64,000 nucleotides of DNA, from the NCBI GenBank assembly GCA_031763025.1, contig JASSKH010000003.1, positions 11,232,734 to 11,296,733 on the forward strand, given 5' to 3'. This document shows, piece by piece, positions 1 through 64,000 of this stretch. The position numbers and the translations under genes are program-made. The notes under the pieces were generated by a model that searched no databases, had not been told where the DNA came from, and worked only from the letters and a program-made list of their open reading frames with translations. Origin of the DNA: Macrocystis pyrifera (Eukaryota; Sar; Phaeophyceae; Laminariales; Laminariaceae). Each line of letters opens with the position of its first letter. Position 1 is the first letter of the stretch.

Positions 1-337
1 GAAGCAAAACACATGTTATCCCTTACCGTTTGTGTGCTGTTTGGTCCCAACCACCCCTGCGTGGGGCTGCTACGTAAGCTGGCACACGACGGATCCACGT
101 GCTGGCGCTGGAGTGCCCGGCAACTCGTTGTTGTTTGTGCTTGCTACTGTTGTACGGCTCAGCCTGGGTACGTTGAGGATTTGGATGACCTTCTACCAGT
201 AGCCCAACATGCCGTACAAATACAGTACCTCGACAAATGGCAACGAAGGCAAAACATGAGGTTCGAAGCGAGTAGGTCCACGAATATACGGTCGTCCGTA
301 CACGGTACCGTTACACCCCAAACACCCCGTCGTTCAG

Positions 338-425
338 AGGCGGGGGGGGGGGGGGGGGGCTCGACATCATGCATGGCCGTAGTCGTATGAACATAGACCC
401 TCGCATCCCCCCTACAGTGCCAGGA
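338..425 (-). mobile_element. Poly-C-tailed element, short 5'-truncated copy
   Basis: A run of about 18 G is followed by the element terminus (CATCATGCATGGCCGTAGTC and CATAGACCCTCGCATCC), then unrelated sequence. Read on the minus strand it is the last 70 or so bases of the family ending in poly-C. Confidence 0.65.
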
Positions 426-539
426 CAATATTATAAGGCTCACTCTGGGCAAATCAGTCGATCGGTATGTTGCCCCTATAGCTCGGCAGGTGAACACCCT
501 CACACTACCAGGTGTGGTTCTTCTTATCGTTCGCGCAGG

Positions 540-600
540 GATTTCTCGGTCCTCGTCCCCCCCCCCCCCCCCCCCCGTTCCCTTCCGCAAGGGTAAAAAT
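540..600. repeat. C homopolymer, about 19 bp
   Basis: A C run in CCTCGTCCCC...GTTCCC that is not next to the element terminus seen at other C/G runs. Confidence 0.7.
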
Positions 601-614
601 TCGTTTCTCATCAC

Positions 615-890
615 GCACCTGAGGCGTTCTACGATAAAGGTTTACCCTAAAATTTCTGAGGCATCCTCACTTTAGGAGCCCCGTACCTCAACCGAAAACT
701 GACTTCAGAAATTATCTAGATGCATCCCGATGAGTCAATCCCATGGACCAAGTGTACAAAAAAAAAAAACGTCATTTTTCGAAACAAGATTGGGTATTCC
801 GACGATTTTGGGGTTAAGGAGCCCAGTCAATCAGATGAAAGAAAATTGCGGAAATGTGCTACGATACCTCTATCGCAGAACGCGTCACCT
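615..890. repeat. Dispersed repeat, copy 1, at the 3' end of the kelch gene
   Basis: About 275 bp closely match 22275-22545 in the same orientation. Shared blocks include GGCGTTCTACGAT, CCGACGATTTTGGG, GCGGAAATGTGCTAC and AGAACGCGTC. The repeat ends at the kelch stop codon, so the predicted 3' UTR of that gene is this repeat. Its identity is unknown; it may be the leading part of a transposon, because the second copy lies just before a LINE. Confidence 0.7.
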
Positions 891-2729
891 TTCCATGGCC
901 CGCTTCTTCTTCCTTCGGCGGTACTCCACGTACAGGGCGAAGAGCAGGATAACACTGCCGAAGAAGAGCGGCACAATTATCCCCCATGGCAGAGGCGAGA
1001 CATACGTCCACGTGTACCTTTATTTTTGATGATGGCGACAGAAGAGAGCGGGGGGGGGGGGGGGGGTGGGGGGGGGGGGCATGTTTACTCGAGTTTGGTG
1101 ACGGGGACAGGCGGAGGGAAGGGGGGGGGGCATGTGTGTCTTCATTTGATGATGGGGACGGGAGGAGAGGGAAGAGGGGGGGCATGTGTATCTTCATTTG
1201 ATGATGGGGACGGGAGGGGGGGGGTTGGGGAGGGCATGTGTAGTTAACTTGGTGATGATGACGGGAGGGAGCGGGGGGAGGGGGGGGCATGTATACCTTT
1301 TTTTTATGACGACGACGAGAGAGCGGGGACGGGGGGGGAGGCGACGAAAAACAAAAAAAATGAATGACCATTTCCATTTCCATTTCAATGCTTGCTGTAG
1401 ACACCAAGAGGCGAGAAGTAGCGTCCATGTACACCTTAATCTGACGCCGGTGCCGAGAGAGCGGCGGGGGCGGCAGGAGGGGAGGACGATGTCAAAACGT
1501 AAGTTTTCCGCAGACGGAGAGCAACGGTATTGTTGGAGTTATTCCACCGCCCACTATAGAATACATGCGAAGTATCAGGGCACCAAGGCACAAAGTAAAA
1601 TGACAAAGCTAACCCCACCACTTTTGTTTTCGAGCCATTCCTATTTGACTCTTAGCTGGTGGAGCAGCCGGATATTTCGCAGCCAATGACTCACTGACTC
1701 CACCACTCAATATAGGCAATGAATTCCTTGGGCTATTTGTTAAGAAAAATGTCACTCTTCGTATCACAAGACCCTGTCTGCCCACGAAGAAAACGCAAAC
1801 CCTCGCACAACAGAATCAAGGACCAGCGATACATCAATGAGAAATAACGGGCGATAAAACAATTTATTTAGCAATTGTATGGTTGCGCTCGTCCTTTCTT
1901 CGTATTTTTTCAATTGTACATCTCCAAATAGTCGTTTCTACCTTGTTCGTGTTCTCCGCCCCCCCCCCCCTCCGTACCAGTTTCTCGCTCCCTCCCCGCC
2001 TCCCCTTACGACTACGGCCATGCATGAGATCGAGTAAATCTCTCGCATCGAGTGCACCCCCCCCCCCCCCTAGCCCCATCCTCTTTCCCTCTTTCCTTGT
2101 TTGTGTCCCCTGTCTGGCTGACTCACATGTTGAGCTTTTCTCTGTAGCTGAAGTCGGCGTTTCCTGCCGGGTCAGTTGCTCTGACGTACAGGATGTACTC
2201 TCCGGTCCCGGGCCCCCCAGCCCACCGGTTTAGAAAAGAGACGTCCAGCGAGTCGATTCGGTCCGTCCACGATGTGACCTTGATATATCCATTGCATAAA
2301 ACGAGCGGGCAACGAGAGTGGGGCGATGGGCGGCAGATATATAATAGGTCAGGCCAGAGAAAGAGTAATGTGTTCATATTTACCTATTTTTACTAACAAA
2401 ACTTGGTCCCATTAACTATGGACCCCCGTAATCGCACACGCAAAAAAGAGTTTTGACGCAAGTACAGATCTCACAGCAGCGTGGCGTATCCATACATAAG
2501 AGTGAATGCGATGTGTTGAGAAAAAAAAAACTTACCTCCAGACTCTCTTCTGCGTCGAACACCCTGACCTCGTAGTAGCAGACCTCTTCATCGCACGTGA
2601 AGTCGAAGTCGCTGCTCAGCAACGTCAATAGTTAATGTTTTCGGACACGTTGCCCATCAACCATGCAGCAGCAGCAGCAGCAGAAGAAGCAGCGAACAAC
2701 AACACACAGCAGCGACAGGAACGACAGCA

Positions 2730-2780
<51 letters not shown>

Positions 2781-5700
2781 AGCAACAGAAGTACCAGCAA
2801 CGGAGGAACAGAAGCAGCAACATAACCAGCAAAGTTGACGAAAACGGTCAGTGAAGAGGCCTGTAAAACACTCCACGAAAAGGGTTCGGACACTGCTGTA
2901 TGCATCAAACGCTAGCAGCAGCAGGAACAGCAGCAGCAGCAATGGCAGCAGCAGCAGCGGCAGCAGCGAAAACCGGCGAGGACAGGGGGGGCACGTTTTT
3001 TCCCTTTTCGCGTGCACGTTTTGCGACAAAATGGCGGGGAAAAAATAAGTTCGTTGACTCGTTCAGTAAAACTGGACGTATACGGGTAACTTGATGCTAA
3101 CGCGGTCGCTCCCAAGGAAGGGGAGCTCTCAAGGAAAGGGGGCATAGCTGGAACGTGAAAACGCAGCGATACCGCCGCCACAGTTGTTTGCTCCGTCGAT
3201 ATCTAACCCGACCCCCCCTGTTTCTACTGCCATGCTTGACAACGAGTATACCCCCCCCCCCCCCCCCCTTCCCCACGCTATGTTGTTTATCCAACCACCA
3301 ACGTTTCTTCTATTAATACCTGCTATCCTTATGCCTGGCTTAGTCACTTTGCCGGTCGCTCCCGTCCTATATATAACCCACGAACTTTCGCGCTGAGCGG
3401 AACCCCTACACTTCTACCCCCCTGGCCTGATGCATGCCACGGCCTCATTTCTGATGAGGTTCCTGACTTGAAGGAGATCTCTACAACAAGCAGTACCTCA
3501 CCCAAAAGCTGGTTTTGATAAAAACAATGAGCATGTCCCATCGACCAAGGTACGCCAAAAACTAAGTAGTGTAAATTATATACATATATACGTATTGATA
3601 AAAAACGATAACAGGTGGTACGTAGATAGTTTTCTTTCGTTGGGGACCCCCCTTCCCCGTCAGTAGTAGTCAGTCTTCAGTCTGAAAACGTTGCGGCCGA
3701 AATTGTCTACTGCTATATTGGCCCAATACTTTCTGCCCTCGGTTGGGTCCCTCAACTGACCAACTACCGGTTACTACGGGGGACCATAGTAAATAGGACC
3801 AAATGGTGTCAGTAAAAATAGCGAAATACAAAGGTTTTAGTGTGTACCGTAGGTCCTATTAACTATGGTCCCCCGTAATAGTGTGTTGCCCTTGCTGCAA
3901 TAGTATATATTTGTATATACCACTCTGTCCGGAAAACGTGACATCAGGTTTTATTTTCACAGTAATAGTTAAGAACGTCCTTATATTTCCGGACACAGCA
4001 GTGGTGCTATTTGTTTGAGGACTATTATTACGGGGGTCCATAGTTAATAGGACCTGTGCTATACATAAAAACCTATATATTTACCTATTTTTACCAACAA
4101 TATTTGGTCCTATTCACTTTGGTCCCCCGTAATAGCATCGCATATAAATGCTTGGACGGGTGTGTGCGCGAACAAACGTTTTCGAGCAAGAGTCATGTGT
4201 TTTTGGTGGGATGTTGAGCTCCTCGTGTGAGGAGCTCAGAGAATAAGGCCCCGCCCCTACATGCCGCTGCATTGCTAGGTGGGGAACCTCTAACAGTGTG
4301 AGGCAAGGCGCGCGTCGTCGCACCTTCCAGAGGTATAACTCGACGGTCCGTTCGCGACGAACGCGGTCGGGGTGCGGTCGTCGCGGTACCAGGCGTCGTT
4401 CTTCAGCTCGTCCTCGCCCGACCGCCCCCCCAGCACGAGGAACTTCTGCTTGAAGTACACCGAGGCCGCGTGCGTCCGAGCGCCGGGGTTGATCTTGCAG
4501 CGGAGCCCCCCCAACGCCTGAGACGTGTCTGCTGTGGTGTAGACCTACTTTGTTCGGTTGGTTGGTTAGTTGGCCATTGTTATTGTATTCCGTTAGCAGC
4601 ACCAGCAGCACCAGCAGCAACAGCAGCAGCGCAAAAGATAGCGTCGGGTGGTGGGGGGCGGGGCAAGTCGGGGCGGGGTGGGGGAGCTGATCACCACGTT
4701 TTCGACATCATGGTCTTCAAGGGTTGCTGCTGTGGACGAGACGACTGTTACTGTAGCCCTAACCCTATCCCTACCCCTAAACCCAATCGACCAATCAATG
4801 CATGTTGTTAGTCATCTTCGTCTCGTAAACTACAGCAGTGTGCGTCAACCATAGTGTCGAAAATGGTGGTAAACTCTACTGACGAATCGGCGTGGGGCGC
4901 GGGGGGGGGGACGGTTAGCACTCACGCAGTATACAACGGCGGTGGCAAGCGGAAAGCGTGCGACCATCAAACTTTTTTACGACAGGCTGCACGCAAACTT
5001 CAGGATGCTTTATGTTCGAAAGGTGACGACGTGACCAGCCTGCCGGAGTTGCCTGCTGCCTCCCTCCACCAGGATACACCCGTCCCTTTCCCTCCGAAAT
5101 CACTGTGCGTGTTCGTACACCCGTGCGCTACTCCTCCCCACCCGTGCGCTACTCCTCCCCGCCCAGCATTCTAGCGAGATGCACGATAACTACTATCAGC
5201 TAGATGAATAGCAGTCTGCGATGGTTGGATACTGCTATTCATGCAGCTGATACAGTAGTTATCGTGATGTTTCTCTGAACGAAAGCACATTCCGGGATTC
5301 GAAATCTCAATGGCTCATGGTGTAGTATCCTTAGCACGGCAAGTCTATCGTCGCACTGTTTCACACATCAGACAGATCACGATCTAGATGATCTGGATCA
5401 TCTACATAACGATCTAGATCATCTAGACCATCTAGATACTAACCTGCCGTTAGGATATGTCATGCAGAATCCGTATAGTACAGGTCAAACACAGGAAGCA
5501 TATGGCATATCCTGCAGATCATGCAGCTCCCACCCGGAAATCTGAGCTATACTCGTAGATCATACAGATCAGGAATATATCTGAAATGAAAGATCTAGAT
5601 CATGGAGTGCGGGAATCAATCATCTGCCGACGTGTGGCTACGTACGGCAAGGGTAGTACCGAGTATTTCTGAGCCTCTCCTATCCTCACTTGGGGGAGCT

Positions 5701-8700
5701 ATTTACGCTATGGACTACAGTAGCTCCATGCCCTCACCCAAAAACTTGACGGCTGTGATTTATTTTTTTAAACGAAGGTTTACCGTATAAAGACGCAAGA
5801 TATCACACACACACACACCCCGCCCCCACCCCGCCCCCACCCCTGCTGAACAACGCCACTTCCTTCTCCTTCTTAGACACCCCCCCCTCCCTACCTCATC
5901 TACCCCCACTTCCAACCCCCAACACCACCCCTCTCCCCCCCAACCCTACTACCTGTACGCTATCGAATGCGCGCCGGCAGTCTCTTTACCTGCTTCCCGT
6001 GTGAAAACGTGAAAGCAGCCCTGCTTGTTTTGCGGGGAACCATAGTAAATAGGACCTACGGTACACACAAAAAGCCATATATTTCCCTGTTTTTACTAAC
6101 AATATTTGGTTCTATTTACTAAGGTCCCCCGTAATAGTATCCCTGTCGAGGCTAATAACCTACAAGAATGATGCACGTGTCAAAGCTCTGCCATCTCTCT
6201 TCACAGAGACAAAGCCTCGACACATGCATCATTCTTTCACCATCACCCCGACCCCCAACTCCTGGGACGAATTTCAGAGCCGATTTTCTCCTAAACATGC
6301 CTTAAGGGCCTAGGGCAGACACAACGAGAAAGATGGCTGGCTTTCGGAAGGTCTCGCCCGAGACCTCTCTGTTTCGATGGACGCGTCGCTCGGTGTTTTC
6401 GCTCTCCCCATCGTTGTTGCAAAGTAGAAAACCAGCTGGTGAAATTTTGTCCGAGGGATGTGTGTGTTACCTTATCACCCGGGTGCTACGATAGATAACC
6501 TTTTTTGTACTGCACTGCTGTACATGTACCTAAATTAGACTCTGGTTGTAAGTGTTTTGCCCCCACAATGGAGGTGCAGTCCTAGAGGGGTGAACAAAAC
6601 CATAACATACCTGGTAGCCTACCGGAAGGTATAAAAAACGAAACATATCGCAAAAAACAAAAAAGACGAAATAATGGAGTTCCGACGATGTTATTGGGCA
6701 GTGAGTGAGTTTTCCTCAGTTTTTGTTTTTAGGAGTCCAGTTGTCAATACACTGCGAAACGTTTTTGGGCCAAAACGTGCTCCAAATACCGCTATCGCGG
6801 CAGCACGCGTTTGTGAAGGGAAGCACTCATTGGGGAAAAAGGCTACGCTTGATATTAATGCCAGATTTTCAACGGGGCTTATACTCTCCGTCAGAGTGAT
6901 GGAGTTTAAGCTCGACGTTTACGTATACACAGTAGGTACAAAAAGGAGAATTTGTTCGTAGACTTTGTGCATACTGTAGGTTTCCTGTTGGTTCAATGGC
7001 ACTACCATACTTTAGTCGCATAACTCTGTAGGCTAGTGGGTGGTGCTACTGCTGTATACATAACCACCAAGGTTGGGGGTCGTGAGTGAGTTCGGTTCTC
7101 ACCGATTTTAGGTAGTGCTATATATATATATACGTAAGCAAACCTTTCCTTCCTTGGTTTTGCTTTTTTCCCCTCGGTTTTTTTCTTTTCTTTCGAGGGA
7201 TTTTTTTTTTTCACGAGGGTATCAACGATGAAAGCTCATATGCTTTGCATGCGTATCACTGTCGGACGGTAAACGCCTATTAACAAGTAGTAACTTTTTT
7301 TTTTGTAAATCGGTGTACCTGTTACCTGAGACACTTCTCCCACCCCAGGCACGTTGGGCGACTCCCCGAGCGCCTCTATATAGCTGCAACCGTCCCAGCC
7401 TTCGATCATCTCGGTCACGTCCTCATCTTCTTCCGCGGCCTCTCCGACGCCTCCCACGGTGAAGTCCACTCCGTACCACTTCGCGTACTGGTAAGTGGGG
7501 TTACCTCCCTTTTATCGAATCGGAGAGGGAGGTCAGAGGGGGGAGGAAGGTGGAAATTTTGGAGTCAGGGTTTGGGGGGGGTCAAAGTGGGTACCCCTAT
7601 TTGCAACCTCTGCGGTAGCGAGGGTCGGGGGGGGAGGGAGAGGGGAGATCAGGAATGGGGGGGGGTGGAGGAGGGGGTGGACAGTGTGGGCTCACAATTA
7701 TTATTGAACCGGGGGCCGGGGAGGCGCCACGGGGGGGGGGGGGGGTATACTCGATAGGAGAGATGTACTCGATCTCATGTATGGCCGTAGTCGTATGACC
7801 ATAGAGGGGGGGGGGGGGATAGAAAATTTGGACTCAAACCACCTAGCGAAACGGGGGGGGGGGGGTCGGGAAAGGGGAGGGGTGGAAAGTAGGAGCTCAA
7901 AAATAAAAGCGGCTACGCATACGAAGTATACTCGTACGGTAGAGGTGGGCGCAAAAGAATGGAAGAGAAGCTAAAGGGGCTTGGCCACACATGTATACTT
8001 CGAAGTATGTATATATATGTGCTCAAAGCAGAGCGTCAGAAACGTCTCACGTATACATCATCACAGGTTCGAAGTTGAAGCGCCAATAGCAGACTCGTAT
8101 TACCGCATCGCGCACAGTAACCACACCGTGGAACGCACACCACCACCTTGCAAAAAGGGCATGCCCCTATGTATGCACTACTCTCTGTTCGCTGTATTTC
8201 AACAGCCAGCGGGTAATAAAATTGGGTACAAAACAGTCACGGACCAACACAGCACCAAAGCTGCACCACCTACCCACTCCACAAACTTCGGCAACAACTA
8301 AAACCTGGCCGTCCAAACAAGTTCTTTCATACAGTGCCTTCCGAATGCACGCACGAACGCACGAGCGCACGCAACGAACACTTGGATCGCGCGTTCGCGT
8401 TTATCTCATTCCATCCACCTGCACTCACCGCGAAGACGGGGTCGACGTTCCGCGGCTGCCCGTCCTCTCCATTGTAGAGCTGCACGTCAGGATCCGTGGT
8501 GCACTTCTCGATCAAGGCGATGGCCAGATCTCGTAAGTCGCAGATGTGAGACACTGAGAGACGATCTTCCAAAGGAACCTTCCTCAATGCATGCATGAAT
8601 GCGCGTGTGGGTGAGTGGGTGGGTGCGAGAGGCAGTGAGGGGGTATAAAGGCGACACAAGGGAAGATGGCGACAAATTGGAGTGCACGTTTTTGTTTTTG

Positions 8701-11700
8701 TTTTTCAGCCCTTTTCTCGATTTGATTTTGCCAAGTTCCAAAAACGAGTCTATTCTCAGGTGTTTTGTCCCCGAAAATGTGGTTCAAGAATAGTTTTCTC
8801 AAGGGGGGGAACGAGGGGGGGGTGGGGAGGTACTCGATATCATGCATGCCCGCAGTCGTATGACCATAGACCCACGCATCCCTACAATGCCGGAACGGCG
8901 CACGTCGGGTTTTCACCGACCAGGTAGACATTGCTTCCACCAAGTGCGAAGCGCCGTGAGGTGTTCGGCGAGTCACATGAAGGGTGAGCTGCATCCTACG
9001 AAGAACAGCTTGTGAGGCAGACTTGCGTATGGACGACAGCTTCAATGAATTACTTTATTTTCCGGTTGTGGCCACTCTCAGGGAAGGGGTGGGGGTGTAC
9101 TCATTATCATCCATGGCCGTAGTCATTCGACCATTGACCACGCACGCCTTTCGAGACGGAGCACCGTTCCTACTCCTATTAGAGACACCTCCAACATTTG
9201 GGCGCTCATTGCGTTGTTTCCATATATTACATAAAACTTTTTGCTATTAATAATCATATTCCCTTACGGGGGAGTGGTTGAGAGCAGTTTTCCCAAAGGG
9301 ACTAAAACCAGATTCATTTTTAGGCAGCGTCGAACGGGCGCAACAGTCGTTTCCATCCAGGAGATCGTCACCAAAACACGAGTGGCGATAAGGCGCTTCG
9401 TCTCTGCAAGGTGTATAGTGACCGTTCGAAGCATGCTAAGGAAAACATGTGGTGATAGAGATGTACTGACGTGTTGACATGCTGACGATGCGGTTCACCG
9501 CGATATTTCACGAGAAAAAGCGGAAGCTGAAAGAAGTCACGCTGAAGGCTTTCGAAGCGGTTGTGCCGAGAGACCACGAGGCGTACGCGTAGTACGAGTG
9601 TGGAGGAGTGAAGGGGGCGGGATCCCTGCAGAGCTCGGAAAAAGACGGAGATAATTCGGACGAACAAATCTGGAAAGAATATGACGCGGGCTAAGAGGCT
9701 CAACCCCGGAGCTACTATAAGTAGCGGAAATACTAAACAGGTGTTTAAATGTCGAAAGAGAGGAGCTAACTGCTAGGGTGGGCAAATCATGTACATGCAT
9801 AGAACCCCACCCCTTCCCCAGAACATGCGAGGGTCTATGGTCATACGACTACGGCCATGCATGATATCGAGTGTATCCCTCCCCCTTTCTCCAGAACACC
9901 ACCCCTCCTCCCGCTTCCACCGCGCTCCGTCCCCCCACCCCGTGCGCTCCCCCGCCCCACCCCGCCCCACCCCGCCCCCCCCCATTGAAAAACAAGCGCA
10001 TACATACTAACTGTAACGACGAAAAAACCTGCGGTATGTCGTAACCCCTCAGCTTCAGGACCGTGTACTTGTCCGCGGTCGCCAATTGCGCGATGGTCTC
10101 CACCCCGGCCTGCGTCAACATCGCGGCCTCTTCGTCGGTCACGAGTGGCCGGAGGTCCGCCCCCACCGACCCCAGCTCGAATGGGGCGAAGGTCGGCAGG
10201 AAGGCGTGTCTCAGCAGAGAAACGTCGCTGTCGCCGTCGAGGTAGTACATCTGCGGAGGGGGGCCGTCGACGAAGCCCGTCGTGCCGGCCACCGCCGAGC
10301 GGTACGGCTGTTCCGGGGAGTAGTCTTCGGCCCACTGTCCCCCACCCTCGGGGTCCCAGCTCCTGGACATCATCAAGGTAATAATTTTGAGGGTGCAGCA
10401 GTTAGTGGTCGCGTTTGTGATATTAGTGGTGGTTGTGTTGGTGGTGTTAGTGTTGTTGGTGAGTGTGATGTGGTGGTGGAGTGGTGGTCATAGTGGGGCT
10501 GTGCGCACTGCTCAATTGCCACAAGACAGATCTAGTGGAATGAGGCAATCTATCTTTGTTGTGAGGTCGGTCTTAACGCAGCATAAGGCGCCGGACAGAC
10601 GAGTAGGCGCGCACCTGGAGGAGCTTCAGTGCAGACTAGACTCGCCATGGGGTGCTTGATTTATACGATTGACAGGGTCGACCGTATACCCCTTCATATC
10701 AGCTTTTATCCAAACAACATGCCCACCTTTATCTGCTACCACTCTAAGCCACATATGCCCTCCCCCTTCCCCCTTACCAGGTATCTCCAAGAATGCCTTC
10801 ATCACTGTGACCTCCAGTGACGTATACGCGGGGCTCGAAGGAGTTGATGGCCGAAGGAGCCTCCAGCACCACCTGATGTCCCGCTCGCCCGGGCCAGGCT
10901 GGGGCAGTGATGTTCGCGTCCCACACGGAAGGTTGACCATCGCCGTTGCTGCTGCTGCTGCAAATGCGTTGCAAAAATCGTCGGTTACATATCTAAATAC
11001 ACATGGTTTGTGGGAGTTCCAAGTACGGAGGAAGGCGCGAGAGGACGGGCTCTAGAAGCTGCAAGCTTGATATAGGGGGAACTAAAGGGGTCAGGTGCAA
11101 GCAGAGTTGGCCAAACATGGTTGATTCGGGTTGTTGATGATCTGCGTAGTCCGTGGAAACAGCCAGCATGGGGGGGGGGCGCAGAGGCAGGCAGGCAGGC
11201 AGAAGTACCCGCATATACCACGACGTTTTTTTTTTTTGCGTGCATGCGCGCGTAGTCCTTATATATTTGGGAGTTGGCGCCAGGTAAAAGCAGCTTCATC
11301 TCGCTTACTCGCTACTAATCGAACCATTGATTTGAAGGGATCTTCGCGGGTCGTGAACGTGACCCGACCCGCGGGGTCGGGGCAGGGAGTTTTTGAGAGC
11401 TCGAGGTCCACTCGGATCGGGTTGGACCGGGTCGGATCGGGTCAGGAGGTTTCAATATCTACAGGTCGGGTCTGGTCACCCTTGCCCGACCCGACCCGGC
11501 CTGACCCGCGAGGCTTGACCTGACCCGTGAATAACCCTGCTTAATTTTAGCACACGCTGGATTCAGCATTTTTTTTTTCTATTTTACCCCGTTTGACGTA
11601 TTGAAGGTGTTTTTCGTTCACGCCGGGATAATTTTTTTCTGCCTTTATGACCGACCGTGGTGACGGCATACGAGCCGGAGGCAATATTTTCAATGATGAG

Positions 11701-14700
11701 CGCGTTTCGTTCGATGTTTATTTTTAAATTCTAGTTCCGTACATAGTTTAACAAACGGGCATCGGCAGGTGCTCCCCTTCAAGAAAGCACGGGCAACAAA
11801 CAGCGACATCGCGAACTCCCTAAAAAACACGGTTTACCCTCGCCCCTCTAGCGAAGCCCTCGAGCGACTTTCACAGCACTTCGAGACTACGTAGATTCGG
11901 CCACGCACTTCGCCAGCTCTGTGCGCTATACACACCGTACCTACGGGCTTAGTAGCACGCAAGTTGAGTGAGCATGAGTACCAGGGAGGTATATAATACT
12001 AAACCCGATAATGGTGTATATTTTTTCCTGGTACCTTACGATGTAGTCAAAACTATATACCCTTGGTGCACACGAAAAGACGATACGAGATATAGTTTAT
12101 ACGTAGTGTGGAGTACGTGTGGGTGATGTTACTTTTGTCAATGACTTGAGATACTAAATGCAGTAGCATAAATTCATTAATATATATGTTGTGGTAGACG
12201 ATATAAGCAACGAGAGTAACATGCACCCACCTCGCGGGAAGACTGGCACGCCAGATGTCGTTCATGTACATTGCCTGCCCGTCCCCAGCGTCCGCGGCGC
12301 CGCCGACAACGTACATGGTGTCGGAATACACGAAAACGCCGTGGTCGCCCCGTCCCGGCCAACCAGCGTTGAGCGTGGCCGCGTCCCACGTGACCCCGCC
12401 GTCAGAGCTGTACCAGACGTCTGACTTGTAGCCTCGGTGCGCGCCGGCGTCGACATCCCCGCAAGCGTGGTCGCCACAGTTGGACTTCCGGACGCTGACA
12501 AACCCCCCGATCACGTAGATGCTCCCCTCGTGGACGGTCGCGGCATGCAGCTCCCGGGGGGACCACATCGGGCACACGCACGTCGTGTACCCCGTGCCTC
12601 CCACGTCTTCGCACCGCCCCACCCCGTAGCAGTCGGAGTCCGTTGAGCACTCATTGCTGGAGACGCCGTACTTTCCCGCGTCGGCGTTGCCCGCCAGCAC
12701 GTCCTCCGCCTGGGGGGCGTGACAGCCCGGGTTCACCAGAAACCAGGTGCTCCCCTCGTCGTCGGAAGCCCACACGTCGTTCTTCAGAAACGAGGGCTCG
12801 CGCCAGGTGCTGTAGAATGGGCCAGTCTCGATGTGGGGGGAAAGTATACCCCCCGACGGTTCGGTCCCGAGACATGTCCGATATCTCGCGCGCCCCGTCC
12901 GCCCACGACGAATATGCGGTCGCCCACGGTGACCGCACGGTGGTTTCGGCGCGGCGACCACATGTTCTCGGAGGTGTAGATGCCGGGCGCCTCGGACGTG
13001 TCGTCGCACACGGAGGCGTCGTCGAGCTGGTACTGCAGCCCATCCTGTGCGCGGTTTCGATTCGTTTTTGAACGTGAAAAAAAAGTGATTCTTCCCCCCC
13101 TCTCGGTCAATGTGGTGTGGTTGGTGGGGTGAACGAAACGAGATGGAAGTGGGCTGTGGAACATTATGAGAACTATACAACGTCATAGATAGCCTGTGTG
13201 TACGAGTGGTTGTATTGTTTTGTATCGTTGTTCGTATTGTTACTGTATTTACCATCCGACAGTGCAATGTGCAGCGTGAGCTTTAACGTTGATAGCTCCA
13301 TAAACAACCCCAGAAAGAAAGAAAGAAAGAAAGAAAGAAGAAAACCAAGGGGTTACCCATTTGTACCGTATTTGTAAGGTATGTGTTGTATCGTATGGTA
13401 TCACATGTGTATGTATTTGCATATGGATGGCTAGGCGGTTCTGCAGTAGTTGCTATAATATGCGGAGTTGCAAGCATATACCGCGGATGGTCAGGCACAG
13501 GTGTTTCGTCTATAATTTTTCAGCCGCTGCATGGTTATTTCTACTGTAGAAACGTGTTTTACTTGTGCCAGTATATATCCACACCCATGTCGTGGATTGC
13601 GGGTATATGGGTGTCACACCTGGTCCATATTCGTGAGAAGAGCGGTTTCGTTCGCATAATTATTCTCAGAGGTACGCATGGCATCATAGTCTAAACTTGT
13701 TTACGACCGAAGCAATGTTGTTGTGAAGGCACCACAATATGATGATACCTGGCTCTCTCGTCTCACCCCTTCTCCCCCCCCCCTGTCCCTTCCCAGATTT
13801 TTCTCTCGCCTGGCATATAATCCACTCCTCGTAGGAGGAGGCCAGCGGGTGGCAGGCGACCGGAGTTGACCTTGTCCCACTGCATGGTGGACTCGGCCAT
13901 CGGTTTGCTCCCGTCTGAGTAGATTGCCCACCCAGACCCTTCCGAGACCCACACGTCGTTGGTGTACCCCCCGCCGCGCTGACCGGCGGCCTCATCCGTC
14001 GTTTTGACATAGCTGTCCCCTCCAAGGACGAACACGTAACCCCAGTCGTTGATCGAGTCCTATTTGTGTTTTTTTTGCGCGGAAGCAGGAGCGGTTGGTG
14101 CGCCTCTGAAACATGCAATAATGTTGTCATTACGTACGTACATAAACCGGTACATTTGTACGTATAATACGTGTCGAGTGTCGTACGAAGACTACTGCTG
14201 TAGTACGTGGGTAATAAAATACGGTATGTACTGTATGGAAAGACCGGCTATATGTGTGGAGTTCGGAAGACGATCGCAAACAAGGAGGGTGGTGGTGCCG
14301 CCACATGGTATTGTGTCAGGTATCTGGTATATACACTTGACGTAACAAATGAAAAGGCGAATCACTCGGTAATTTAGCACCCTGCCCCCACTCTACCCTG
14401 ATACCAGGTAGGTACGATTTTCTACTGTAGCCGCCGCCCCCCCCCGAATCAAAATGAACGCCCGTTTGACACGACCATAACGAGCGCATGCATGTTGTCT
14501 TTCGTTGTTTCAAACCCTCGATATCGTCTCCCTCTTTTGTCAAAATTATTGAACCCACACCAGCCCAAGTCATACTTGAATGATTTATCCACCCCTACCC
14601 CTACGAGTATAGATCCCTGTATTTACAGTACAGTACGTACATACCGGTACCACTCTGGGCGCAATGTAAGGACCGTTTGGTCTTTGACGTCTTCATGTTT

Positions 14701-14999
14701 ATATTTATACTACGTATGTACAAGGGTTTTTACATTTTCATCTAAACTGGTGCAGTACAATGTCCATGACCCAAGGCTTTTTATCAAGTCACCCACGAGT
14801 GGTGGCAGCTGAGTGGTGGCGGACGAGAGGTCTTACCGGGGTGGTGTTTGTGGTGGTCAATGCCATGCCCATTCTTGGAGAGAAAATAGGATCAGCCGCT
14901 CCGCCTTCATGAGGTACCGCGTAGTTCTGGACGCGGTCACCAGCGATCTGGGCCCAGTTGGCTGCTCGAGACGAGACCGTCCACACACGGAAGAAATGA
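885..14999 (-). CDS. Multi-exon kelch-repeat, Ig-like, single-pass membrane protein
   Basis: I joined eleven exons by splice sites and matching phases: 14999-14837, 14060 to about 13830, 13044-12231, 10957-10778, 10362-10012, about 8582-8430, 7487-7326, 4517-4324, 2614-2536, 2278-2127 and 1017-885. Kelch blades are visible as a hydrophobic stretch with GG followed by NDVW/NDIW (VFVLGGDS, IYVIGGFV, MYVVGG, FLVLGGRS). Exon 3 also has an EGF-like cysteine run (CSTDSDCYGVGRCEDV). Exons 5 and 6 read as a helical segment. Exons 9 and 10 form an Ig-like module with paired cysteines and ATDPAGN. The last exon has a hydrophobic helix (IIVPLFFGSVILLFALYV), then YRRRKKKR and a stop. The inferred product is a cell-surface protein of roughly 870 or more residues with a large outer kelch part. 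Specific ligand unknown. The 5' end and the exon 2/3 junction are not settled. Exon 3 carries frame breaks. Its introns hold most of the local repeats. Confidence 0.8.
1018..1480. repeat. G-rich minisatellite of about 52-bp units in the last kelch intron
   Basis: At least six units begin with CATGTRTA or similar, followed by TTTGATGATGGGGACGGGAGG and a G run. On the minus strand each unit corresponds to the end of the last intron plus the start of the last exon. A distal copy at about 1385-1440 still resembles that exon (AAGGTGTACATGGACGCTAC against AAAGGTACACGTGGACGTAT). The array therefore appears to be amplified splice-acceptor sequence. Confidence 0.7.
2000..2072 (+). mobile_element. Poly-C-tailed element, short copy
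   Basis: TACGACTACGGCCATGCATG and GATCGAGT are followed by a duplicated TCGAGT segment and a C run of about 13. This duplicated-terminus subtype is shared with the copies at 7725 and 50747. It lies in the kelch intron 2126-1018. Confidence 0.65.
2378..2432. mobile_element. Half copy of the TTACGGGGG MITE family
   Basis: Only the right half is present: TTACCTATTTTTACTAACAA followed by CTTGGTCCCATTAACTATGG and the terminus CCCCCGTAA. Confidence 0.6.
2663..2972. repeat. Two CAG/CTG repeat tracts in a kelch intron
   Basis: Near-continuous CAG runs occupy 2664-2790 and 2908-2972. In the gene's orientation they are CTG runs just upstream of the exon at 2614. They keep long alanine, leucine, cysteine and glutamine readings open in several frames; I treat these as intronic, not coding. 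Confidence 0.8.
3215..3268 (+). mobile_element. Degenerate poly-C-tailed element remnant
   Basis: GCCATGCTTGACAACGAGTA and TA precede a C run of about 16, a diverged form of the common element terminus. Confidence 0.45.
3774..3878. mobile_element. 105-bp MITE, TTACGGGGG family
   Basis: Inverted ends CTACGGGGGACCATAGTAAA (left) and AACTATGGTCCCCCGTAA (right), with TA on both flanks. It has the same length as the copy at 4028. Confidence 0.75.
4028..4132. mobile_element. 105-bp MITE, TTACGGGGG family
   Basis: Inverted ends TTACGGGGGTCCATAGTTAA and CACTTTGGTCCCCCGTAA, with TA on each side. The core CCTATATATTTACCTATTTT is shared with other copies. The TA target site suggests a Tc1/mariner-type family (inference). 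Confidence 0.8.
4755..4787. repeat. Interstitial telomere-like repeat
   Basis: Degenerate CCCTAAA-type units: CCCTAACCCTATCCCTACCC followed by CTAAACCC. It lies in a kelch intron. Confidence 0.5.
5182..5266. ncRNA. miRNA-like hairpin (candidate)
   Basis: Arms 5182-5215 and 5231-5266 pair over about 34 bp with a 2-base bulge and a 2-base mismatch, around a 15-base loop. It lies in a kelch intron. It may be a microRNA precursor or just a palindromic repeat; the sequence alone cannot decide. Confidence 0.35.
5339..5600. repeat. GATCTAGATC-type palindromic cluster
   Basis: Repeated GATCTAGATSATCT units, themselves palindromic, fill 5375-5445, with related GATCATGCAG and AGATCATACAGATC motifs to 5600. 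No coding signal. Confidence 0.5.
5805..5970. repeat. C-rich low-complexity tract with CA repeat
   Basis: (CA)n followed by CCCCGCCCCCACCCCGCCCC and a long C-rich stretch inside a kelch intron. Confidence 0.75.
6029..6134. mobile_element. MITE, TTACGGGGG family, diverged left end
   Basis: Left end TTTGCGGGGAACCATAGTAA, right end CTAAGGTCCCCCGTAA followed by TA. The core matches the 4028 copy. Confidence 0.7.
6143..6236. ncRNA. Second miRNA-like hairpin (candidate)
   Basis: The arm AAGAATGATGCACGTGTC near 6163 pairs with GACACATGCATCATTCTT near 6218, with further pairing around CTCTG/CAGAG and a loop of about a dozen bases. It lies in the same kelch intron as the hairpin at 5182. Confidence 0.3.
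7725..7812 (-). mobile_element. Poly-C-tailed element, duplicated-terminus subtype
   Basis: A G run is followed by ACTCGATAGGAGAGATGTAC and TCGATCTCATGTATGGCCGT, then a second G run where the element breaks off after GACCATAGA. Confidence 0.65.
8805..9075 (-). mobile_element. Poly-C-tailed element, near-complete short form
   Basis: The plus strand reads a G-rich start, TACTCGATATCATGCATG, GGGTTTTCACCGACCAGG, GCGAAGCGCCGTGAGGTG, GAGCTGCATCCTAC and ATTACTTTATTTTCCGG. This is the roughly 250-bp unit seen in most copies. Confidence 0.8.
9083..9250 (-). mobile_element. Hybrid terminus: short element joined to LINE 3' end
   Basis: It starts like the short family (GTACTCATTATCATCCATGG) and continues like the LINE fragment at 35063 (TTTCGAGACGGAGCACCGTT and GCTCATTGCGTTGTTTCC). 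It shows that the two families share a 3' terminus. Confidence 0.65.
9823..9895 (+). mobile_element. Poly-C-tailed element, short copy
   Basis: GAGGGTCTATGGTCATACGA, GCCATGCATGATATCGAGTG and a C-rich end. It lies in the kelch intron after exon 10362-10012. Confidence 0.65.
11338..11530. repeat. GGGTCGG/CCCGACC low-complexity stretch
   Basis: Imperfect GGGTCGGATC and CCCGACCCG units on both strands, forming possible inverted pairs. Intronic. Confidence 0.6.
12231..13044 (-). other. Kelch exon 3, broken in frame by two G-run slips
   Basis: This 814-bp exon begins after CACAG in one frame (DGLQYQLDDASVCDD) and ends in another (AMYMNDIWRASLPA). Removing one G from the run after GGCGGAC and one from the run in GTCGGGGGG restores a single kelch reading through GGRAREISDMSRDRTVGG. 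It also gives a length of 812, which fits start phase 0 and end phase 2. The exon holds two or three kelch blades and the EGF-like cysteines. It may be a sequencing error, a recent mutation or a non-functional allele; the flanking exons are intact. Confidence 0.7.
13312..13342. repeat. (GAAA)n microsatellite
   Basis: Seven or so GAAA units in a kelch intron. Confidence 0.8.
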
Positions 15000-15438
15000 C
15001 TATTAATAACACATTCGGATGACTGTGTCATACGGCGAACTCGCAATCATGTCATGATATCAACAAATTATCCTACCAGGTACCAGGCACCAGAGGTACT
15101 GTACCAGGTAACGTACCATGTACGTATCGTACCACGTGCGTATACTGCAGTAAGAACCCCCCCCCACGTTCCTCACTACGACGTATAATACTAGTGCACT
15201 GTAGTGCGCACGTACCAGGGTATAAGGCCGTCCTGTGTCCTGTGCTGCTAAGCGTACAGCAGTACCTGGAAGGTGCGATACCAGATGCCAAATAACGAGC
15301 CATTTGTAACAGCGTCACTGATCACAGTCTGCATGATACATAAGTATTATCGAATACTATTGTACAGTACGTACATCAGTACTTGCACTACGTACGCACT
15401 GTACGTGCTTTTCAGGACAGCAATATGTGCGCCCTCAC

Positions 15439-15716
15439 ATGCTTGACATGTTGTCCACTGTTGTATGAATAGGGTAAGGAGGACGCCGCCCGTTGCCAAC
15501 TGTCCGCGCCACCACGCCCGCGACGGCCGTGGCTCTCTTACTATTTCTTGGACGTAAACCATGGTGGATCTCATCGCCACGGCCTCCCTCCTCTAGATGC
15601 GAGCAGCAGCATGCGAGCAGCACCCATCGTATACCTACCTGGTACTGGTATAACGTAGAAATATACGACGGCGATATGACGTTGCCTTCCTCGTCGTGAC
15701 TCGTGCGGCAGAACAA
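15439..15716 (-). CDS. Candidate 5' exon(s) of the kelch gene
   Basis: A minus-strand segment ends at a GTGAGG donor after 15439 in the phase needed by the exon at 14999 (two bases plus one). One frame here reads GLRPRNSKRATAVAGVVART before that donor. A separate stretch near 15700-15640 reads DEEGNVISPSYISTLYQYQ up to a GTAGGT donor. Another frame, with its start near 15560, has a signal-like hydrophobic run (LATGGVLLTLFI), but its phase does not fit the next exon. I therefore place the start of the kelch gene in this interval without choosing among the readings. A signal peptide would be expected for a type I membrane protein. Confidence 0.35.
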
Positions 15717-15920
15717 TCAGTGTTAGTTGCGGTTTCATGTGATTCCGCCGCAAAATCGTAGAACAGGCAGGCTCTTCGATCTAAGAGCCCACGCGTCGTA
15801 GATCCGTCGGATCCTGGATGGATCCAGGATCCAGGATCCTTCAGGTCTACTTTACGGTGCCTGGGCTTCGGACACGCGAGATTCTCGATCGATTGTTGTT
15901 ATTGATTGTGCCCGGCGACG
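15717..15920. promoter_or_regulatory. Putative bidirectional promoter, kelch gene / DPCD
   Basis: About 200 bp separate the DPCD start codon (plus) from the approximate start of the kelch gene (minus). The interval contains nested GGATCC palindromes at 15808-15841 (CGGATCCTGG and GGATCCAGGATCC). No TATA box or known element is evident. The divergent layout suggests shared control; that is inference. Confidence 0.35.
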
Positions 15921-18900
15921 ATGTATACGCCCCATTCGAGAGGAGGTGTCCAGACAGCCATCAAGGCAGGCAACAGATATAGGGTGCTGACAACTTTTCC
16001 TGATGCCGTCGAGCTGGTAAGAAATCAGAAACGTGTGTGTTGTGATCACGTAAAAAAAAAAACCGTTCTTTTTCAGCCAACATCAGTGCAGTACACCCAG
16101 TGTCTCTCCCTGATTATTTCTGCGTAAGGGTTGTGTGCCAGGTACGGGCACAGGCTACGAGAGCTGGTAAAAAGCACACTGCTATCGTATTGATTGATTC
16201 AAGTTGACCGGTATGACAGCTGCTGGTGCTGCTGGTGCTGGGTCTGTGCTGCTGCTAGGATGATGATGTCTCACGCCGAAACACGCCGGTATACCGAAGC
16301 TACTGTAGTGCAGAACGCATCCATTCTCAAGTACAAGAAATCCAGCCCGGACTAGCTTTCCTGTTCCTTGTTGCAGTAGATATCCTGTACTGTACCTGGT
16401 ATATCAGTACGACTCAATGCACCCCAAGCTCGTGTGAAGAGATGGCCGTTGTTAAGAGTAAGGGTAATATCTGGCAGCTGGAAGCAGTGCTTCGTTTCTT
16501 CTGATTGAGATCTTCTTTAGTGGTGGCGAGAGCTAAGGAGGTGTTCTGGTAGAGAAGTGAGAGGTAGGGGGGGACTCGACGCCCAGATATACTCGTCCCA
16601 CCCCACGCCACATGCTCTCCTAAATTCCTCTTATCTGATGAACTTTCCTATGGCTACCCATCGTTCTTCTGCTAGTTTTTTCGATCGTTCTTCTGCTAAT
16701 TTTATAAATTTTGAAATACGTCAGCTGTGAGTTCGACTGATTAAATAGTTGATACTCAACTTTGCAAGCTGCGTAATACGCCTCGTCTATATTCCATTTT
16801 TACCTAATTTTACAATTATTGTGATAAACCGAACGCGAAATTAAAAAAACTTCTCGTTTTAAACGGTCCTATCTCCGTTAAGGAACATTACTCTCGTCTA
16901 ACGGGCTATCCGCCATAGAGGACACTCCTATATGAACGTTACTCTCGACCAACGAAATATCCGCCGGGATAACTCATTCTTTGGACTATTGCCGTGGTCA
17001 TGAGACCACAAAACTGTAGACTATATTATCTACAAGTATATGTATAGCCCATGAGCGAGCACTTCACTTATATAACGCCCGAGTTCACCTTTTCTGTAGG
17101 GTATCTTTTTGTTATCTTACTGTCTTTGTTTCCTTTTGTTTCCATCCCCTTTATTGTCTTCGCCCTTCCTTCATTTCTCCTTCCTGCTAATAGTCGTGAC
17201 TCAGATCAGGGGTCACAAAGCAGGCTCTTCTCCCCCCCCTCCTCCCCACCACGGTTCTTGCCTTGCATTTTTATCGCGAGAAGACTTCGGTCCTTTCTTT
17301 CCTCGTCGACTCGCATCGAATTGCATACACAGAATCAACCCCTGTATTATTAATAGCACCTATCATATGAGTGACAGTGTGCCTTTTTTTCTGTTCGTAC
17401 GGTATGTCTACGTCTGTACTGTACTATACATACTCACTCGTAGTATACTGTCCGGTCGTTGCTTCCTGAATCCACGACACCGCAGGTGGAAGAGTATGAT
17501 GCCGTCACCCTGAATCTAGAATGTAAGTCGGCAAACCGCCATCTATCTGCATGAACGAGTAACCGGATTTTTTGTAATAAAAGTCGTTTGGGGGCTTCAC
17601 AAAGTAGGGCTTCGAAGCATGTTTTACAATAGTACTGTAGTAGCCTGGTCTACTTCCCTCAAAAGCCAATTCGCTGTCGGCGTTGTCATCACCGTCGTGG
17701 TGGTTCTTCATGCCGAGCTCCGCGAGGGTTCTTGTTTGAGAATTGCGCGCCGTTTGCATAAGACCGGTCGGTACGTACTTGTTCTGCACGGTACATATGT
17801 ACAGTGGTACCCTGCGACGATATTGCTCGATAGACTCATGCTGAACAACAAGGGCACCAGTCACTACCATACCGATACCAGGCAGGTTCGGCCTTTAACC
17901 CTCTGGACATACTATCACCATTTCCTTTACTATCGTCGATTGATTGTAGGTCGGCGGTGGAGATCTACTCGACAGCTGGGTGGACCTACCGACTGGGAGT
18001 ACGAGATTGGAGATCCTACGCTGGTGAGAGGAAGCAGCAAAGCGAAAGATCCACGGATCCATGGGCTGCTCACTCGCAGGACGCCACCTTTTTTTTGCTA
18101 CTCGAATACGACGGCCGATGGTTGTCCTTGCCATCTACATGATGCCAAGATTTAATAATTTATCTGTGTTACATACTGGTACACATGTTTCCGGATTTCA
18201 GCTTTCCACTGAGTGTGCTACGAGATCATAATACATTGTTTCTGGCCCCTACGAGGGTAAGTACATGCTGTTTCTGGCCTCATTGTCGTCGCTTGGTGTG
18301 CCCACCCTCCCGCCCCCGCCCCCCCATTGTACCAGGAACATCCTCAAGGCGGTACAGCTCTCCTTAGTCCGAATCCTCTGAATGTGAGCGAGACCTGACT
18401 CTCTGAGCAGACCCCGTCCTCCTCCCTGAGCACATATCAAAGTCCCTTTTAGGCTACATAGCCCTATAGACTGTCTACCTTCGGTAGGTCAGCAAGATAG
18501 TTCGCCATGATTTATGTCTCTATTAATACGCCTACTGGCAGCTTTTTAACTCTAAACTGTCTAAACTACAGCAGAACCGTACCTCATATTTCCCTCGCAA
18601 TCCCGGGCCGTTTTTTTTGTCGCGCATTCATTTGTCCAGCGCTCCCAACGCTCGCTGACGTATTACCGGTACATGGTAAAAAATGGGAATACTAACACCA
18701 TTAATGTGTTTATATTACTGTAGTACGCACTACTTACATCTCGCAGCACTCAGTTCTGAATAACTTTAGCCTTTGATATTGACTGCAGCTAAATGCACAG
18801 CTAAATGCGCACTAAATCACATGAATTAAGTCATAGTATTGGGGACCGGGGAAATACGCCGGTCCGAAAGGCCACCTCGCAACTCTCGAAGCAGCGGCTC

Positions 18901-19253
18901 TGACAATAATAAAAGACACATTGGAGCAAGCCAGCGGAGTAGATGATAGCTTCGCACCATCTGGTGCCTCAGTTGTTTAGGTTTTACTTTACAACACGCT
19001 GAGACTCGAGTCGTGTGCAGAAGAACCGACTTCCCCCCCCCTCCCCTCTAAAACCTTGTCACATTCGGCAGTTATTTATCAAGCCGAAGTTGGTCTAGCA
19101 TACTTCCATTAAGGCACGGGGTATACTAATACTCGTACGAAGCACGTGTTGGTGGGCAAGCCAGCGGAGTGGATGATAGTTTCACACCATCTGGTGCCTC
19201 GGTTGTTTAGGCTTTACTTTACAAAACGCTGAGACACGAGTCGTGTGCAGAAG

Positions 19254-19293
<40 letters not shown>

Positions 19294-21681
19294 CCTCTAT
19301 GACCTTGTCGTATTCGGGAGTAATTTATCAAGCCGAAGTTGGTTTAGAATTATTTCATTAAGGCGCGGGGTATACTAGTACTCGTGCGAAGCACGTGTTG
19401 GTGGGATTGCCGGCCTGCATTAACTGATCTAGACCCCGTGGAAACAAACTCTCCTTCATTCACTGCGACAAGCATCTTTCCAATACCCAATGGGACGATC
19501 TCGGCTAATCGTTTGATCTGCCCCCATCTGCCGCTCCGCCCACTACGTACTGCTTTTCACATGCCGGCGTACTCTAGCCTAGTTTTCATCCGCGCGACAC
19601 GCGAAAATCATGGGAATGGCACATTCGGAACCTGCCTTATCCAGAGGTGAGGGCAACTAGCTGCAGGAGGCATCTAGCATACATCTGCAACCAATCGCAG
19701 TATTTTCCTTCTGGACACTGCATGATCGCCGTGTGCGCATACATACTAGATATAGTCATGCTGCTTACTACTATAAGTACACCGAGAAAGCTGTGCATTA
19801 CACACCGTCGGTGGTGCCAAAATATGTAGCACCATATCTTGAGAAAATGAAATAGATAAACGTCCCCCGCGATGAATTCGACGCTGTCATCCATGGGCAA
19901 GAAAGTCCGCCTCACACGCGAGCGGCTCCTGGTAGGATGCAGGTCACCCCTCATGCGCCTCGCCGAACACCTCACGGTGCTTCGCGCTTGGTGCAAGCAA
20001 TGCCTGCCTGGTCGTTGAAAACCCGACGTGCTCCGTTCTGGCACTGTAAGGATGCGAGGGTCTCATACGACTATGGCCATGCATAACAGGAATACTCCCC
20101 CCCCCCCCCCCTTCTTCCGACTGGTCCAGAGTAGACCGTAAAGTTGCACTTTTTCTGCGCGGAAACTCACCCACATGTATACATACATGGACGGGCAACA
20201 AGCACGACGAAGATAAACTGTGGTACGCGTTCATTTATGCGCCCAAAGAAGCCATGCACTATCATGTATACGACTCGGCCCAACTCTGAGTTATTACCAG
20301 AGTTGCCGACAGTACGAGGAGTGAGCACGAAAACTGCAGGAAAGATTAAGTTTCCGCTGCATGGTATACGCGTATCTAGACTCGCCAGTTTACGTTTACC
20401 GCAGAAGTTTTGATGCACGTTATGATGCAGATCTGGGGGTACTTTTATCGCGGGTAATTGTCTGCAAAAGCTTCAGGTAGTACTGCAGTTGACTTTACGT
20501 TGGCGTCCGATGTTGCTATGCTTGCTTCAATAATAAATCTAATATGTTACACCGGACTGTTAGTTGTTATGGAAGGAACTGCCCACTGAGATATTTCACG
20601 GCACGTGACTGAAATAGCTCAACAGGAGTTCCTTCCAACTGCCAAAACACATGCCTGATACGTTAAGAAAGCTCGGAGCGTCTAATCTCGTCGGAAATAT
20701 CCGGAGCGAACCCCTCGTCACGCACTGATCATAACTCTCTATGTAGGCCTCTTTCAACCAACTAAACTTTTTTTTAGCCCACCAACAACCCACCTGATAT
20801 AATTCAAGGACGGTAAAGCGTTGCTGAAGAGGTTTGAACTCGCGCACACCTATTGTTAGTTGCAAGGGACTTCTTGTTGAGCTATGTTCTTAGTCACGTG
20901 ACTGAAATAGCTCAACAGGTAGGTGCTACTGTAATTCCCTTCTATACCAGTATCGAACAAATGACTTACTTCGGAGCTCGAGCCTCTTGACAGTTATGAT
21001 CCGAAGTGCGTGGCGAGGGGTTGGTCCTGGAGATTTCTGCCGGGGAGATTCAGTGCTCTGAGCTCCGGAGGATATATGCTGTTGGTTAGAGTGACAAAAA
21101 TAGCCCAAGATATATAATAGTTCCTTTCTGATCTAACAGGGCTATACTATAAACCAGGCATGTGTGCGATGTCGTCGCCATGTCTGCTTTTTCTCAACGC
21201 ATTAGCATCCATCCGTATATCTATTCAATCGACGTACACCTCAACGTCAAAGCTTACAACAACATTATTCCACACCATACAGATGACATACAACCTCAGC
21301 GTCGACGACGAGAAGCAAACGCTGGTTCTCCGCACCACCAACAAGAAGTACTTCAAGGTCTTCAAGGTGCCCGCCCTCGTGAGGGCCGGGCTCGCACTCC
21401 AGGCGTCCAGCGTCAAGATCTCCCACGACGACGGAGGCAGCGGCACGCTGGTTATCTCCTACGCCAAGCCAGACTCCATCCTGGACGAAGAGCGCAACGC
21501 GAGGGCGAGCGCGAAGAAGACCTCGTCGCACGCCTCCAATGGGGTGAACGGCGTGAACGGGGCGAACGGGGTGAAGGGTGTAAACGGGGCAGGCGCTACC
21601 GCCGCCACGGGGAGAGTCCGAGGGGGAGTCGCCGCCGGGGGGGGCAGCAGCGAAGGCCCGCCCGAGTGCAGCCAGTCTTGA
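15921..21681 (+). CDS. DPCD: DPCD family protein (cilium-associated), six exons
   Basis: Six exons join without a phase conflict: 15921-16016, 17486-17522, 17950-18023, 18336-18383, 19578-19646 and 21283-21681. They give 240 residues, against about 203 in the human protein. Landmarks in order match the DPCD family: TTFPDAVELVEEYD (family pattern FPDG..M.EEYD), RRWRS, DWEYEIGDP, NPSFHPRDTR, WEWHIRNLPYPE, then LRTTNKKYFKVFKVP and LVISYAKP. The last 60 or so residues are a Gly/Asn/Val-rich tail with repeated NGV units that other members lack. DPCD is linked to motile cilia and works with RuvBL-type chaperones, so the organism should have flagellate cells. The start is the first ATG of exon 1. 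Introns contain a tandem duplication, a dispersed repeat and a poly-C-tailed element. The family call is firm; the exact N-terminus is less so. Confidence 0.88.
17095..17340 (+). repeat. Dispersed repeat copy in DPCD intron 1
   Basis: About 240 bp resemble the minus strand of 62897-63135: TAATAGTCGTGACTCAG, GCAGGCTCTTCTCCCC, CTTGCATTTTTATC, TCGACTCGCATCGAATTG. The flanking 16.62-17.05 kb is unusually AT-rich and has a repeated ATTACTCTCG...CCGCC motif, so the element may be longer. Confidence 0.6.
18926..19400. repeat. 230-bp tandem duplication with an expanded C run
   Basis: Units start with GCAAGCCAGCGGAGT at 18926 and 19156. A third partial unit (GCGAAGCACGTGTTGGTGGG) begins near 19386. 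In copy 2 the C tract is about 33 long (19258-19291), against roughly 9 plus 4 in copy 1. It lies in the DPCD intron 18384-19577. Confidence 0.8.
19865..20113 (+). mobile_element. Poly-C-tailed element, near-complete copy
   Basis: It starts with GATGAATTCGACGCTGTCAT, has CGGTGCTTCGCGCTTGGTGC and GGATGCGAGGGTCTCATACG, and ends in a C run of about 17. It lies in the last DPCD intron, in the same orientation as the gene. Confidence 0.8.
20602..20919. repeat. Two 25-bp direct repeats 293 bp apart
   Basis: CACGTGACTGAAATAGCTCA and ACAGG occur at 20602 and 20895. Between them lies unrecognised DNA of the last DPCD intron. They could be the ends or target duplication of an insertion. Confidence 0.5.
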
Positions 21682-22274
21682 TTATTGAAAGGGGGTTGGG
21701 GGAAGAGCTGATTGCACAATTTTAAGGCTCACCACCCGTTCAGAGATAACACGCAAAAAAAAATTGCAACATAAAATAGAGCTCGATTCATGGTTGCGCA
21801 AACTCCTCCATCGAGGGGTCGTGTTAAAAAATGTATTACCTATGGATACACGGCAGCAGTCAGCTGACTGCTCGCTCAGTGGTTATGGTGTACTGAGTTA
21901 TTAAACAAACAATATTCACTTCCTGTTCAGTGACAGCACGAAAAAAGCTGTTTACCAGGTACAGCATATTGTAGCAGGGTATACAACAGAGCTCGGTCCG
22001 ATATCCGCGGCCAAAAGTGAAGAATGCAGAGCAGTAGTCAGTACGACAGCAAGGAGAGCAACGAGGTCGATGGACACATTCTTGGCTGGTTAAAGTCGTA
22101 GCCTAGACCCGGGGTATCACGCGTCTGCTCCCCGGCCGGGGTGGAGTTCCGGCCTGCGGCTTCACTAACATGTACTAGAGCTCCCATTGGAGCGCGGCCT
22201 TGACCTTGCTCGTGCGTAAAACTAGGGTACGAGCATGGTCAAGCCGGCGGTGATGGCCAGCGACATGGCGAAAT
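21682..22274. other. DPCD 3' flank, no gene seen
   Basis: AT-rich beyond the DPCD stop, then a GC-rich patch at 22100-22260 with an inverted pair (CTTGACCTTGCTCGTGCGTA against GTACGAGCATGGTCAAG). That patch can form a stem of about 15 bp. Confidence 0.5.
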
Positions 22275-22545
22275 TTTTCCTCTAGGCGTTCTACGATGGA
22301 GGTTCCCCCTAATTTTTCTGGGGCTCCTCACTTAAGGAGCTCCATACCTCACCCGAAAATCCACTTCAGTTAAAATCAAATAGAATCCCGATGAACAATC
22401 CCAAGGCCCAAGTATACAAAAACGTCGTAGTCCGAAACTACGTTGGCATTCGGACGATTTTGGGTTGAGGAACCCCGTTATTCGGAAAATATTTTAGCGG
22501 AAATGTGCTACTACCTCTATCGTAGAACGCGTCCCTCGCGGGATT
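22275..22545. repeat. Dispersed repeat, copy 2, upstream of LINE 1
   Basis: Matches 615-890 over its length in direct orientation. Its position just ahead of the LINE raises the possibility that it is LINE 5' UTR, but copy 1 has no LINE beside it. Confidence 0.7.
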
Positions 22546-22915
22546 ATTCCACGGGGCAGTACTGTCTGCGGTAGCCATGTCGTATCACCGTCGCGGAAAG
22601 CGTAGAACTCGTAGCGAACGAAGAAGAGAGGCTAGGACCCACGTGAGTGAGCACCCTATTCGGCGTCATCTAGGAGATGATGGGCGCCGAGGCGCGTTGG
22701 GAGTGCTGCCCCCAGCACGACGGAACCTCGGCACGAACCGGGCCGGGCAAAAAAAGCACGGAACGGAAGAAACCCACCGCCTGGGAAAAGCAGAGGGTAG
22801 AGGAGAAAAAAAATACCCAGCACAGAAGAAGCGGAGGTAAGGTCGGAAAGGTCGCAGAGAAGCTCGAAAGCTACGTTCAGATGCTAGGGCTAGGTTTAGA
22901 GCTAGGGAACTCGTC

Positions 22916-23860
22916 GTGTGTATGTTCAATGTTCGCACACTCGCCTTCAACGGCAAGAATGGCATCGGCCACAGCAACGTCATCATGAAGGTATGCCAGG
23001 AACTAGGATGCGATGTCGTAGGTCTCCAAAAGACTAGGCGAGACGGGCATAGCACGTTCACAACAGCTGGATACACGATGTTTTGCTCTGGGGCAGGCGC
23101 AGCAAGTACGAGAGGAAGGGCAACCATGGTGTAGGACTAGCTGTCACAGAGTCTATTGTGGTAGGGGTGGGCAAATATGGTCTCGTGGTGGAGTGCGTTA
23201 GTGCCAGACTGATGAAAGTTCGCGTTCAACTCGAGAGCAAATCGAATGGTGTTTCTTTCGTTGTCGGCAATGCGCCTATACTGGATGTACCAGTTCGCGA
23301 GAAATATCACTTTTGGAACGAACTAAACAACGTCGTCTCGGGAGTCCCCAGTGGGGATCACCTACTTGTGCTCATGGATGCGAATGTTCGCACCGGCAAG
23401 CGAGAGAGCGGATGTGCCGGCAGTAAGGTGATGGGTACATACGGCGTGGTGAATTGAACAACAACGGAGAGAGCTTACTCCTCCACGCAGCTGACGACAG
23501 GCTTGCGCTCGCCAATACCTGCTTTGCCACACGTACTCGCGGGGTGCCCTATACTTCCCAATATCCAAACTCTGAAAAGGTCAGTGTAGGCTAGACTACA
23601 TCCTTACTCTACAAGTTGATCGACGCCTGGTCTGCAACATGACAGTACGGAAACCACCAGAGGATCGGCATGAATCTGACCACAACCTCTTGGTCTGCAA
23701 TGTTCGCCTCTTGGGCCGGTTTGCGCCGAATCGTAGAGTGAAAGCAGGCAGTGGAAAGCGACCTATTGATCTACAACGGTTGATGGCAGACCCCGGTCTC
23801 CGAGCGGGCATCAAAAGGGAGATTACTAGGGTTATGAGTTGGCTGGAGTTCCCGCCTAGT
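22916..23860 (+). pseudogene. LINE 1 endonuclease region, frameshifted
   Basis: Reads NVRTLAFNGKN, then ELGCDVVGLQKTRRDG in one frame. After a shift near 23095 it continues with GLAVTESIVVGVGKYG and LLVLMDANVRTG, a stop at 23457, then SDHNLLVCNVRLLG. Active enzymes of this fold carry Glu in QETRR; here it is Lys (QKTRR), so activity is doubtful even without the frame breaks. Confidence 0.75.
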
Positions 23861-24674
23861 TATTAGTTGGCTGGCGACTAACTGACTTTAGTCGACTAGT
23901 AGGCTGGCGAAGTCAGGCGGACGTAGCGAGCCAAGAAAGCCCCCCCCTGCCGAGGGGGCCCCGCCGGAGACGCCCGCGGAGGGCCCGCCGAAGGTGCTTC
24001 CGGAGGATTCCGCTGAAGGCGCCGCTGGAGTTCAAAAATACGCTATTTGGCTTCGTTTTATACTCGAAAAAATATGACAAATCGGCCAGTTTTTCTCTGC
24101 TGGTGATCACGAAAGGTAAACGTTTCAAGGTCGTTTCAGTTTATCAGACTTTATAGCGATGCACCAGAATGTGGACATCCCGTCCCCGCTTGAGGGTCTC
24201 TCACTGGTGTTACATTTTGTCGTGATGGTAAATGCTCGTGCGGAGTAGCAGACCACCAGTAAAATGACATAAAAAAATAACAGTTGCGCGCACTCGGTCG
24301 CGGAGGAGCGCTCGGAACGGCCACTTGGTCGACGGACGTTTCAACACAGCCTTGGTCTGTTGACAGGCCAGGTCCTGCCATCGGCGCCGGCACAGTCGAT
24401 GGCGATGGGCTGATGCGCCATGAGTTTCAGAAGACCTCTCTGTGTGCTCGCAGCGTATAGTTAGCTGGTAGTATTCTATTAATACTGCTTGAAGATGCCG
24501 GAAAATACGTACCCCATACCAAACAAGCCTAGGAACCTAAGAACATGCCTTCCTACAAGCAAGGAAATCCAAACGTGAAAAATAGTTGGATAGTTGGCAC
24601 CGCCGCAACTAACTATAATACCTAGCCAACTAATAACTAGCTGGCGACTATTAGTCAGCCAACTCACAGCCCTA
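23827..24674. mobile_element. Non-autonomous hAT-like DNA transposon inside LINE 1
   Basis: Ends are inverted: TAGGGTTATGAGTTGGCTG at the left and, read from the right, TAGGGCTGTGAGTTGGCTG. Flanks are GAGATTAC and GAGACTAC, an 8-bp target duplication with one difference. Subterminal TAGTTATTAGTTGGCT repeats are also inverted. Eight-base duplications and TAGGG ends fit hAT. No transposase frame is visible in 848 bp, so it would need a helper. The insertion splits the LINE between endonuclease and reverse transcriptase. Confidence 0.8.
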
Positions 24675-24823
24675 GAGACTACCAAATTCACCCCCCCACC
24701 ACCTGGTACAATTGGTAGTGTTGATGATAAGGCCACTGCTCTAGTGGATACCCTGCTGCTGCTAAACTAGCGCCTCACACCAGTCGCAAGCAAGGGTCGC
24801 TGGGTTGGTGTACGCCCGAAGAG

Positions 24824-26895
24824 GTGAAAGCAGAGGTGCACTCGCGATGGCAGAAGAAGGAACATGCGAGGACGCAACTATACTCTATCCCGAACGACAA
24901 AAGTCTACGGAAAGCTTTGAAGGTTGCCACGAAACAGCTCAAACGTGTGAGGACGGACGGAGTGCAGAAGATCTTCGAAGAATACGTCAGTCAACTCGAA
25001 AGGCGTACCCAAGAAGGCGATCAGTTTGGGTTCTACAAGAACCTTAAGGGGATGGATGTGGAAAGGACGAGCACTTTCAATCTGCAGTACATCAGGGACG
25101 AGGAAGGTAGATTACTGCGGGATATCGGCCTCATCCGGGAACGATGGGTAAGGTGGTTCCATAAGCTGCTAAACACCAAGTCATCGACCCTCGACCCGAC
25201 TGTCGTCGACGAGATCAAGATCTAGCCCTCGTGCAGCCTGCTGGATGACGTCCCGTCTAGTACGACGCGAAAGACGCGATCCGAGCGATGGCGAACCGCA
25301 AGGTGGTTGGGCCTGATGGTCTCCCAGCTGAACGCCTCAAGGTCCTGGCCGACGAAGGATACTCAGACACCTTGGGAAGATTCTACGAGATAATCGTCGC
25401 TGTGCAACGATTAAGGTGCTGCACAAGAAGGAAGACAGGATGAAGTGCGGTAACTATCGTAGCATTTCCCTTGTCGCGCATACCGGCAAAGTACTCCTCA
25501 AGGTCATCGCGCGCCGCCTCAGCGATTACTGCGAACGGGAGGGCATCCTGCCAGAGGAACAGTGTGGCTGGAGGCCCGAGCGTTCGACGGTCGACATGAT
25601 GTTCGTGGTGCGACGCTTGCAAGAATCTCTTGTGGACTGTTTTGGCTCGCTTTGGCGTACCACCTAGGATGCTCGCCGTTATCCGCCAATTCCACGACGG
25701 CATGCAAGCATGCGTGCGGCCGGATGATGGCGAGTGCTCAGATAAGTTCGACGTGGACAGGGTCTTCGGCAAGGGTGTGTGCTCGCGTCATTGCTGTTCA
25801 ACATGTTTTTCACAGCGGTGCTGCGTGTGGCGGAGAAACGCTTCGCCGATGATAAAGCCATCAAGGACAGCATGGTGCAACTCCAACAAAAGAAGGAGAA
25901 GGGGAAAAAGAAGAGGGGGAAGGCACGGACCGGACAAGCCGACGGGCAGGGGAAGGATACAGAGGCCCATACATTGTGGGCGATGCTGTATGCTGACTAT
26001 GCGCGCATTGTATCGCGATCACCTAACAACCTGGAGAGGATGATGACGGTGATCGTGAGTGCACGTGCAGCGTTCGACCTGACGGTCTCGGGGGCCAAGA
26101 CGAAGTTAATGTGTCTACAAACGAAACATGGGGGGAACGTGCCGTTCACCGTCACCGCAGCCGGCCAAGTGTACAAACAAACACTCGAGTATGTGTATTT
26201 GGGCGGGGCTATCGGCGCAGATTGGACGAGCAGAAGCGTCGAGGTAACGCGTCGACTCCAGAGGGCATGGGCGTGCTTCGGGCGGTATAAGATTGAAAAC
26301 TATGACCACCCGGGTGTGCGCCTATGCCTGAAGGTGCGGATGCTGAGAGCCGAGGTGATCGAAACGTTGCTCTTCGGATGCGTTACTTGGAGCCCGAGCG
26401 GAACTAATTACGGCAGGCTACGGGAGGTCCACCACAAGATGCTCCTCCAATGCATAGGCTGGAGAAAAACGAAAGCGCGAAGACCACATAATATCCTATC
26501 CCATCGAACTTCTCAGGACAAACTCCGAGAGCGTTGAGACGACGATACGCCGGCATAGGCTATTGTTTGCGGGCTTTGTGATACTCATGGGAGAGGAGCG
26601 TCTGCCGATTCGGAAGAAAGTGATGTTTGGGGAGATGGTCGGGGGTAAGGGCTACTCCGGAGGACAGGAGTGGGACTGGATGAAGTACCTTGAGGAGGAC
26701 CTCAAGGAGCTTGGCATCAAGCGCGAAGGGTGGCGCGAGGCAGCACAGAAAGCCGGCAGATGGTTCCGACGGGTCGAGGAAGGAGCGGAGGTCTTCATAC
26801 GGAAATGGCACAAGGATGAGAAGGAGGCATCGGCAGAACGGCACAGGACGGCTGCAACCACGACTACAACCGTTTACGTTAATGAACGTGCGTAG
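24824..26895 (+). pseudogene. LINE 1 reverse transcriptase and C-terminal region, broken
   Basis: Segments at 24824-25225, about 25262-25410, 25416-25640, 25630-25790, 25779-26537 and 26563-26895 lie in successive frames. The palm motif reads YADYARIVS where active enzymes have YADD, so the second catalytic Asp is Tyr. The LQES/VVRR and VLAS/LFNMFF blocks are otherwise typical. The 252-residue segment after the palm is the longest intact part. Confidence 0.8.
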
Positions 26896-26904
26896 AATGG
26901 CAAG

Positions 26905-26996
26905 GAATAGGGGGGGGGGGGGGGGGGGGGGTACTCATTTGTTGCTTGCCTTAGTCACTTGACCATTGACCACGAATAGGGGGGGGGGGGGGGGGG
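26905..26996 (-). mobile_element. LINE-type poly-C terminus flanked by two G runs
   Basis: A G run of about 20, TACTCATTTGTTGCTTGCCT, TAGTCACTTGACCATTGACC, then a second G run of about 17. It is the extreme 3' end of the LINE family at 35063, cut to about 50 bp. Confidence 0.7.
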
Positions 26997-28960
26997 GCGA
27001 AAGGGGGAGGAGGGGAAAGAGGGAGAATTGGGGGGGGGCAGGCGGTCTATCCAACAGACTTACGACTGTGTATGGCCATCATCGTCATGATGCGCTCCTT
27101 TCTTTGGGACCCAACCACATAGCATGGTGCCACCCGGGCAACTGTGCGTGTCTGTATGCATCAGTGCCTGCCTTTTGTATTATCTTCCCCCCCCCCCGCC
27201 CCTCTTTTTTTCCCCCTTTCTTGTCCCTTTTTCCCTTTCCTTTCCTTTTCTTTTTTGTTTTGCTCTTTCCTTGTTTCCCGTTTGCTCCTCTTTGCGTATC
27301 TGTCTGTATCTTCCTTTTGGCTTTTGGCTATCTGCTTTTTCTTTCGGCTTTGCTTCGTCGTCTTCCTTTTCGTTTTTTTTTTTTGTACCAGTTTATTTTT
27401 TCGCTTCCCTGGTGTTCTTGGTAGCGGAGTAAGTATGTTGGCTTTCTGGCTCTTCTTTGTTCTACACCCCTCGCGTAGCTTGCGAGCCTGCAATCTGCGA
27501 AAATCTGCCCACCGTTCCCTTTTGTGTTTCGTTTCTTGTTTTCTCGCTTTCTTGCTTGAATTGAACTTTTTTTTTTTCTCTCTCTTCCCTTTTTGATTTT
27601 TGATCATTTTCGATTTCGATTTCGATTTTTCAACGTCGAGTAGTTTTTTTTTCATTCCGTCTACTTTTTCTGGGTAGTGCGCGGTCTTTTCGGTTTCTGT
27701 GGCGACTTAAAAACAGCGCTCGTACTACATGTACTTGATACATACGTGCGCGAGCCTCACTTTTTTATTGCTGTCGGAGGTGTAGACGCGCTTCAGTTAT
27801 CCATCATGCGTATTGTTCTCTGCTTGTTTTTATTTCGACCGAGGTATTCTTCGACTCCAGACAGAGTTATTGGAGCCTGCCCTGAGACCACGGACTGCAT
27901 TGCATTACTGTATTGTGGCGATGAGTTATAACGTGGGAACAACAACAGCAAAGGGGTCCTTTTTTGGTGTCACTCGCATTCCTGCTTTCCAGCTCGAAAC
28001 CCATCTTCTTTGCAAGCTGCGTGTGATATCGCGATCGCGTCTACTACGCGGTGTGTATTGTAGCATGATGCTCGGTACCTGTTGCTATGCTGTGGTCTGG
28101 GCGGCCGGAGTGGGGGGTTGTGGAAGGACCTAATCATCGTCTGCTCTAGATCGGTAGGCATGGTGGCGTCGAAACAGCCAGACTCTTCATCGCTTGTCTT
28201 TTGTACCGGTCTGCAAGGCCTGCCGTGGGAGGCAAGGAACCCAGTCGGGAGAGTGGATGGTTTGAGGCGTCAAACACCTCGGCAAGTGGAGCAACACAAC
28301 CCAATTGTTGGGTTCGTACCGCATGGCATGACGTTTTAGTTGGGTACGGGTTGGTTGGTGTATTGGGATCGTACCAGTCCGGGTTTGGATGTTACGCGAC
28401 AGATCCCAGGGTCCAAACAAAGTCGCCTTCAACAACCGCTTCATATCTTCATTGGATGGTTCGAGGTTCGGGGCTGAAAAAAAAAAAAAGCTGAGGGGAC
28501 CTCTTACATACCATGGTACGTAGGAATATAAGCAAGAGCGACAAGCGAGCGAGCGATCGAGCGGGCGGCGGGAAATTGACGAAGGCGGTCCAAGGCCGCC
28601 GACAAATTATCGAGATCACCCTGATAGCGGCCTATTCTCGGGGGCGCCCCGCGAAGGGTACGAGTTTCATATAGTTACTACTGCTGCAAGTGACTACAGA
28701 GAAAACACAAACGGGGCGAGACCTGCTTGCATTCGTTGGCAAGAGCTTCTCGCGCACATCGTTTCGCAGCGCCTTTTGGCTCTCGGGAGGAAAGGCTGAA
28801 GGCTCCGGCTCCGACCCTCGATCGCGGGCAGGCAGGAGCAGGCGCTCTATGACAGGTGGACCCCAAAAATATAAGGCCCGCATACAATACGTTCCGCGCC
28901 GGAGGGATACATACTGTCTCGACAAAGTCATGTACTAAAAACTAGATCACGATACAAGCG
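26997..28960. other. Intergenic; pyrimidine-rich tract, no gene recognised
   Basis: 27150-27660 is strongly T/C-rich on the plus strand, with CTTTTTCCCTTTCC-type runs and a (CGATTT)n patch near 27608. A phase-less minus segment near 28700-28810 (SQKALRNDVREKLLPTNA) has a protein-like look, but I found no supporting exons. Confidence 0.5.
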
Positions 28961-28999
28961 TATCGAGTACTGTTTTCGTGACGTCATGCTGGCGCACCA

Positions 29000-29262
29000 A
29001 TCGGGGGTGGGGGGGGTGTACTCGATTTCATTCCTGGCCGCAGTTGTATGGCCATAGACCCTCGCATCCCTACAATGCCGGGACGGAGCTCGTCGGGTTT
29101 TCGCCGACCGGACAGACATTGTGCACCAAGCGCGAAGCGCCGTGAGGTGTTGGGCGAGTCGCATGACGTGTGAGTTCCATCCTACTAAAAACCACTTGTG
29201 CGGCAGACTTGCACATGGATGACAGCTTCAATGAGTAAATTTATTTTCCGATGTGGCCACTT
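29000..29262 (-). mobile_element. Poly-C-tailed element, near-complete
   Basis: G-rich start, GTACTCGATTTCATTCCTGG, TCGGGTTTTCGCCGACCGGA, ACAGCTTCAATGAGTAAATT and TTCCGATGTGGCCACTTCC. A second copy follows directly. Confidence 0.8.
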
Positions 29263-29267
29263 CCAGA

Positions 29268-29540
29268 GGGTGGGGGGAGGGGTGTACTCGATATCATTTC
29301 TTGCCGTAGTCGTAAGACCATAGACCCTCGCACCCCTACGATGCCTACACGGAGCACTTCTGGTTTTCATCGGCCAGGCAGAGATTACTTGCACCAAGCG
29401 CGAAGCTCGGTGAGGCGTTTGGCGAGTCGCATGAAGGGTGAGCTGCATCCTACCAATAACCGCTTGTGAGGCGGACGTGCATATATATAGAGATGTCAGC
29501 TTCCATGAGTTACTTTACTTTCCGGTGTGTACCACTGGGG
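29268..29540 (-). mobile_element. Poly-C-tailed element, tandem second copy
   Basis: GGGGGGAGGGGTGTACTCGA, ATATCATTTCTTGCCGTAGT and the same body and end as its neighbour, diverged from it at many sites. The pair looks like two insertions, the later one near the end of the first. Confidence 0.8.
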
Positions 29541-32370
29541 GGTGCACCGGTAATAAGGCGTTGACGAATCAAGGCGACGCACATACGTAACCGTCGACGC
29601 CGACACGTGCAGCGCCCAGAACGAAAAAAAAAAAAAAAAAAAAAAACGAGGAGGCGTCCAAAAAATGTGGCAAAAGCACGTCCAGTCCAGACGGCCTGGG
29701 TCTGTACTACCAAAAAAAATTAAAATATCGTCATCGTCGTACTCAATGTGGTCGATTCATTTTATAGGAAGTTGCAATGTATTATTGAGCATGAACAGGG
29801 TGCAACACCAAAGAGTGTCTCTCGAAAAGAGTGATTGGTGATTGGTCATTGACCGCTTACGGTGTGAGTGGGTTTTGACGTGTGGGTCACACAACTTCTC
29901 TACAATAGTCGACGGCTGCCTCTCTCCCCCTTCTCCCTCCCTCGCGCCCTTCCCACTCTTCAACGGACACGAAAACGAGGCCGATGGGTGACCTTACACG
30001 TGCCACTATTATAGTACAGGATAACGGGGCTACGCTAGCACTCTGTGCGCGCTCCCTCGGCCGCCCTCATTGGTCCCCTCTGCTCCGGGTGCAAAAAAAA
30101 AAGAAGGAAAACAAAAACCGGGCTCCGAACCTGTGCCATGCAGTGGGTTGTACGCTACAGCACACGAGAGAGAAGGGGGGGGGGGGGGACGATGCTCTGC
30201 CGCATATAACACAACTTCATCTCCACCCACTGCGTAAACGAATGCCCTTAACTAACCATGCTACTGTGACCATAAAACTTAAAAACGAAAGGAACGACAG
30301 GAAAAAAAATAAAAAAAGACAATAACAAAACTGAAAAAAAAGGCTTTCGGTTCTTACTCTTCAGAAAAATAAGAAGCCGAAAATTGTGACGGCGCTTCAA
30401 AACTAAACTCCCCCCTCCCCTCCTCCTGACGGGTATGCAGCAACCGAAGCGTATCGCACGGGTGGACCAAGGAAGAAGAAGCCACGCGAAAAAAAAAATG
30501 TTCGAACCAGACAGTTCTACGAACAAGCAAGGGCTTCGACCCAGAAAGTTTTACGCATGAGAAATTTCTACGTGCTTCGGCTGCACCGCACCACCCACCA
30601 CCTCAAGGCGTTTCCCCTTTTGACGGGTAGGAGACGGGCGGTGCACAACCACTGTACAAAAATCTATGCGCGCCAACCTCTTGACCTTCCCCGAACAAAG
30701 CGCCGTTGAGGACCCATTTCCCCAGAGACTCAGAGCCGCAACCAAGAGGGGTTGAAACCAAAACAAATCACGCGACCCGTATCAACCGTCGCCGTCCGCG
30801 ATGCGTATCCCCCCTCTTGCCATCCCCCGCCTCCTCCAAGCGTTCCTTCCGTCCGGGACAAGCGGCAGCAGCAGCAACAGCAGAATGATCTCGCGCGTGT
30901 CCATTCCGACTCGGATTGCGCCGTGCGCCAAAACAAGCACGCGATGCCTCCTACAGCCACAGCAGCGCCAAAGAGAACGAAGTGTCTTTTCTGCACCGAG
31001 CAAAGCACCGAGCAAATAAGGGCTTATTGCGCGTTGCGGCCGCTTCGCTATGACAGCACCGCGCGAAACAACCACCCTCGGTGAGTTGAGTGCCGGTTGG
31101 CGAGAGGCGGAAACATGGTCGCTCCACGGACAGGGTGCGGGTCGGGTTGGGGTGGGGACAAGGTAGGGCGACCCTCATCCCACGGGAAGGGTGGGGGGAT
31201 CGCTACCCCACCATGTTCTGCAGGTCGTCGAAAAAAACCCTTGGTCATGTCCTGCTCATGGGGGGGAGAGAAGGTCGCAGGAGGGGAGGGAGGAAGGGAG
31301 GGGTCGGAATTAGAAATATCGACACCGCCAACAAACCCAAAGCGACGACAAACGCCAAGTCTTGTAAAAGCGCTATTCTACACACGAAAAAGCGAATAAG
31401 CGGATAGGCACGCTAGGTAGATTGATGCCCACCCTCTGAAAAGCGCTAATCTACACACGAATAGGCGAATACGTTAGGGAGACTGGTGCGGGCCCGCCCG
31501 CCCGCCACTGTATTGGCATACCGCACGCACACGCCTCTTTTCAGCGCGGAAAACACAGCGGCAGTGCACGCACCCACGCTCCCCACAAAACGACAAACAG
31601 CAACAAAAAGGACGATCGGACGGCCAGCTTTGTCACCTCGTTACTTGTGGAGCTCTTTTCCCAAAAAACTGGGACCGTTCCAGGCACCGGATCGTTTCCG
31701 ATGGCACCACCCAAGGGCAACCCTCGCCTCTCGGCACGGCACTCGCGAAACGAAAACAGTCCCGTGAGCGTGGCGCACGGCCCAGCAACAAAAAACCGAG
31801 CGTCCCGTATTCACCACTTGCTTGCGTGCTTGCTTTTTTTTGCCACTCTGGCTCACCAGGCCCAACCCGAGCTCTATTACGGCAGAGCATAGCGCTCAGA
31901 ACCAAATGCGGTGTGTAAACGTGGAGGGGGGTATATGGTTCCTACGTCGAGCGTGGGTTTTGATCACTACCGTATACGCAGCCCCTCGTGATAGCGCCAA
32001 ACCCTACAACCCCGACCGGGGCCCGCCTCATGCACGTGCTTCGCGGTTTCCGGGACTGAAATCGAACGAGTCTTGCAAAAACTGTGCAAGATGTATTCCT
32101 GGACTTGCGGTCGCCGTCGAGACTCAGAAGGGACTCGTGTAGGTACCGGTGAGCTTTAAAAGGTCCTGATGTCAAGCTTATCAGTGAAGAAAGAGGTTTT
32201 GAGTGTAGCCCTCAACCATTTATATTTGCATGCATGTGCCAAAGGCAATGTGATGCTGCCCTACGTATACACGCATTCTGAACACGTGGACAAGATGATA
32301 CAGATACCCTTGTTTCCGAGGTATAAATAACGCCTCCACACCTATACCAGAGTGGACAAACAGCTGGGAG
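29541..32370. other. Intergenic, A/G-run rich, no gene recognised
   Basis: It contains an A run of about 27 near 29620, a G run of about 14 near 30178, short CAG tracts near 30865 and scattered A runs. No exon chain with consistent phases was found on either strand. Confidence 0.4.
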
Positions 32371-33279
32371 CGCCTAATTTCAACCCATGGGTTGTAAAAG
32401 AGAACCAACACCCAAACATTCGAGCAGTGTAAACCCCGGGATTTCACCCCTAACCGTCCCCGCCCACCCAGAGCACAAAAATACACGAACGGCAAGAGAA
32501 ACCGACAAAGAGACAAAACTCGAAGTACTGTTGTACCTATCTCGTGATGCTGATATACTGTGCTGTATATAATACGGTGCAACATCAGCAGCTGTAGAAG
32601 CAACCAAGCAAGGCACCCAGCCGATCACAAGCGCACACACGAGCAATACTACTGCTGCTGTACTACTGTAAATAGGCTCGTGGTGCTCGTCGCTCGCGTA
32701 CTGTATCGCCTATCGTAGCCTTCCCACACAACAGTATGCTGTTGTTTTTGTCGTTTTTTACGTTCACACCAGTAGCTCTCTCTACGCCATATACACCACA
32801 CTCGGTCTACAACTGGTGATGGTGGTGATGGTAAGGCGGTCGTGTGCTGCTGCGGATGGGAATAGTTTGCACCTACTTCTGCTGCTGCCGTGCTGCTGCT
32901 GCAAGTATCATCTGTTGTTGTCGCTTTGACTCTCTATACACAACAAAGACCAACAAGTAGTACGCAAGCCTCTGTGAATGTGAAAGCGGACGACATCGAC
33001 AGACAGCAGTAGGGAGGAGTGAACGTGTGTGTTTGTATCACATCCCTTGTGCATTCATCGTCTCCTATTTCGCCATATACAGCAGTATCAGCATCAGGAG
33101 ATAGGTACTGTATACAGCAGTACTTCGAGTTTCGTCGGTTTCTCTCTCGGTTTCTCTTGCCGTTCGTGTATTGGTGTTCTGGGTAGGCGGGGACGGTTAG
33201 GGGTGAAATACCGGGGTTTACACTGCTCGGATGTTTGGGTGTTGGTTCTCTTTTACAACCCATGGGTTGAAATTAGGCG
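32371..33279. mobile_element. Foldback (long inverted repeat) element
   Basis: Arms of about 200 bp at 32371-32572 and 33075-33279 are inverted copies (CGCCTAATTTCAACCCATGG, TAAACCCCGG, ACCCCTAACCGTCCCCGCC), at perhaps 90% identity by eye. They surround about 500 bp of unique DNA with CTG-rich patches. It lies just beyond the likely end of the ArfGAP gene. Confidence 0.75.
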
Positions 33280-33306
33280 TTCCCCAAACAACTCGTACTC
33301 CAACAA

Positions 33307-35016
33307 TCAGTGAGCACAGGCTCTCAAAACAGCGGGCAAGTCTCGATATTCCTTGAAAACACTCGCCGCTTCCGCGCATCGTGCACGCTTTCGCCAAGGG
33401 ACGTACATAATCACGCACAGACAGACAGAAACACCCCCAAGACACCCACAAAACACGCAAAAGACACACAGAAACATACAAAATAAGACACAAGATAGAC
33501 ACGCACAGGCACACCGACAAGTCACGCAGACACACAATACACGCACCTTGAGCTTGTTCGCGGCTTCCGCCGCGCCCTGAAACTCCGCCGCCGCAGACAT
33601 CGCGATCTGCTCCGCCATGTCCCCGATCCCCACCCCTCCGTTCGCTCCGTCGTAGCCCCCGCCACCGCCGCCCTGTTCTTCTCTGTCGAAGTACATGTCG
33701 CTGCTTATCGCGGCCGACTGGCTGTACTCCTGGACCTTCATCGCCCGCCGCGCCTGCTCCTCCGGGTCGTCGTCCTTAGCCCCAAACAGCATGTCCGACC
33801 CAATGCCCTTGACGTTCTTGTACTTGTCCTTGTCAAACGACCCGCCTCCGCCACCGCCGCCGTAACTACTGCCGCCCCCGTTACCGTATCCACCGCCACC
33901 GCTTCTCCCCGCGCCTAGCCCCGACCCCGATCTCGCCGCGATGGTACCGCCGCCGCCGCCACCGTTGCGATACCCGTTCGCTCCCCCGAAAGAGGAAGAG
34001 TCGTTGGTCGAGCGGTAGAGCGAACCCCCTCCTCCTAGTGTGCCGGCGGTGGCCCCGCTCTTCTTTACCGACGACGAATACGACGGGGTCGCGAGGGCCG
34101 CGCTCGCGGCCGCGGCGAGTCGAGAAGACGGGGCCACCACCGCCGCCGCCGCCGCGTCCTCCTCCTCCTGGAGCTTCCGCGCGAGCTCGAGGTCGCCGTC
34201 GCGCGCGGTGCCCCCGACCCCCGCAACGCTGGGCGCCCCTACCGCGACCACCGGCTCGGTGAAGCCTGAAAGCTTCACTGCCCCTTCTCCGCTGCCGAGC
34301 TTCATCGCGCCGAGCTTCCTCGCGCCCAACTTCTTCGCGCCGCCCCGTCGGACGCGGGGGGGCGGGGGGCTCGATGTGCCCAGTCTCATCACTGGTGCCG
34401 GTGGTGACGGCGACCGTGCCACTTCCACCGCGTCCGAAACAATCAGGCTACCCCGGACCTCCGGCTCATAAGGTGTCGGCGCGGGGGCCAGACGAGCCGC
34501 CGCTTCGGCTGGTGAGGGCACCGCTGGAGGATTTACCGCTGCCGACGCCGCGCTCGGCGCAGCGGCGCTCTGCGTGGGGAACGCTTCGGCAAACTTCGCC
34601 GCTGTCGCCGCCGCAGCCGCGCTCCCCGAGCTCGCCTCAGCCGCTACTCCGTGCCCGCTACCGCTGCCGTCGCCGCCGCCGCCACCAAACCCGTTCGTGT
34701 CGGGCTTCCCGTCCACGTCCCGCATGAGGCGATCGAGGCCGCAGGCGAGGTTGTCCTCCGGCGCTTCCTTGCTAGGAGAGGGTGGCCCCTCGAAGCTGGG
34801 ATCGGTCATCGCCTGCACCGTTTGCCGGTCCCGGCATGGAGCACCGCATCGCGAGGGGGCGGAGAGAGAGACGGGAGGCAAGGTCCGGGTACAGAGCAGG
34901 GAAAGGATGGTCTTGAGTAAGGCATGTGTTCGACACAAATAAGGATGCTCAAACAACATAAGGAGAGGGCAGGAATAGGGAAAGGCTCCTTCATTCTCCA
35001 CCGTGCGCGGAGAGCG

Positions 35017-35057
<41 letters not shown>

Positions 35058-38000
35058 CGTACTCATTTGTTGCTTGCCTTAGTCATTTGACCATTGACCA
35101 CGCATCCCTTTCGAGACGGAGCACCGTTCCTACTCCTAATCGAGACACCAACAATTGGGCGCTCATTACGTTGTTTCCATATATTACATAGAAACGTTTT
35201 GCTAATCTTATCCCCTTCCTGTCTGGCCGCCTGTGGCCACCATCTATCTCCTAGGATAGCGATCGTTTTCTCGCTGCTATTCAGTGTATCAAACTCCTCC
35301 ATGTCACATTCGTCTATTTCCCTCATCTCGTCTTCTAACACATCTCGTTCCTCCTTGTATATTTCACATTCTCCTACTATGTGAGTTCTACTCTCTATTG
35401 CTTTGCCACACGGGCACATCTGTGCATCTACTTCCTCCTCCACCCGGCTACTGGTATACCTCTTCTCTCTGGCAGGCCCAAGTCCCCTACACGAAAGATC
35501 AGTGTTCGGGGGGGGGGGGGGGGATACTCATTATCGTGCATGGCCGTAGTCATATGACCATAGACCCTCGCATCCCTACAATGCCGGGACGGAGCACGTC
35601 GGGTTTTCACCGACCAGGCAGACATTGCTTGCACCAAGCGCGAGGCGCTGTGAGGTGTTGGGCGAGTTGCATGAAGGGTGAGCTGCATCCTACTAAGCAC
35701 CGCTTTAGAGGCGGATTTTCTTGCATATGGATGACAGCATCAATGAATTGATTTAATTTCTGGTGTGGCGGGGCGGGGGGGGGGGGGGGATACTCTTCTT
35801 ATGCATAGCCGTAGTCGTACGACCATTGACCCTCGCAACACTACGAGTACAATGCCGGGGAGGCAAGTAGGGGCAAGTACCCCCTCACAGCGGTTCGATC
35901 AAAAGACAGTTCCCGAGAATGCGCACATCCTTCATGTTGCGTGTGAAAAAAAACCCACAACAACCGCAAAAATGAAAATAACATCGATAGCGTGTTTTCT
36001 AGGAGCCATGAATATCACCTACATACGTATACACGGTACCTTCTTCAGGTGGGCGCGGTACATGCTCGCCGCACGGGAGTGGTACTTCTGCTCCGACTTC
36101 TCCATGTCGGTGATCCCGTGGGCGCGGAAGAACGACCTGGCGTTGCCGTTACCCCCGCGCTTCATGGCCTCCATCTCGGCCGGCTTCCACTTGTCCAGCT
36201 CGATGCTGCGCACGAAGGAGACATGCACCCCCATGCTGCGGTGCACCGCCGAGCAGTCATAGCAGATGAAGATGCCATACGTCGCCGAGGCCCAGGTGGG
36301 GTTGCGGGTCCGGCAGTCAAAGCAAACCTTTCGAAAACAGTCGCAGTGTATTTGGGCGAAATGAGCGCAACAGGAGCGCAATAAGGAGCGCGAAAGGAAC
36401 GTGAGAAAGGAACGCGAAAGGAAGTGCATGTACGCAAGCAGAGGGCGAGGCGAAGGGGTACTCGATATCATGCCTGGCCGTAGTCGTATGACCATAGACG
36501 CTCGCACCCCTACAATGCCGGGACGGAGCACGTCGGGTTTTCACCGACCAGGCAGACATTGCTTGCACCAAGTGCGAAGCGCCGTGAGATGTTCGGCGAG
36601 TCGTACGAGGGGTGAGCTAAATGCTGAGAAGAACCGCTTGTGAGGCGGACTTGCATACGAACGACAGCTTCAACGAGATACTTTATTTTCCGGTGTGGCC
36701 ACTTCCAGAGACAGCAATGGGGTTACCATGTAACTGCCTCGTGGGTGCTTTGCCATAAACACTAAATGACACGATCATTCCCCTTGTGCGGCGGAGTAAA
36801 GGTTCTCCACCCGACACAAATTATCTATACAACCCGATCGCCACCTGTGACTGACCTCAAAAAAAAAAAAAAAAAAAAAAAAAAACGGTACCGTGCAATG
36901 GGGCTAGTATGTAACTGTCTCGTGGGTGCTTTACCATGAACACTACGTTATGCGATACCTCCCCTTCTGCCAAGTAAAGGTTCTCCACCCGGCACAAATG
37001 ATCTAACTCGATCGCCAGCTGTGACCGACCGCCAACAAAAAAAGATAAAAGGTACACTGGTTGTCTACTTTAGCTCACGTAGTGAGTGGCATGTTTTACA
37101 GTGTTGTTGCCAACCGACGCCAACCTAACCTATATACCATATAGGGGGGAGGGAGCGAAGGGGGGGGGTGGCAGAAGCAGGGGGTGGGCAGGGGGGAGGC
37201 GATGAAGTGAGCTTCGTAGGTTCGCTCGAATTGCCGTGCAGACAGGTTGGTGCCGACCCCGCGAGGTTTTGAAAAGCCATCGATCGCCGACAAGGAATCC
37301 CACCTGATAGACACACACTACTGCTGTGCCTGGTTGCCCGTCACCTCACGCCACGAGTTACCAATTTACGTACGAACAAAATTCAGATCCGTCCAATTTT
37401 TTGTTGTCGAGGTACAAGAGATATTAATCTGAATCACCAAGGTCAGCCTTGCGGCTGGATCCACCATTCCCGGTATCAACTATTAACACGAGCGTAGGAA
37501 CAGACAGCGCGCAGCGCGTCACCAGTCATTCGATCGTTCGTCCTTCGCACATAGGCGAGAGAGGGCCGGGGCGGGGGGGGCTTGAGCGCTGCATACTGCA
37601 TATATGTCCTGCTGCTGTAATACCGTCCCCTGACATGCCACAGCGACAGGCGACTGCTGGTCTAGAATACCAGGTGACGCTGCTGCTGTGTCGCTGCGAA
37701 GATAAGGCTATATACGTCGCTCATAAGCAGCTTGTTGTTTTCTTCACATTAAACCGTTCTTTCTAAATGTCGACATCCAGCACAACCAGTGTCCGTGCCG
37801 ATTCTTCAATCCTAGAGAGATACAAGTTCTGTGGTCACAAAGCTACGCCACAGATACGGAGATATTATACTACGTTGCCACGTATGCAATGCAATGCCAT
37901 GTCATCGTACTGCGTACGACAGGCACGACATACCCATGCCATGACCTAGAGAAACTAAAATGAAACAAAGAGAAAAAAAAATACAAAAACAAAGACAATT

Positions 38001-40278
38001 CGAAAGAGAAAAAGAAACAAGAAAAAAGAAACAAATATATACGATACCTGGTATATGTATATATAGCAACAAACCATCGTACCCCCCCGCAGGGGATCTG
38101 GCAGACACTTGAAAAGAATGAGCTAGAAAAAAAAAAGGAAAAAGAAGAAATTACCACTATTAATAGTCGTCAACAGAGTAAGACTAAGAACCAAGGGAAA
38201 AATAACAGGCAAACCAAACAAAGCACAAGGCATGCTCCAGGTAGCGGCAGCAGTTTATGGTACGAGTACGTAGCACAGCCAGGGTCTCCCTGCTGGCCCG
38301 CCTGGTACCTTGCTACCCTGTCTGCCACCATCGTCCAGCGTTCGTCAACTATGCCCGGCCCCTCGGCGTCAGATAATACGAAACAAGTAAAGCAGGTTCG
38401 TCATCCACCCACGCCACACGACTCCTTCAATAAGGTTTATCAATCGGAGAAGGAAGAGAAAGAAAATATAATGAAATTCACATAGGGTCAAAGAAGAACA
38501 TAAAATGAAACAAAAATAAACAAAAACAATAGGAAGACAAAGGAAGACCACGTTCGAACCAGCTGCACCAGTTGGCATGGCGGATGCGCGGCGCTGCCTA
38601 CTCAGCTCAGCCTCAGCCTCGTGCCACCTCACCATGAACCGTTCGGCTGCTTCCAGGATCCCCCTGTACCACTTCCCCACCTTTTTTGCAGCAGTGGGCC
38701 ACAGTGCGGTCTCAACTCCAAACACCAAGGAAGCAAGTTCCGTTGACCCTTCGGTGGCTCGGAACTCCCTAAGGTCTTCGACTATGCATCTATGCCAAGT
38801 CTTAACCTGTCCGCCAGGTCTCGGGTTCTCCCCACCAGCAATCGTCCCGAACATTACCCGACTGGGCAATCGATCCTTGCTTTGCCGTGCCACCCTCCCC
38901 GCGAAGAAGAGACGCCGTTTGCGGATGGTCGTTTCGATGCTCTCGCAACGTGTCATCTTGAGGGCCTTCGCGTACGAGAGGGTGGCATGGTCAGTACGAA
39001 GTCGGCGCTGGAAGCCAATGACTCGCAACAGGACTTGGTAGTGAGCCGTTCGAAGCTTGGCAAAGTGTTCCGCTCTGAGGGTCCATGTCACACACCCGTA
39101 CAGCAGGGTCTCAATCACCTCGGCCTTCAGCATTCGGACTTTCAGGATAAGGGGGGCGGTCTTCCTATCATACAGCTCCGGGCCGAACCGTTTGAGGCAT
39201 GCTCGCATGAGACGGATCCGTCGGTCGATTTCGAGCGGGAGGTTAGCGTTTTCGTGGATAATGCCGCCTAGGTACGAGAACTGGGCCGTCTGCTTATACC
39301 TCTGGCCTGCTGCTTCGATAACGAGCGGTGGTGCGAGGGTTTTCTGGTCTGGCGTTTGTAGAAGCATAGTCTCTGTCTTCTTTTCCGACACCGTAAGGCC
39401 TGCTGCTTCGAAGACAGTCACGATGAGTGTCATCATTTTCGCGAGCCCTTCAGCCGACCGAGAGACAATCCCTGCGTCATCGGCGTACAACATGCCTCAT
39501 ACAGCCCTTCGCACGCACGCTCCTCCGTTCCGACTACTCCAGCATCACTGAGTTGGACCAAATCCCTTACGATGGCTTCGTCATGGCTAAAGCGTACTAG
39601 TACGACATGCAACGCAGCAGCGAAAAATACGTTGAACAGTAACGGTGACAGCACACAGCCTTACCGAAGCCCCTGCGTGACATCAAACCATTCCGAGTGC
39701 TCGCCGCCATCCGTACGCACGCGAGCCCGCATGCCATCGAGGAAATTACGGATAATTCTCAGCATCTTGGTTGGTACGCCAAAAACGTGTGGGTACTTCC
39801 CATAACAGCTCTCGGTCGACAGAGTCGTACGCTTTCTGCAGATCGATGAAGCACAAGTACAGGGGGATTTTCCTCTGTCTTCCAAGCTCTTGTATACTGC
39901 AGCAATACCGCTGCTGTAAAACTATACTTACTACAGGTGGTACAAGGTATCAGGCACAACAGAGCATCAACACATGTGACATACATGCCAGGTACTGCTG
40001 TGTACTGCTGTAGGAAAGGAAACGCAGGGACTCGATCTGCGATTTGCGATTGCCAGCAGACTTTCATCGCCGTTCGTACGTGGGGCTCCGGGCTCTACAG
40101 ACGCGCCGCAAAATATTTCCGAGATATTTCGGCAAGAAATCAAAATCAAAAACTATTTTGTTGTTCGGATTCATTCGGCATGGTGGGTATATATTAATAG
40201 TATGTACGACGTATATACGCATCACACATCACCGGCCACGTGCGGCTGCGTACGCTGATTTCACCCCAACCGCTACGC

Positions 40279-40309
<31 letters not shown>

Positions 40310-40662
40310 AAACCTGTGGTCCACGCCCGCTGGGTCTAATGTACGTAAAATATTTAGCTTCGGCGAGAAGGTAATGAACAACAAAACGATGGACAGAACA
40401 GAGCGCAGAAGTGGTCTATATACAGCGCCAAAAGCCGCCAGGAACATCGTACCGGTACGTACAGCAGCGGTAGTACTGACACGAGTGCCACATACCCTGG
40501 TATACAATTACACTATTAATAGTTATCAGAACCAAATATGGCGTGTACACGTAGGGGGATGTAAGGTTTATGGGTCCATCTTGGGTTCTGTTTACTATGC
40601 CCCCCTGTCAAGGGTCATGGTACACCCTGCTAAAAGCGACCACTGCTTGCGACAACGCATAG

Positions 40663-40699
<37 letters not shown>

Positions 40700-41442
40700 A
40701 GGCGCAAATACGTAAACTAATTTCGAAACCACGAAAATACCACGTACCGATCGTAGTGTCGTGTGTCCATTAACGCTGCTGTATTCTCAGTTCTACGGCG
40801 GTGGTACGTGCGTAAACCAAATGCTCCACTGCTGTACCAGACCTCTGGATTGTCTGCTGCTGTTTCCGCACTACCTGGTACAGCAACATCGAGTATACTG
40901 CCGGTGTACTGGTACAAAATAAAACGAACAGAAAAAGCTTAAGGCTGGGTACTCGTACGTAATTGATACGAAATCTGCCGAGTTTTTTGGGCGCTTCGCT
41001 TATCGATCATCGCACACCGTCCACTGGCCCTGCAAAACCGAAAAAGAGAGTGCTCCCGCAAAAGAGAAAAGCGTTACTCGTGCACGACACAAGCACTGGC
41101 ACGAAGACGGCTGAAGTCGTGCGCAATCACCTTGTATCTTCTACAACAGGGGCCCATCAACGGATCTAGAGTTTGTGCAACCACATAGCCGCCAGGCTAC
41201 GCCAGTTCGGCCTTCGACCTGCAGCAAAAATAGAAAAGCCGAAGTCATCAGTGCGACCGAGACATTTACGAGAAAGAGAGACACAACGAGAGGGAGAGTG
41301 AAAAACAAAACTTCCTGCTCCAAAAAAATCGATACCCCCGGTCGGAGGGATGCCTCGGATTGCTTACCTTGTTGTCCGCTTTGCTCCGCAATCGCCGAAA
41401 GGTGCTCTTGACCACATCGGACGGAAGGTACTGGTCCTGCAT
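33307..41442 (-). CDS. ARFGAP2/3: ArfGAP2/3 (Glo3-type) Arf GTPase-activating protein
   Basis: Exons in phase 0: 41442-41368 (start [20 protein letters not shown]), 36327-36040 and 34812-33547. A weak candidate last exon is 33387-33307 ([18 protein letters not shown]). Exon 2 is the zinc-finger GAP domain: CFDC, 16 residues, then CYDC. The catalytic Arg lies in [14 protein letters not shown]. Exon 3 is long and low-complexity (Gly, Ser, Ala) with [17 protein letters not shown] and the Glo3-type [15 protein letters not shown] and ISSDMYFD blocks. These proteins speed GTP hydrolysis on Arf1 during COPI vesicle formation at the Golgi. The length is about 570 residues. Intron 1 (5 kb) contains LINE 2 and a long poly-C-tailed element. 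The start is the only ATG in frame. The family is secure; the C-terminal end is not. Confidence 0.88.
35018..35505 (-). mobile_element. LINE 3' fragment with C-terminal zinc finger and poly-C tail
   Basis: Minus-strand coding runs from 35505 to a stop at 35063. It includes [20 protein letters not shown] and [13 protein letters not shown] (C-x-C-x8-H-x4-C, the kind of knuckle found at the end of some LINE proteins). It continues through [17 protein letters not shown] to MTKASNK. The stop codon is followed within five bases by a run of about 39 C, so there is almost no 3' UTR. The fragment is 5'-truncated by the next element at 35506. It lies in ArfGAP intron 2. Confidence 0.75.
35506..35768 (-). 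mobile_element. Poly-C-tailed element, near-complete
   Basis: G run of about 16, ATACTCATTATCGTGCATGG, GGAGCACGTCGGGTTTTCAC, GCATATGGATGACAGCATCA and ATTTAATTTCTGGTGTGGC. It lies in ArfGAP intron 2. Confidence 0.8.
35772..35875 (-). mobile_element. Poly-C-tailed element, truncated
   Basis: A G run of about 13, then ATACTCTTCTTATGCATAGC, CGTAGTCGTACGACCATTGA and ACAATGCCGGGGAGGCA, then unrelated DNA. It follows the previous copy directly. Confidence 0.7.
36440..37145 (-). mobile_element. Poly-C-family element, long form
   Basis: It has the standard short unit (36455-36710) and continues for about 430 bp more: AACTGCCTCGTGGGTGCTTT, AGTAAAGGTTCTCCACCC and an A run. Part of this is internally repeated (36719-36885 and 36898-37035). 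It ends with TAGCTCACGTAGTGAGTGGC and CCAACCGACGCCAACC. The extension matches the copy at 50747. Here the terminus has only GGGG. It lies in ArfGAP intron 1. Confidence 0.75.
38369..39893 (-). mobile_element. LINE 2: 5'-truncated RTE-like LINE in ArfGAP intron 1
   Basis: On the minus strand it begins inside reverse transcriptase ([20 protein letters not shown]), passes through [10 protein letters not shown] and continues as a 374-residue open frame from 39493. That frame has intact [16 protein letters not shown] and [10 protein letters not shown]. Frames change near 39800 and 39500. It is clearly related to LINE 1 yet well diverged. Truncation at the 5' end is typical of LINE insertion. It has the same orientation as the host gene. 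The last 60 or so residues read into AT-rich 3' sequence and are probably not real protein. Confidence 0.85.
40270..40312. repeat. (CTG)n microsatellite
   Basis: About ten CTG units (40280-40310) in ArfGAP intron 1. Confidence 0.8.
40662..40700. repeat. (GGCA)n microsatellite
   Basis: Nine or so AGGC units in ArfGAP intron 1. Confidence 0.85.
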
Positions 41443-42599
41443 CGATCCTTCGCTCGGTGCAGGGCAGGCCTCTCGGGTGAGAGGTGCCGGTTGCAACTTC
41501 TAAAGTTACGCCTTCCGGACTTCGCAATATGGAAGGTTTCAGTAATAGCAAACATGCAAACACGGGGTGGCGATCATTTTGTCCCCGGTTTCTACACCCC
41601 GGTTTCTACGACGAAAATATGGAAATACAACAGCAGAAGGTACAGAGAGGTCCTCTTGAAAGGTACGACGTAGAGCGGCACAGCGTACCAGAGCCCCAGC
41701 TGTGGAAGTGTGGAACCTGGGCGAACTTCACTGGTGCCAACATAGCGACAACCCGCGATAATACAAGTACAAGGTGGGTCGGTAAGCGACGTGCATCAAC
41801 GCGGACTTATTTCGTGTGTAGTCCAGTACAGCACTCGCTGCTGTCTGTTGCTGTTGTACGTAGCAGAAGGCCCGGTGCGTATTCGGCTGATGACATCGAG
41901 ACTACTGCGTTTTGTAGCGGCTCTTGGCGACATTCTCCTAGATACAGTAGTATGACTAAATCCTGCTTGTGCTGCTGCACCTGGTATCTCGTAACGTGGC
42001 GATGGCGATTTGCCGATGCACTAGAGGGTGGACCCAAATGTCAACCAGTGTTGAAAACGTGACGTTCAACCCGGCGACAGGCGACCCGGCGTCCGACCTG
42101 GGTTATTCGCCGTGGCTCTAAATATCAGGAATTTAATCAATCCGTATGACAAGAGTTCTCCTGTTCTGTCGTCCCAGGTACCTACAGTTTAGCTGTACCG
42201 AAAGAGATCTTTAATAGTCGTCGTAGACAGCAGTAGTATCATACTGGTATTGCTGTTGTAGATATATTGAAGATTGTCGAGAGGTGACAGAGTATACTGC
42301 TGTCGTTCTCGAAGAGCCTCGTCTACGGCAGAACTGCTGTGAGGCCGGATCTTACGCATTTTTTTTTGAGTGATTGAAAAAGGCAGGGAGTCGGATATTC
42401 CAGCGGCCAAAACCCACACCAGATCAGTGCGCCGGTCGACCAGCCCCAGGAAAAGTAAACCGGGGTGCCTCCCCCCCCTTCCCTACAGCAGTAGCGAGAA
42501 AACGATCGCCATGCGAGGAGATCGATGGTGGTGACAGGCGGCGAAACAGGAAGGAGATAAGATGAGTACAAAATACATATGATACCTGGTACCTGGTAT

Positions 42600-42660
42600 G
42601 TAATACAAGGCGCTTCGCTGCGCGGGCGGCTTACGCCGCCCGCTACGCTCGCTCAGGAAA
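42600..42660. repeat. GC-rich palindrome
   Basis: CGGGCGGCTTACGCCGCCCG with CGCTTCGCTGCG and CGCTACGCTCGCTCA flanks. A related half copy is at 42802-42842 (CGTCGCGGGCGG, CGCTACGCTCGCTCA). The first overlaps the end of the gene at 42653. Confidence 0.5.
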
Positions 42661-43279
42661 AGTACATCAGATTATCCCAAGCGGACAGAGGTCCATGATT
42701 GAATACTGTTTTTTTCATGACTGTAGTTGCAAACTGGCGACTTGGTAATGCCAAGAGTCCCGCCGCCATGCTTCAGGAGAAAACAACTCGGACGCCACAT
42801 ACGCTTCGCGTCGCGGGCGGTTTTCCGCTACGCTCGCTCACCTGTCGTACGTACGTACATACCCAGGTAGGGTACTTATTTTCTTCTTTCGATATATATT
42901 ATGCTCTATGTCTGTACTCGTATGTACGAAAGATAAAGCACAGCACGACACAGCAACACAGCAAAAACAATGAAAATGAAACCGAAAAATTCTGAAAGAA
43001 AAAAAATCCCCGTCCCCTTTCGTGTAATAATTTACTACCGTATTGAAACACCTTACATCGGTCAAAAAGAAAAAAAGGAAAGAAGAAAAAACTCTTACAG
43101 CAGAGCTTCTCTCTCAGCCTTGTACGCCGCCCGCCCCTCTCGCGACCATCTCGCAACCGATTCGGTCCGGATAAAGCTTTCCGTCCCCTCTTCTACAGTG
43201 AGCCCCGTCGCCCGCCTCGCGTGAAGCCCGGTGCTCACCGTGGACCTCGTTCGCCAGCTCGACAATGTTGGTGCTCAGA
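42653..43279 (-). CDS. Unrecognised gene, three 3' exons
   Basis: Exons 43279-43239, 43192-43099 and 42770-42653 join in consistent phases (1/1, 2/2, 1/stop) at GTGAGC and GTAAGA donors. The readings are LSTNIVELANEVH, then EGTESFIRTESVARWSREGR and AAYKAEREAL, then MAAGLLALPSRQFATTVMKK, ending at LSAWDNLMYFS. The middle exon is charged and helical. I do not recognise the family. There is no ATG upstream in the available frame, so the 5' end is missing. It probably lies toward or beyond the start of the ATG14-like gene on the other strand. The third exon could instead be a separate 38-residue reading. Confidence 0.5.
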
Positions 43280-43759
43280 CTGGGTACCTCCCTCTTGTGA
43301 TTTTTAGCCCGGTCGCAAAAATAAGCACCGCTTGAATATTATCTTACAATCCCGAACGACCCTTAAATACTCGCACGTACTCTATCAAAAATCACAAATG
43401 GAGGCCAGACAGAGCCTATTGATGCATCTCTCGTGTCTCGGGGCACACGCGACGCCTAGGCACGAAAGCGGCGACCGCGCTCCTTGCAACCCCCCCTCTA
43501 CCCGCCAGCACCCGCGACGGTGCCGGGTTCGCCCGCGGAACCGTGCTCGGAGTACACGCACGCACACGAAACGAAAGAAGAAAAAAAGAAAGAAGGACTG
43601 AAAGTACGAAGAGAAATGGAGAAAACAAAGACCCGCTGGAAAGGTCCGGTACGTAATAAAAGGAGGCGATTTCCAAGTGGGAGCTCTGAGCGGCCAGGGA
43701 TGTACCAACCGAGCACGCTCAGAGAGTGAGATTTAAGTAAATAGTTCTGTATGAAGAAA

Positions 43760-43884
43760 ACGTAATGAGCGCACGGGTGTTGGAAGTGTCTGTATTTGGA
43801 GTAGGAACGGCGTTCGGTCTCGAAAAGGGCGCGCAGTCAACGGTCAAATGACTAAGGCAACCAACTCCCCGCATGCCCCCTCCC
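43760..43884 (+). mobile_element. LINE 3' end remnant
   Basis: AATGAGCGCACGGGTGTTGG, GGAACGGCGTTCGGTCTCGA and CAACGGTCAAATGACTAAGG match the LINE fragment at 35063 in the opposite direction. The poly-C is reduced to CCCC. It lies just before the ATG14-like start. Confidence 0.65.
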
Positions 43885-43906
43885 GCCACGGGTTTCAACA
43901 GGCAAG

Positions 43907-46900
43907 ATGGCGGTAGTCCGCCGGTGGAAATGTGGAGTCTGCAATGCCAAGGCAGGGGACTTGGTGTGCAGCCGGTGCGTGACGCAGGAGGCAGAGCGGC
44001 GAAGGATGGAGCGGGCCGAGCGACTGGAGGCACTGCGCGCCGTTCGCGATGCGGCGGCTTTTGCCGTGCAGGTGATACTTTAATTGTTTGTGTGCTTGTC
44101 TTGCCGACGGGTTTGCACCACCATGCGTTACTGTGTTTGCCTTGTTCTTCGCGAACATATGTGAATACGTACAATATACCTACGTACCTGGTATATTGTT
44201 TTATTTTATTTTCGAACATCATTGTGTATATATGCCACGTATGTATGAATCATTCGGTTGTTTTCTCTTTGTTTATTGTTGCCGCCTTGTGTGCGCGCGG
44301 CTTCCGTCTTCTTGGTCTGATGTTGGGTACGGGAAGAAAGCGCGGTGGGATTCACTGCGGCCATTCACAAAGCTTAAGCCAAGCCACATATCGTACCACG
44401 TGCTGTAAGCTGTGTTCTGAGGGTATCGCGCCGAGCGCATCGTTTTCGGAAAGACCGTCATGCTTGTCATATTGTTCGTGAAACCAAACGTTTCACGTGC
44501 TTCGCCTGCTAGCTTGCCCGCTTCGCTTGCGAAAGACGATGGCCACTTTGAGGGGATTTGCAAGGCCAGCTATACTAGGTGGGTTGTTTGACCCACCGAA
44601 ATGCTGGGCGATGACCACACAAAGAATACCGCGCTTTTTCTCATCATACAGGAAAATCCTCCAGGTATCGTACCATACCATCCCATTTTCCCTTGGGTGT
44701 GGATATCTGGTACTGGTATAATATGTGGATATGGATATTGGATATGGATACGTGGTTATGGATATGTGGATACCAGTGGATAGGTAGATATCGATATGTG
44801 GATATGTGGATTGGATAGTCGTGAGTATATGCACATGGATAGAACTGGGTAGTATGCCCACTAATACATGTCCCGCTGCTTGCCGTTGCTTAAAATACGT
44901 GAAAACCGCGCGGTGCGATTAGGAGCGCCAGGCAGCCGTCCAGCGCGAAGCGCACCTGGAGAAGGAAGCCGCTGATGAGTGCCGCCTCAAGGAGCAAGTT
45001 CGCGAGGTGACCAAGAGGGTCGCTGAAGGTGAGGTTCAGAAGCTAAGGCCCTAGCTGGCGACGACACTGGTGAGCTGTCTATGCGGCGTGCTGCGGTGGT
45101 TACGGGTACGTCGGCGACGACGGGCGTGGCAACAGTTGCATATACCTTCCTGCCGGTTGCAGTGCGCTGTGTATACATGATACAGTATATATACAAAAAT
45201 CACATCTTAGAGCTCTCGAAGCACACCTTCATTAACATCGTAGTTATATTTGTGTCGCGGCGGGAGCAGTGCAGAAACGTATTGGGGGAATCAGTGGGAT
45301 GGGAGAGATTTGCCACGTACGCTGTCGCTGGCGCTTTGGAACGACGCAAAAGGATTTCTTGCAAAAGCTACACAGCTCCCGGTTGTGACCACGTGTTGTA
45401 GCCCTCGACGGGTCTACGGTGTGCTTCGACCAGCCGTCCTCAAGCTTTTGCTCATGCCTCCCTTCGCCCCACCCCTTTCCCTGCCCACCTGCCCGCCCGC
45501 CCGCCTGCCCGCCCGCTAACTCTGCTACAAATCAAATCCCGTCGACAAAAGAACGGATCAAGGTCGCGAGCGCGGCGTTCGCCCTCAAGCACCACCGCGA
45601 CCTGCTCGCCGCGGCGGAGTCCCAGCTGACGCGGGAGCAGATGTCCGCCGCGGAGATGAAGGAGGCGCTGCTGGACGGGCTGAGGCGGCATAGCGAGGAC
45701 GCGGCCCGAACGCTGGGGCAGAGGCGTTGGCGGAAGGTGGTGCAGCTGTTTGTCCTGCTACCCGTCGCACCGTCGATACCGATGAGTGGCCGTTCCCCCC
45801 GCGGCGCGGCGATCTGGGGTGTCGGAAGATTTTGAGCCCGGCGGCGGTGGTGGTGGCGGCGGTGGTGACGGAAGACAAGGCTCTGTTAGGGGGGGGGGAG
45901 GGGAGTGCGAGGAGGGGGGAAGGAGTGGCAAGCGTGGAGCGGGATTGCTGGGCGCCGGGGCGGCGGCTACGGTCAGCGGTGTGAGCACGCTGGTGGACCT
46001 TCCCCTACCGAACAACGGAGACTATAGCCGTGAGTGTGGGGTCATTTGTTTTGCTCTGGTACTCCGTCACCGCTCTTGGCGGAATTATAAGGACCGTTTA
46101 GACGTTATTGTGTGAGGACGTTTCCGTCCATTGGGGTAAGGGTTCACGATTTTTTTGGTGCTGTTGGTGGGTGTGCTCGAGTAAAACTATGCCGTCGGTC
46201 GGCGCCCGAGAGTGGGCGAGTTGCACGCTAGCTTGTAGCGTGGGCTGTTCGGTCACCTATGGTACGACAATGCCGTTTGTCCAGCTCGTTGGGGCAGGGC
46301 TGCGTGCACGATCAATCAAATCCTTTTTTTTTTCAATAGACTTGCATTTGCACGTGGCTTGCTATGGAAGCGACCCCGTCCCTTCGCTCGCCTTGCCAAC
46401 CGCCGAGCCAGATACTGATCGTCACAAAAATAAAAACACATCGGATCGGAGGCGCATGCCCCTTGCCATCGCCCACAGGGGCTGACCTTCGTGCCTGCAC
46501 GCGCGGTGTTAGGCCCCGTCGGGCACGAGCGAGCAAGACTATATTCCACTTCATGCAAGCTAATGTCGCTATCACCCCGGCGCTTGGTCCCAGCGATGTG
46601 TGCCTGGTCGGTGAAAACCCGACTTGCTTCGTCCTGGCATTGTAGGAATTCGTGGGTCTATGGTCACCCGACTACGGCCATGCATGATAATGAGTATACC
46701 CTCCCCCCCGTCGCGCTTGGTGCAAGCAATGTCTGTCTGGTCGGGCCGTTTTTTTTCTAGTCAGACCCTGATGCACACATGATGATCTGAAGTGCTCCGT
46801 CCCGGCATTGTAGGGATGCGAGGGTCTATGGTCATCCGTCTACGGTCATGCATGACTACGAGTAGCTTCCCCCCCTTTGTTCCCTCAAGTTTTGTTGTGT

Positions 46901-49900
46901 GTGTCCCGTACCCCATGCTTGGGTGGTGCTGCGTGTCACTGTTGATATTGATGCCCCATTTACTACTTTGTCATATTCTAGAACTACGGGTAGCTCGTAG
47001 GGGAATAAAAAGGCATACGAAACCCAGTCGGGGCATAGACCAGGGCTGACAGCCGGTCCCCACGTGCATATATGTATGTCCTGTTGGGTTGTCCGCAGAG
47101 GTGCCGGCCGACGTGCTTATGGCCGCGCTGGCGGTGCTGGCCCGCCTACTGGTGGGCGTCGCTTCCTGCCTCGGGGTTTCGCTGCCGCACCCGCTGTTTC
47201 CGGCGGCGTCGACGCGGTACGCCGCCATCTCGGTGGACTCGTCTCCTAGAGAGAGGTGAGAGGTGAACCAAAACGCCGCGCGACTCGGCTGTCCCCGCTG
47301 TCGAATGTTTGGCAAGCATGTTGATTGTTACGAGTGAAAGGAGTTAAATGAGCATCTTGGTGCTAAAGCGCAGCGAGGTACTACGTAGAGCAAAGCGAGT
47401 TGTTAATAGAGTGAAGAGAGTTTCTAATAGGACGAAGGGAGTTGCTATGTCGGGGAGGCATACTGTAGTTTTCAGAACCCACGATGGACCAAAACAGAAA
47501 AGCACATTTTCCCCCATGTTTATGAACGATATTTGGTTATGGTTACTATGTTTCCAGGTGTTATTTGGAGCAAGGCGAGGTGCTTCTATGCAGAGCGAAG
47601 CGAATGGCTACTTTACACGGCCGCCTATTTTATAGAGGGGCAATTTTGAGCTGCACGAACTCGGAATCTCCGTGCCGTCCCGCCGAAAATCTCCTTTTTT
47701 GTGTGTTTTTTATGTACCAATCACGGCAAACAGTGTCCACCACCACCACCACCCACCGGCGCACGCAGTTGACGGTAGTTACAAAAATCTACGGCTGGCG
47801 CGAGTTCCTTAGCGAAAACCACGTACCCCACATTTCACGGTTCACGAATTCGGTGCCGTTCTCTGTCCGGAAGCACCCCACGCAACCGCCAACGTTCGCC
47901 AGGAATGCCTCCGCCGCCGCCGTGGCCACATCACTTGCGCCTGCATACCGTATGACACTGGGTGATAAGATAACACCCCCCCCTCAGAAAAAAATCTCAA
48001 GCTAATTTTTACTCGACATCGGTGAGAGTGCAAACGCCAAGCGATACATACGTCTACGGGAAAGGTATCGGCGAGATTTTTCCAAAGCCACGGTCATTCC
48101 GGTTGCGAGCGCTCTCCTTGTTGTGGAGAAAAGCTGTTCGGAAACTCCTCCCGGGGGGTGTGTCATCTTGCTTATGACAAAGTATAGGCCTGTCCCGGCT
48201 TGCCCCACCACACCAGAGGAATACCAAACACATTTATTAATCATCGCGTCGTTACTCCATCCTGGTGCTACTGTAGATAGGACTGCCCTCCGGCTGCGCG
48301 TGGCGGCCTGTTGTCTCTGCGCCCCCCCCCCCCCCCACACACCCGCACCCTGCAGATGGTGTGTTGCGTGTCGTAGCTCTAAGAGTCATGTCTTTGGGAC
48401 GGCGGCAGCAGTGGCATGGGTTCCCAGCAGCATGTTGGTGCGCTGTTGGAAGCGCCCTCGGCTGAGGCTGAGATGAATTCCTACTCTCGAGCGCTCTTTT
48501 TTTATTGTCCCCACTCAACTCGGTTTGTTTTGTTTCTGACGTTGTTCCTGACCCTGCTCTTCGCTCACAGAACTTACATGCAGCGCAAAAAATGACCGCC
48601 CGCGCCCTTCTCCGCGCCGCCCCGTCCCGCCCCGTCCCCTCGCATCCTGAAAGGTCCAGCCAGTACCCTCTGTGTCCCCCGTCCAAGATGGCGGAGATAG
48701 GGGTCATGGGGGCAACTTCCATGGTGTGCAATACGGTGGGCGCGTTCGAAACTGCGCTGGATCTACTGCGAAGGTATGAACGAGGGCGACAGGCATTTAC
48801 TACCGCAAGAAAATGTCCCGACACTAAGATCAACTAGCTTGTCCCCAACAGCGTTGGTGCTGTTCTAAATGGGTTAGGTCACGAGGGCTGTCCAGTGTCC
48901 CGGGAGGGTATTTCTGGCACACCGTTCGGCTCATTGTAGGTGCGTCCATTTGACCCAGCGGAGCGAACAAATCAGACAAGAAGGAGCATTGCCGTCTTTG
49001 CTTTTTGGCTTTGGGAGGTAGTATTGATAGTACGTGTACGTAGAAGCATACCCGGTATACCAGGTACAGAGCAAAGTAAAATTCCAGGAGAGTTCTAAAA
49101 TATGCCACGTGGAGAACCCCCCTCGGAAAAAATCGGGGTCACGGGTTGGACAGAGCCGTTTTTTTTTCGGCGTGTTTATGGCGTTGCTCCGTGCCTGCTT
49201 CATTGCCTACGAAGTATTTGTGATTGGGTGAGTGGCTGGGTGGATGGGTGGGTATGTGCGTGGGTGCGTGGGTGCGTGGGTGGGTGGGTGGGTGCATGTG
49301 AGTGTTTGCGCGTGCCCTGCGTGTTTTCACTTGATTTGCCGCCCCGTTGTCGTTGACTGCTGCTGTAGAAGGTGATGCATGCGTACACCTTAGGTATGGG
49401 TCCAGGCCTGCACAAGAAAAACGTTCGGCAACGATTCGAAGATTGACATCCCCTTCCGTCACGTGTGGTCGAGATGGGCGCCCTATTACGGGGGTCCATA
49501 GTTAATAGGACCTATGGTATACATAAAAAAAACTATATATTTACCTATTTTTACCAACAGTTTTTGGTCCTATTTACTATGGTCCCCCGTAATAGGTGCG
49601 CGTCATGGTTACATGATTCGATTCGTCTCCCATGCTTGCTTGTTGCTCGTACTCACGCGTTAAAAAAAATGTTTTCCTTTTTTTTTCGGCGCTGGCCAAT
49701 ATTGTCTTTGGCCTCGGGTTGGCAGCGACGTAGTGCACCTCTGCGTGGAGGGTGCGAGGGTGCCCGTGGACAGACTGTGGCCCGCCGAAGCGCTCCTCCT
49801 CAACCTTTGGGAGCTACAGCAACACGCGATCTCGGAGCTGCGAAGGTGACAGAATAGCTCTGTTTTGTGCTCGCTCTGTCTCGTGCTTTCGTGCTTGCCG

Positions 49901-50749
49901 TGTCCTCGTACATGGCACCTTTCTCTCTCTTTCCTCTCCCTCCCTGTGGTACCTATATATGCTCTCTCTTTGTCTTCGTCTTCGCTATCTCTCCCCCCCT
50001 CCTTTTTATATACTGTAGTAATGCGTGTTTCTCTGTCTCTGTCTCTTCTTCGCCAATTTTTTATGTTTTGTTCGTTCGGTCTATGTCTGTAAGTTAACGT
50101 TGTATCGGTCTTGGGTTGAGTGCGCGTTTTCTTCCTGTCGTCCAGAGGTAAACATGGAACTATGCAGTAGCACGAGGAGCGATGGAGCGCGGAGATGCGC
50201 AGTGTCATTTGAAACCGGACGCAGACATAATCGACTGGGAAATCACCTTTCCCCGCACACGAGCACTCTTGGTTCAGCCTGCACCGCACGGATCAACACG
50301 ACAACAATCTCTTGCAAACATGCGACCGGACAAGTATTGATTTGGAAACTTGTTCGCCATACGAATATATGTACACATGTATTCATGCTGCGATTTTCGG
50401 GGGGGGTATGCGGACGTTCGATGCCGTGCCTGTATAGCCTCGTTCGGCGCAAAACTGTCTAGCTTTTTGGACAGCTTTACCGTGCCTAACCGGCGTCTCC
50501 TTTCAATCACGCAGTGCCTTCGTGCCTGAGTCTCATGCTCAACATTTGAATATTGTATGACCCCCGCTCTCCTATGCTGCGTCGCCCGTGTTCAATGTGT
50601 TGCGTGCACCTTCGCCAGTTCATCTCCGGTGGTTGACGTTCCCGTACCTATGCCGCGAGACCCGCCCGAGGTGAGCAGCAGGAGGCAAGGGGTAGAATGC
50701 GTGGAAGCCGCGTCGCGGGGCGTCGGGGTCGCGGGGCGAGGGAGGAGCA

Positions 50750-50784
<35 letters not shown>

Positions 50785-51988
50785 GTACTCGATAGGACAG
50801 ATGTACTCGATCTCATGCATGGCCGTAGTCGTATGACCATAGACCCTCGCATCCCTACAATGCCGGGACGGAACATGTCAGGTTTTCACCGACCAGGCAG
50901 ACATTGCTTGCACCAAGCGCGAAGCGCCGTGAGGTGTCTGGCGAGTCGCATGAAGGGTGAGCTGCATCCTACTAAGAACCGCTTGTGAGGCGGACTTGCA
51001 TATGGATGACAGCTTCAATGAGTTAGTTTAATTTCTGGTGTAGCCACTTCCAGAGACAGCAATGAGAGTACTATGTAACTGCCTCTTGGGTGCCTTACCT
51101 TGAACACTACGTGATACGATCAATTCCCTTGTGCAGAGTAAAGGTTCTTTACTTCGCACAAATGATCTAACTAGACGACCAGCTGTGGGCGACCGCCAAA
51201 AAAAAAAAAACAAAAAAAAAAACGGTACCCTGGATGTCTAGCTCACGTAGTGAGCGGCACGTTTTACAGTGTCTTTGCCAACCGACGCCAACCCAACCCA
51301 TATATAATATATATAATAGGGGGGGGGGGGGGGGGAGGGGGGGGGGTATTGGATTGACCGGTGTCATTCCTTCGCCTTTGGGTTCTTGTGAGCACGCGAA
51401 CCAAGCCGTAGTGTATATTCTATTAATACGTGCGTTCATTCTCTCTTTTCCGATGTGGCGAGTGTGACACACATCGTACCCTAAGCACGAATTGAGCACC
51501 ATACCGTACTGCAATTTATTATGCACGGGCCACCGATTGATGAACGTAACCGGGAAGGGAAGATTGCATCCCGTGGTTATTCTCATCGAATTCGTGCCGC
51601 TTTCCTCGTACATGCACGACGTGAAACGCATGTGTGTGTACATACACAGCGAGCGGACGGTCAGCGGCAAGCGATACTCGGCTTCCATCGTTCTGGTGAG
51701 GCACGAGGAGGAGGAGCAGGCGCAGGCCAAGGAACGGGGGGGGCGGCAGGCAGGGATTGGGTGCCGGGGCAAGGCGGGCAAGATGGTCGCCGTGCACCAA
51801 GTTCGTTGGACCCAACCTCCGCGGCAGCAGCAGCACCGGGAGGGGTGGAGGACGAGGAAGCCACTTACGAGTTTGTCGTCGGCGATGGAGTTGTAGAGAG
51901 TGAGAATGGGGGCGCCACTGGTAGGGGTTGGTCTTCCTGGGGGTCGCGGTTGGCGGCCACGGGTAGTGGCGGGAGGCTTAGTGGCTAG
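43907..51988 (+). CDS. ATG14: ATG14-like autophagy protein (UVRAG/Barkor superfamily)
   Basis: Exons: 43907-44071, 44923-45028, 45552-46029, 47099-47255, 48654-48773, 49726-49845 and 50619-50670. All phases agree once one C is removed from the run at 45794-45799. Last coding is probably about 51650-51988 (DEEATYEFVVGDG), unresolved. The N-terminus has CGVC and CSRC, the zinc-binding pair of ATG14, then coiled coil (EAERRRMERAERLEALRAVR) and RRWRKVVQLFVLLPV, LVDLPLPNN, LAVLARLLVGVASCLGVSLP, SSQYPLCPPSK and VVHLCVEGARVPV. ATG14 targets the class III PI3-kinase complex (Vps34, Vps15, Beclin) to autophagosome formation sites. Introns carry a MITE and poly-C-tailed elements. UVRAG/Vps38 is the alternative; the N-terminal cysteines favour ATG14. 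Confidence 0.78.
44690..44822. repeat. GGATAT-rich repeat
   Basis: Imperfect TGGATATGGATAT units in ATG14 intron 1. Confidence 0.65.
46580..46880 (+). mobile_element. Two truncated poly-C-tailed elements
   Basis: The first (46580-46705) has TGGTCGGTGAAAACCCGACT and GCCATGCATGATAATGAGTA, then a C-rich end. The second (46706-46880) has CTCCGTCCCGGCATTGTAGG and GGTCATGCATGACTACGAGT, then CCCCCCC. Intron 3 of the ATG14-like gene. Confidence 0.7.
47366..47455. repeat. About 21-bp tandem repeat
   Basis: Four diverged units of the type AGCGAGTTGTTAATAGAGTGA, with a further related unit near 47572. ATG14 intron 4. Confidence 0.5.
49215..49310. repeat. GTGGGTG-rich tract
   Basis: Imperfect GTGGGTGC units in ATG14 intron 5. 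Confidence 0.7.
49486..49592. mobile_element. 107-bp MITE, TTACGGGGG family, TA-flanked
   Basis: Ends TTACGGGGGTCCATAGTTAA and TTTACTATGGTCCCCCGTAA are nearly perfect inverted repeats, flanked by TA. The best-preserved copy; it sits in ATG14 intron 5. Confidence 0.85.
50747..51347 (-). mobile_element. Poly-C-tailed element, long form between two G runs
   Basis: A G run of about 34, GTGTACTCGATAGGACAGAT, then the short unit to about 51045. The extension follows (CTGCCTCTTGGGTGCCTTAC, AAGGTTCTTTACTTCGC, an A run, CTCACGTAGTGAGCGGCACG), ending in (TA)n and a second G run at 51318-51347. It matches 36440-37145. ATG14 intron 7. Confidence 0.78.
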
Positions 51989-52545
51989 TGAAGAAAAACT
52001 TTCATCTTGCCATTTTTTGGGTATGTAACTGAAAATAGACAGGTTTCGGAGTTGTCAGGCGATACTGTACGCTAGCTGGTGCGTACCAGATACCAGGTAC
52101 CTGGCATAAATTAAGGGCCAATGGCATGTATTTATTTATTCCGTGCAACTTTCCGTTTTTAGTTTTTATGAACTCACGCTTTTTTGCTATGAATTTGACT
52201 TGACGCTACGAGACAACCACTCATTTGTGTTTTGAGTTGTTTGTTTTTTTTTGCGAGGTTGGCCCTCATGTACATGTGGGTTATTTTTTGTTTATGTGCC
52301 TTGCCTTATTGCCTCGGCTGGCCGACGGGACCACGCTCCACGTGTCTACGTCGTGCTGGTATCCAATTGCGTCAATCGTTTTTTCCAGATCGGAAGAATC
52401 AATGTGTATTTTTTTAAACACCAAAGTATCATATCATACGTCAGTGGCATGGAAAACGACCTTAATTTGTTGTGATTTACATATACCTGGTATCACTTTG
52501 CGCTACATACCCATCCATGTGGTACAATCACGCACATTATGCTGT

Positions 52546-53416
52546 ATGGCTCGATCAAAGACCAATCCAAGGGAAAGTCCCGGAGTGAGTACAGCCAGAG
52601 CCGGCAGTGGGCGTGGACACGGCTCACCGAGGCCTCAGTCAGTCTGCATGTCTGCATGGCGGTCTGCATCACAGTTAGTTGATGCTGTATAGGAGACCGC
52701 GGTTTGACCTCTTGATTGACCGTCCCCCACATTAAAACCAGTATAACACAACCAAAATAGCAACCATCATTCTTGACGCGCCCAAAAATACTGGTCTCCT
52801 AAAAGCAGCATATTTGGTCTACATCGCGGTAGAGGGTGTGTCTAAACAGAATCGAGATAGAAAATCGAAAATCGAAATTATAATAAACAAGGCGCTGATT
52901 GATCCCTGGTCAAAGCATGTTCCCCTTCGTTTTTTTTAGGTTCCGAGAATGAATGATTTACAACCCATTGCCAAAATAAAAAAGCTGACCGCTGGAAATC
53001 GAAAGCACGAACGGCAGCAATTGAGCCCGTACTACTACTGGTCAGCGCAGCCACGTCAAAATATCACATCAGGACCGCTGTACACAGCACCCAACCCACA
53101 GCTAGCACGGCAACACAGCCGCACAGACCGTCGTAAACAGTCAGCAGGCGAGCCACAACACCAGCCCAGACGTTCTCGGGCCTTTGAACCCAAGCTTTCA
53201 ACTGCTGCAACCTGCGCGATTTTTGGATCAAATTCCGAGCCAATGAGTTCATTACCGTACTTCCGCCAATCCGAAAAGAGCGTAACTACGCGGCACAGTA
53301 GCGCAGAGCCCAAGTTCACAGCACAGCACCAACCACAAAAAAAACATGCTGGCATTCTTTTTTTGTTTTCGTACTCAGGTCAGAGAAAGCCTCGAGTGCG
53401 CCCACGGCTCTCGTAG
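52546..53416 (+). CDS. Candidate small two-exon gene, family unknown
   Basis: An ATG at 52546 opens MARSKTNPRESPG and stops at a strong GTGAGT donor after 52584. A T-run acceptor at 52939 leads, in phase 0, into VPRMNDLQPIAKIKKLTAGN and an open frame to 53416. The product would be 171 residues, basic and Gln/Ser-rich with no recognisable domain. The first 40 residues look most protein-like; the rest may include unspliced intron. Confidence 0.35.
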
Positions 53417-53534
53417 ACTTGATTGAATGCGGCAGTTCCTCTGACTCTGAGTGCACGGTGTGCTACTGCTTGCTGTGGATATTCCCCTATTGTTGCCCTT
53501 TATTTTTACAGTGAACGTTTTAACCTGTCTTGCG

Positions 53535-53562
53535 TCCCCCCCCCCCCCCCCCCCCCCCGTTG
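53535..53562. repeat. C homopolymer of about 24
   Basis: Long C run in GCGTCCCC...GTTGATTG, not beside a recognisable element terminus. Confidence 0.8.
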
Positions 53563-53789
53563 ATTGCGGAAACGCGACACGCAAACATGACAGCAACATG
53601 CATCCGAATCAAATGAAGTCTGTCGCGTACCTGGTATTATATACTTTAGTTTGCCTCGCAGCTGTGTCGCTAACTCGGAACAGAAATACATGACGGGTAC
53701 CTGATATATACATACATATGATATTCTACTGATGGAAGTGTGGGAAGTTGCTCGTATACTGTACATGGCCGTCCAGCAAAAAAAAAGCT

Positions 53790-54029
53790 TACTCTGGGGG
53801 ACAGCACGCCAACGATATTTGGCGCTGCAAGCAAAAAGCGTTCGGGTTCAAGCTGCAGGACAGCGATATACGTGGAGGCTTCCCAGGACCTGACCACCCC
53901 AATCGAGTAGCTATATCAGCAGCTGCGTCAGGCACTTCACCAGGGCCTGTCTTCGGGGGCAAGAGGGAAGGACGGCTTGTGTGCACGGGTCACGGGAACG
54001 CTGCCCTCGCCCATCAGGCCACCACCAGG
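53790..54029 (+). CDS. Candidate isolated exon, family unknown
   Basis: An open plus frame reads HANDIWRCKQKAFGFKLQDS, then GGFPGPDHPNRVAISAAASG, and ends at AGG before GTAATA at 54030. I could not link it by phase to the exons at 52546 or 54860. Confidence 0.3.
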
Positions 54030-54470
54030 GTAATATGTGTCTACCTCGTTTTTTTTTTTTTTTTTGTACCAGTGTATCAAGCAAGTAAGTAGCTTTTAGC
54101 GTTTTTACAAGAATCAAGACGGATACTACTGACGTCGAACGTTTGGTGGAAAGAACGGTTTAGAGTGAAAACAATCACACAGAGTATGTTTGTCATCGAA
54201 AGGTAGAGTGTTCTTCTTGGACAACTACTTGGAATTAGAGTTGGATTGTTTTGGTGGTGACTCGGACAGGGCGAGGAACAGAAGAGAGATTGCAGAAGGC
54301 AGATTCTACGAAGTTGGGCTGTAGAGAGAGGGGAAAGGTAGGGAACGGAGGCAGAGGGAGCATGGAGAAACATAATGCGATACTGCGATCCACGCTCTTC
54401 ACTCTCCATCCGTCGTTGATCGCACGTTGATCTTGATATCCTGATGTGATACTCGTCTATTTACGGGGGA

Positions 54471-54627
54471 TCATAGTAAATAGGACCTACGGTATACACA
54501 AAAACCTATATATTTTCCTGTTTTTAATGAGACGGTAATACTGAGGTCGCGCCTCATTACCACCAATTACTATTAATAGTACTAATAATAGTTGGTCCTA
54601 TTTACTACTATGCATGGTCTCCCGTAA
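54471..54627. mobile_element. MITE, TTACGGGGG family, with internal insertion
   Basis: Left end TTACGGGGGATCATAGTAAA, core CCTATATATTTTCCTGTTTT, about 50 extra bases (GAGACGGTAATACTGAGGTC and on), then TTGGTCCTATTTACTACTAT and a damaged right end CTCCCGTAA. Confidence 0.7.
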
Positions 54628-54859
54628 TTCGGCCAATCTACAGCAGTGATAGTATCAAAAAGTGACAGTCCCGCACTTTCCGACCGTTACACTTTTACAG
54701 TAGTAGTATTATATCGTACGTATGACTCGTACGACTTCGTATTTGCCTCGTACACTCGTCCTTTTAGACATCGTACGCGAAACCTATAATAATGGAGGAC
54801 CGGGATATCGATCGAGAAGGGCTCGCCGCTACTACTGCTGCAGTAGCGTAGATAGAGCA

Positions 54860-57800
54860 ATGAAGGATCTATGCTCGGGGTGCGCTTGCTGGGTAGAAGA
54901 CGGCTGGTCGTATTGCATGCAGTGTGGGAAAGAGCGTGCCCCCCTCCGGCGGCCACCTCTGACCCTGCCGTACGCATCGTCGCCAGAGGATGTGTACGGG
55001 AGGAGTAGTACGAGAGTCCCACCGCTCAAACAAGTATCCACGCCGCCGAAAGAGCGTGGCAAGAGGAAATTGTTGCGGAGACGTCAGTCGTCTGATGAGG
55101 TTCTCCATCAGCTTCGGCAGGTGTGAGCATCGTGCAAATACCCCTTCTTCTACCAGTTCAACAGGTTTGACATTATACCTGGTACCTGGTACCACGTGGT
55201 ACGCGCCGTTCGTCAAAGAAGTGTGCGAATCAATTTTGATACCAGGTACCAGGTATACTGTAAATACCTCTACAAGCCAGTTGACGTGTCCGTTGTTATC
55301 GTCGTTGAGGTGATAGGGAGGTGATAGGTTCTAGTGAATGAAAATACTGATACCAGGTACTTGGTACGAGTAGGATCCACTGCCTTGGTGGAGCAGTGCC
55401 GACATACCATTCGCCGAAGCGTGCGAGTCGGTTGTGATACGTCCACATTCCACAAGCTATTTTGCGTGTAGTCCGTCGTGATCATCGTTGATATCAAAGG
55501 ATGCTATATTATAGCAGTAATGAAATGGCAAATGTAGCTGGCACTACAGAATACTAAGCGTACGATACTCAATAGTATGACATATAGTGTTGAAGCAGTG
55601 CTACAGTATCTATATACACTACGTATCATCTACAAGAGCATTGCATGTAAATGGCATAGCTTGCGCGTTCATGCATCTGCTATGCAGAGGTACCCGATAC
55701 CCATAGATGCACTATAATCGCATGGAAGTTCCATAGAAGTGCCATGGAAGTGTCATTGTCGGCAAATGGCGCTATGCGTTTTTTTCAGGGCCCAAATGGC
55801 ACAACGTATTCACCTAGTATTGGTACAGTGGTACTGTGGATACGGGGGGCATATTGTCCGTGTCTTCGTTTTGTAATATTCGGGGCGGTAAGGTGCGGAG
55901 AGCCGAAGCACGCATCAACGCCCTGCACTGCTCTGTGGCACCCATTGCACAAAATATTCTGCCGACTTTTTTTGTTTGTTGTGCGACTTCCGACGAACGA
56001 ACGGTCAATGAGCAGTGGCGGGCAAGACTGAAGGTCCAGGAGGATTTGCTGAAGGAACTAGAACGGAGCAACACAAAAAAAAACAGCAAGCCACCGCTAT
56101 CAAGACCGCATCCGACTTACGCCGGGTCGTGCAGGACGGACGTGCGCTGGTGAAAAGTTGGTCTCAAGGAGACACCCTGGCGACACTGATGCCGAAACAG
56201 GAGACTCGCCGGCGAAAAGGACGACGACGAAAGCTGCCAGCGGTGGCGGTAGCTGCGATAAAAAATCCGACCTGCAGCCCACACGGTACGACGATGCCGA
56301 AGGAAGAGCTGACGAGTAATGTTATGGGCCACTTCCATGTTCATCCTGCCATCGCGGAAGACGTGGTAACTCTGGGTCAAGAGCAAAGACCAAGCAACAA
56401 CAACAGCAGTGTGCCCTCTACTGTTAATAGGTCGCTGTTGGACTACCCTATCGCTCTTGATCCAGCCCAAGACGAGGATCACCCCATCTCAACCGAGGGG
56501 GGAGGACTGCCACAGCACAAGGGGGGAGGGGGTGCTCTTGATGTTGACGAAATCGGTGACCACGGGTTGAAAGCGGCAGCAGACTCAAACGGGTGGTTTT
56601 GGGGTGAGAACGGACCCCACCGTGATGACGGTGTTGACACCACCAACTCGAACCCTGGTGAGGGGGCCATGGGCGTCTTTTGGCGAAAGGCGAGGGTGAG
56701 GGGCGCCACTACGCTCGACCCACACGTCGTATTGCCCCCCACCATTAGACAAGTTTCGACAATCGTACCGATGAGGCGTCGTGAGCCACCTAGGCAAGAC
56801 CCGTCCCGACCCGCTCCCGGTCAAAGTACGCCCAAGATAAGCGCGGTTGACGGCCACCGCGGTAGAGATCGACCCCAAGGCGATAGATACAATAGTGGTA
56901 CTTTCATCGGCGTTGCTTCCACAAAGGCGGCTGTCCGGTCCGCAAGCAATCGTGCGGCGGAGTTGTCGCGCCTCCTCGGTGAGGGTAATAACCCGCCAAG
57001 AGAGGAGTGTCTTGCAAAGGCGGAATCGGCTGTGCGAGCTGCTCAGCTCGCCGTTTCCTGTTCGAACGAGAGGATGTTCGAATTGGAGTTGATGGTCGGT
57101 ACTACCGCTGCTAATGATGCTGACCACGGCGACAAAGAAAAACGTGCTGTGACGAAGAGTGGTGTTCTTGAAGGCTTGGATGTTCGTGTTCCTGGGGACA
57201 AGTGCAACGAGCACGGGCACCATGTCACGGCTGTCTCTTCTTCCTTGTCGTTGCACATCGCGCAGCTGACGAAGCAAATGCAGCTAGCCCAAAGCCTCCA
57301 GGCAGCCTCGCTCGCCGCGAGGGCGAGGTTGACAAGACGCTTCGCACGAGAGGACGGCGCCGCCACCTTATTGCAAGCCCGCGTTCGCGAATACGTTGCT
57401 CGATCGCGGGAAAGTTCCAGAAAAAAGAGCTCCGAAATGAAGAGAAGAATGTCACGACCATTAGTGCAGCAGGCCAAGATTACCGCTTTTTCAAGGCCTG
57501 ATGGAGAAACACCATCTTATTTTTCTTTTTCTTCAGCGAATGCCTCGACGGCGGTAGCGCCGCTCTCTCCGGACGATCGTGGAGATGAAGAGGAGGAAGT
57601 GGTAGTGCCGCCTTCTTGGGAAGCAGAGGAGTGGTGGACCCTTGCCGAGGAAGAAAGCGCGGACGAGGTCGGCGATCGAGAAAAAGTCTTGCTGAGAGCC
57701 GTCGTGAAGCTGCAGGCCATCGTGCGGTCTCGTCTGTCGCGGGCGCAGACGTTTGCCGACGTGAACGCGCGCTTCATCGAGCACTTCGACGAGACCTACC

Positions 57801-58150
57801 AGCAGCCATTTTACGTCTGTATTGAGTCAAACTGCAGCCAGTGGAATCGACCTTTCGGGTTCGGCGTGTCGCTCGTCCGTCGCGGCGATTTTTCTCCATT
57901 CACCGAGCAAGAAGAAAGCCTTGAACGTGGCGAGGAAGAAGAAAGCCTTGAACGTGGCGAGGAAGAAGAAAGCCTTCAAGATGGCGTTGAGGATGGCGGC
58001 CACGATGCGACCCCGAAGAAGGTGGAAGCTGCAACATCTGACGATGTACCGGCATGTGAACAGGCGGCGGCAGTCGTCATTCAGTGCGCCGTGCGTGCCG
58101 CTCGGGCGCGCGGGCGGTTGGCGGAAAGGATCGTTTCGGCTAGTTTTTAA
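54860..58150 (+). CDS. Zinc-ribbon and IQ-motif protein
   Basis: Proposed exons are 54860-55120 and 56013-58150. Exon 1 has CSGC and CMQC spaced as a zinc ribbon, then a basic Pro/Arg stretch. Exon 2 begins with coiled coil (WRARLKVQEDLLKELERSN). It reads on to the stop only if one A is added to the nine-A run near 56073. It holds three IQ-like motifs: AATLLQARVREYVARSR (about 57350), AVVKLQAIVRSRLSRAQ (about 57690) and AAVVIQCAVRAARARGR (about 58065). A WW-like stretch (ETYQQPFYVCI, CSQWNRP) lies between the last two. A ten-residue unit, EESLERGEEE, is repeated three times near 57907. IQ motifs bind calmodulin or myosin-type light chains. Exon 2 is secure; the link to exon 1 is plausible only. 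Total about 800 residues. Confidence 0.7.
55121..56012. repeat. Intron rich in GGTACC-type palindromes
   Basis: Repeated ATACCAGGTACC and TACCTGGTACC motifs (55170-55375) and TACTGTAGTA-like palindromes. The same short palindromes recur near 15070, 42585 and 52085. Confidence 0.5.
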
Positions 58151-60374
58151 ACTTGTGAATGCATTTTATCTGGTCAACGAACTAGCGGATCGTTGCTTCG
58201 AGTCCGCGAAAACCGGGGCGATGAGAGTTGGTCCATCCTATATGATAATCCAGGATACGAAGCGCCTTTATTCGGCCAGGGGACTTATTAGCCACTCAGG
58301 CAACTTTTACTGAGCATGTTTGCAGAACCCATCCTCGACCAGTGACCCGCTCGTCTCGAGCATGCAAGAACAAGCCCAACGTGTGCCCAGCAGTGAGCAC
58401 CATACGTTATTACTGGCAGTTTTTTGCGTCGATTTATCAACGCGCAGGGTGCTTCGTTCTGCCCGTAGTCATGGCAAAATAGTGCCCTCGAACAAAAATT
58501 GCTGCGAAACTCCAACCGCCGTTCAAAAGGCATACCTGGTGCATGCCAAGTATCTCCGAACCGGAAATATATTCGCCGCTGCATTCGGGCCCGAGCTCTG
58601 TTGTAGAGAGGAAGTACCAAGGGTTCATATTTGGTATCTGGTGGATGCGAACGAGCTGACGACGCGCTTCAGTGCTACTTGGCGCGTGCACGACGACTCT
58701 TTGCCTGGCGATCTTTGTTCGTTGTCAAAGCACGCGCATTGTTGCCAGCGGATCGATACAGTGCTCATATTAAGCATGCCACCTTTTACCTCAACTAATT
58801 CGCCGGCGACTGAGATCACCGTCCACCTCCATGTAATTGTGGGCCAGAAGTAAAATTTTACCCAGACACCTGCCAGTAGAGGGGTGGTGAAACTTCATGA
58901 TTGTATGTATGTGTACTCGTACACATCTCCGAAGAAACATAGGTCGCCGAAGCTGGCGAGCACGTCTTCTTGAGTATTCTCTGCGCAATGCACGAATGAC
59001 CGCGTACGTCAGATGCTGCATTGCAGGCATTGCGGCTGTGGTATTGTTGTGTTCTGACACGAAAACATGTGTAAAAAAAGGAATAGCACTAGGACTTGCA
59101 CGTGGTCCCCCACCGCAGTGCTAGCCTGGCCGGACGCCGGAGCGGACGGAATGTGGTATGGCCGTTCTTGATCATCCCGACATTGGTGCACATCTATGCC
59201 CATGGTGCTTTCCAGGATGGGTAAGCTGCCCGAATGGCACGCCCACTACAGTAGTTTAGTCACCATGCTTGTCCTTTAGAAAGTTGGCGAACCGTGTCCA
59301 CTAAGTTTACACTACATGGATAGTTCGAGTAGTTTCCTTACTGCATGCATTTGCGATGTGTGATATCTGTCTCGTAAAATAGCAAGTGTGACCACTTCCC
59401 AGAATGGAAAAAATGCCAAGGAGGATATCTCTGACAGTGCGGGTCTTGATATTTCTCTTTTTCCTGCCGCCATATGTCCACAGCCGGATTGCCATCACGA
59501 TGTCGGTGGTGTCTCGCGCACGTGCAGGACCATGTCTGTATACGCTCTGCATATAAGAGCCACGGTGCGGTCAGGGGGGCGTGCGCCTGGTGACCTAATT
59601 CGTGGAATAGATGCATCTACTGTGGGTCGGTACCGGAGGGGTATTGTGAGTTGTAAGTGAACACAGTCGAGCTTGCAAGGCCACCACAGCCGACGGGCAC
59701 GTCATCGTGAGTGTACCTCATGCAAGCAAGGAAAACGACGGTCACCTAATACTGTGCAAGGTGGGTACGTACGATAGATGGGCCGCGCCTTGGTGGCATG
59801 TCGTTGGCGGCAGTATTTATCCATGTGTAAGCATTTTTTTTTTTTCCAGTCCTCTTCTGCCTCTTCAGATTAGTCGGCTCACCGTCTCGGTGCGCCAAAA
59901 AATAAAAAAATCACCCGTTGCTTGCCAGCGGCATAACTCTATGTGACTACCCGTCTCCATTAGGTTTTAGACAACGATCGCTTTCGAAAATGGCAAACCT
60001 CCAAAAACACTACATCAAACTAGCCCTTCTTATACGTAGCAGACCTCCGCGAAACGAAACAAAACGAAAAACGAAACACGAACGAAACACGAGGGGAGGG
60101 GGGGGGAGGCCCAGCCCCACCTTCCAACGCACTGAACGAGAGCCGCACTACACGGGGGAACGGGGGAGTGCATGGCACATCCCTGCACGAGAGACCCTGA
60201 CGCTTTCGACCCACAAGCGCTTATCCTGGTTGGGTAGTAGAACTACAAAACTATACGACTGCTGATACAACTACAATAGAACGACGCATTCAACGAGTCC
60301 GAATCTGCATCCCTGATACGCGATTGGTCCAGCTGCGGTGACAACAGGCGTTGGTGAGGGGGGCCCGCCGTTGG
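58151..60374. other. Intergenic, no gene recognised
   Basis: An unbroken plus frame at 58320-58853 (178 codons) has no recognisable motif and an equally open minus frame opposite part of it, so I do not call it. A T run lies at 59835 and a G run at 60095. Confidence 0.4.
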
Positions 60375-61006
60375 TCATCGCCGCGTTTGTTGGTCTGCAA
60401 AGTTCTGCTTGTCCGTAAAAGCCTGCTGATCCGCGAAAGCCTTCTCGGTCAGCCTGGACACCAAAAGCGGAAAGACAAGCAGCGTCGGCCGTGTGCAAGG
60501 TATCTTAAGAACTCCACTGCGACTTTACACAGACTCGAAATACTGCTGTCGTCGTGTAGTTCGCGCGGCTTTCTGATCGTTTTGTAAATAGTTGAAACCG
60601 TATGAGTCACATACCATCAGGTGGTTCACCGATCTCGTGAGAGTGCCTCATCATGTTACGGAAGTCTGTACGTAGGATAAACACGGAATGAGTGCTGGTG
60701 TTCGTTGCGGACGGTCGAAAACACGCGACCCTCTACGTACCACGAAATGCATCGGTTCTCACACCAGTCTGAACACCGGAGAGTGTTTTTCTGTTTAGTA
60801 CTAGTATGACACACAGAAGTCGGCGGCGAGTAGGACGAAATCGCAATGTACCAGGGATGGATTTGTTGCTGCCTTCCAAAGGAGGCCCACGCACCTCTGC
60901 TCTTTTCTTGAGGCCGCTGTTTGTCTATACTCGTCGCGGTACTCCTTTGCCAGCAGCAACGCCGGGTCCTTCTTCTTCATCCACCAGATGCCGCCGCACG
61001 TGGTCA
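60375..61006 (-). CDS. Unrecognised gene, last two exons
   Basis: Exons 61006-60895 and 60453-60375 join in matching phase (two bases plus one). They read GGIWWMKKKDPALLLAKEYR, DEYRQTAASRKEQR, then LTEKAFADQQAFTDKQNFAD and a stop. The C-terminus is charged with a repeated F(A/T)DQQ/FTDKQ unit. A minus reading at 61300-61160 with a hydrophobic helix (LSILFLLGAFLLAGLY) could be the preceding exon, but its donor is weak. Function unknown. Confidence 0.5.
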
Positions 61007-61447
61007 CTGCAGCATATCAGGCGCACGATATATACGCGCGTGCGGCGATGAAACAACTGCAGATAAAAAATCTCACGCATCCGACATCAACAGCGGTGGT
61101 GTAGGCTTGACCGTGTCGTGCTCTTCATACAGCTCGCATGACACCCGTTCTTACACCGAACTTGTTGTACGGCAGTACACCAGGATGCACGCGAGTACCA
61201 CAGCAGTATAGGCCCGCCAATAAGAAAGCGCCCAATAAGAACAAAATGCTCAGTTTTTGGAGAACGCTGAGAAAATCGGTTAAGAAAAACGGTTCAGTGG
61301 TGAAGTATACACTGAATCCTATATAAGAGCCTATGCTCAAGGTTGTTTGAAGATGGCGCCCCAATAAGAGTCTCAGGCTTGCCCAGTTTAGGTGTTTCTT
61401 GTTGGCGGGCCAATACTTTTTTTTTCATCATCACTTTTACTTTCCAG

Positions 61448-62322
61448 CCCACTCGTAGGAGGTTTTACCCTCGACGATCTTCTGGACAAGCCGTGGTCAC
61501 AGGTGTCGTCCCTTCTCCCCCCCGGTACGTGCCTTCAGTTTTTATCGCGCATAGGGTTCAGCATTCCCACTGCTCGTCGATTTTCATCGAATGTACAGCT
61601 AACTCACGCTCTCGCGCTTTCCGCTAATCAATTTTAACTGTATGCCGTACCGTAAGTACTGCTGTAGCAGCAGAGCTATCGCAGCGCAATCTTAACACGG
61701 TTTCGTAGTGGCCCTCGTTTCTTCTTTCTTCGTTTTTGTCGCCCGGTTTAGCTAATGAGCTTGTCAGACCTGGAGGCACAACGGCACGCCTCTTCGGGTA
61801 TTACTATTAATACTACTGTTGTTGTACTGCTGTTGCTACGTATTGCTCGTATTGTTACGAGGAGCAAAGTAAACAGGACCTACGGCGGTCCCCCGTAATA
61901 CTTTTACTTACTGCTCACCGGTAGGTGCGGCTCCTGCTGTGCTCACATCTCACACATCTCGGTCTGTTCAAATCGAGCACTGGTTCTAAGCTTTCGATCA
62001 GCCCTCGGCTTTGTTGCATCGTCCGGATCAAACCGCCGTGCTTAGCACACGACAGCGGCGGATTGACGGGTCACACCAGCCACGTACCAGTCACCGTGGG
62101 GAGCCACTCGGTGCACGCGCGCTTCAGTCGGGCCATGAAAGGAGGCAAACATCTCGCTGGAGAATCGGCGGTCTTCACCAAGGGTAAAGTCATTCGACCT
62201 GCAATTCGCTACGAACTCGTCGTACTACTACTGGCTGTGGCAGTACCACCGTACCATCGTACGAGGGTCCTACGCCGCCACCAACAACGACCAAATCAGC
62301 CAAGAGGCCCGCTGCACTCCAG
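61448..62322 (+). CDS. Unrecognised gene, four internal exons
   Basis: Exons 61448-61524, 61752-61797, 62056-62183 and 62266-62322 have consistent phases throughout (1/1, 2/2, 1/1, 2/1). Readings: GGFTLDDLLDKPWSQVSSLL; NELVRPGGTTARLF; GLTGHTSHVPVTVGSHSVHA and MKGGKHLAGESAVFTK; SYAATNNDQISQEARC. No start or stop was found, so both ends are missing. I do not recognise the family. The third exon is the most convincing. Chance agreement of phases is possible for exons this short. Confidence 0.45.
61855..61898. mobile_element. MITE, TTACGGGGG family, internally deleted
   Basis: TTACGAGGAGCAAAGTAAAC, AGGACC, then CGGTCCCCCGTAA followed by TA. The core is gone. Confidence 0.55.
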
Positions 62323-64000
62323 GTGCGGCCTGCGTCCCACGTTGCACTTTGCTCATCGAAGGAACTTCGAACGAAGGTGTCTGTTATTTCCTACTGTAGA
62401 GACGCTTCGTATATGCCTAGTATTACTCACGTGTGGCTCCGGCGAACAAGCTAAACACTAGCCGTTCTCGCATGCTCATAGCTCCAGCTGCAACGATTCT
62501 GTGCCAACCTTCCCATACACTGGTGTCGAGCTTTAGGGGGGAGTGTAGCGTAGTGTATCAAAGAGCAGGGTGTATATCAAAAATGGATTCACAGGATTTA
62601 CATTCAGTATTCGGAGGCTTTTGGGACCCAGGGGAGCAAAAAAAGCTGGACGACCCTATTTTTCTATTTGGCTGGTTTTTAGATTTTTAGCGAAATCCAA
62701 ACAACTGCCAAACTGTTTAATAGGTACATCTCTTGCGTTTATACCAGTTATAGGTACACCACTACATGTTGCACTTGGGAAAAGGATTCCTCGCCATATC
62801 CTGGCTCTCGATCTGATTGGTTTGATGACTGCAAGGTTCCAGATACACCTCTTCTTGTCTACTCAAGTTTTAGATTTCACCTATTATTATTGTTGTTGGC
62901 TTCAATAACAATTCGACGCGAGTCCACGAGAGAAGACGAAGGTCTTAGAGCTGAAGTCTTGTCGGTCGGGATAAAGATGCAAGGCACGAGAACCGTAGTG
63001 CGGAGGGGGGAAGAGCCTGCTACAAGTGTGACATTGTGATCCCGGACCTGAGTGACGACTATTATTATGAATAGTAGGAATGAGAGAGACAAGAAGGGCG
63101 CGGAGAAAACAAATGGGATCAGGAATACAAATAAATAAATGAATGATACCCATGACGGGATCAATGTTGTACCCTGTTCTTGACAGAACTGAAATACGGC
63201 CGCAGGGCCGTTGTGGGATCAGGTGACCCGAGCTATCAACGAAAACACCCGTTCATTTTGCGAAATCATATTTTTGCGGGGAGGATCTGGTACGTGTTAC
63301 AGAGTACGACACACTCAGTAAGGACCCAGTCAGAGGCTGACTGTTGGCGAGGAGAAGCTTTCTTACTTGGGAAAGAGGTCCTTTCGTAGGTACAGAGCCT
63401 GAGACACTAATAATTTTGTTTATAGGTACATGTGGAGGACAGGGCCTCTCTTCTCCACGCTGCTAACCCAACGTGGAGGGCTCTCTCCTTGCCCTAAATA
63501 ATATATTATATTATAAGAAAGAAAACGTGCAGCCTTCGGTAGCAGGTCAAAGCTACAACATCACTGGGGACCTTTGGAACTCTACGAAAGTAGGGACTCC
63601 ATATACAAGCCAAAAAAGTTGAAGCTCAACTTGAGTAGACACAGAGAGGTGCTGGCCAAACAGAGGGTGGGCCAGGAGGCCTTTTCCCGAAGGGCAATAT
63701 TTCGTGTACCTATAAATGGCTCAAAATGTGTATTATACCTATTTTTGGCTCTGAACCATTTTTTTTCGTCGTCGCCGCGGCCGTGGTCTGACTGCCATAA
63801 CGCTGTTACCCCACCTGGCGGGAAAAGCAGCCATTCCAAAATTGGTGAAATGTTGAGATCAAGGTCGGGACACTTTGTGTCCCTGGACAGGTTTACCTAT
63901 TCAGTCGGTACTCGTTGGTACTCACGTTCGTGTGTTGTTTGCTTAGAGACAAAACAAGAGTAGCTTTATTCCTTTCGTACTCGCGGAGACTAAGAGCTGA
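62323..64000. other. Right end of window, repeat-like, no gene recognised
   Basis: Several TATAGGTACA motifs (62722, 62752, 63424) and an inverted pair (TGTCTACTCAAGTTTTAG near 62858, AACTTGAGTAGACAC near 63632) suggest an unidentified element. A plus frame at 63574-63963 has no known motif. Confidence 0.35.
62897..63135 (-). repeat. Dispersed repeat, second copy
   Basis: On the minus strand it matches 17095-17340 (TAATAGTCGTCACTCAGG, GCAGGCTCTTCCCCCC, GTGGACTCGCGTCGAATTG). Confidence 0.6.

Follow-up and report, generated by a model that had tools for sequence, protein, structure and literature searches.

We consider it likely, at a probability of roughly 0.8 that includes the mechanism set out below, that poly-C/poly-G tracts are the preferred insertion sites of an APE-type LINE of the kelp Macrocystis pyrifera and of a nonautonomous derivative of ~530–690 bp that has the same 5′ and 3′ ends. 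The two elements form a pair with shared ends, a fixed 3′ end and 5′ truncation, carry sense-strand C runs on both sides with an excess of matching bases beyond the run, and occur nested. Since the C run lies on both sides of the copies and inside the duplication, it is chiefly the insertion target, i.e., a duplicated landing site, and not simply the RNA tail that the initial annotation had taken it for. Runs on both flanks, from the window (the whole 64,000-nucleotide stretch analyzed here) to the genome at large, argue that the elements insert into such tracts.

Element copies in the window

BLAST of the copies against the window, together with a reading of each place, identified 15 copies of the short element, in agreement with the at least 15 reported initially, and the positions then given (8805, 19865, 29000, 29268, 35506, 36440, and 50747) lie at or just outside copies that we found. 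Window copies end, as had been described, at a single terminus (...GAGTAC in sense orientation, old copies showing variants) and vary at the opposite end. The short-element core is ~237 nt, with two far longer copies (36457–37144 and 50784–51318), and the LINE is represented by four tails (9096–9246, 26932–26977, 35058–35507, and 43750–43865). The boundaries of 35058, 35790, and 46864 come from BLAST and place reading, the alignment having passed through a neighboring copy. Features are as follows, with the basis for each in brackets.

342–426, minus: short-element tail (360–426) with G18 at its 3′ end and no G run at its 5′ end (BLAST, run list, reading)
2007–2070, plus: short-element tail (2007–2056) with C14 at its 3′ end (BLAST, run list, reading)
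3224–3268, plus: 27-nt short-element tail (3224–3250), weak on its own, with C18 at its 3′ end (run list, reading)
7731–7818, minus: short-element tail (7746–7805) with G15 on the 3′ side and G13 on the 5′ side (run list, reading)
8829–9246, minus: chain of short element 8829–9084, G-rich stretch, and LINE tail 9096–9246 (BLAST, reading)
9805–9897, plus: short-element tail (9825–9872) with similar C-rich duplications on each side, CCCCACCCCTTCCCCAGAAC / CCCTCCCCCTTTCTCCAGAAC (reading)
19880–20111, plus: short element (19880–20096) with C15 at its 3′ end and only G5 near its 5′ end (BLAST, run list, reading)
26905–26931, unstranded: GAATA + G22, 3′ copy of the duplication around LINE tail 26932–26977 (run list, reading)
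26932–26977, minus: very short LINE tail with 46 aligned nt, its last bases overlapping the duplicated GAATA (BLAST)
26974–26997, unstranded: GAATA + G19, 5′ copy of the same duplication (run list, reading)
29017–29529, minus: chain of short elements 29017–29268 and 29283–29529 with a G-rich stretch between (BLAST, reading)
35019–35057, unstranded: G39 run at the 3′ end of LINE copy 35058–35507 (run list)
35058–35507, minus: 5′-truncated LINE copy with zinc-knuckle C-terminus and a stop codon ~5 nt short of the run (BLAST, translation)
35508–35523, unstranded: G16 run between the 5′ end of that LINE copy and the 3′ end of short copy 35524–35769 (run list)
35524–35769, minus: 5′-truncated short element, nested in the 35019–35859 chain (BLAST, reading)
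35790–35859, minus: 5′-truncated short element behind a G15 run at 35775–35789 (BLAST, run list, reading)
36442–36458, unstranded: G-rich AGGGCGAGGCGAAGGGG at the 3′ end of copy 36457–37144, likely target duplication, imperfectly matching 37150–37163 (by eye)
36457–37144, minus: long short-element copy, 688 bp including a ~165-bp internal duplication, with a LINE-shared 5′ block at 37086–37125 (BLAST)
37150–37163, unstranded: G-rich AGGGAGCGAAGGGG at the 5′ end of that copy, likely target duplication (by eye)
43750–43865, plus: old LINE tail (BLAST)
46580–46864, plus: two old short-element copies (46580–46697 and 46711–46864) with C-rich stretches (BLAST, reading)
50750–50783, unstranded: G34 run at the 3′ end of copy 50784–51318 (run list)
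50784–51318, minus (sense = minus): long short-element copy, 535 bp, with a LINE-shared 5′ block at 51261–51298 (BLAST, reading)
51319–51346, unstranded: G17-A-G10 run at the 5′ end of that copy (run list)

The terminus had been described as abutting a homopolymer in most copies: a pure C/G run of at least 8 adjoins it in 11/19 copies, and in the other 8/19 the G-rich stretch is shorter or interrupted (8829, 9096, 9872, 29283, 36457, 43876, 46697, and 46864). Among the 22 C/G runs of at least 12 in the window, 13 adjoin a copy, some of them at its 5′ side, and 9 adjoin none. The runs at 5′ ends are absent from the initial annotation, as are the great length of 36457–37144 and 50784–51318 and the continuation of the LINE ORF through the shared tail. 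Its proposal that the last ~70 nt of the short element resemble the LINE end holds up, with a median local score of 37, whereas shuffled tails gave 14 and reached at most 25 (400 pairs per set, from 20/50 LINE and 20/46 short-element tails). So does the zinc knuckle, a CPCG...H....C motif encoded on the minus strand of 35058–35507, and the supposed bridge between the two elements at 9083 is copy 9096, a LINE body whose last ~25 nt are short-element-like.

C runs and duplications on both flanks

Counting sense-strand runs of at least five Cs no more than 25 nt away, 140/154 copies have one at the 3′ end and 112/142 have one at the 5′ end, compared with 4.2% of 5,000 random 25-mers; wrong-strand runs of at least five Gs occur at 1/154 and 1/142 of these flanks, respectively. 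The 154 copies comprise loci similar to window queries, copies in their flanks, and the window; 11/165 had been dropped because their surroundings were identical or a locus edge lay too close, the 5′ counts omit a further 12, and flank counts were taken from a script. C runs equally frequent away from the terminus had been named as evidence against the initial LINE/SINE interpretation; random places show nothing of the kind, yet the 5′ side is as run-marked as the 3′ side. At 30/142 5′ ends there is no run of at least five Cs, and one 5′-truncated LINE copy (L078) has no C run whatever. Nesting affects 42/142 copies, and when those behind another tail are left out a 5′ C run is still present in 68/94.

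Sampling is independent of similarity to window queries in the genome-wide pattern counts and in an exact-tail sample. Exact LINE tails are followed by at least seven Cs in 2,202/3,161 cases, and short-element 5′ motifs have C6 4–30 nt upstream in 770/916, a count restricted to the reverse strand and its total (the forward listing repeats places and was unused; that reverse-strand places count once each is judged from the rows listed). The exact-tail sample shows C runs at 12/12 3′ ends and 4/4 placeable 5′ junctions, in 12 stretches hand-picked among 100 places listed with a search pattern that itself ends in one C. C/G runs of at least 14 number 93,041 in the genome, a density of roughly one every 5.8 kb, and no fewer than 6,528 of these immediately follow GAGTAC plus a purine.

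Target-site duplications, a check proposed at the outset, are present as a group: bases beyond the run match those of a copy's own partner flank at 0.207 versus −0.017 for permuted partners (SD 0.05; n = 42), exceeding all 200 permutations (maximum 0.108). Taken singly, 8/42 copies match strongly beyond the run; the 34/42 that do not are probably explained in part by nesting, which parts the two sides. Flanks of the full-length copy L076 are C-rich and show no clear duplication.

Coding capacity and shared ends

A LINE with this 3′ end, which the initial annotation had suggested seeking, is present as a near-complete copy encoding APE and RT: the single ORF of L076 (2852–6262) matches RVT_1 (1.6e-29) and Exo_endo_phos (9.6e-11), both above cut-off. 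LINE copies whose 5′ end is visible (n = 49) cover 44 to 4,165 nt of the reference. The ORF crosses the shared tail and stops ~5 nt short of the C run (TGA, GTAC(G), C run), leaving a very short 3′ UTR, which is an RTE trait; the name RTE-X for such elements comes from Ectocarpus (PMC12477816) and Saccharina papers, and by this trait the kelp LINE is a candidate member of that clade. A search of L083 did not recover the 3′ end of the full-length copy L079/L082. A possible hairpin in the shared tail (TGGTC-N4-GACTA) has ~94% of stem positions paired across 55 LINE and 82 short-element tails, with sites chosen by motif similarity, 17/154 copies without a site dropped, a nearly invariant stem, and no support from covariation. 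Exact-pattern searches of viral contigs and genome contigs returned no relatives.

At the 5′ end, too, the short element resembles the LINE. Its 5′ block is identical to the LINE 5′ end at 34/40 nt (score 50 versus a maximum of 31 in 500 shuffles) and is recovered by blastn in the two long window copies (E = 4e-6 and 5e-5); its middle part has no LINE match by blastn, and no stop-to-stop ORF of at least 200 aa lies wholly within 36457–37144 or 50784–51318. ARAGORN found no tRNA in the window, and Rfam gave nothing at the gathering threshold or, on 36440–37180, at E ≤ 5. Both long window copies contain a long sense-strand T run, and such a run normally stops Pol III. We therefore do not regard a classical SINE as demonstrated, as no Pol III-type head was found and the 5′ end is shared with the LINE; a decayed Pol III promoter may be present. 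Of the LINE-mobilized SINE initially proposed, the pairing with a LINE, the common 3′ end (a tail shared with the partner LINE being a SINE characteristic), the 5′ truncation, and the target duplications stand, and the term SINE is doubtful. From its sequence, the short element appears to be a nonautonomous, RIME/NARTc-like derivative of the LINE rather than an element that can be shown to be a Pol III SINE.

In the trypanosome pairs ingi/RIME and L1Tc/NARTc, a short nonautonomous element likewise shares the ends of a LINE, the 5′ end included, in an unrelated host and with an unrelated LINE. Those pairs also offer an HDV-like ribozyme as a point of comparison, and no match to it was found in the kelp elements searched: a ribozyme at the shared 5′ end is not supported given the empty Rfam result at E ≤ 5 on 36440–37180, and L082 gave only three unrelated Rfam matches far below cut-offs. 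Closer in host are RTEX-1/RTEX-2_Ec32 and RTEX-N1_Ec32 of Ectocarpus, which by description resemble the kelp pair as LINEs and a short nonautonomous element with a common 3′ end; RTEX-N1_Ec32 is ~600 bp, has thousands of copies, and left its authors unsure whether it is a SINE (PMC12477816). Its 5′ region is given there as of undetermined origin, whereas that of the kelp short element matches the LINE 5′ end.

Proposed insertion mechanism and alternatives

We propose that the LINE endonuclease would nick a G tract on its G strand, close to the 3′ edge, and that the resulting G-ended 3′-OH would prime reverse transcription from the common 3′ tail, i.e., target-primed reverse transcription in which the G strand is probably the primer. 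The second strand would be cut at the run or a few bases past it, and with these cut positions the C run, alone or together with some neighboring bases, would become the target-site duplication seen on both sides. One insertion could thus make two C runs from one, and later copies would land in the new runs to build nested chains (e.g., 35019–35859, 8829–9246, and 29017–29529), the short element presumably being mobilized by the kelp LINE. In mammalian L1/Alu the homopolymer at the 3′ junction also opens the duplication and the primer strand is complementary to it, with A/T in place of the C/G of the kelp pair. Kojima and Fujiwara reportedly described in 2004 LINEs that target simple repeats, involving other repeats and LINE clades; the kelp LINE resembles them in inserting into a simple repeat, and kelp insertions are likewise concentrated in one repeat on both flanks. 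L1 and Alu have no common 3′ sequence except the A tail (PMC3747384).

RTE-clade LINEs of Lepidoptera (PMC2887409) and schistosomes (SR3, PMC1291365) resemble the kelp LINE in a single ORF with APE and RT, frequent 5′ truncation, and a very short 3′ UTR beside a simple repeat, but in those elements, as described, two duplications enclose the repeat and insertion lacks sequence specificity, whereas in kelp the run is on both sides. By analogy, the kelp poly-C could be a tail carried on the RNA or added by the enzyme, with unspecific target choice. The very short, often simple-repeat RTE 3′ UTRs fit this account, as do C runs that are commoner and cleaner at the 3′ end (140/154 versus 112/142) and, among 103 copies, a 3′ run that is longer in 58, shorter in 35, and equal in 10, the extremes being C10/C91 and C10/C57. 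However, a tail alone predicts no 5′ C run, and one is seen in 112/142 copies and 770/916 motifs genome-wide; in the eight best-supported duplications, moreover, run lengths are alike overall (3′ run longer in three, shorter in three, equal in two). Runs on both sides rule out a pure RNA tail, and we hold the broader version to be quite improbable; the RNA may add some Cs of its own.

Breakage or stalling at G tracts could instead supply G-ended 3′ ends at which the retrotransposon primes without any endonuclease preference. G tracts are fragile in C. elegans dog-1 mutants (PMC4369104) and the strict strand orientation would suit any G-ended primer; the duplication of bases outside the run points to a staggered cut, which makes this account unlikely even if breaks could yield some duplications too. 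We give very little credence to template jumping, in which the enzyme would move to the C-ended 3′ end of a second RNA, so that a chain reflects a single event and the second RNA's tail accounts for the 5′ run: same-strand chains with C runs between copies (42/142, and those in the window) are as expected, but a 5′ C run persists in 68/94 copies with no other tail within 60–70 nt upstream, and the bases past the run agree with those of the opposite flank. That the homopolymers are an assembly or sequencing artifact is barely conceivable. Run lengths in the assembly are uncertain, yet the assembly of PMC10498591 was built from PacBio long reads, thousands of element ends carry runs in one orientation, and the non-C bases beyond them match.

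Insertion into poly-C/poly-G tracts could, more speculatively, be self-seeding, a possibility we raise with some doubt. The tract might serve as both landing site and 3′ priming tail, with a read-through, C-ended RNA annealing to the next nicked G tract much as poly-A anneals to oligo-T in L1; each insertion would then double the targets, and the pair may have helped fill the genome with G/C homopolymers.

A word search of the main text of PMC12477816 returned no poly-C, homopolymer, or simple-repeat target, and as far as that text goes the published Ectocarpus account includes neither a homopolymer target nor a shared 5′ end. In our literature searches we met no description of a LINE directed to C/G homopolymers; LINEs targeting simple repeats are already known, and this target is an apparent addition to them. 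Because a C/G run is easily recognized and prone to slippage, such a target would link transposition with the growth of homopolymers. The shared 5′ end, in turn, suggests where the 5′ part of the most abundant short element of Ectocarpus may come from, and the pair makes two questions testable in a brown alga: whether the G strand primes, and whether the RNA carries the Cs.

The LINE and its short partner

The window holds 15 copies of the short element and four LINE tails that stop at a single end point (sense ...GAGTAC), and a C run or C-rich stretch adjoins this common terminus, much as the initial annotation had observed; the limits it gave, 35018 and 51347, fall at the outer borders of two G runs. 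The 3′ tail that it took the two elements to share is likewise borne out, with homology well above chance when 20 of 50 LINE tails are set against 20 of 46 short-element tails. The terminal ~18 nt of the tail are doubled (GAGTAC-ATCTCTCCTATCGAGTAC) at 50784-50803 and at many short-element loci (e.g., L005, L008, and L017), marking a subfamily.

A LINE with this 3′ end, expected if the short element is LINE-mobilized, was found as the near-complete copy L076, in which AP endonuclease and reverse transcriptase lie within one long ORF; the zinc-knuckle end follows downstream in a different frame, so the frame of this copy is broken. At the LINE 3′ junction only GTAC or GTACG separates the stop codon TGA from the C run; the shared tail thus belongs to the LINE coding region, leaving a 3′ UTR of ~5 nt. 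The LINE 5′ region contains tandem units reminiscent of L1 promoter monomers:

L076:1343-1968, LINE 5′ region, about five tandem ~127-bp units with T runs

Identical opening bases (ACAAAATCT) stand straight after C-rich DNA in L076 and L079/L082 (in L082, C41-TTCCCCCC upstream of the LINE start). Among five upstream stretches examined, a C-rich run precedes the LINE in four (L076, L079/L082, L080, and L081) and is absent from L078. Genome-wide there are 3,161 instances of the exact 21-nt LINE tail. Identity to L076 has a median of 94.8% across the 49 LINE copies whose 5′ end is visible.

The long window copies of the short element measure 688 bp and 535 bp. Of the 93 short-element copies whose 5′ end can be seen, 23 extend to the reference start, and exact matches to a 25-nt 5′ motif number 1,783 in the genome (867 + 916). 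Its 5′ block and the LINE 5′ end agree at 34/40 positions (score 50; maximum of 500 shuffles, 31), and plain blastn with the LINE as query finds this block at 37086-37125 (E 4e-6) and 51261-51298 (E 5e-5). Both ends, not the 3′ tail alone, are therefore common to the two elements. Searches for tRNA and Rfam matches in the short element returned none, and by its ends it is better called a nonautonomous LINE derivative than a SINE. Both long window copies carry a long sense-strand T run, and an internal unit of ~165 bp that includes a T run appears twice in the 688-bp copy (36714-37050) and once in the 535-bp copy (51046-51248).

Other ORFs in the window are as follows:

25746-26537, + strand, reverse-transcriptase ORF piece (Pfam RVT_1, 3.8e-8)
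38369-39496, − strand, reverse-transcriptase ORF piece (Pfam RVT_1, 9.4e-6, below cut-off)
12053-13282, − strand, Kelch-motif ORF (Kelch_1, 5.3e-6, above cut-off)

The LINE of the pair does not match the first piece and has a weak match (26%, E 1e-5) beside the second, so both look like another LINE family. The Kelch-motif ORF is probably a host gene.

C runs at both ends of the copies

In 140/154 distinct copies, C runs of at least 5 are found no more than 25 nt from the 3′ end (at least 8 in 108/154), compared with 4.2% (0.8%) of 5,000 random 25-mers outside elements, confirming their position at the terminus. The initial annotation read them as a 3′ tail; C runs are also found at the 5′ end, however, within 25 nt in 112 of the 142 copies with both flanks (at least 8 in 86/142), and wrong-strand G runs of at least 5 are seen once at each end (1/154 and 1/142). 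LINE copies (39/49 at the 5′ end, 44/49 at the 3′ end) and short-element copies (73/93 and 85/93) each show the pattern, and the 5′ run is kept in 68/94 copies once those behind another tail are excluded. Whole-genome exact counts agree with the sampled copies: at least 7 C follow the LINE tail in 2,202/3,161 cases, and C6 lies 4–30 nt upstream of the short-element 5′ motif in 770/916 (reverse strand). Of 12 stretches hand-picked from genomic places of the exact LINE tail, all have a C run at the 3′ end, and 4/4 placeable 5′ junctions also lie at C runs; six others extend past the stretch and two lack a usable alignment.

Both ends have C runs of at least 5 nearby in 103/142 copies, with the 3′ run exceeding the 5′ run in 58, falling short of it in 35, and matching it in 10. 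The 5′ junction is <4 nt from the run in 58 of these 103, and in 42 copies 4–20 nt intervene. As a group, these intervening bases resemble those behind the 3′ run (0.207; permuted pairs −0.017, sd 0.05, maximum 0.108 in 200 permutations), as target-site duplication, one of the checks proposed at the outset, would predict. The match beyond the run is strong in 8/42 copies (5′/3′ C counts 23/22, 10/91, 13/9, 10/6, 9/9, 10/57, 7/9, and 8/8) and not in 34/42. Two window copies are also flanked by duplications: 26932 (GAATA-G22 / GAATA-G19) and 9825-9872 (CCCCACCCCTTCCCCAGAAC / CCCTCCCCCTTTCTCCAGAAC). These matching bases and window duplications argue that the C run is largely target, and together with the runs on both sides they rule against its being chiefly a tail. 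The initial interpretation thus holds in its main lines, although the C run serves mainly as a landing site and "SINE" is less apt than LINE derivative.

Probable priming and reuse, and possible free tracts

With the C run on the sense strand, reverse transcription would probably be primed by a strand ending in G's, resembling the L1 scheme with T/A swapped for G/C. Every insertion would leave a C run at each side, which could then be reused as a target. Consistent with such reuse, 42/142 copies start at most 70 nt behind another copy, and at locus L077 a LINE lies within the C run of a short element, with similar flanks (C9-ATCCTTTAGTA / C21-TCCTTTTAGAA). A live rival to endonuclease choice is that breakage of G tracts explains the tract preference.

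The genome has 93,041 C/G runs of at least 14 (~1 per 5.8 kb). Only 6,528 (7%) come immediately after GAGTAC and a purine, so this exact tail leaves most long runs unexplained. In the window, 9/22 C/G runs of at least 12 have no recognized copy of the pair, including:

557-576, 1050-1079, 1959-1970, 7853-7865, 19256-19290, 30175-30188, 48322-48336, and 53536-53558, C/G runs without an adjoining copy

These may be free targets or belong to other families.

Relation to known elements

Passages of the Ectocarpus study describe its most abundant family as a ~600-bp nonautonomous element with a 3′ end common to RTE-X LINEs, its 5′ region unplaced and its SINE status left undecided (PMC12477816), and a passage on the kelp Saccharina japonica names RTEX-1 among recently inserted elements (PMC4421812), making the LINE/short-element pair one of a known kind. 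Lepidopteran RTEs, as described in part of PMC2887409, have tiny 3′ UTRs beside simple repeats, as in the kelp LINE, but there the repeat lies between the duplications and the target is not sequence-specific, whereas the kelp pair has a C run on both sides. Titles and abstract openings of open-licence PMC literature yielded no poly-C- or homopolymer-targeting LINE or SINE.
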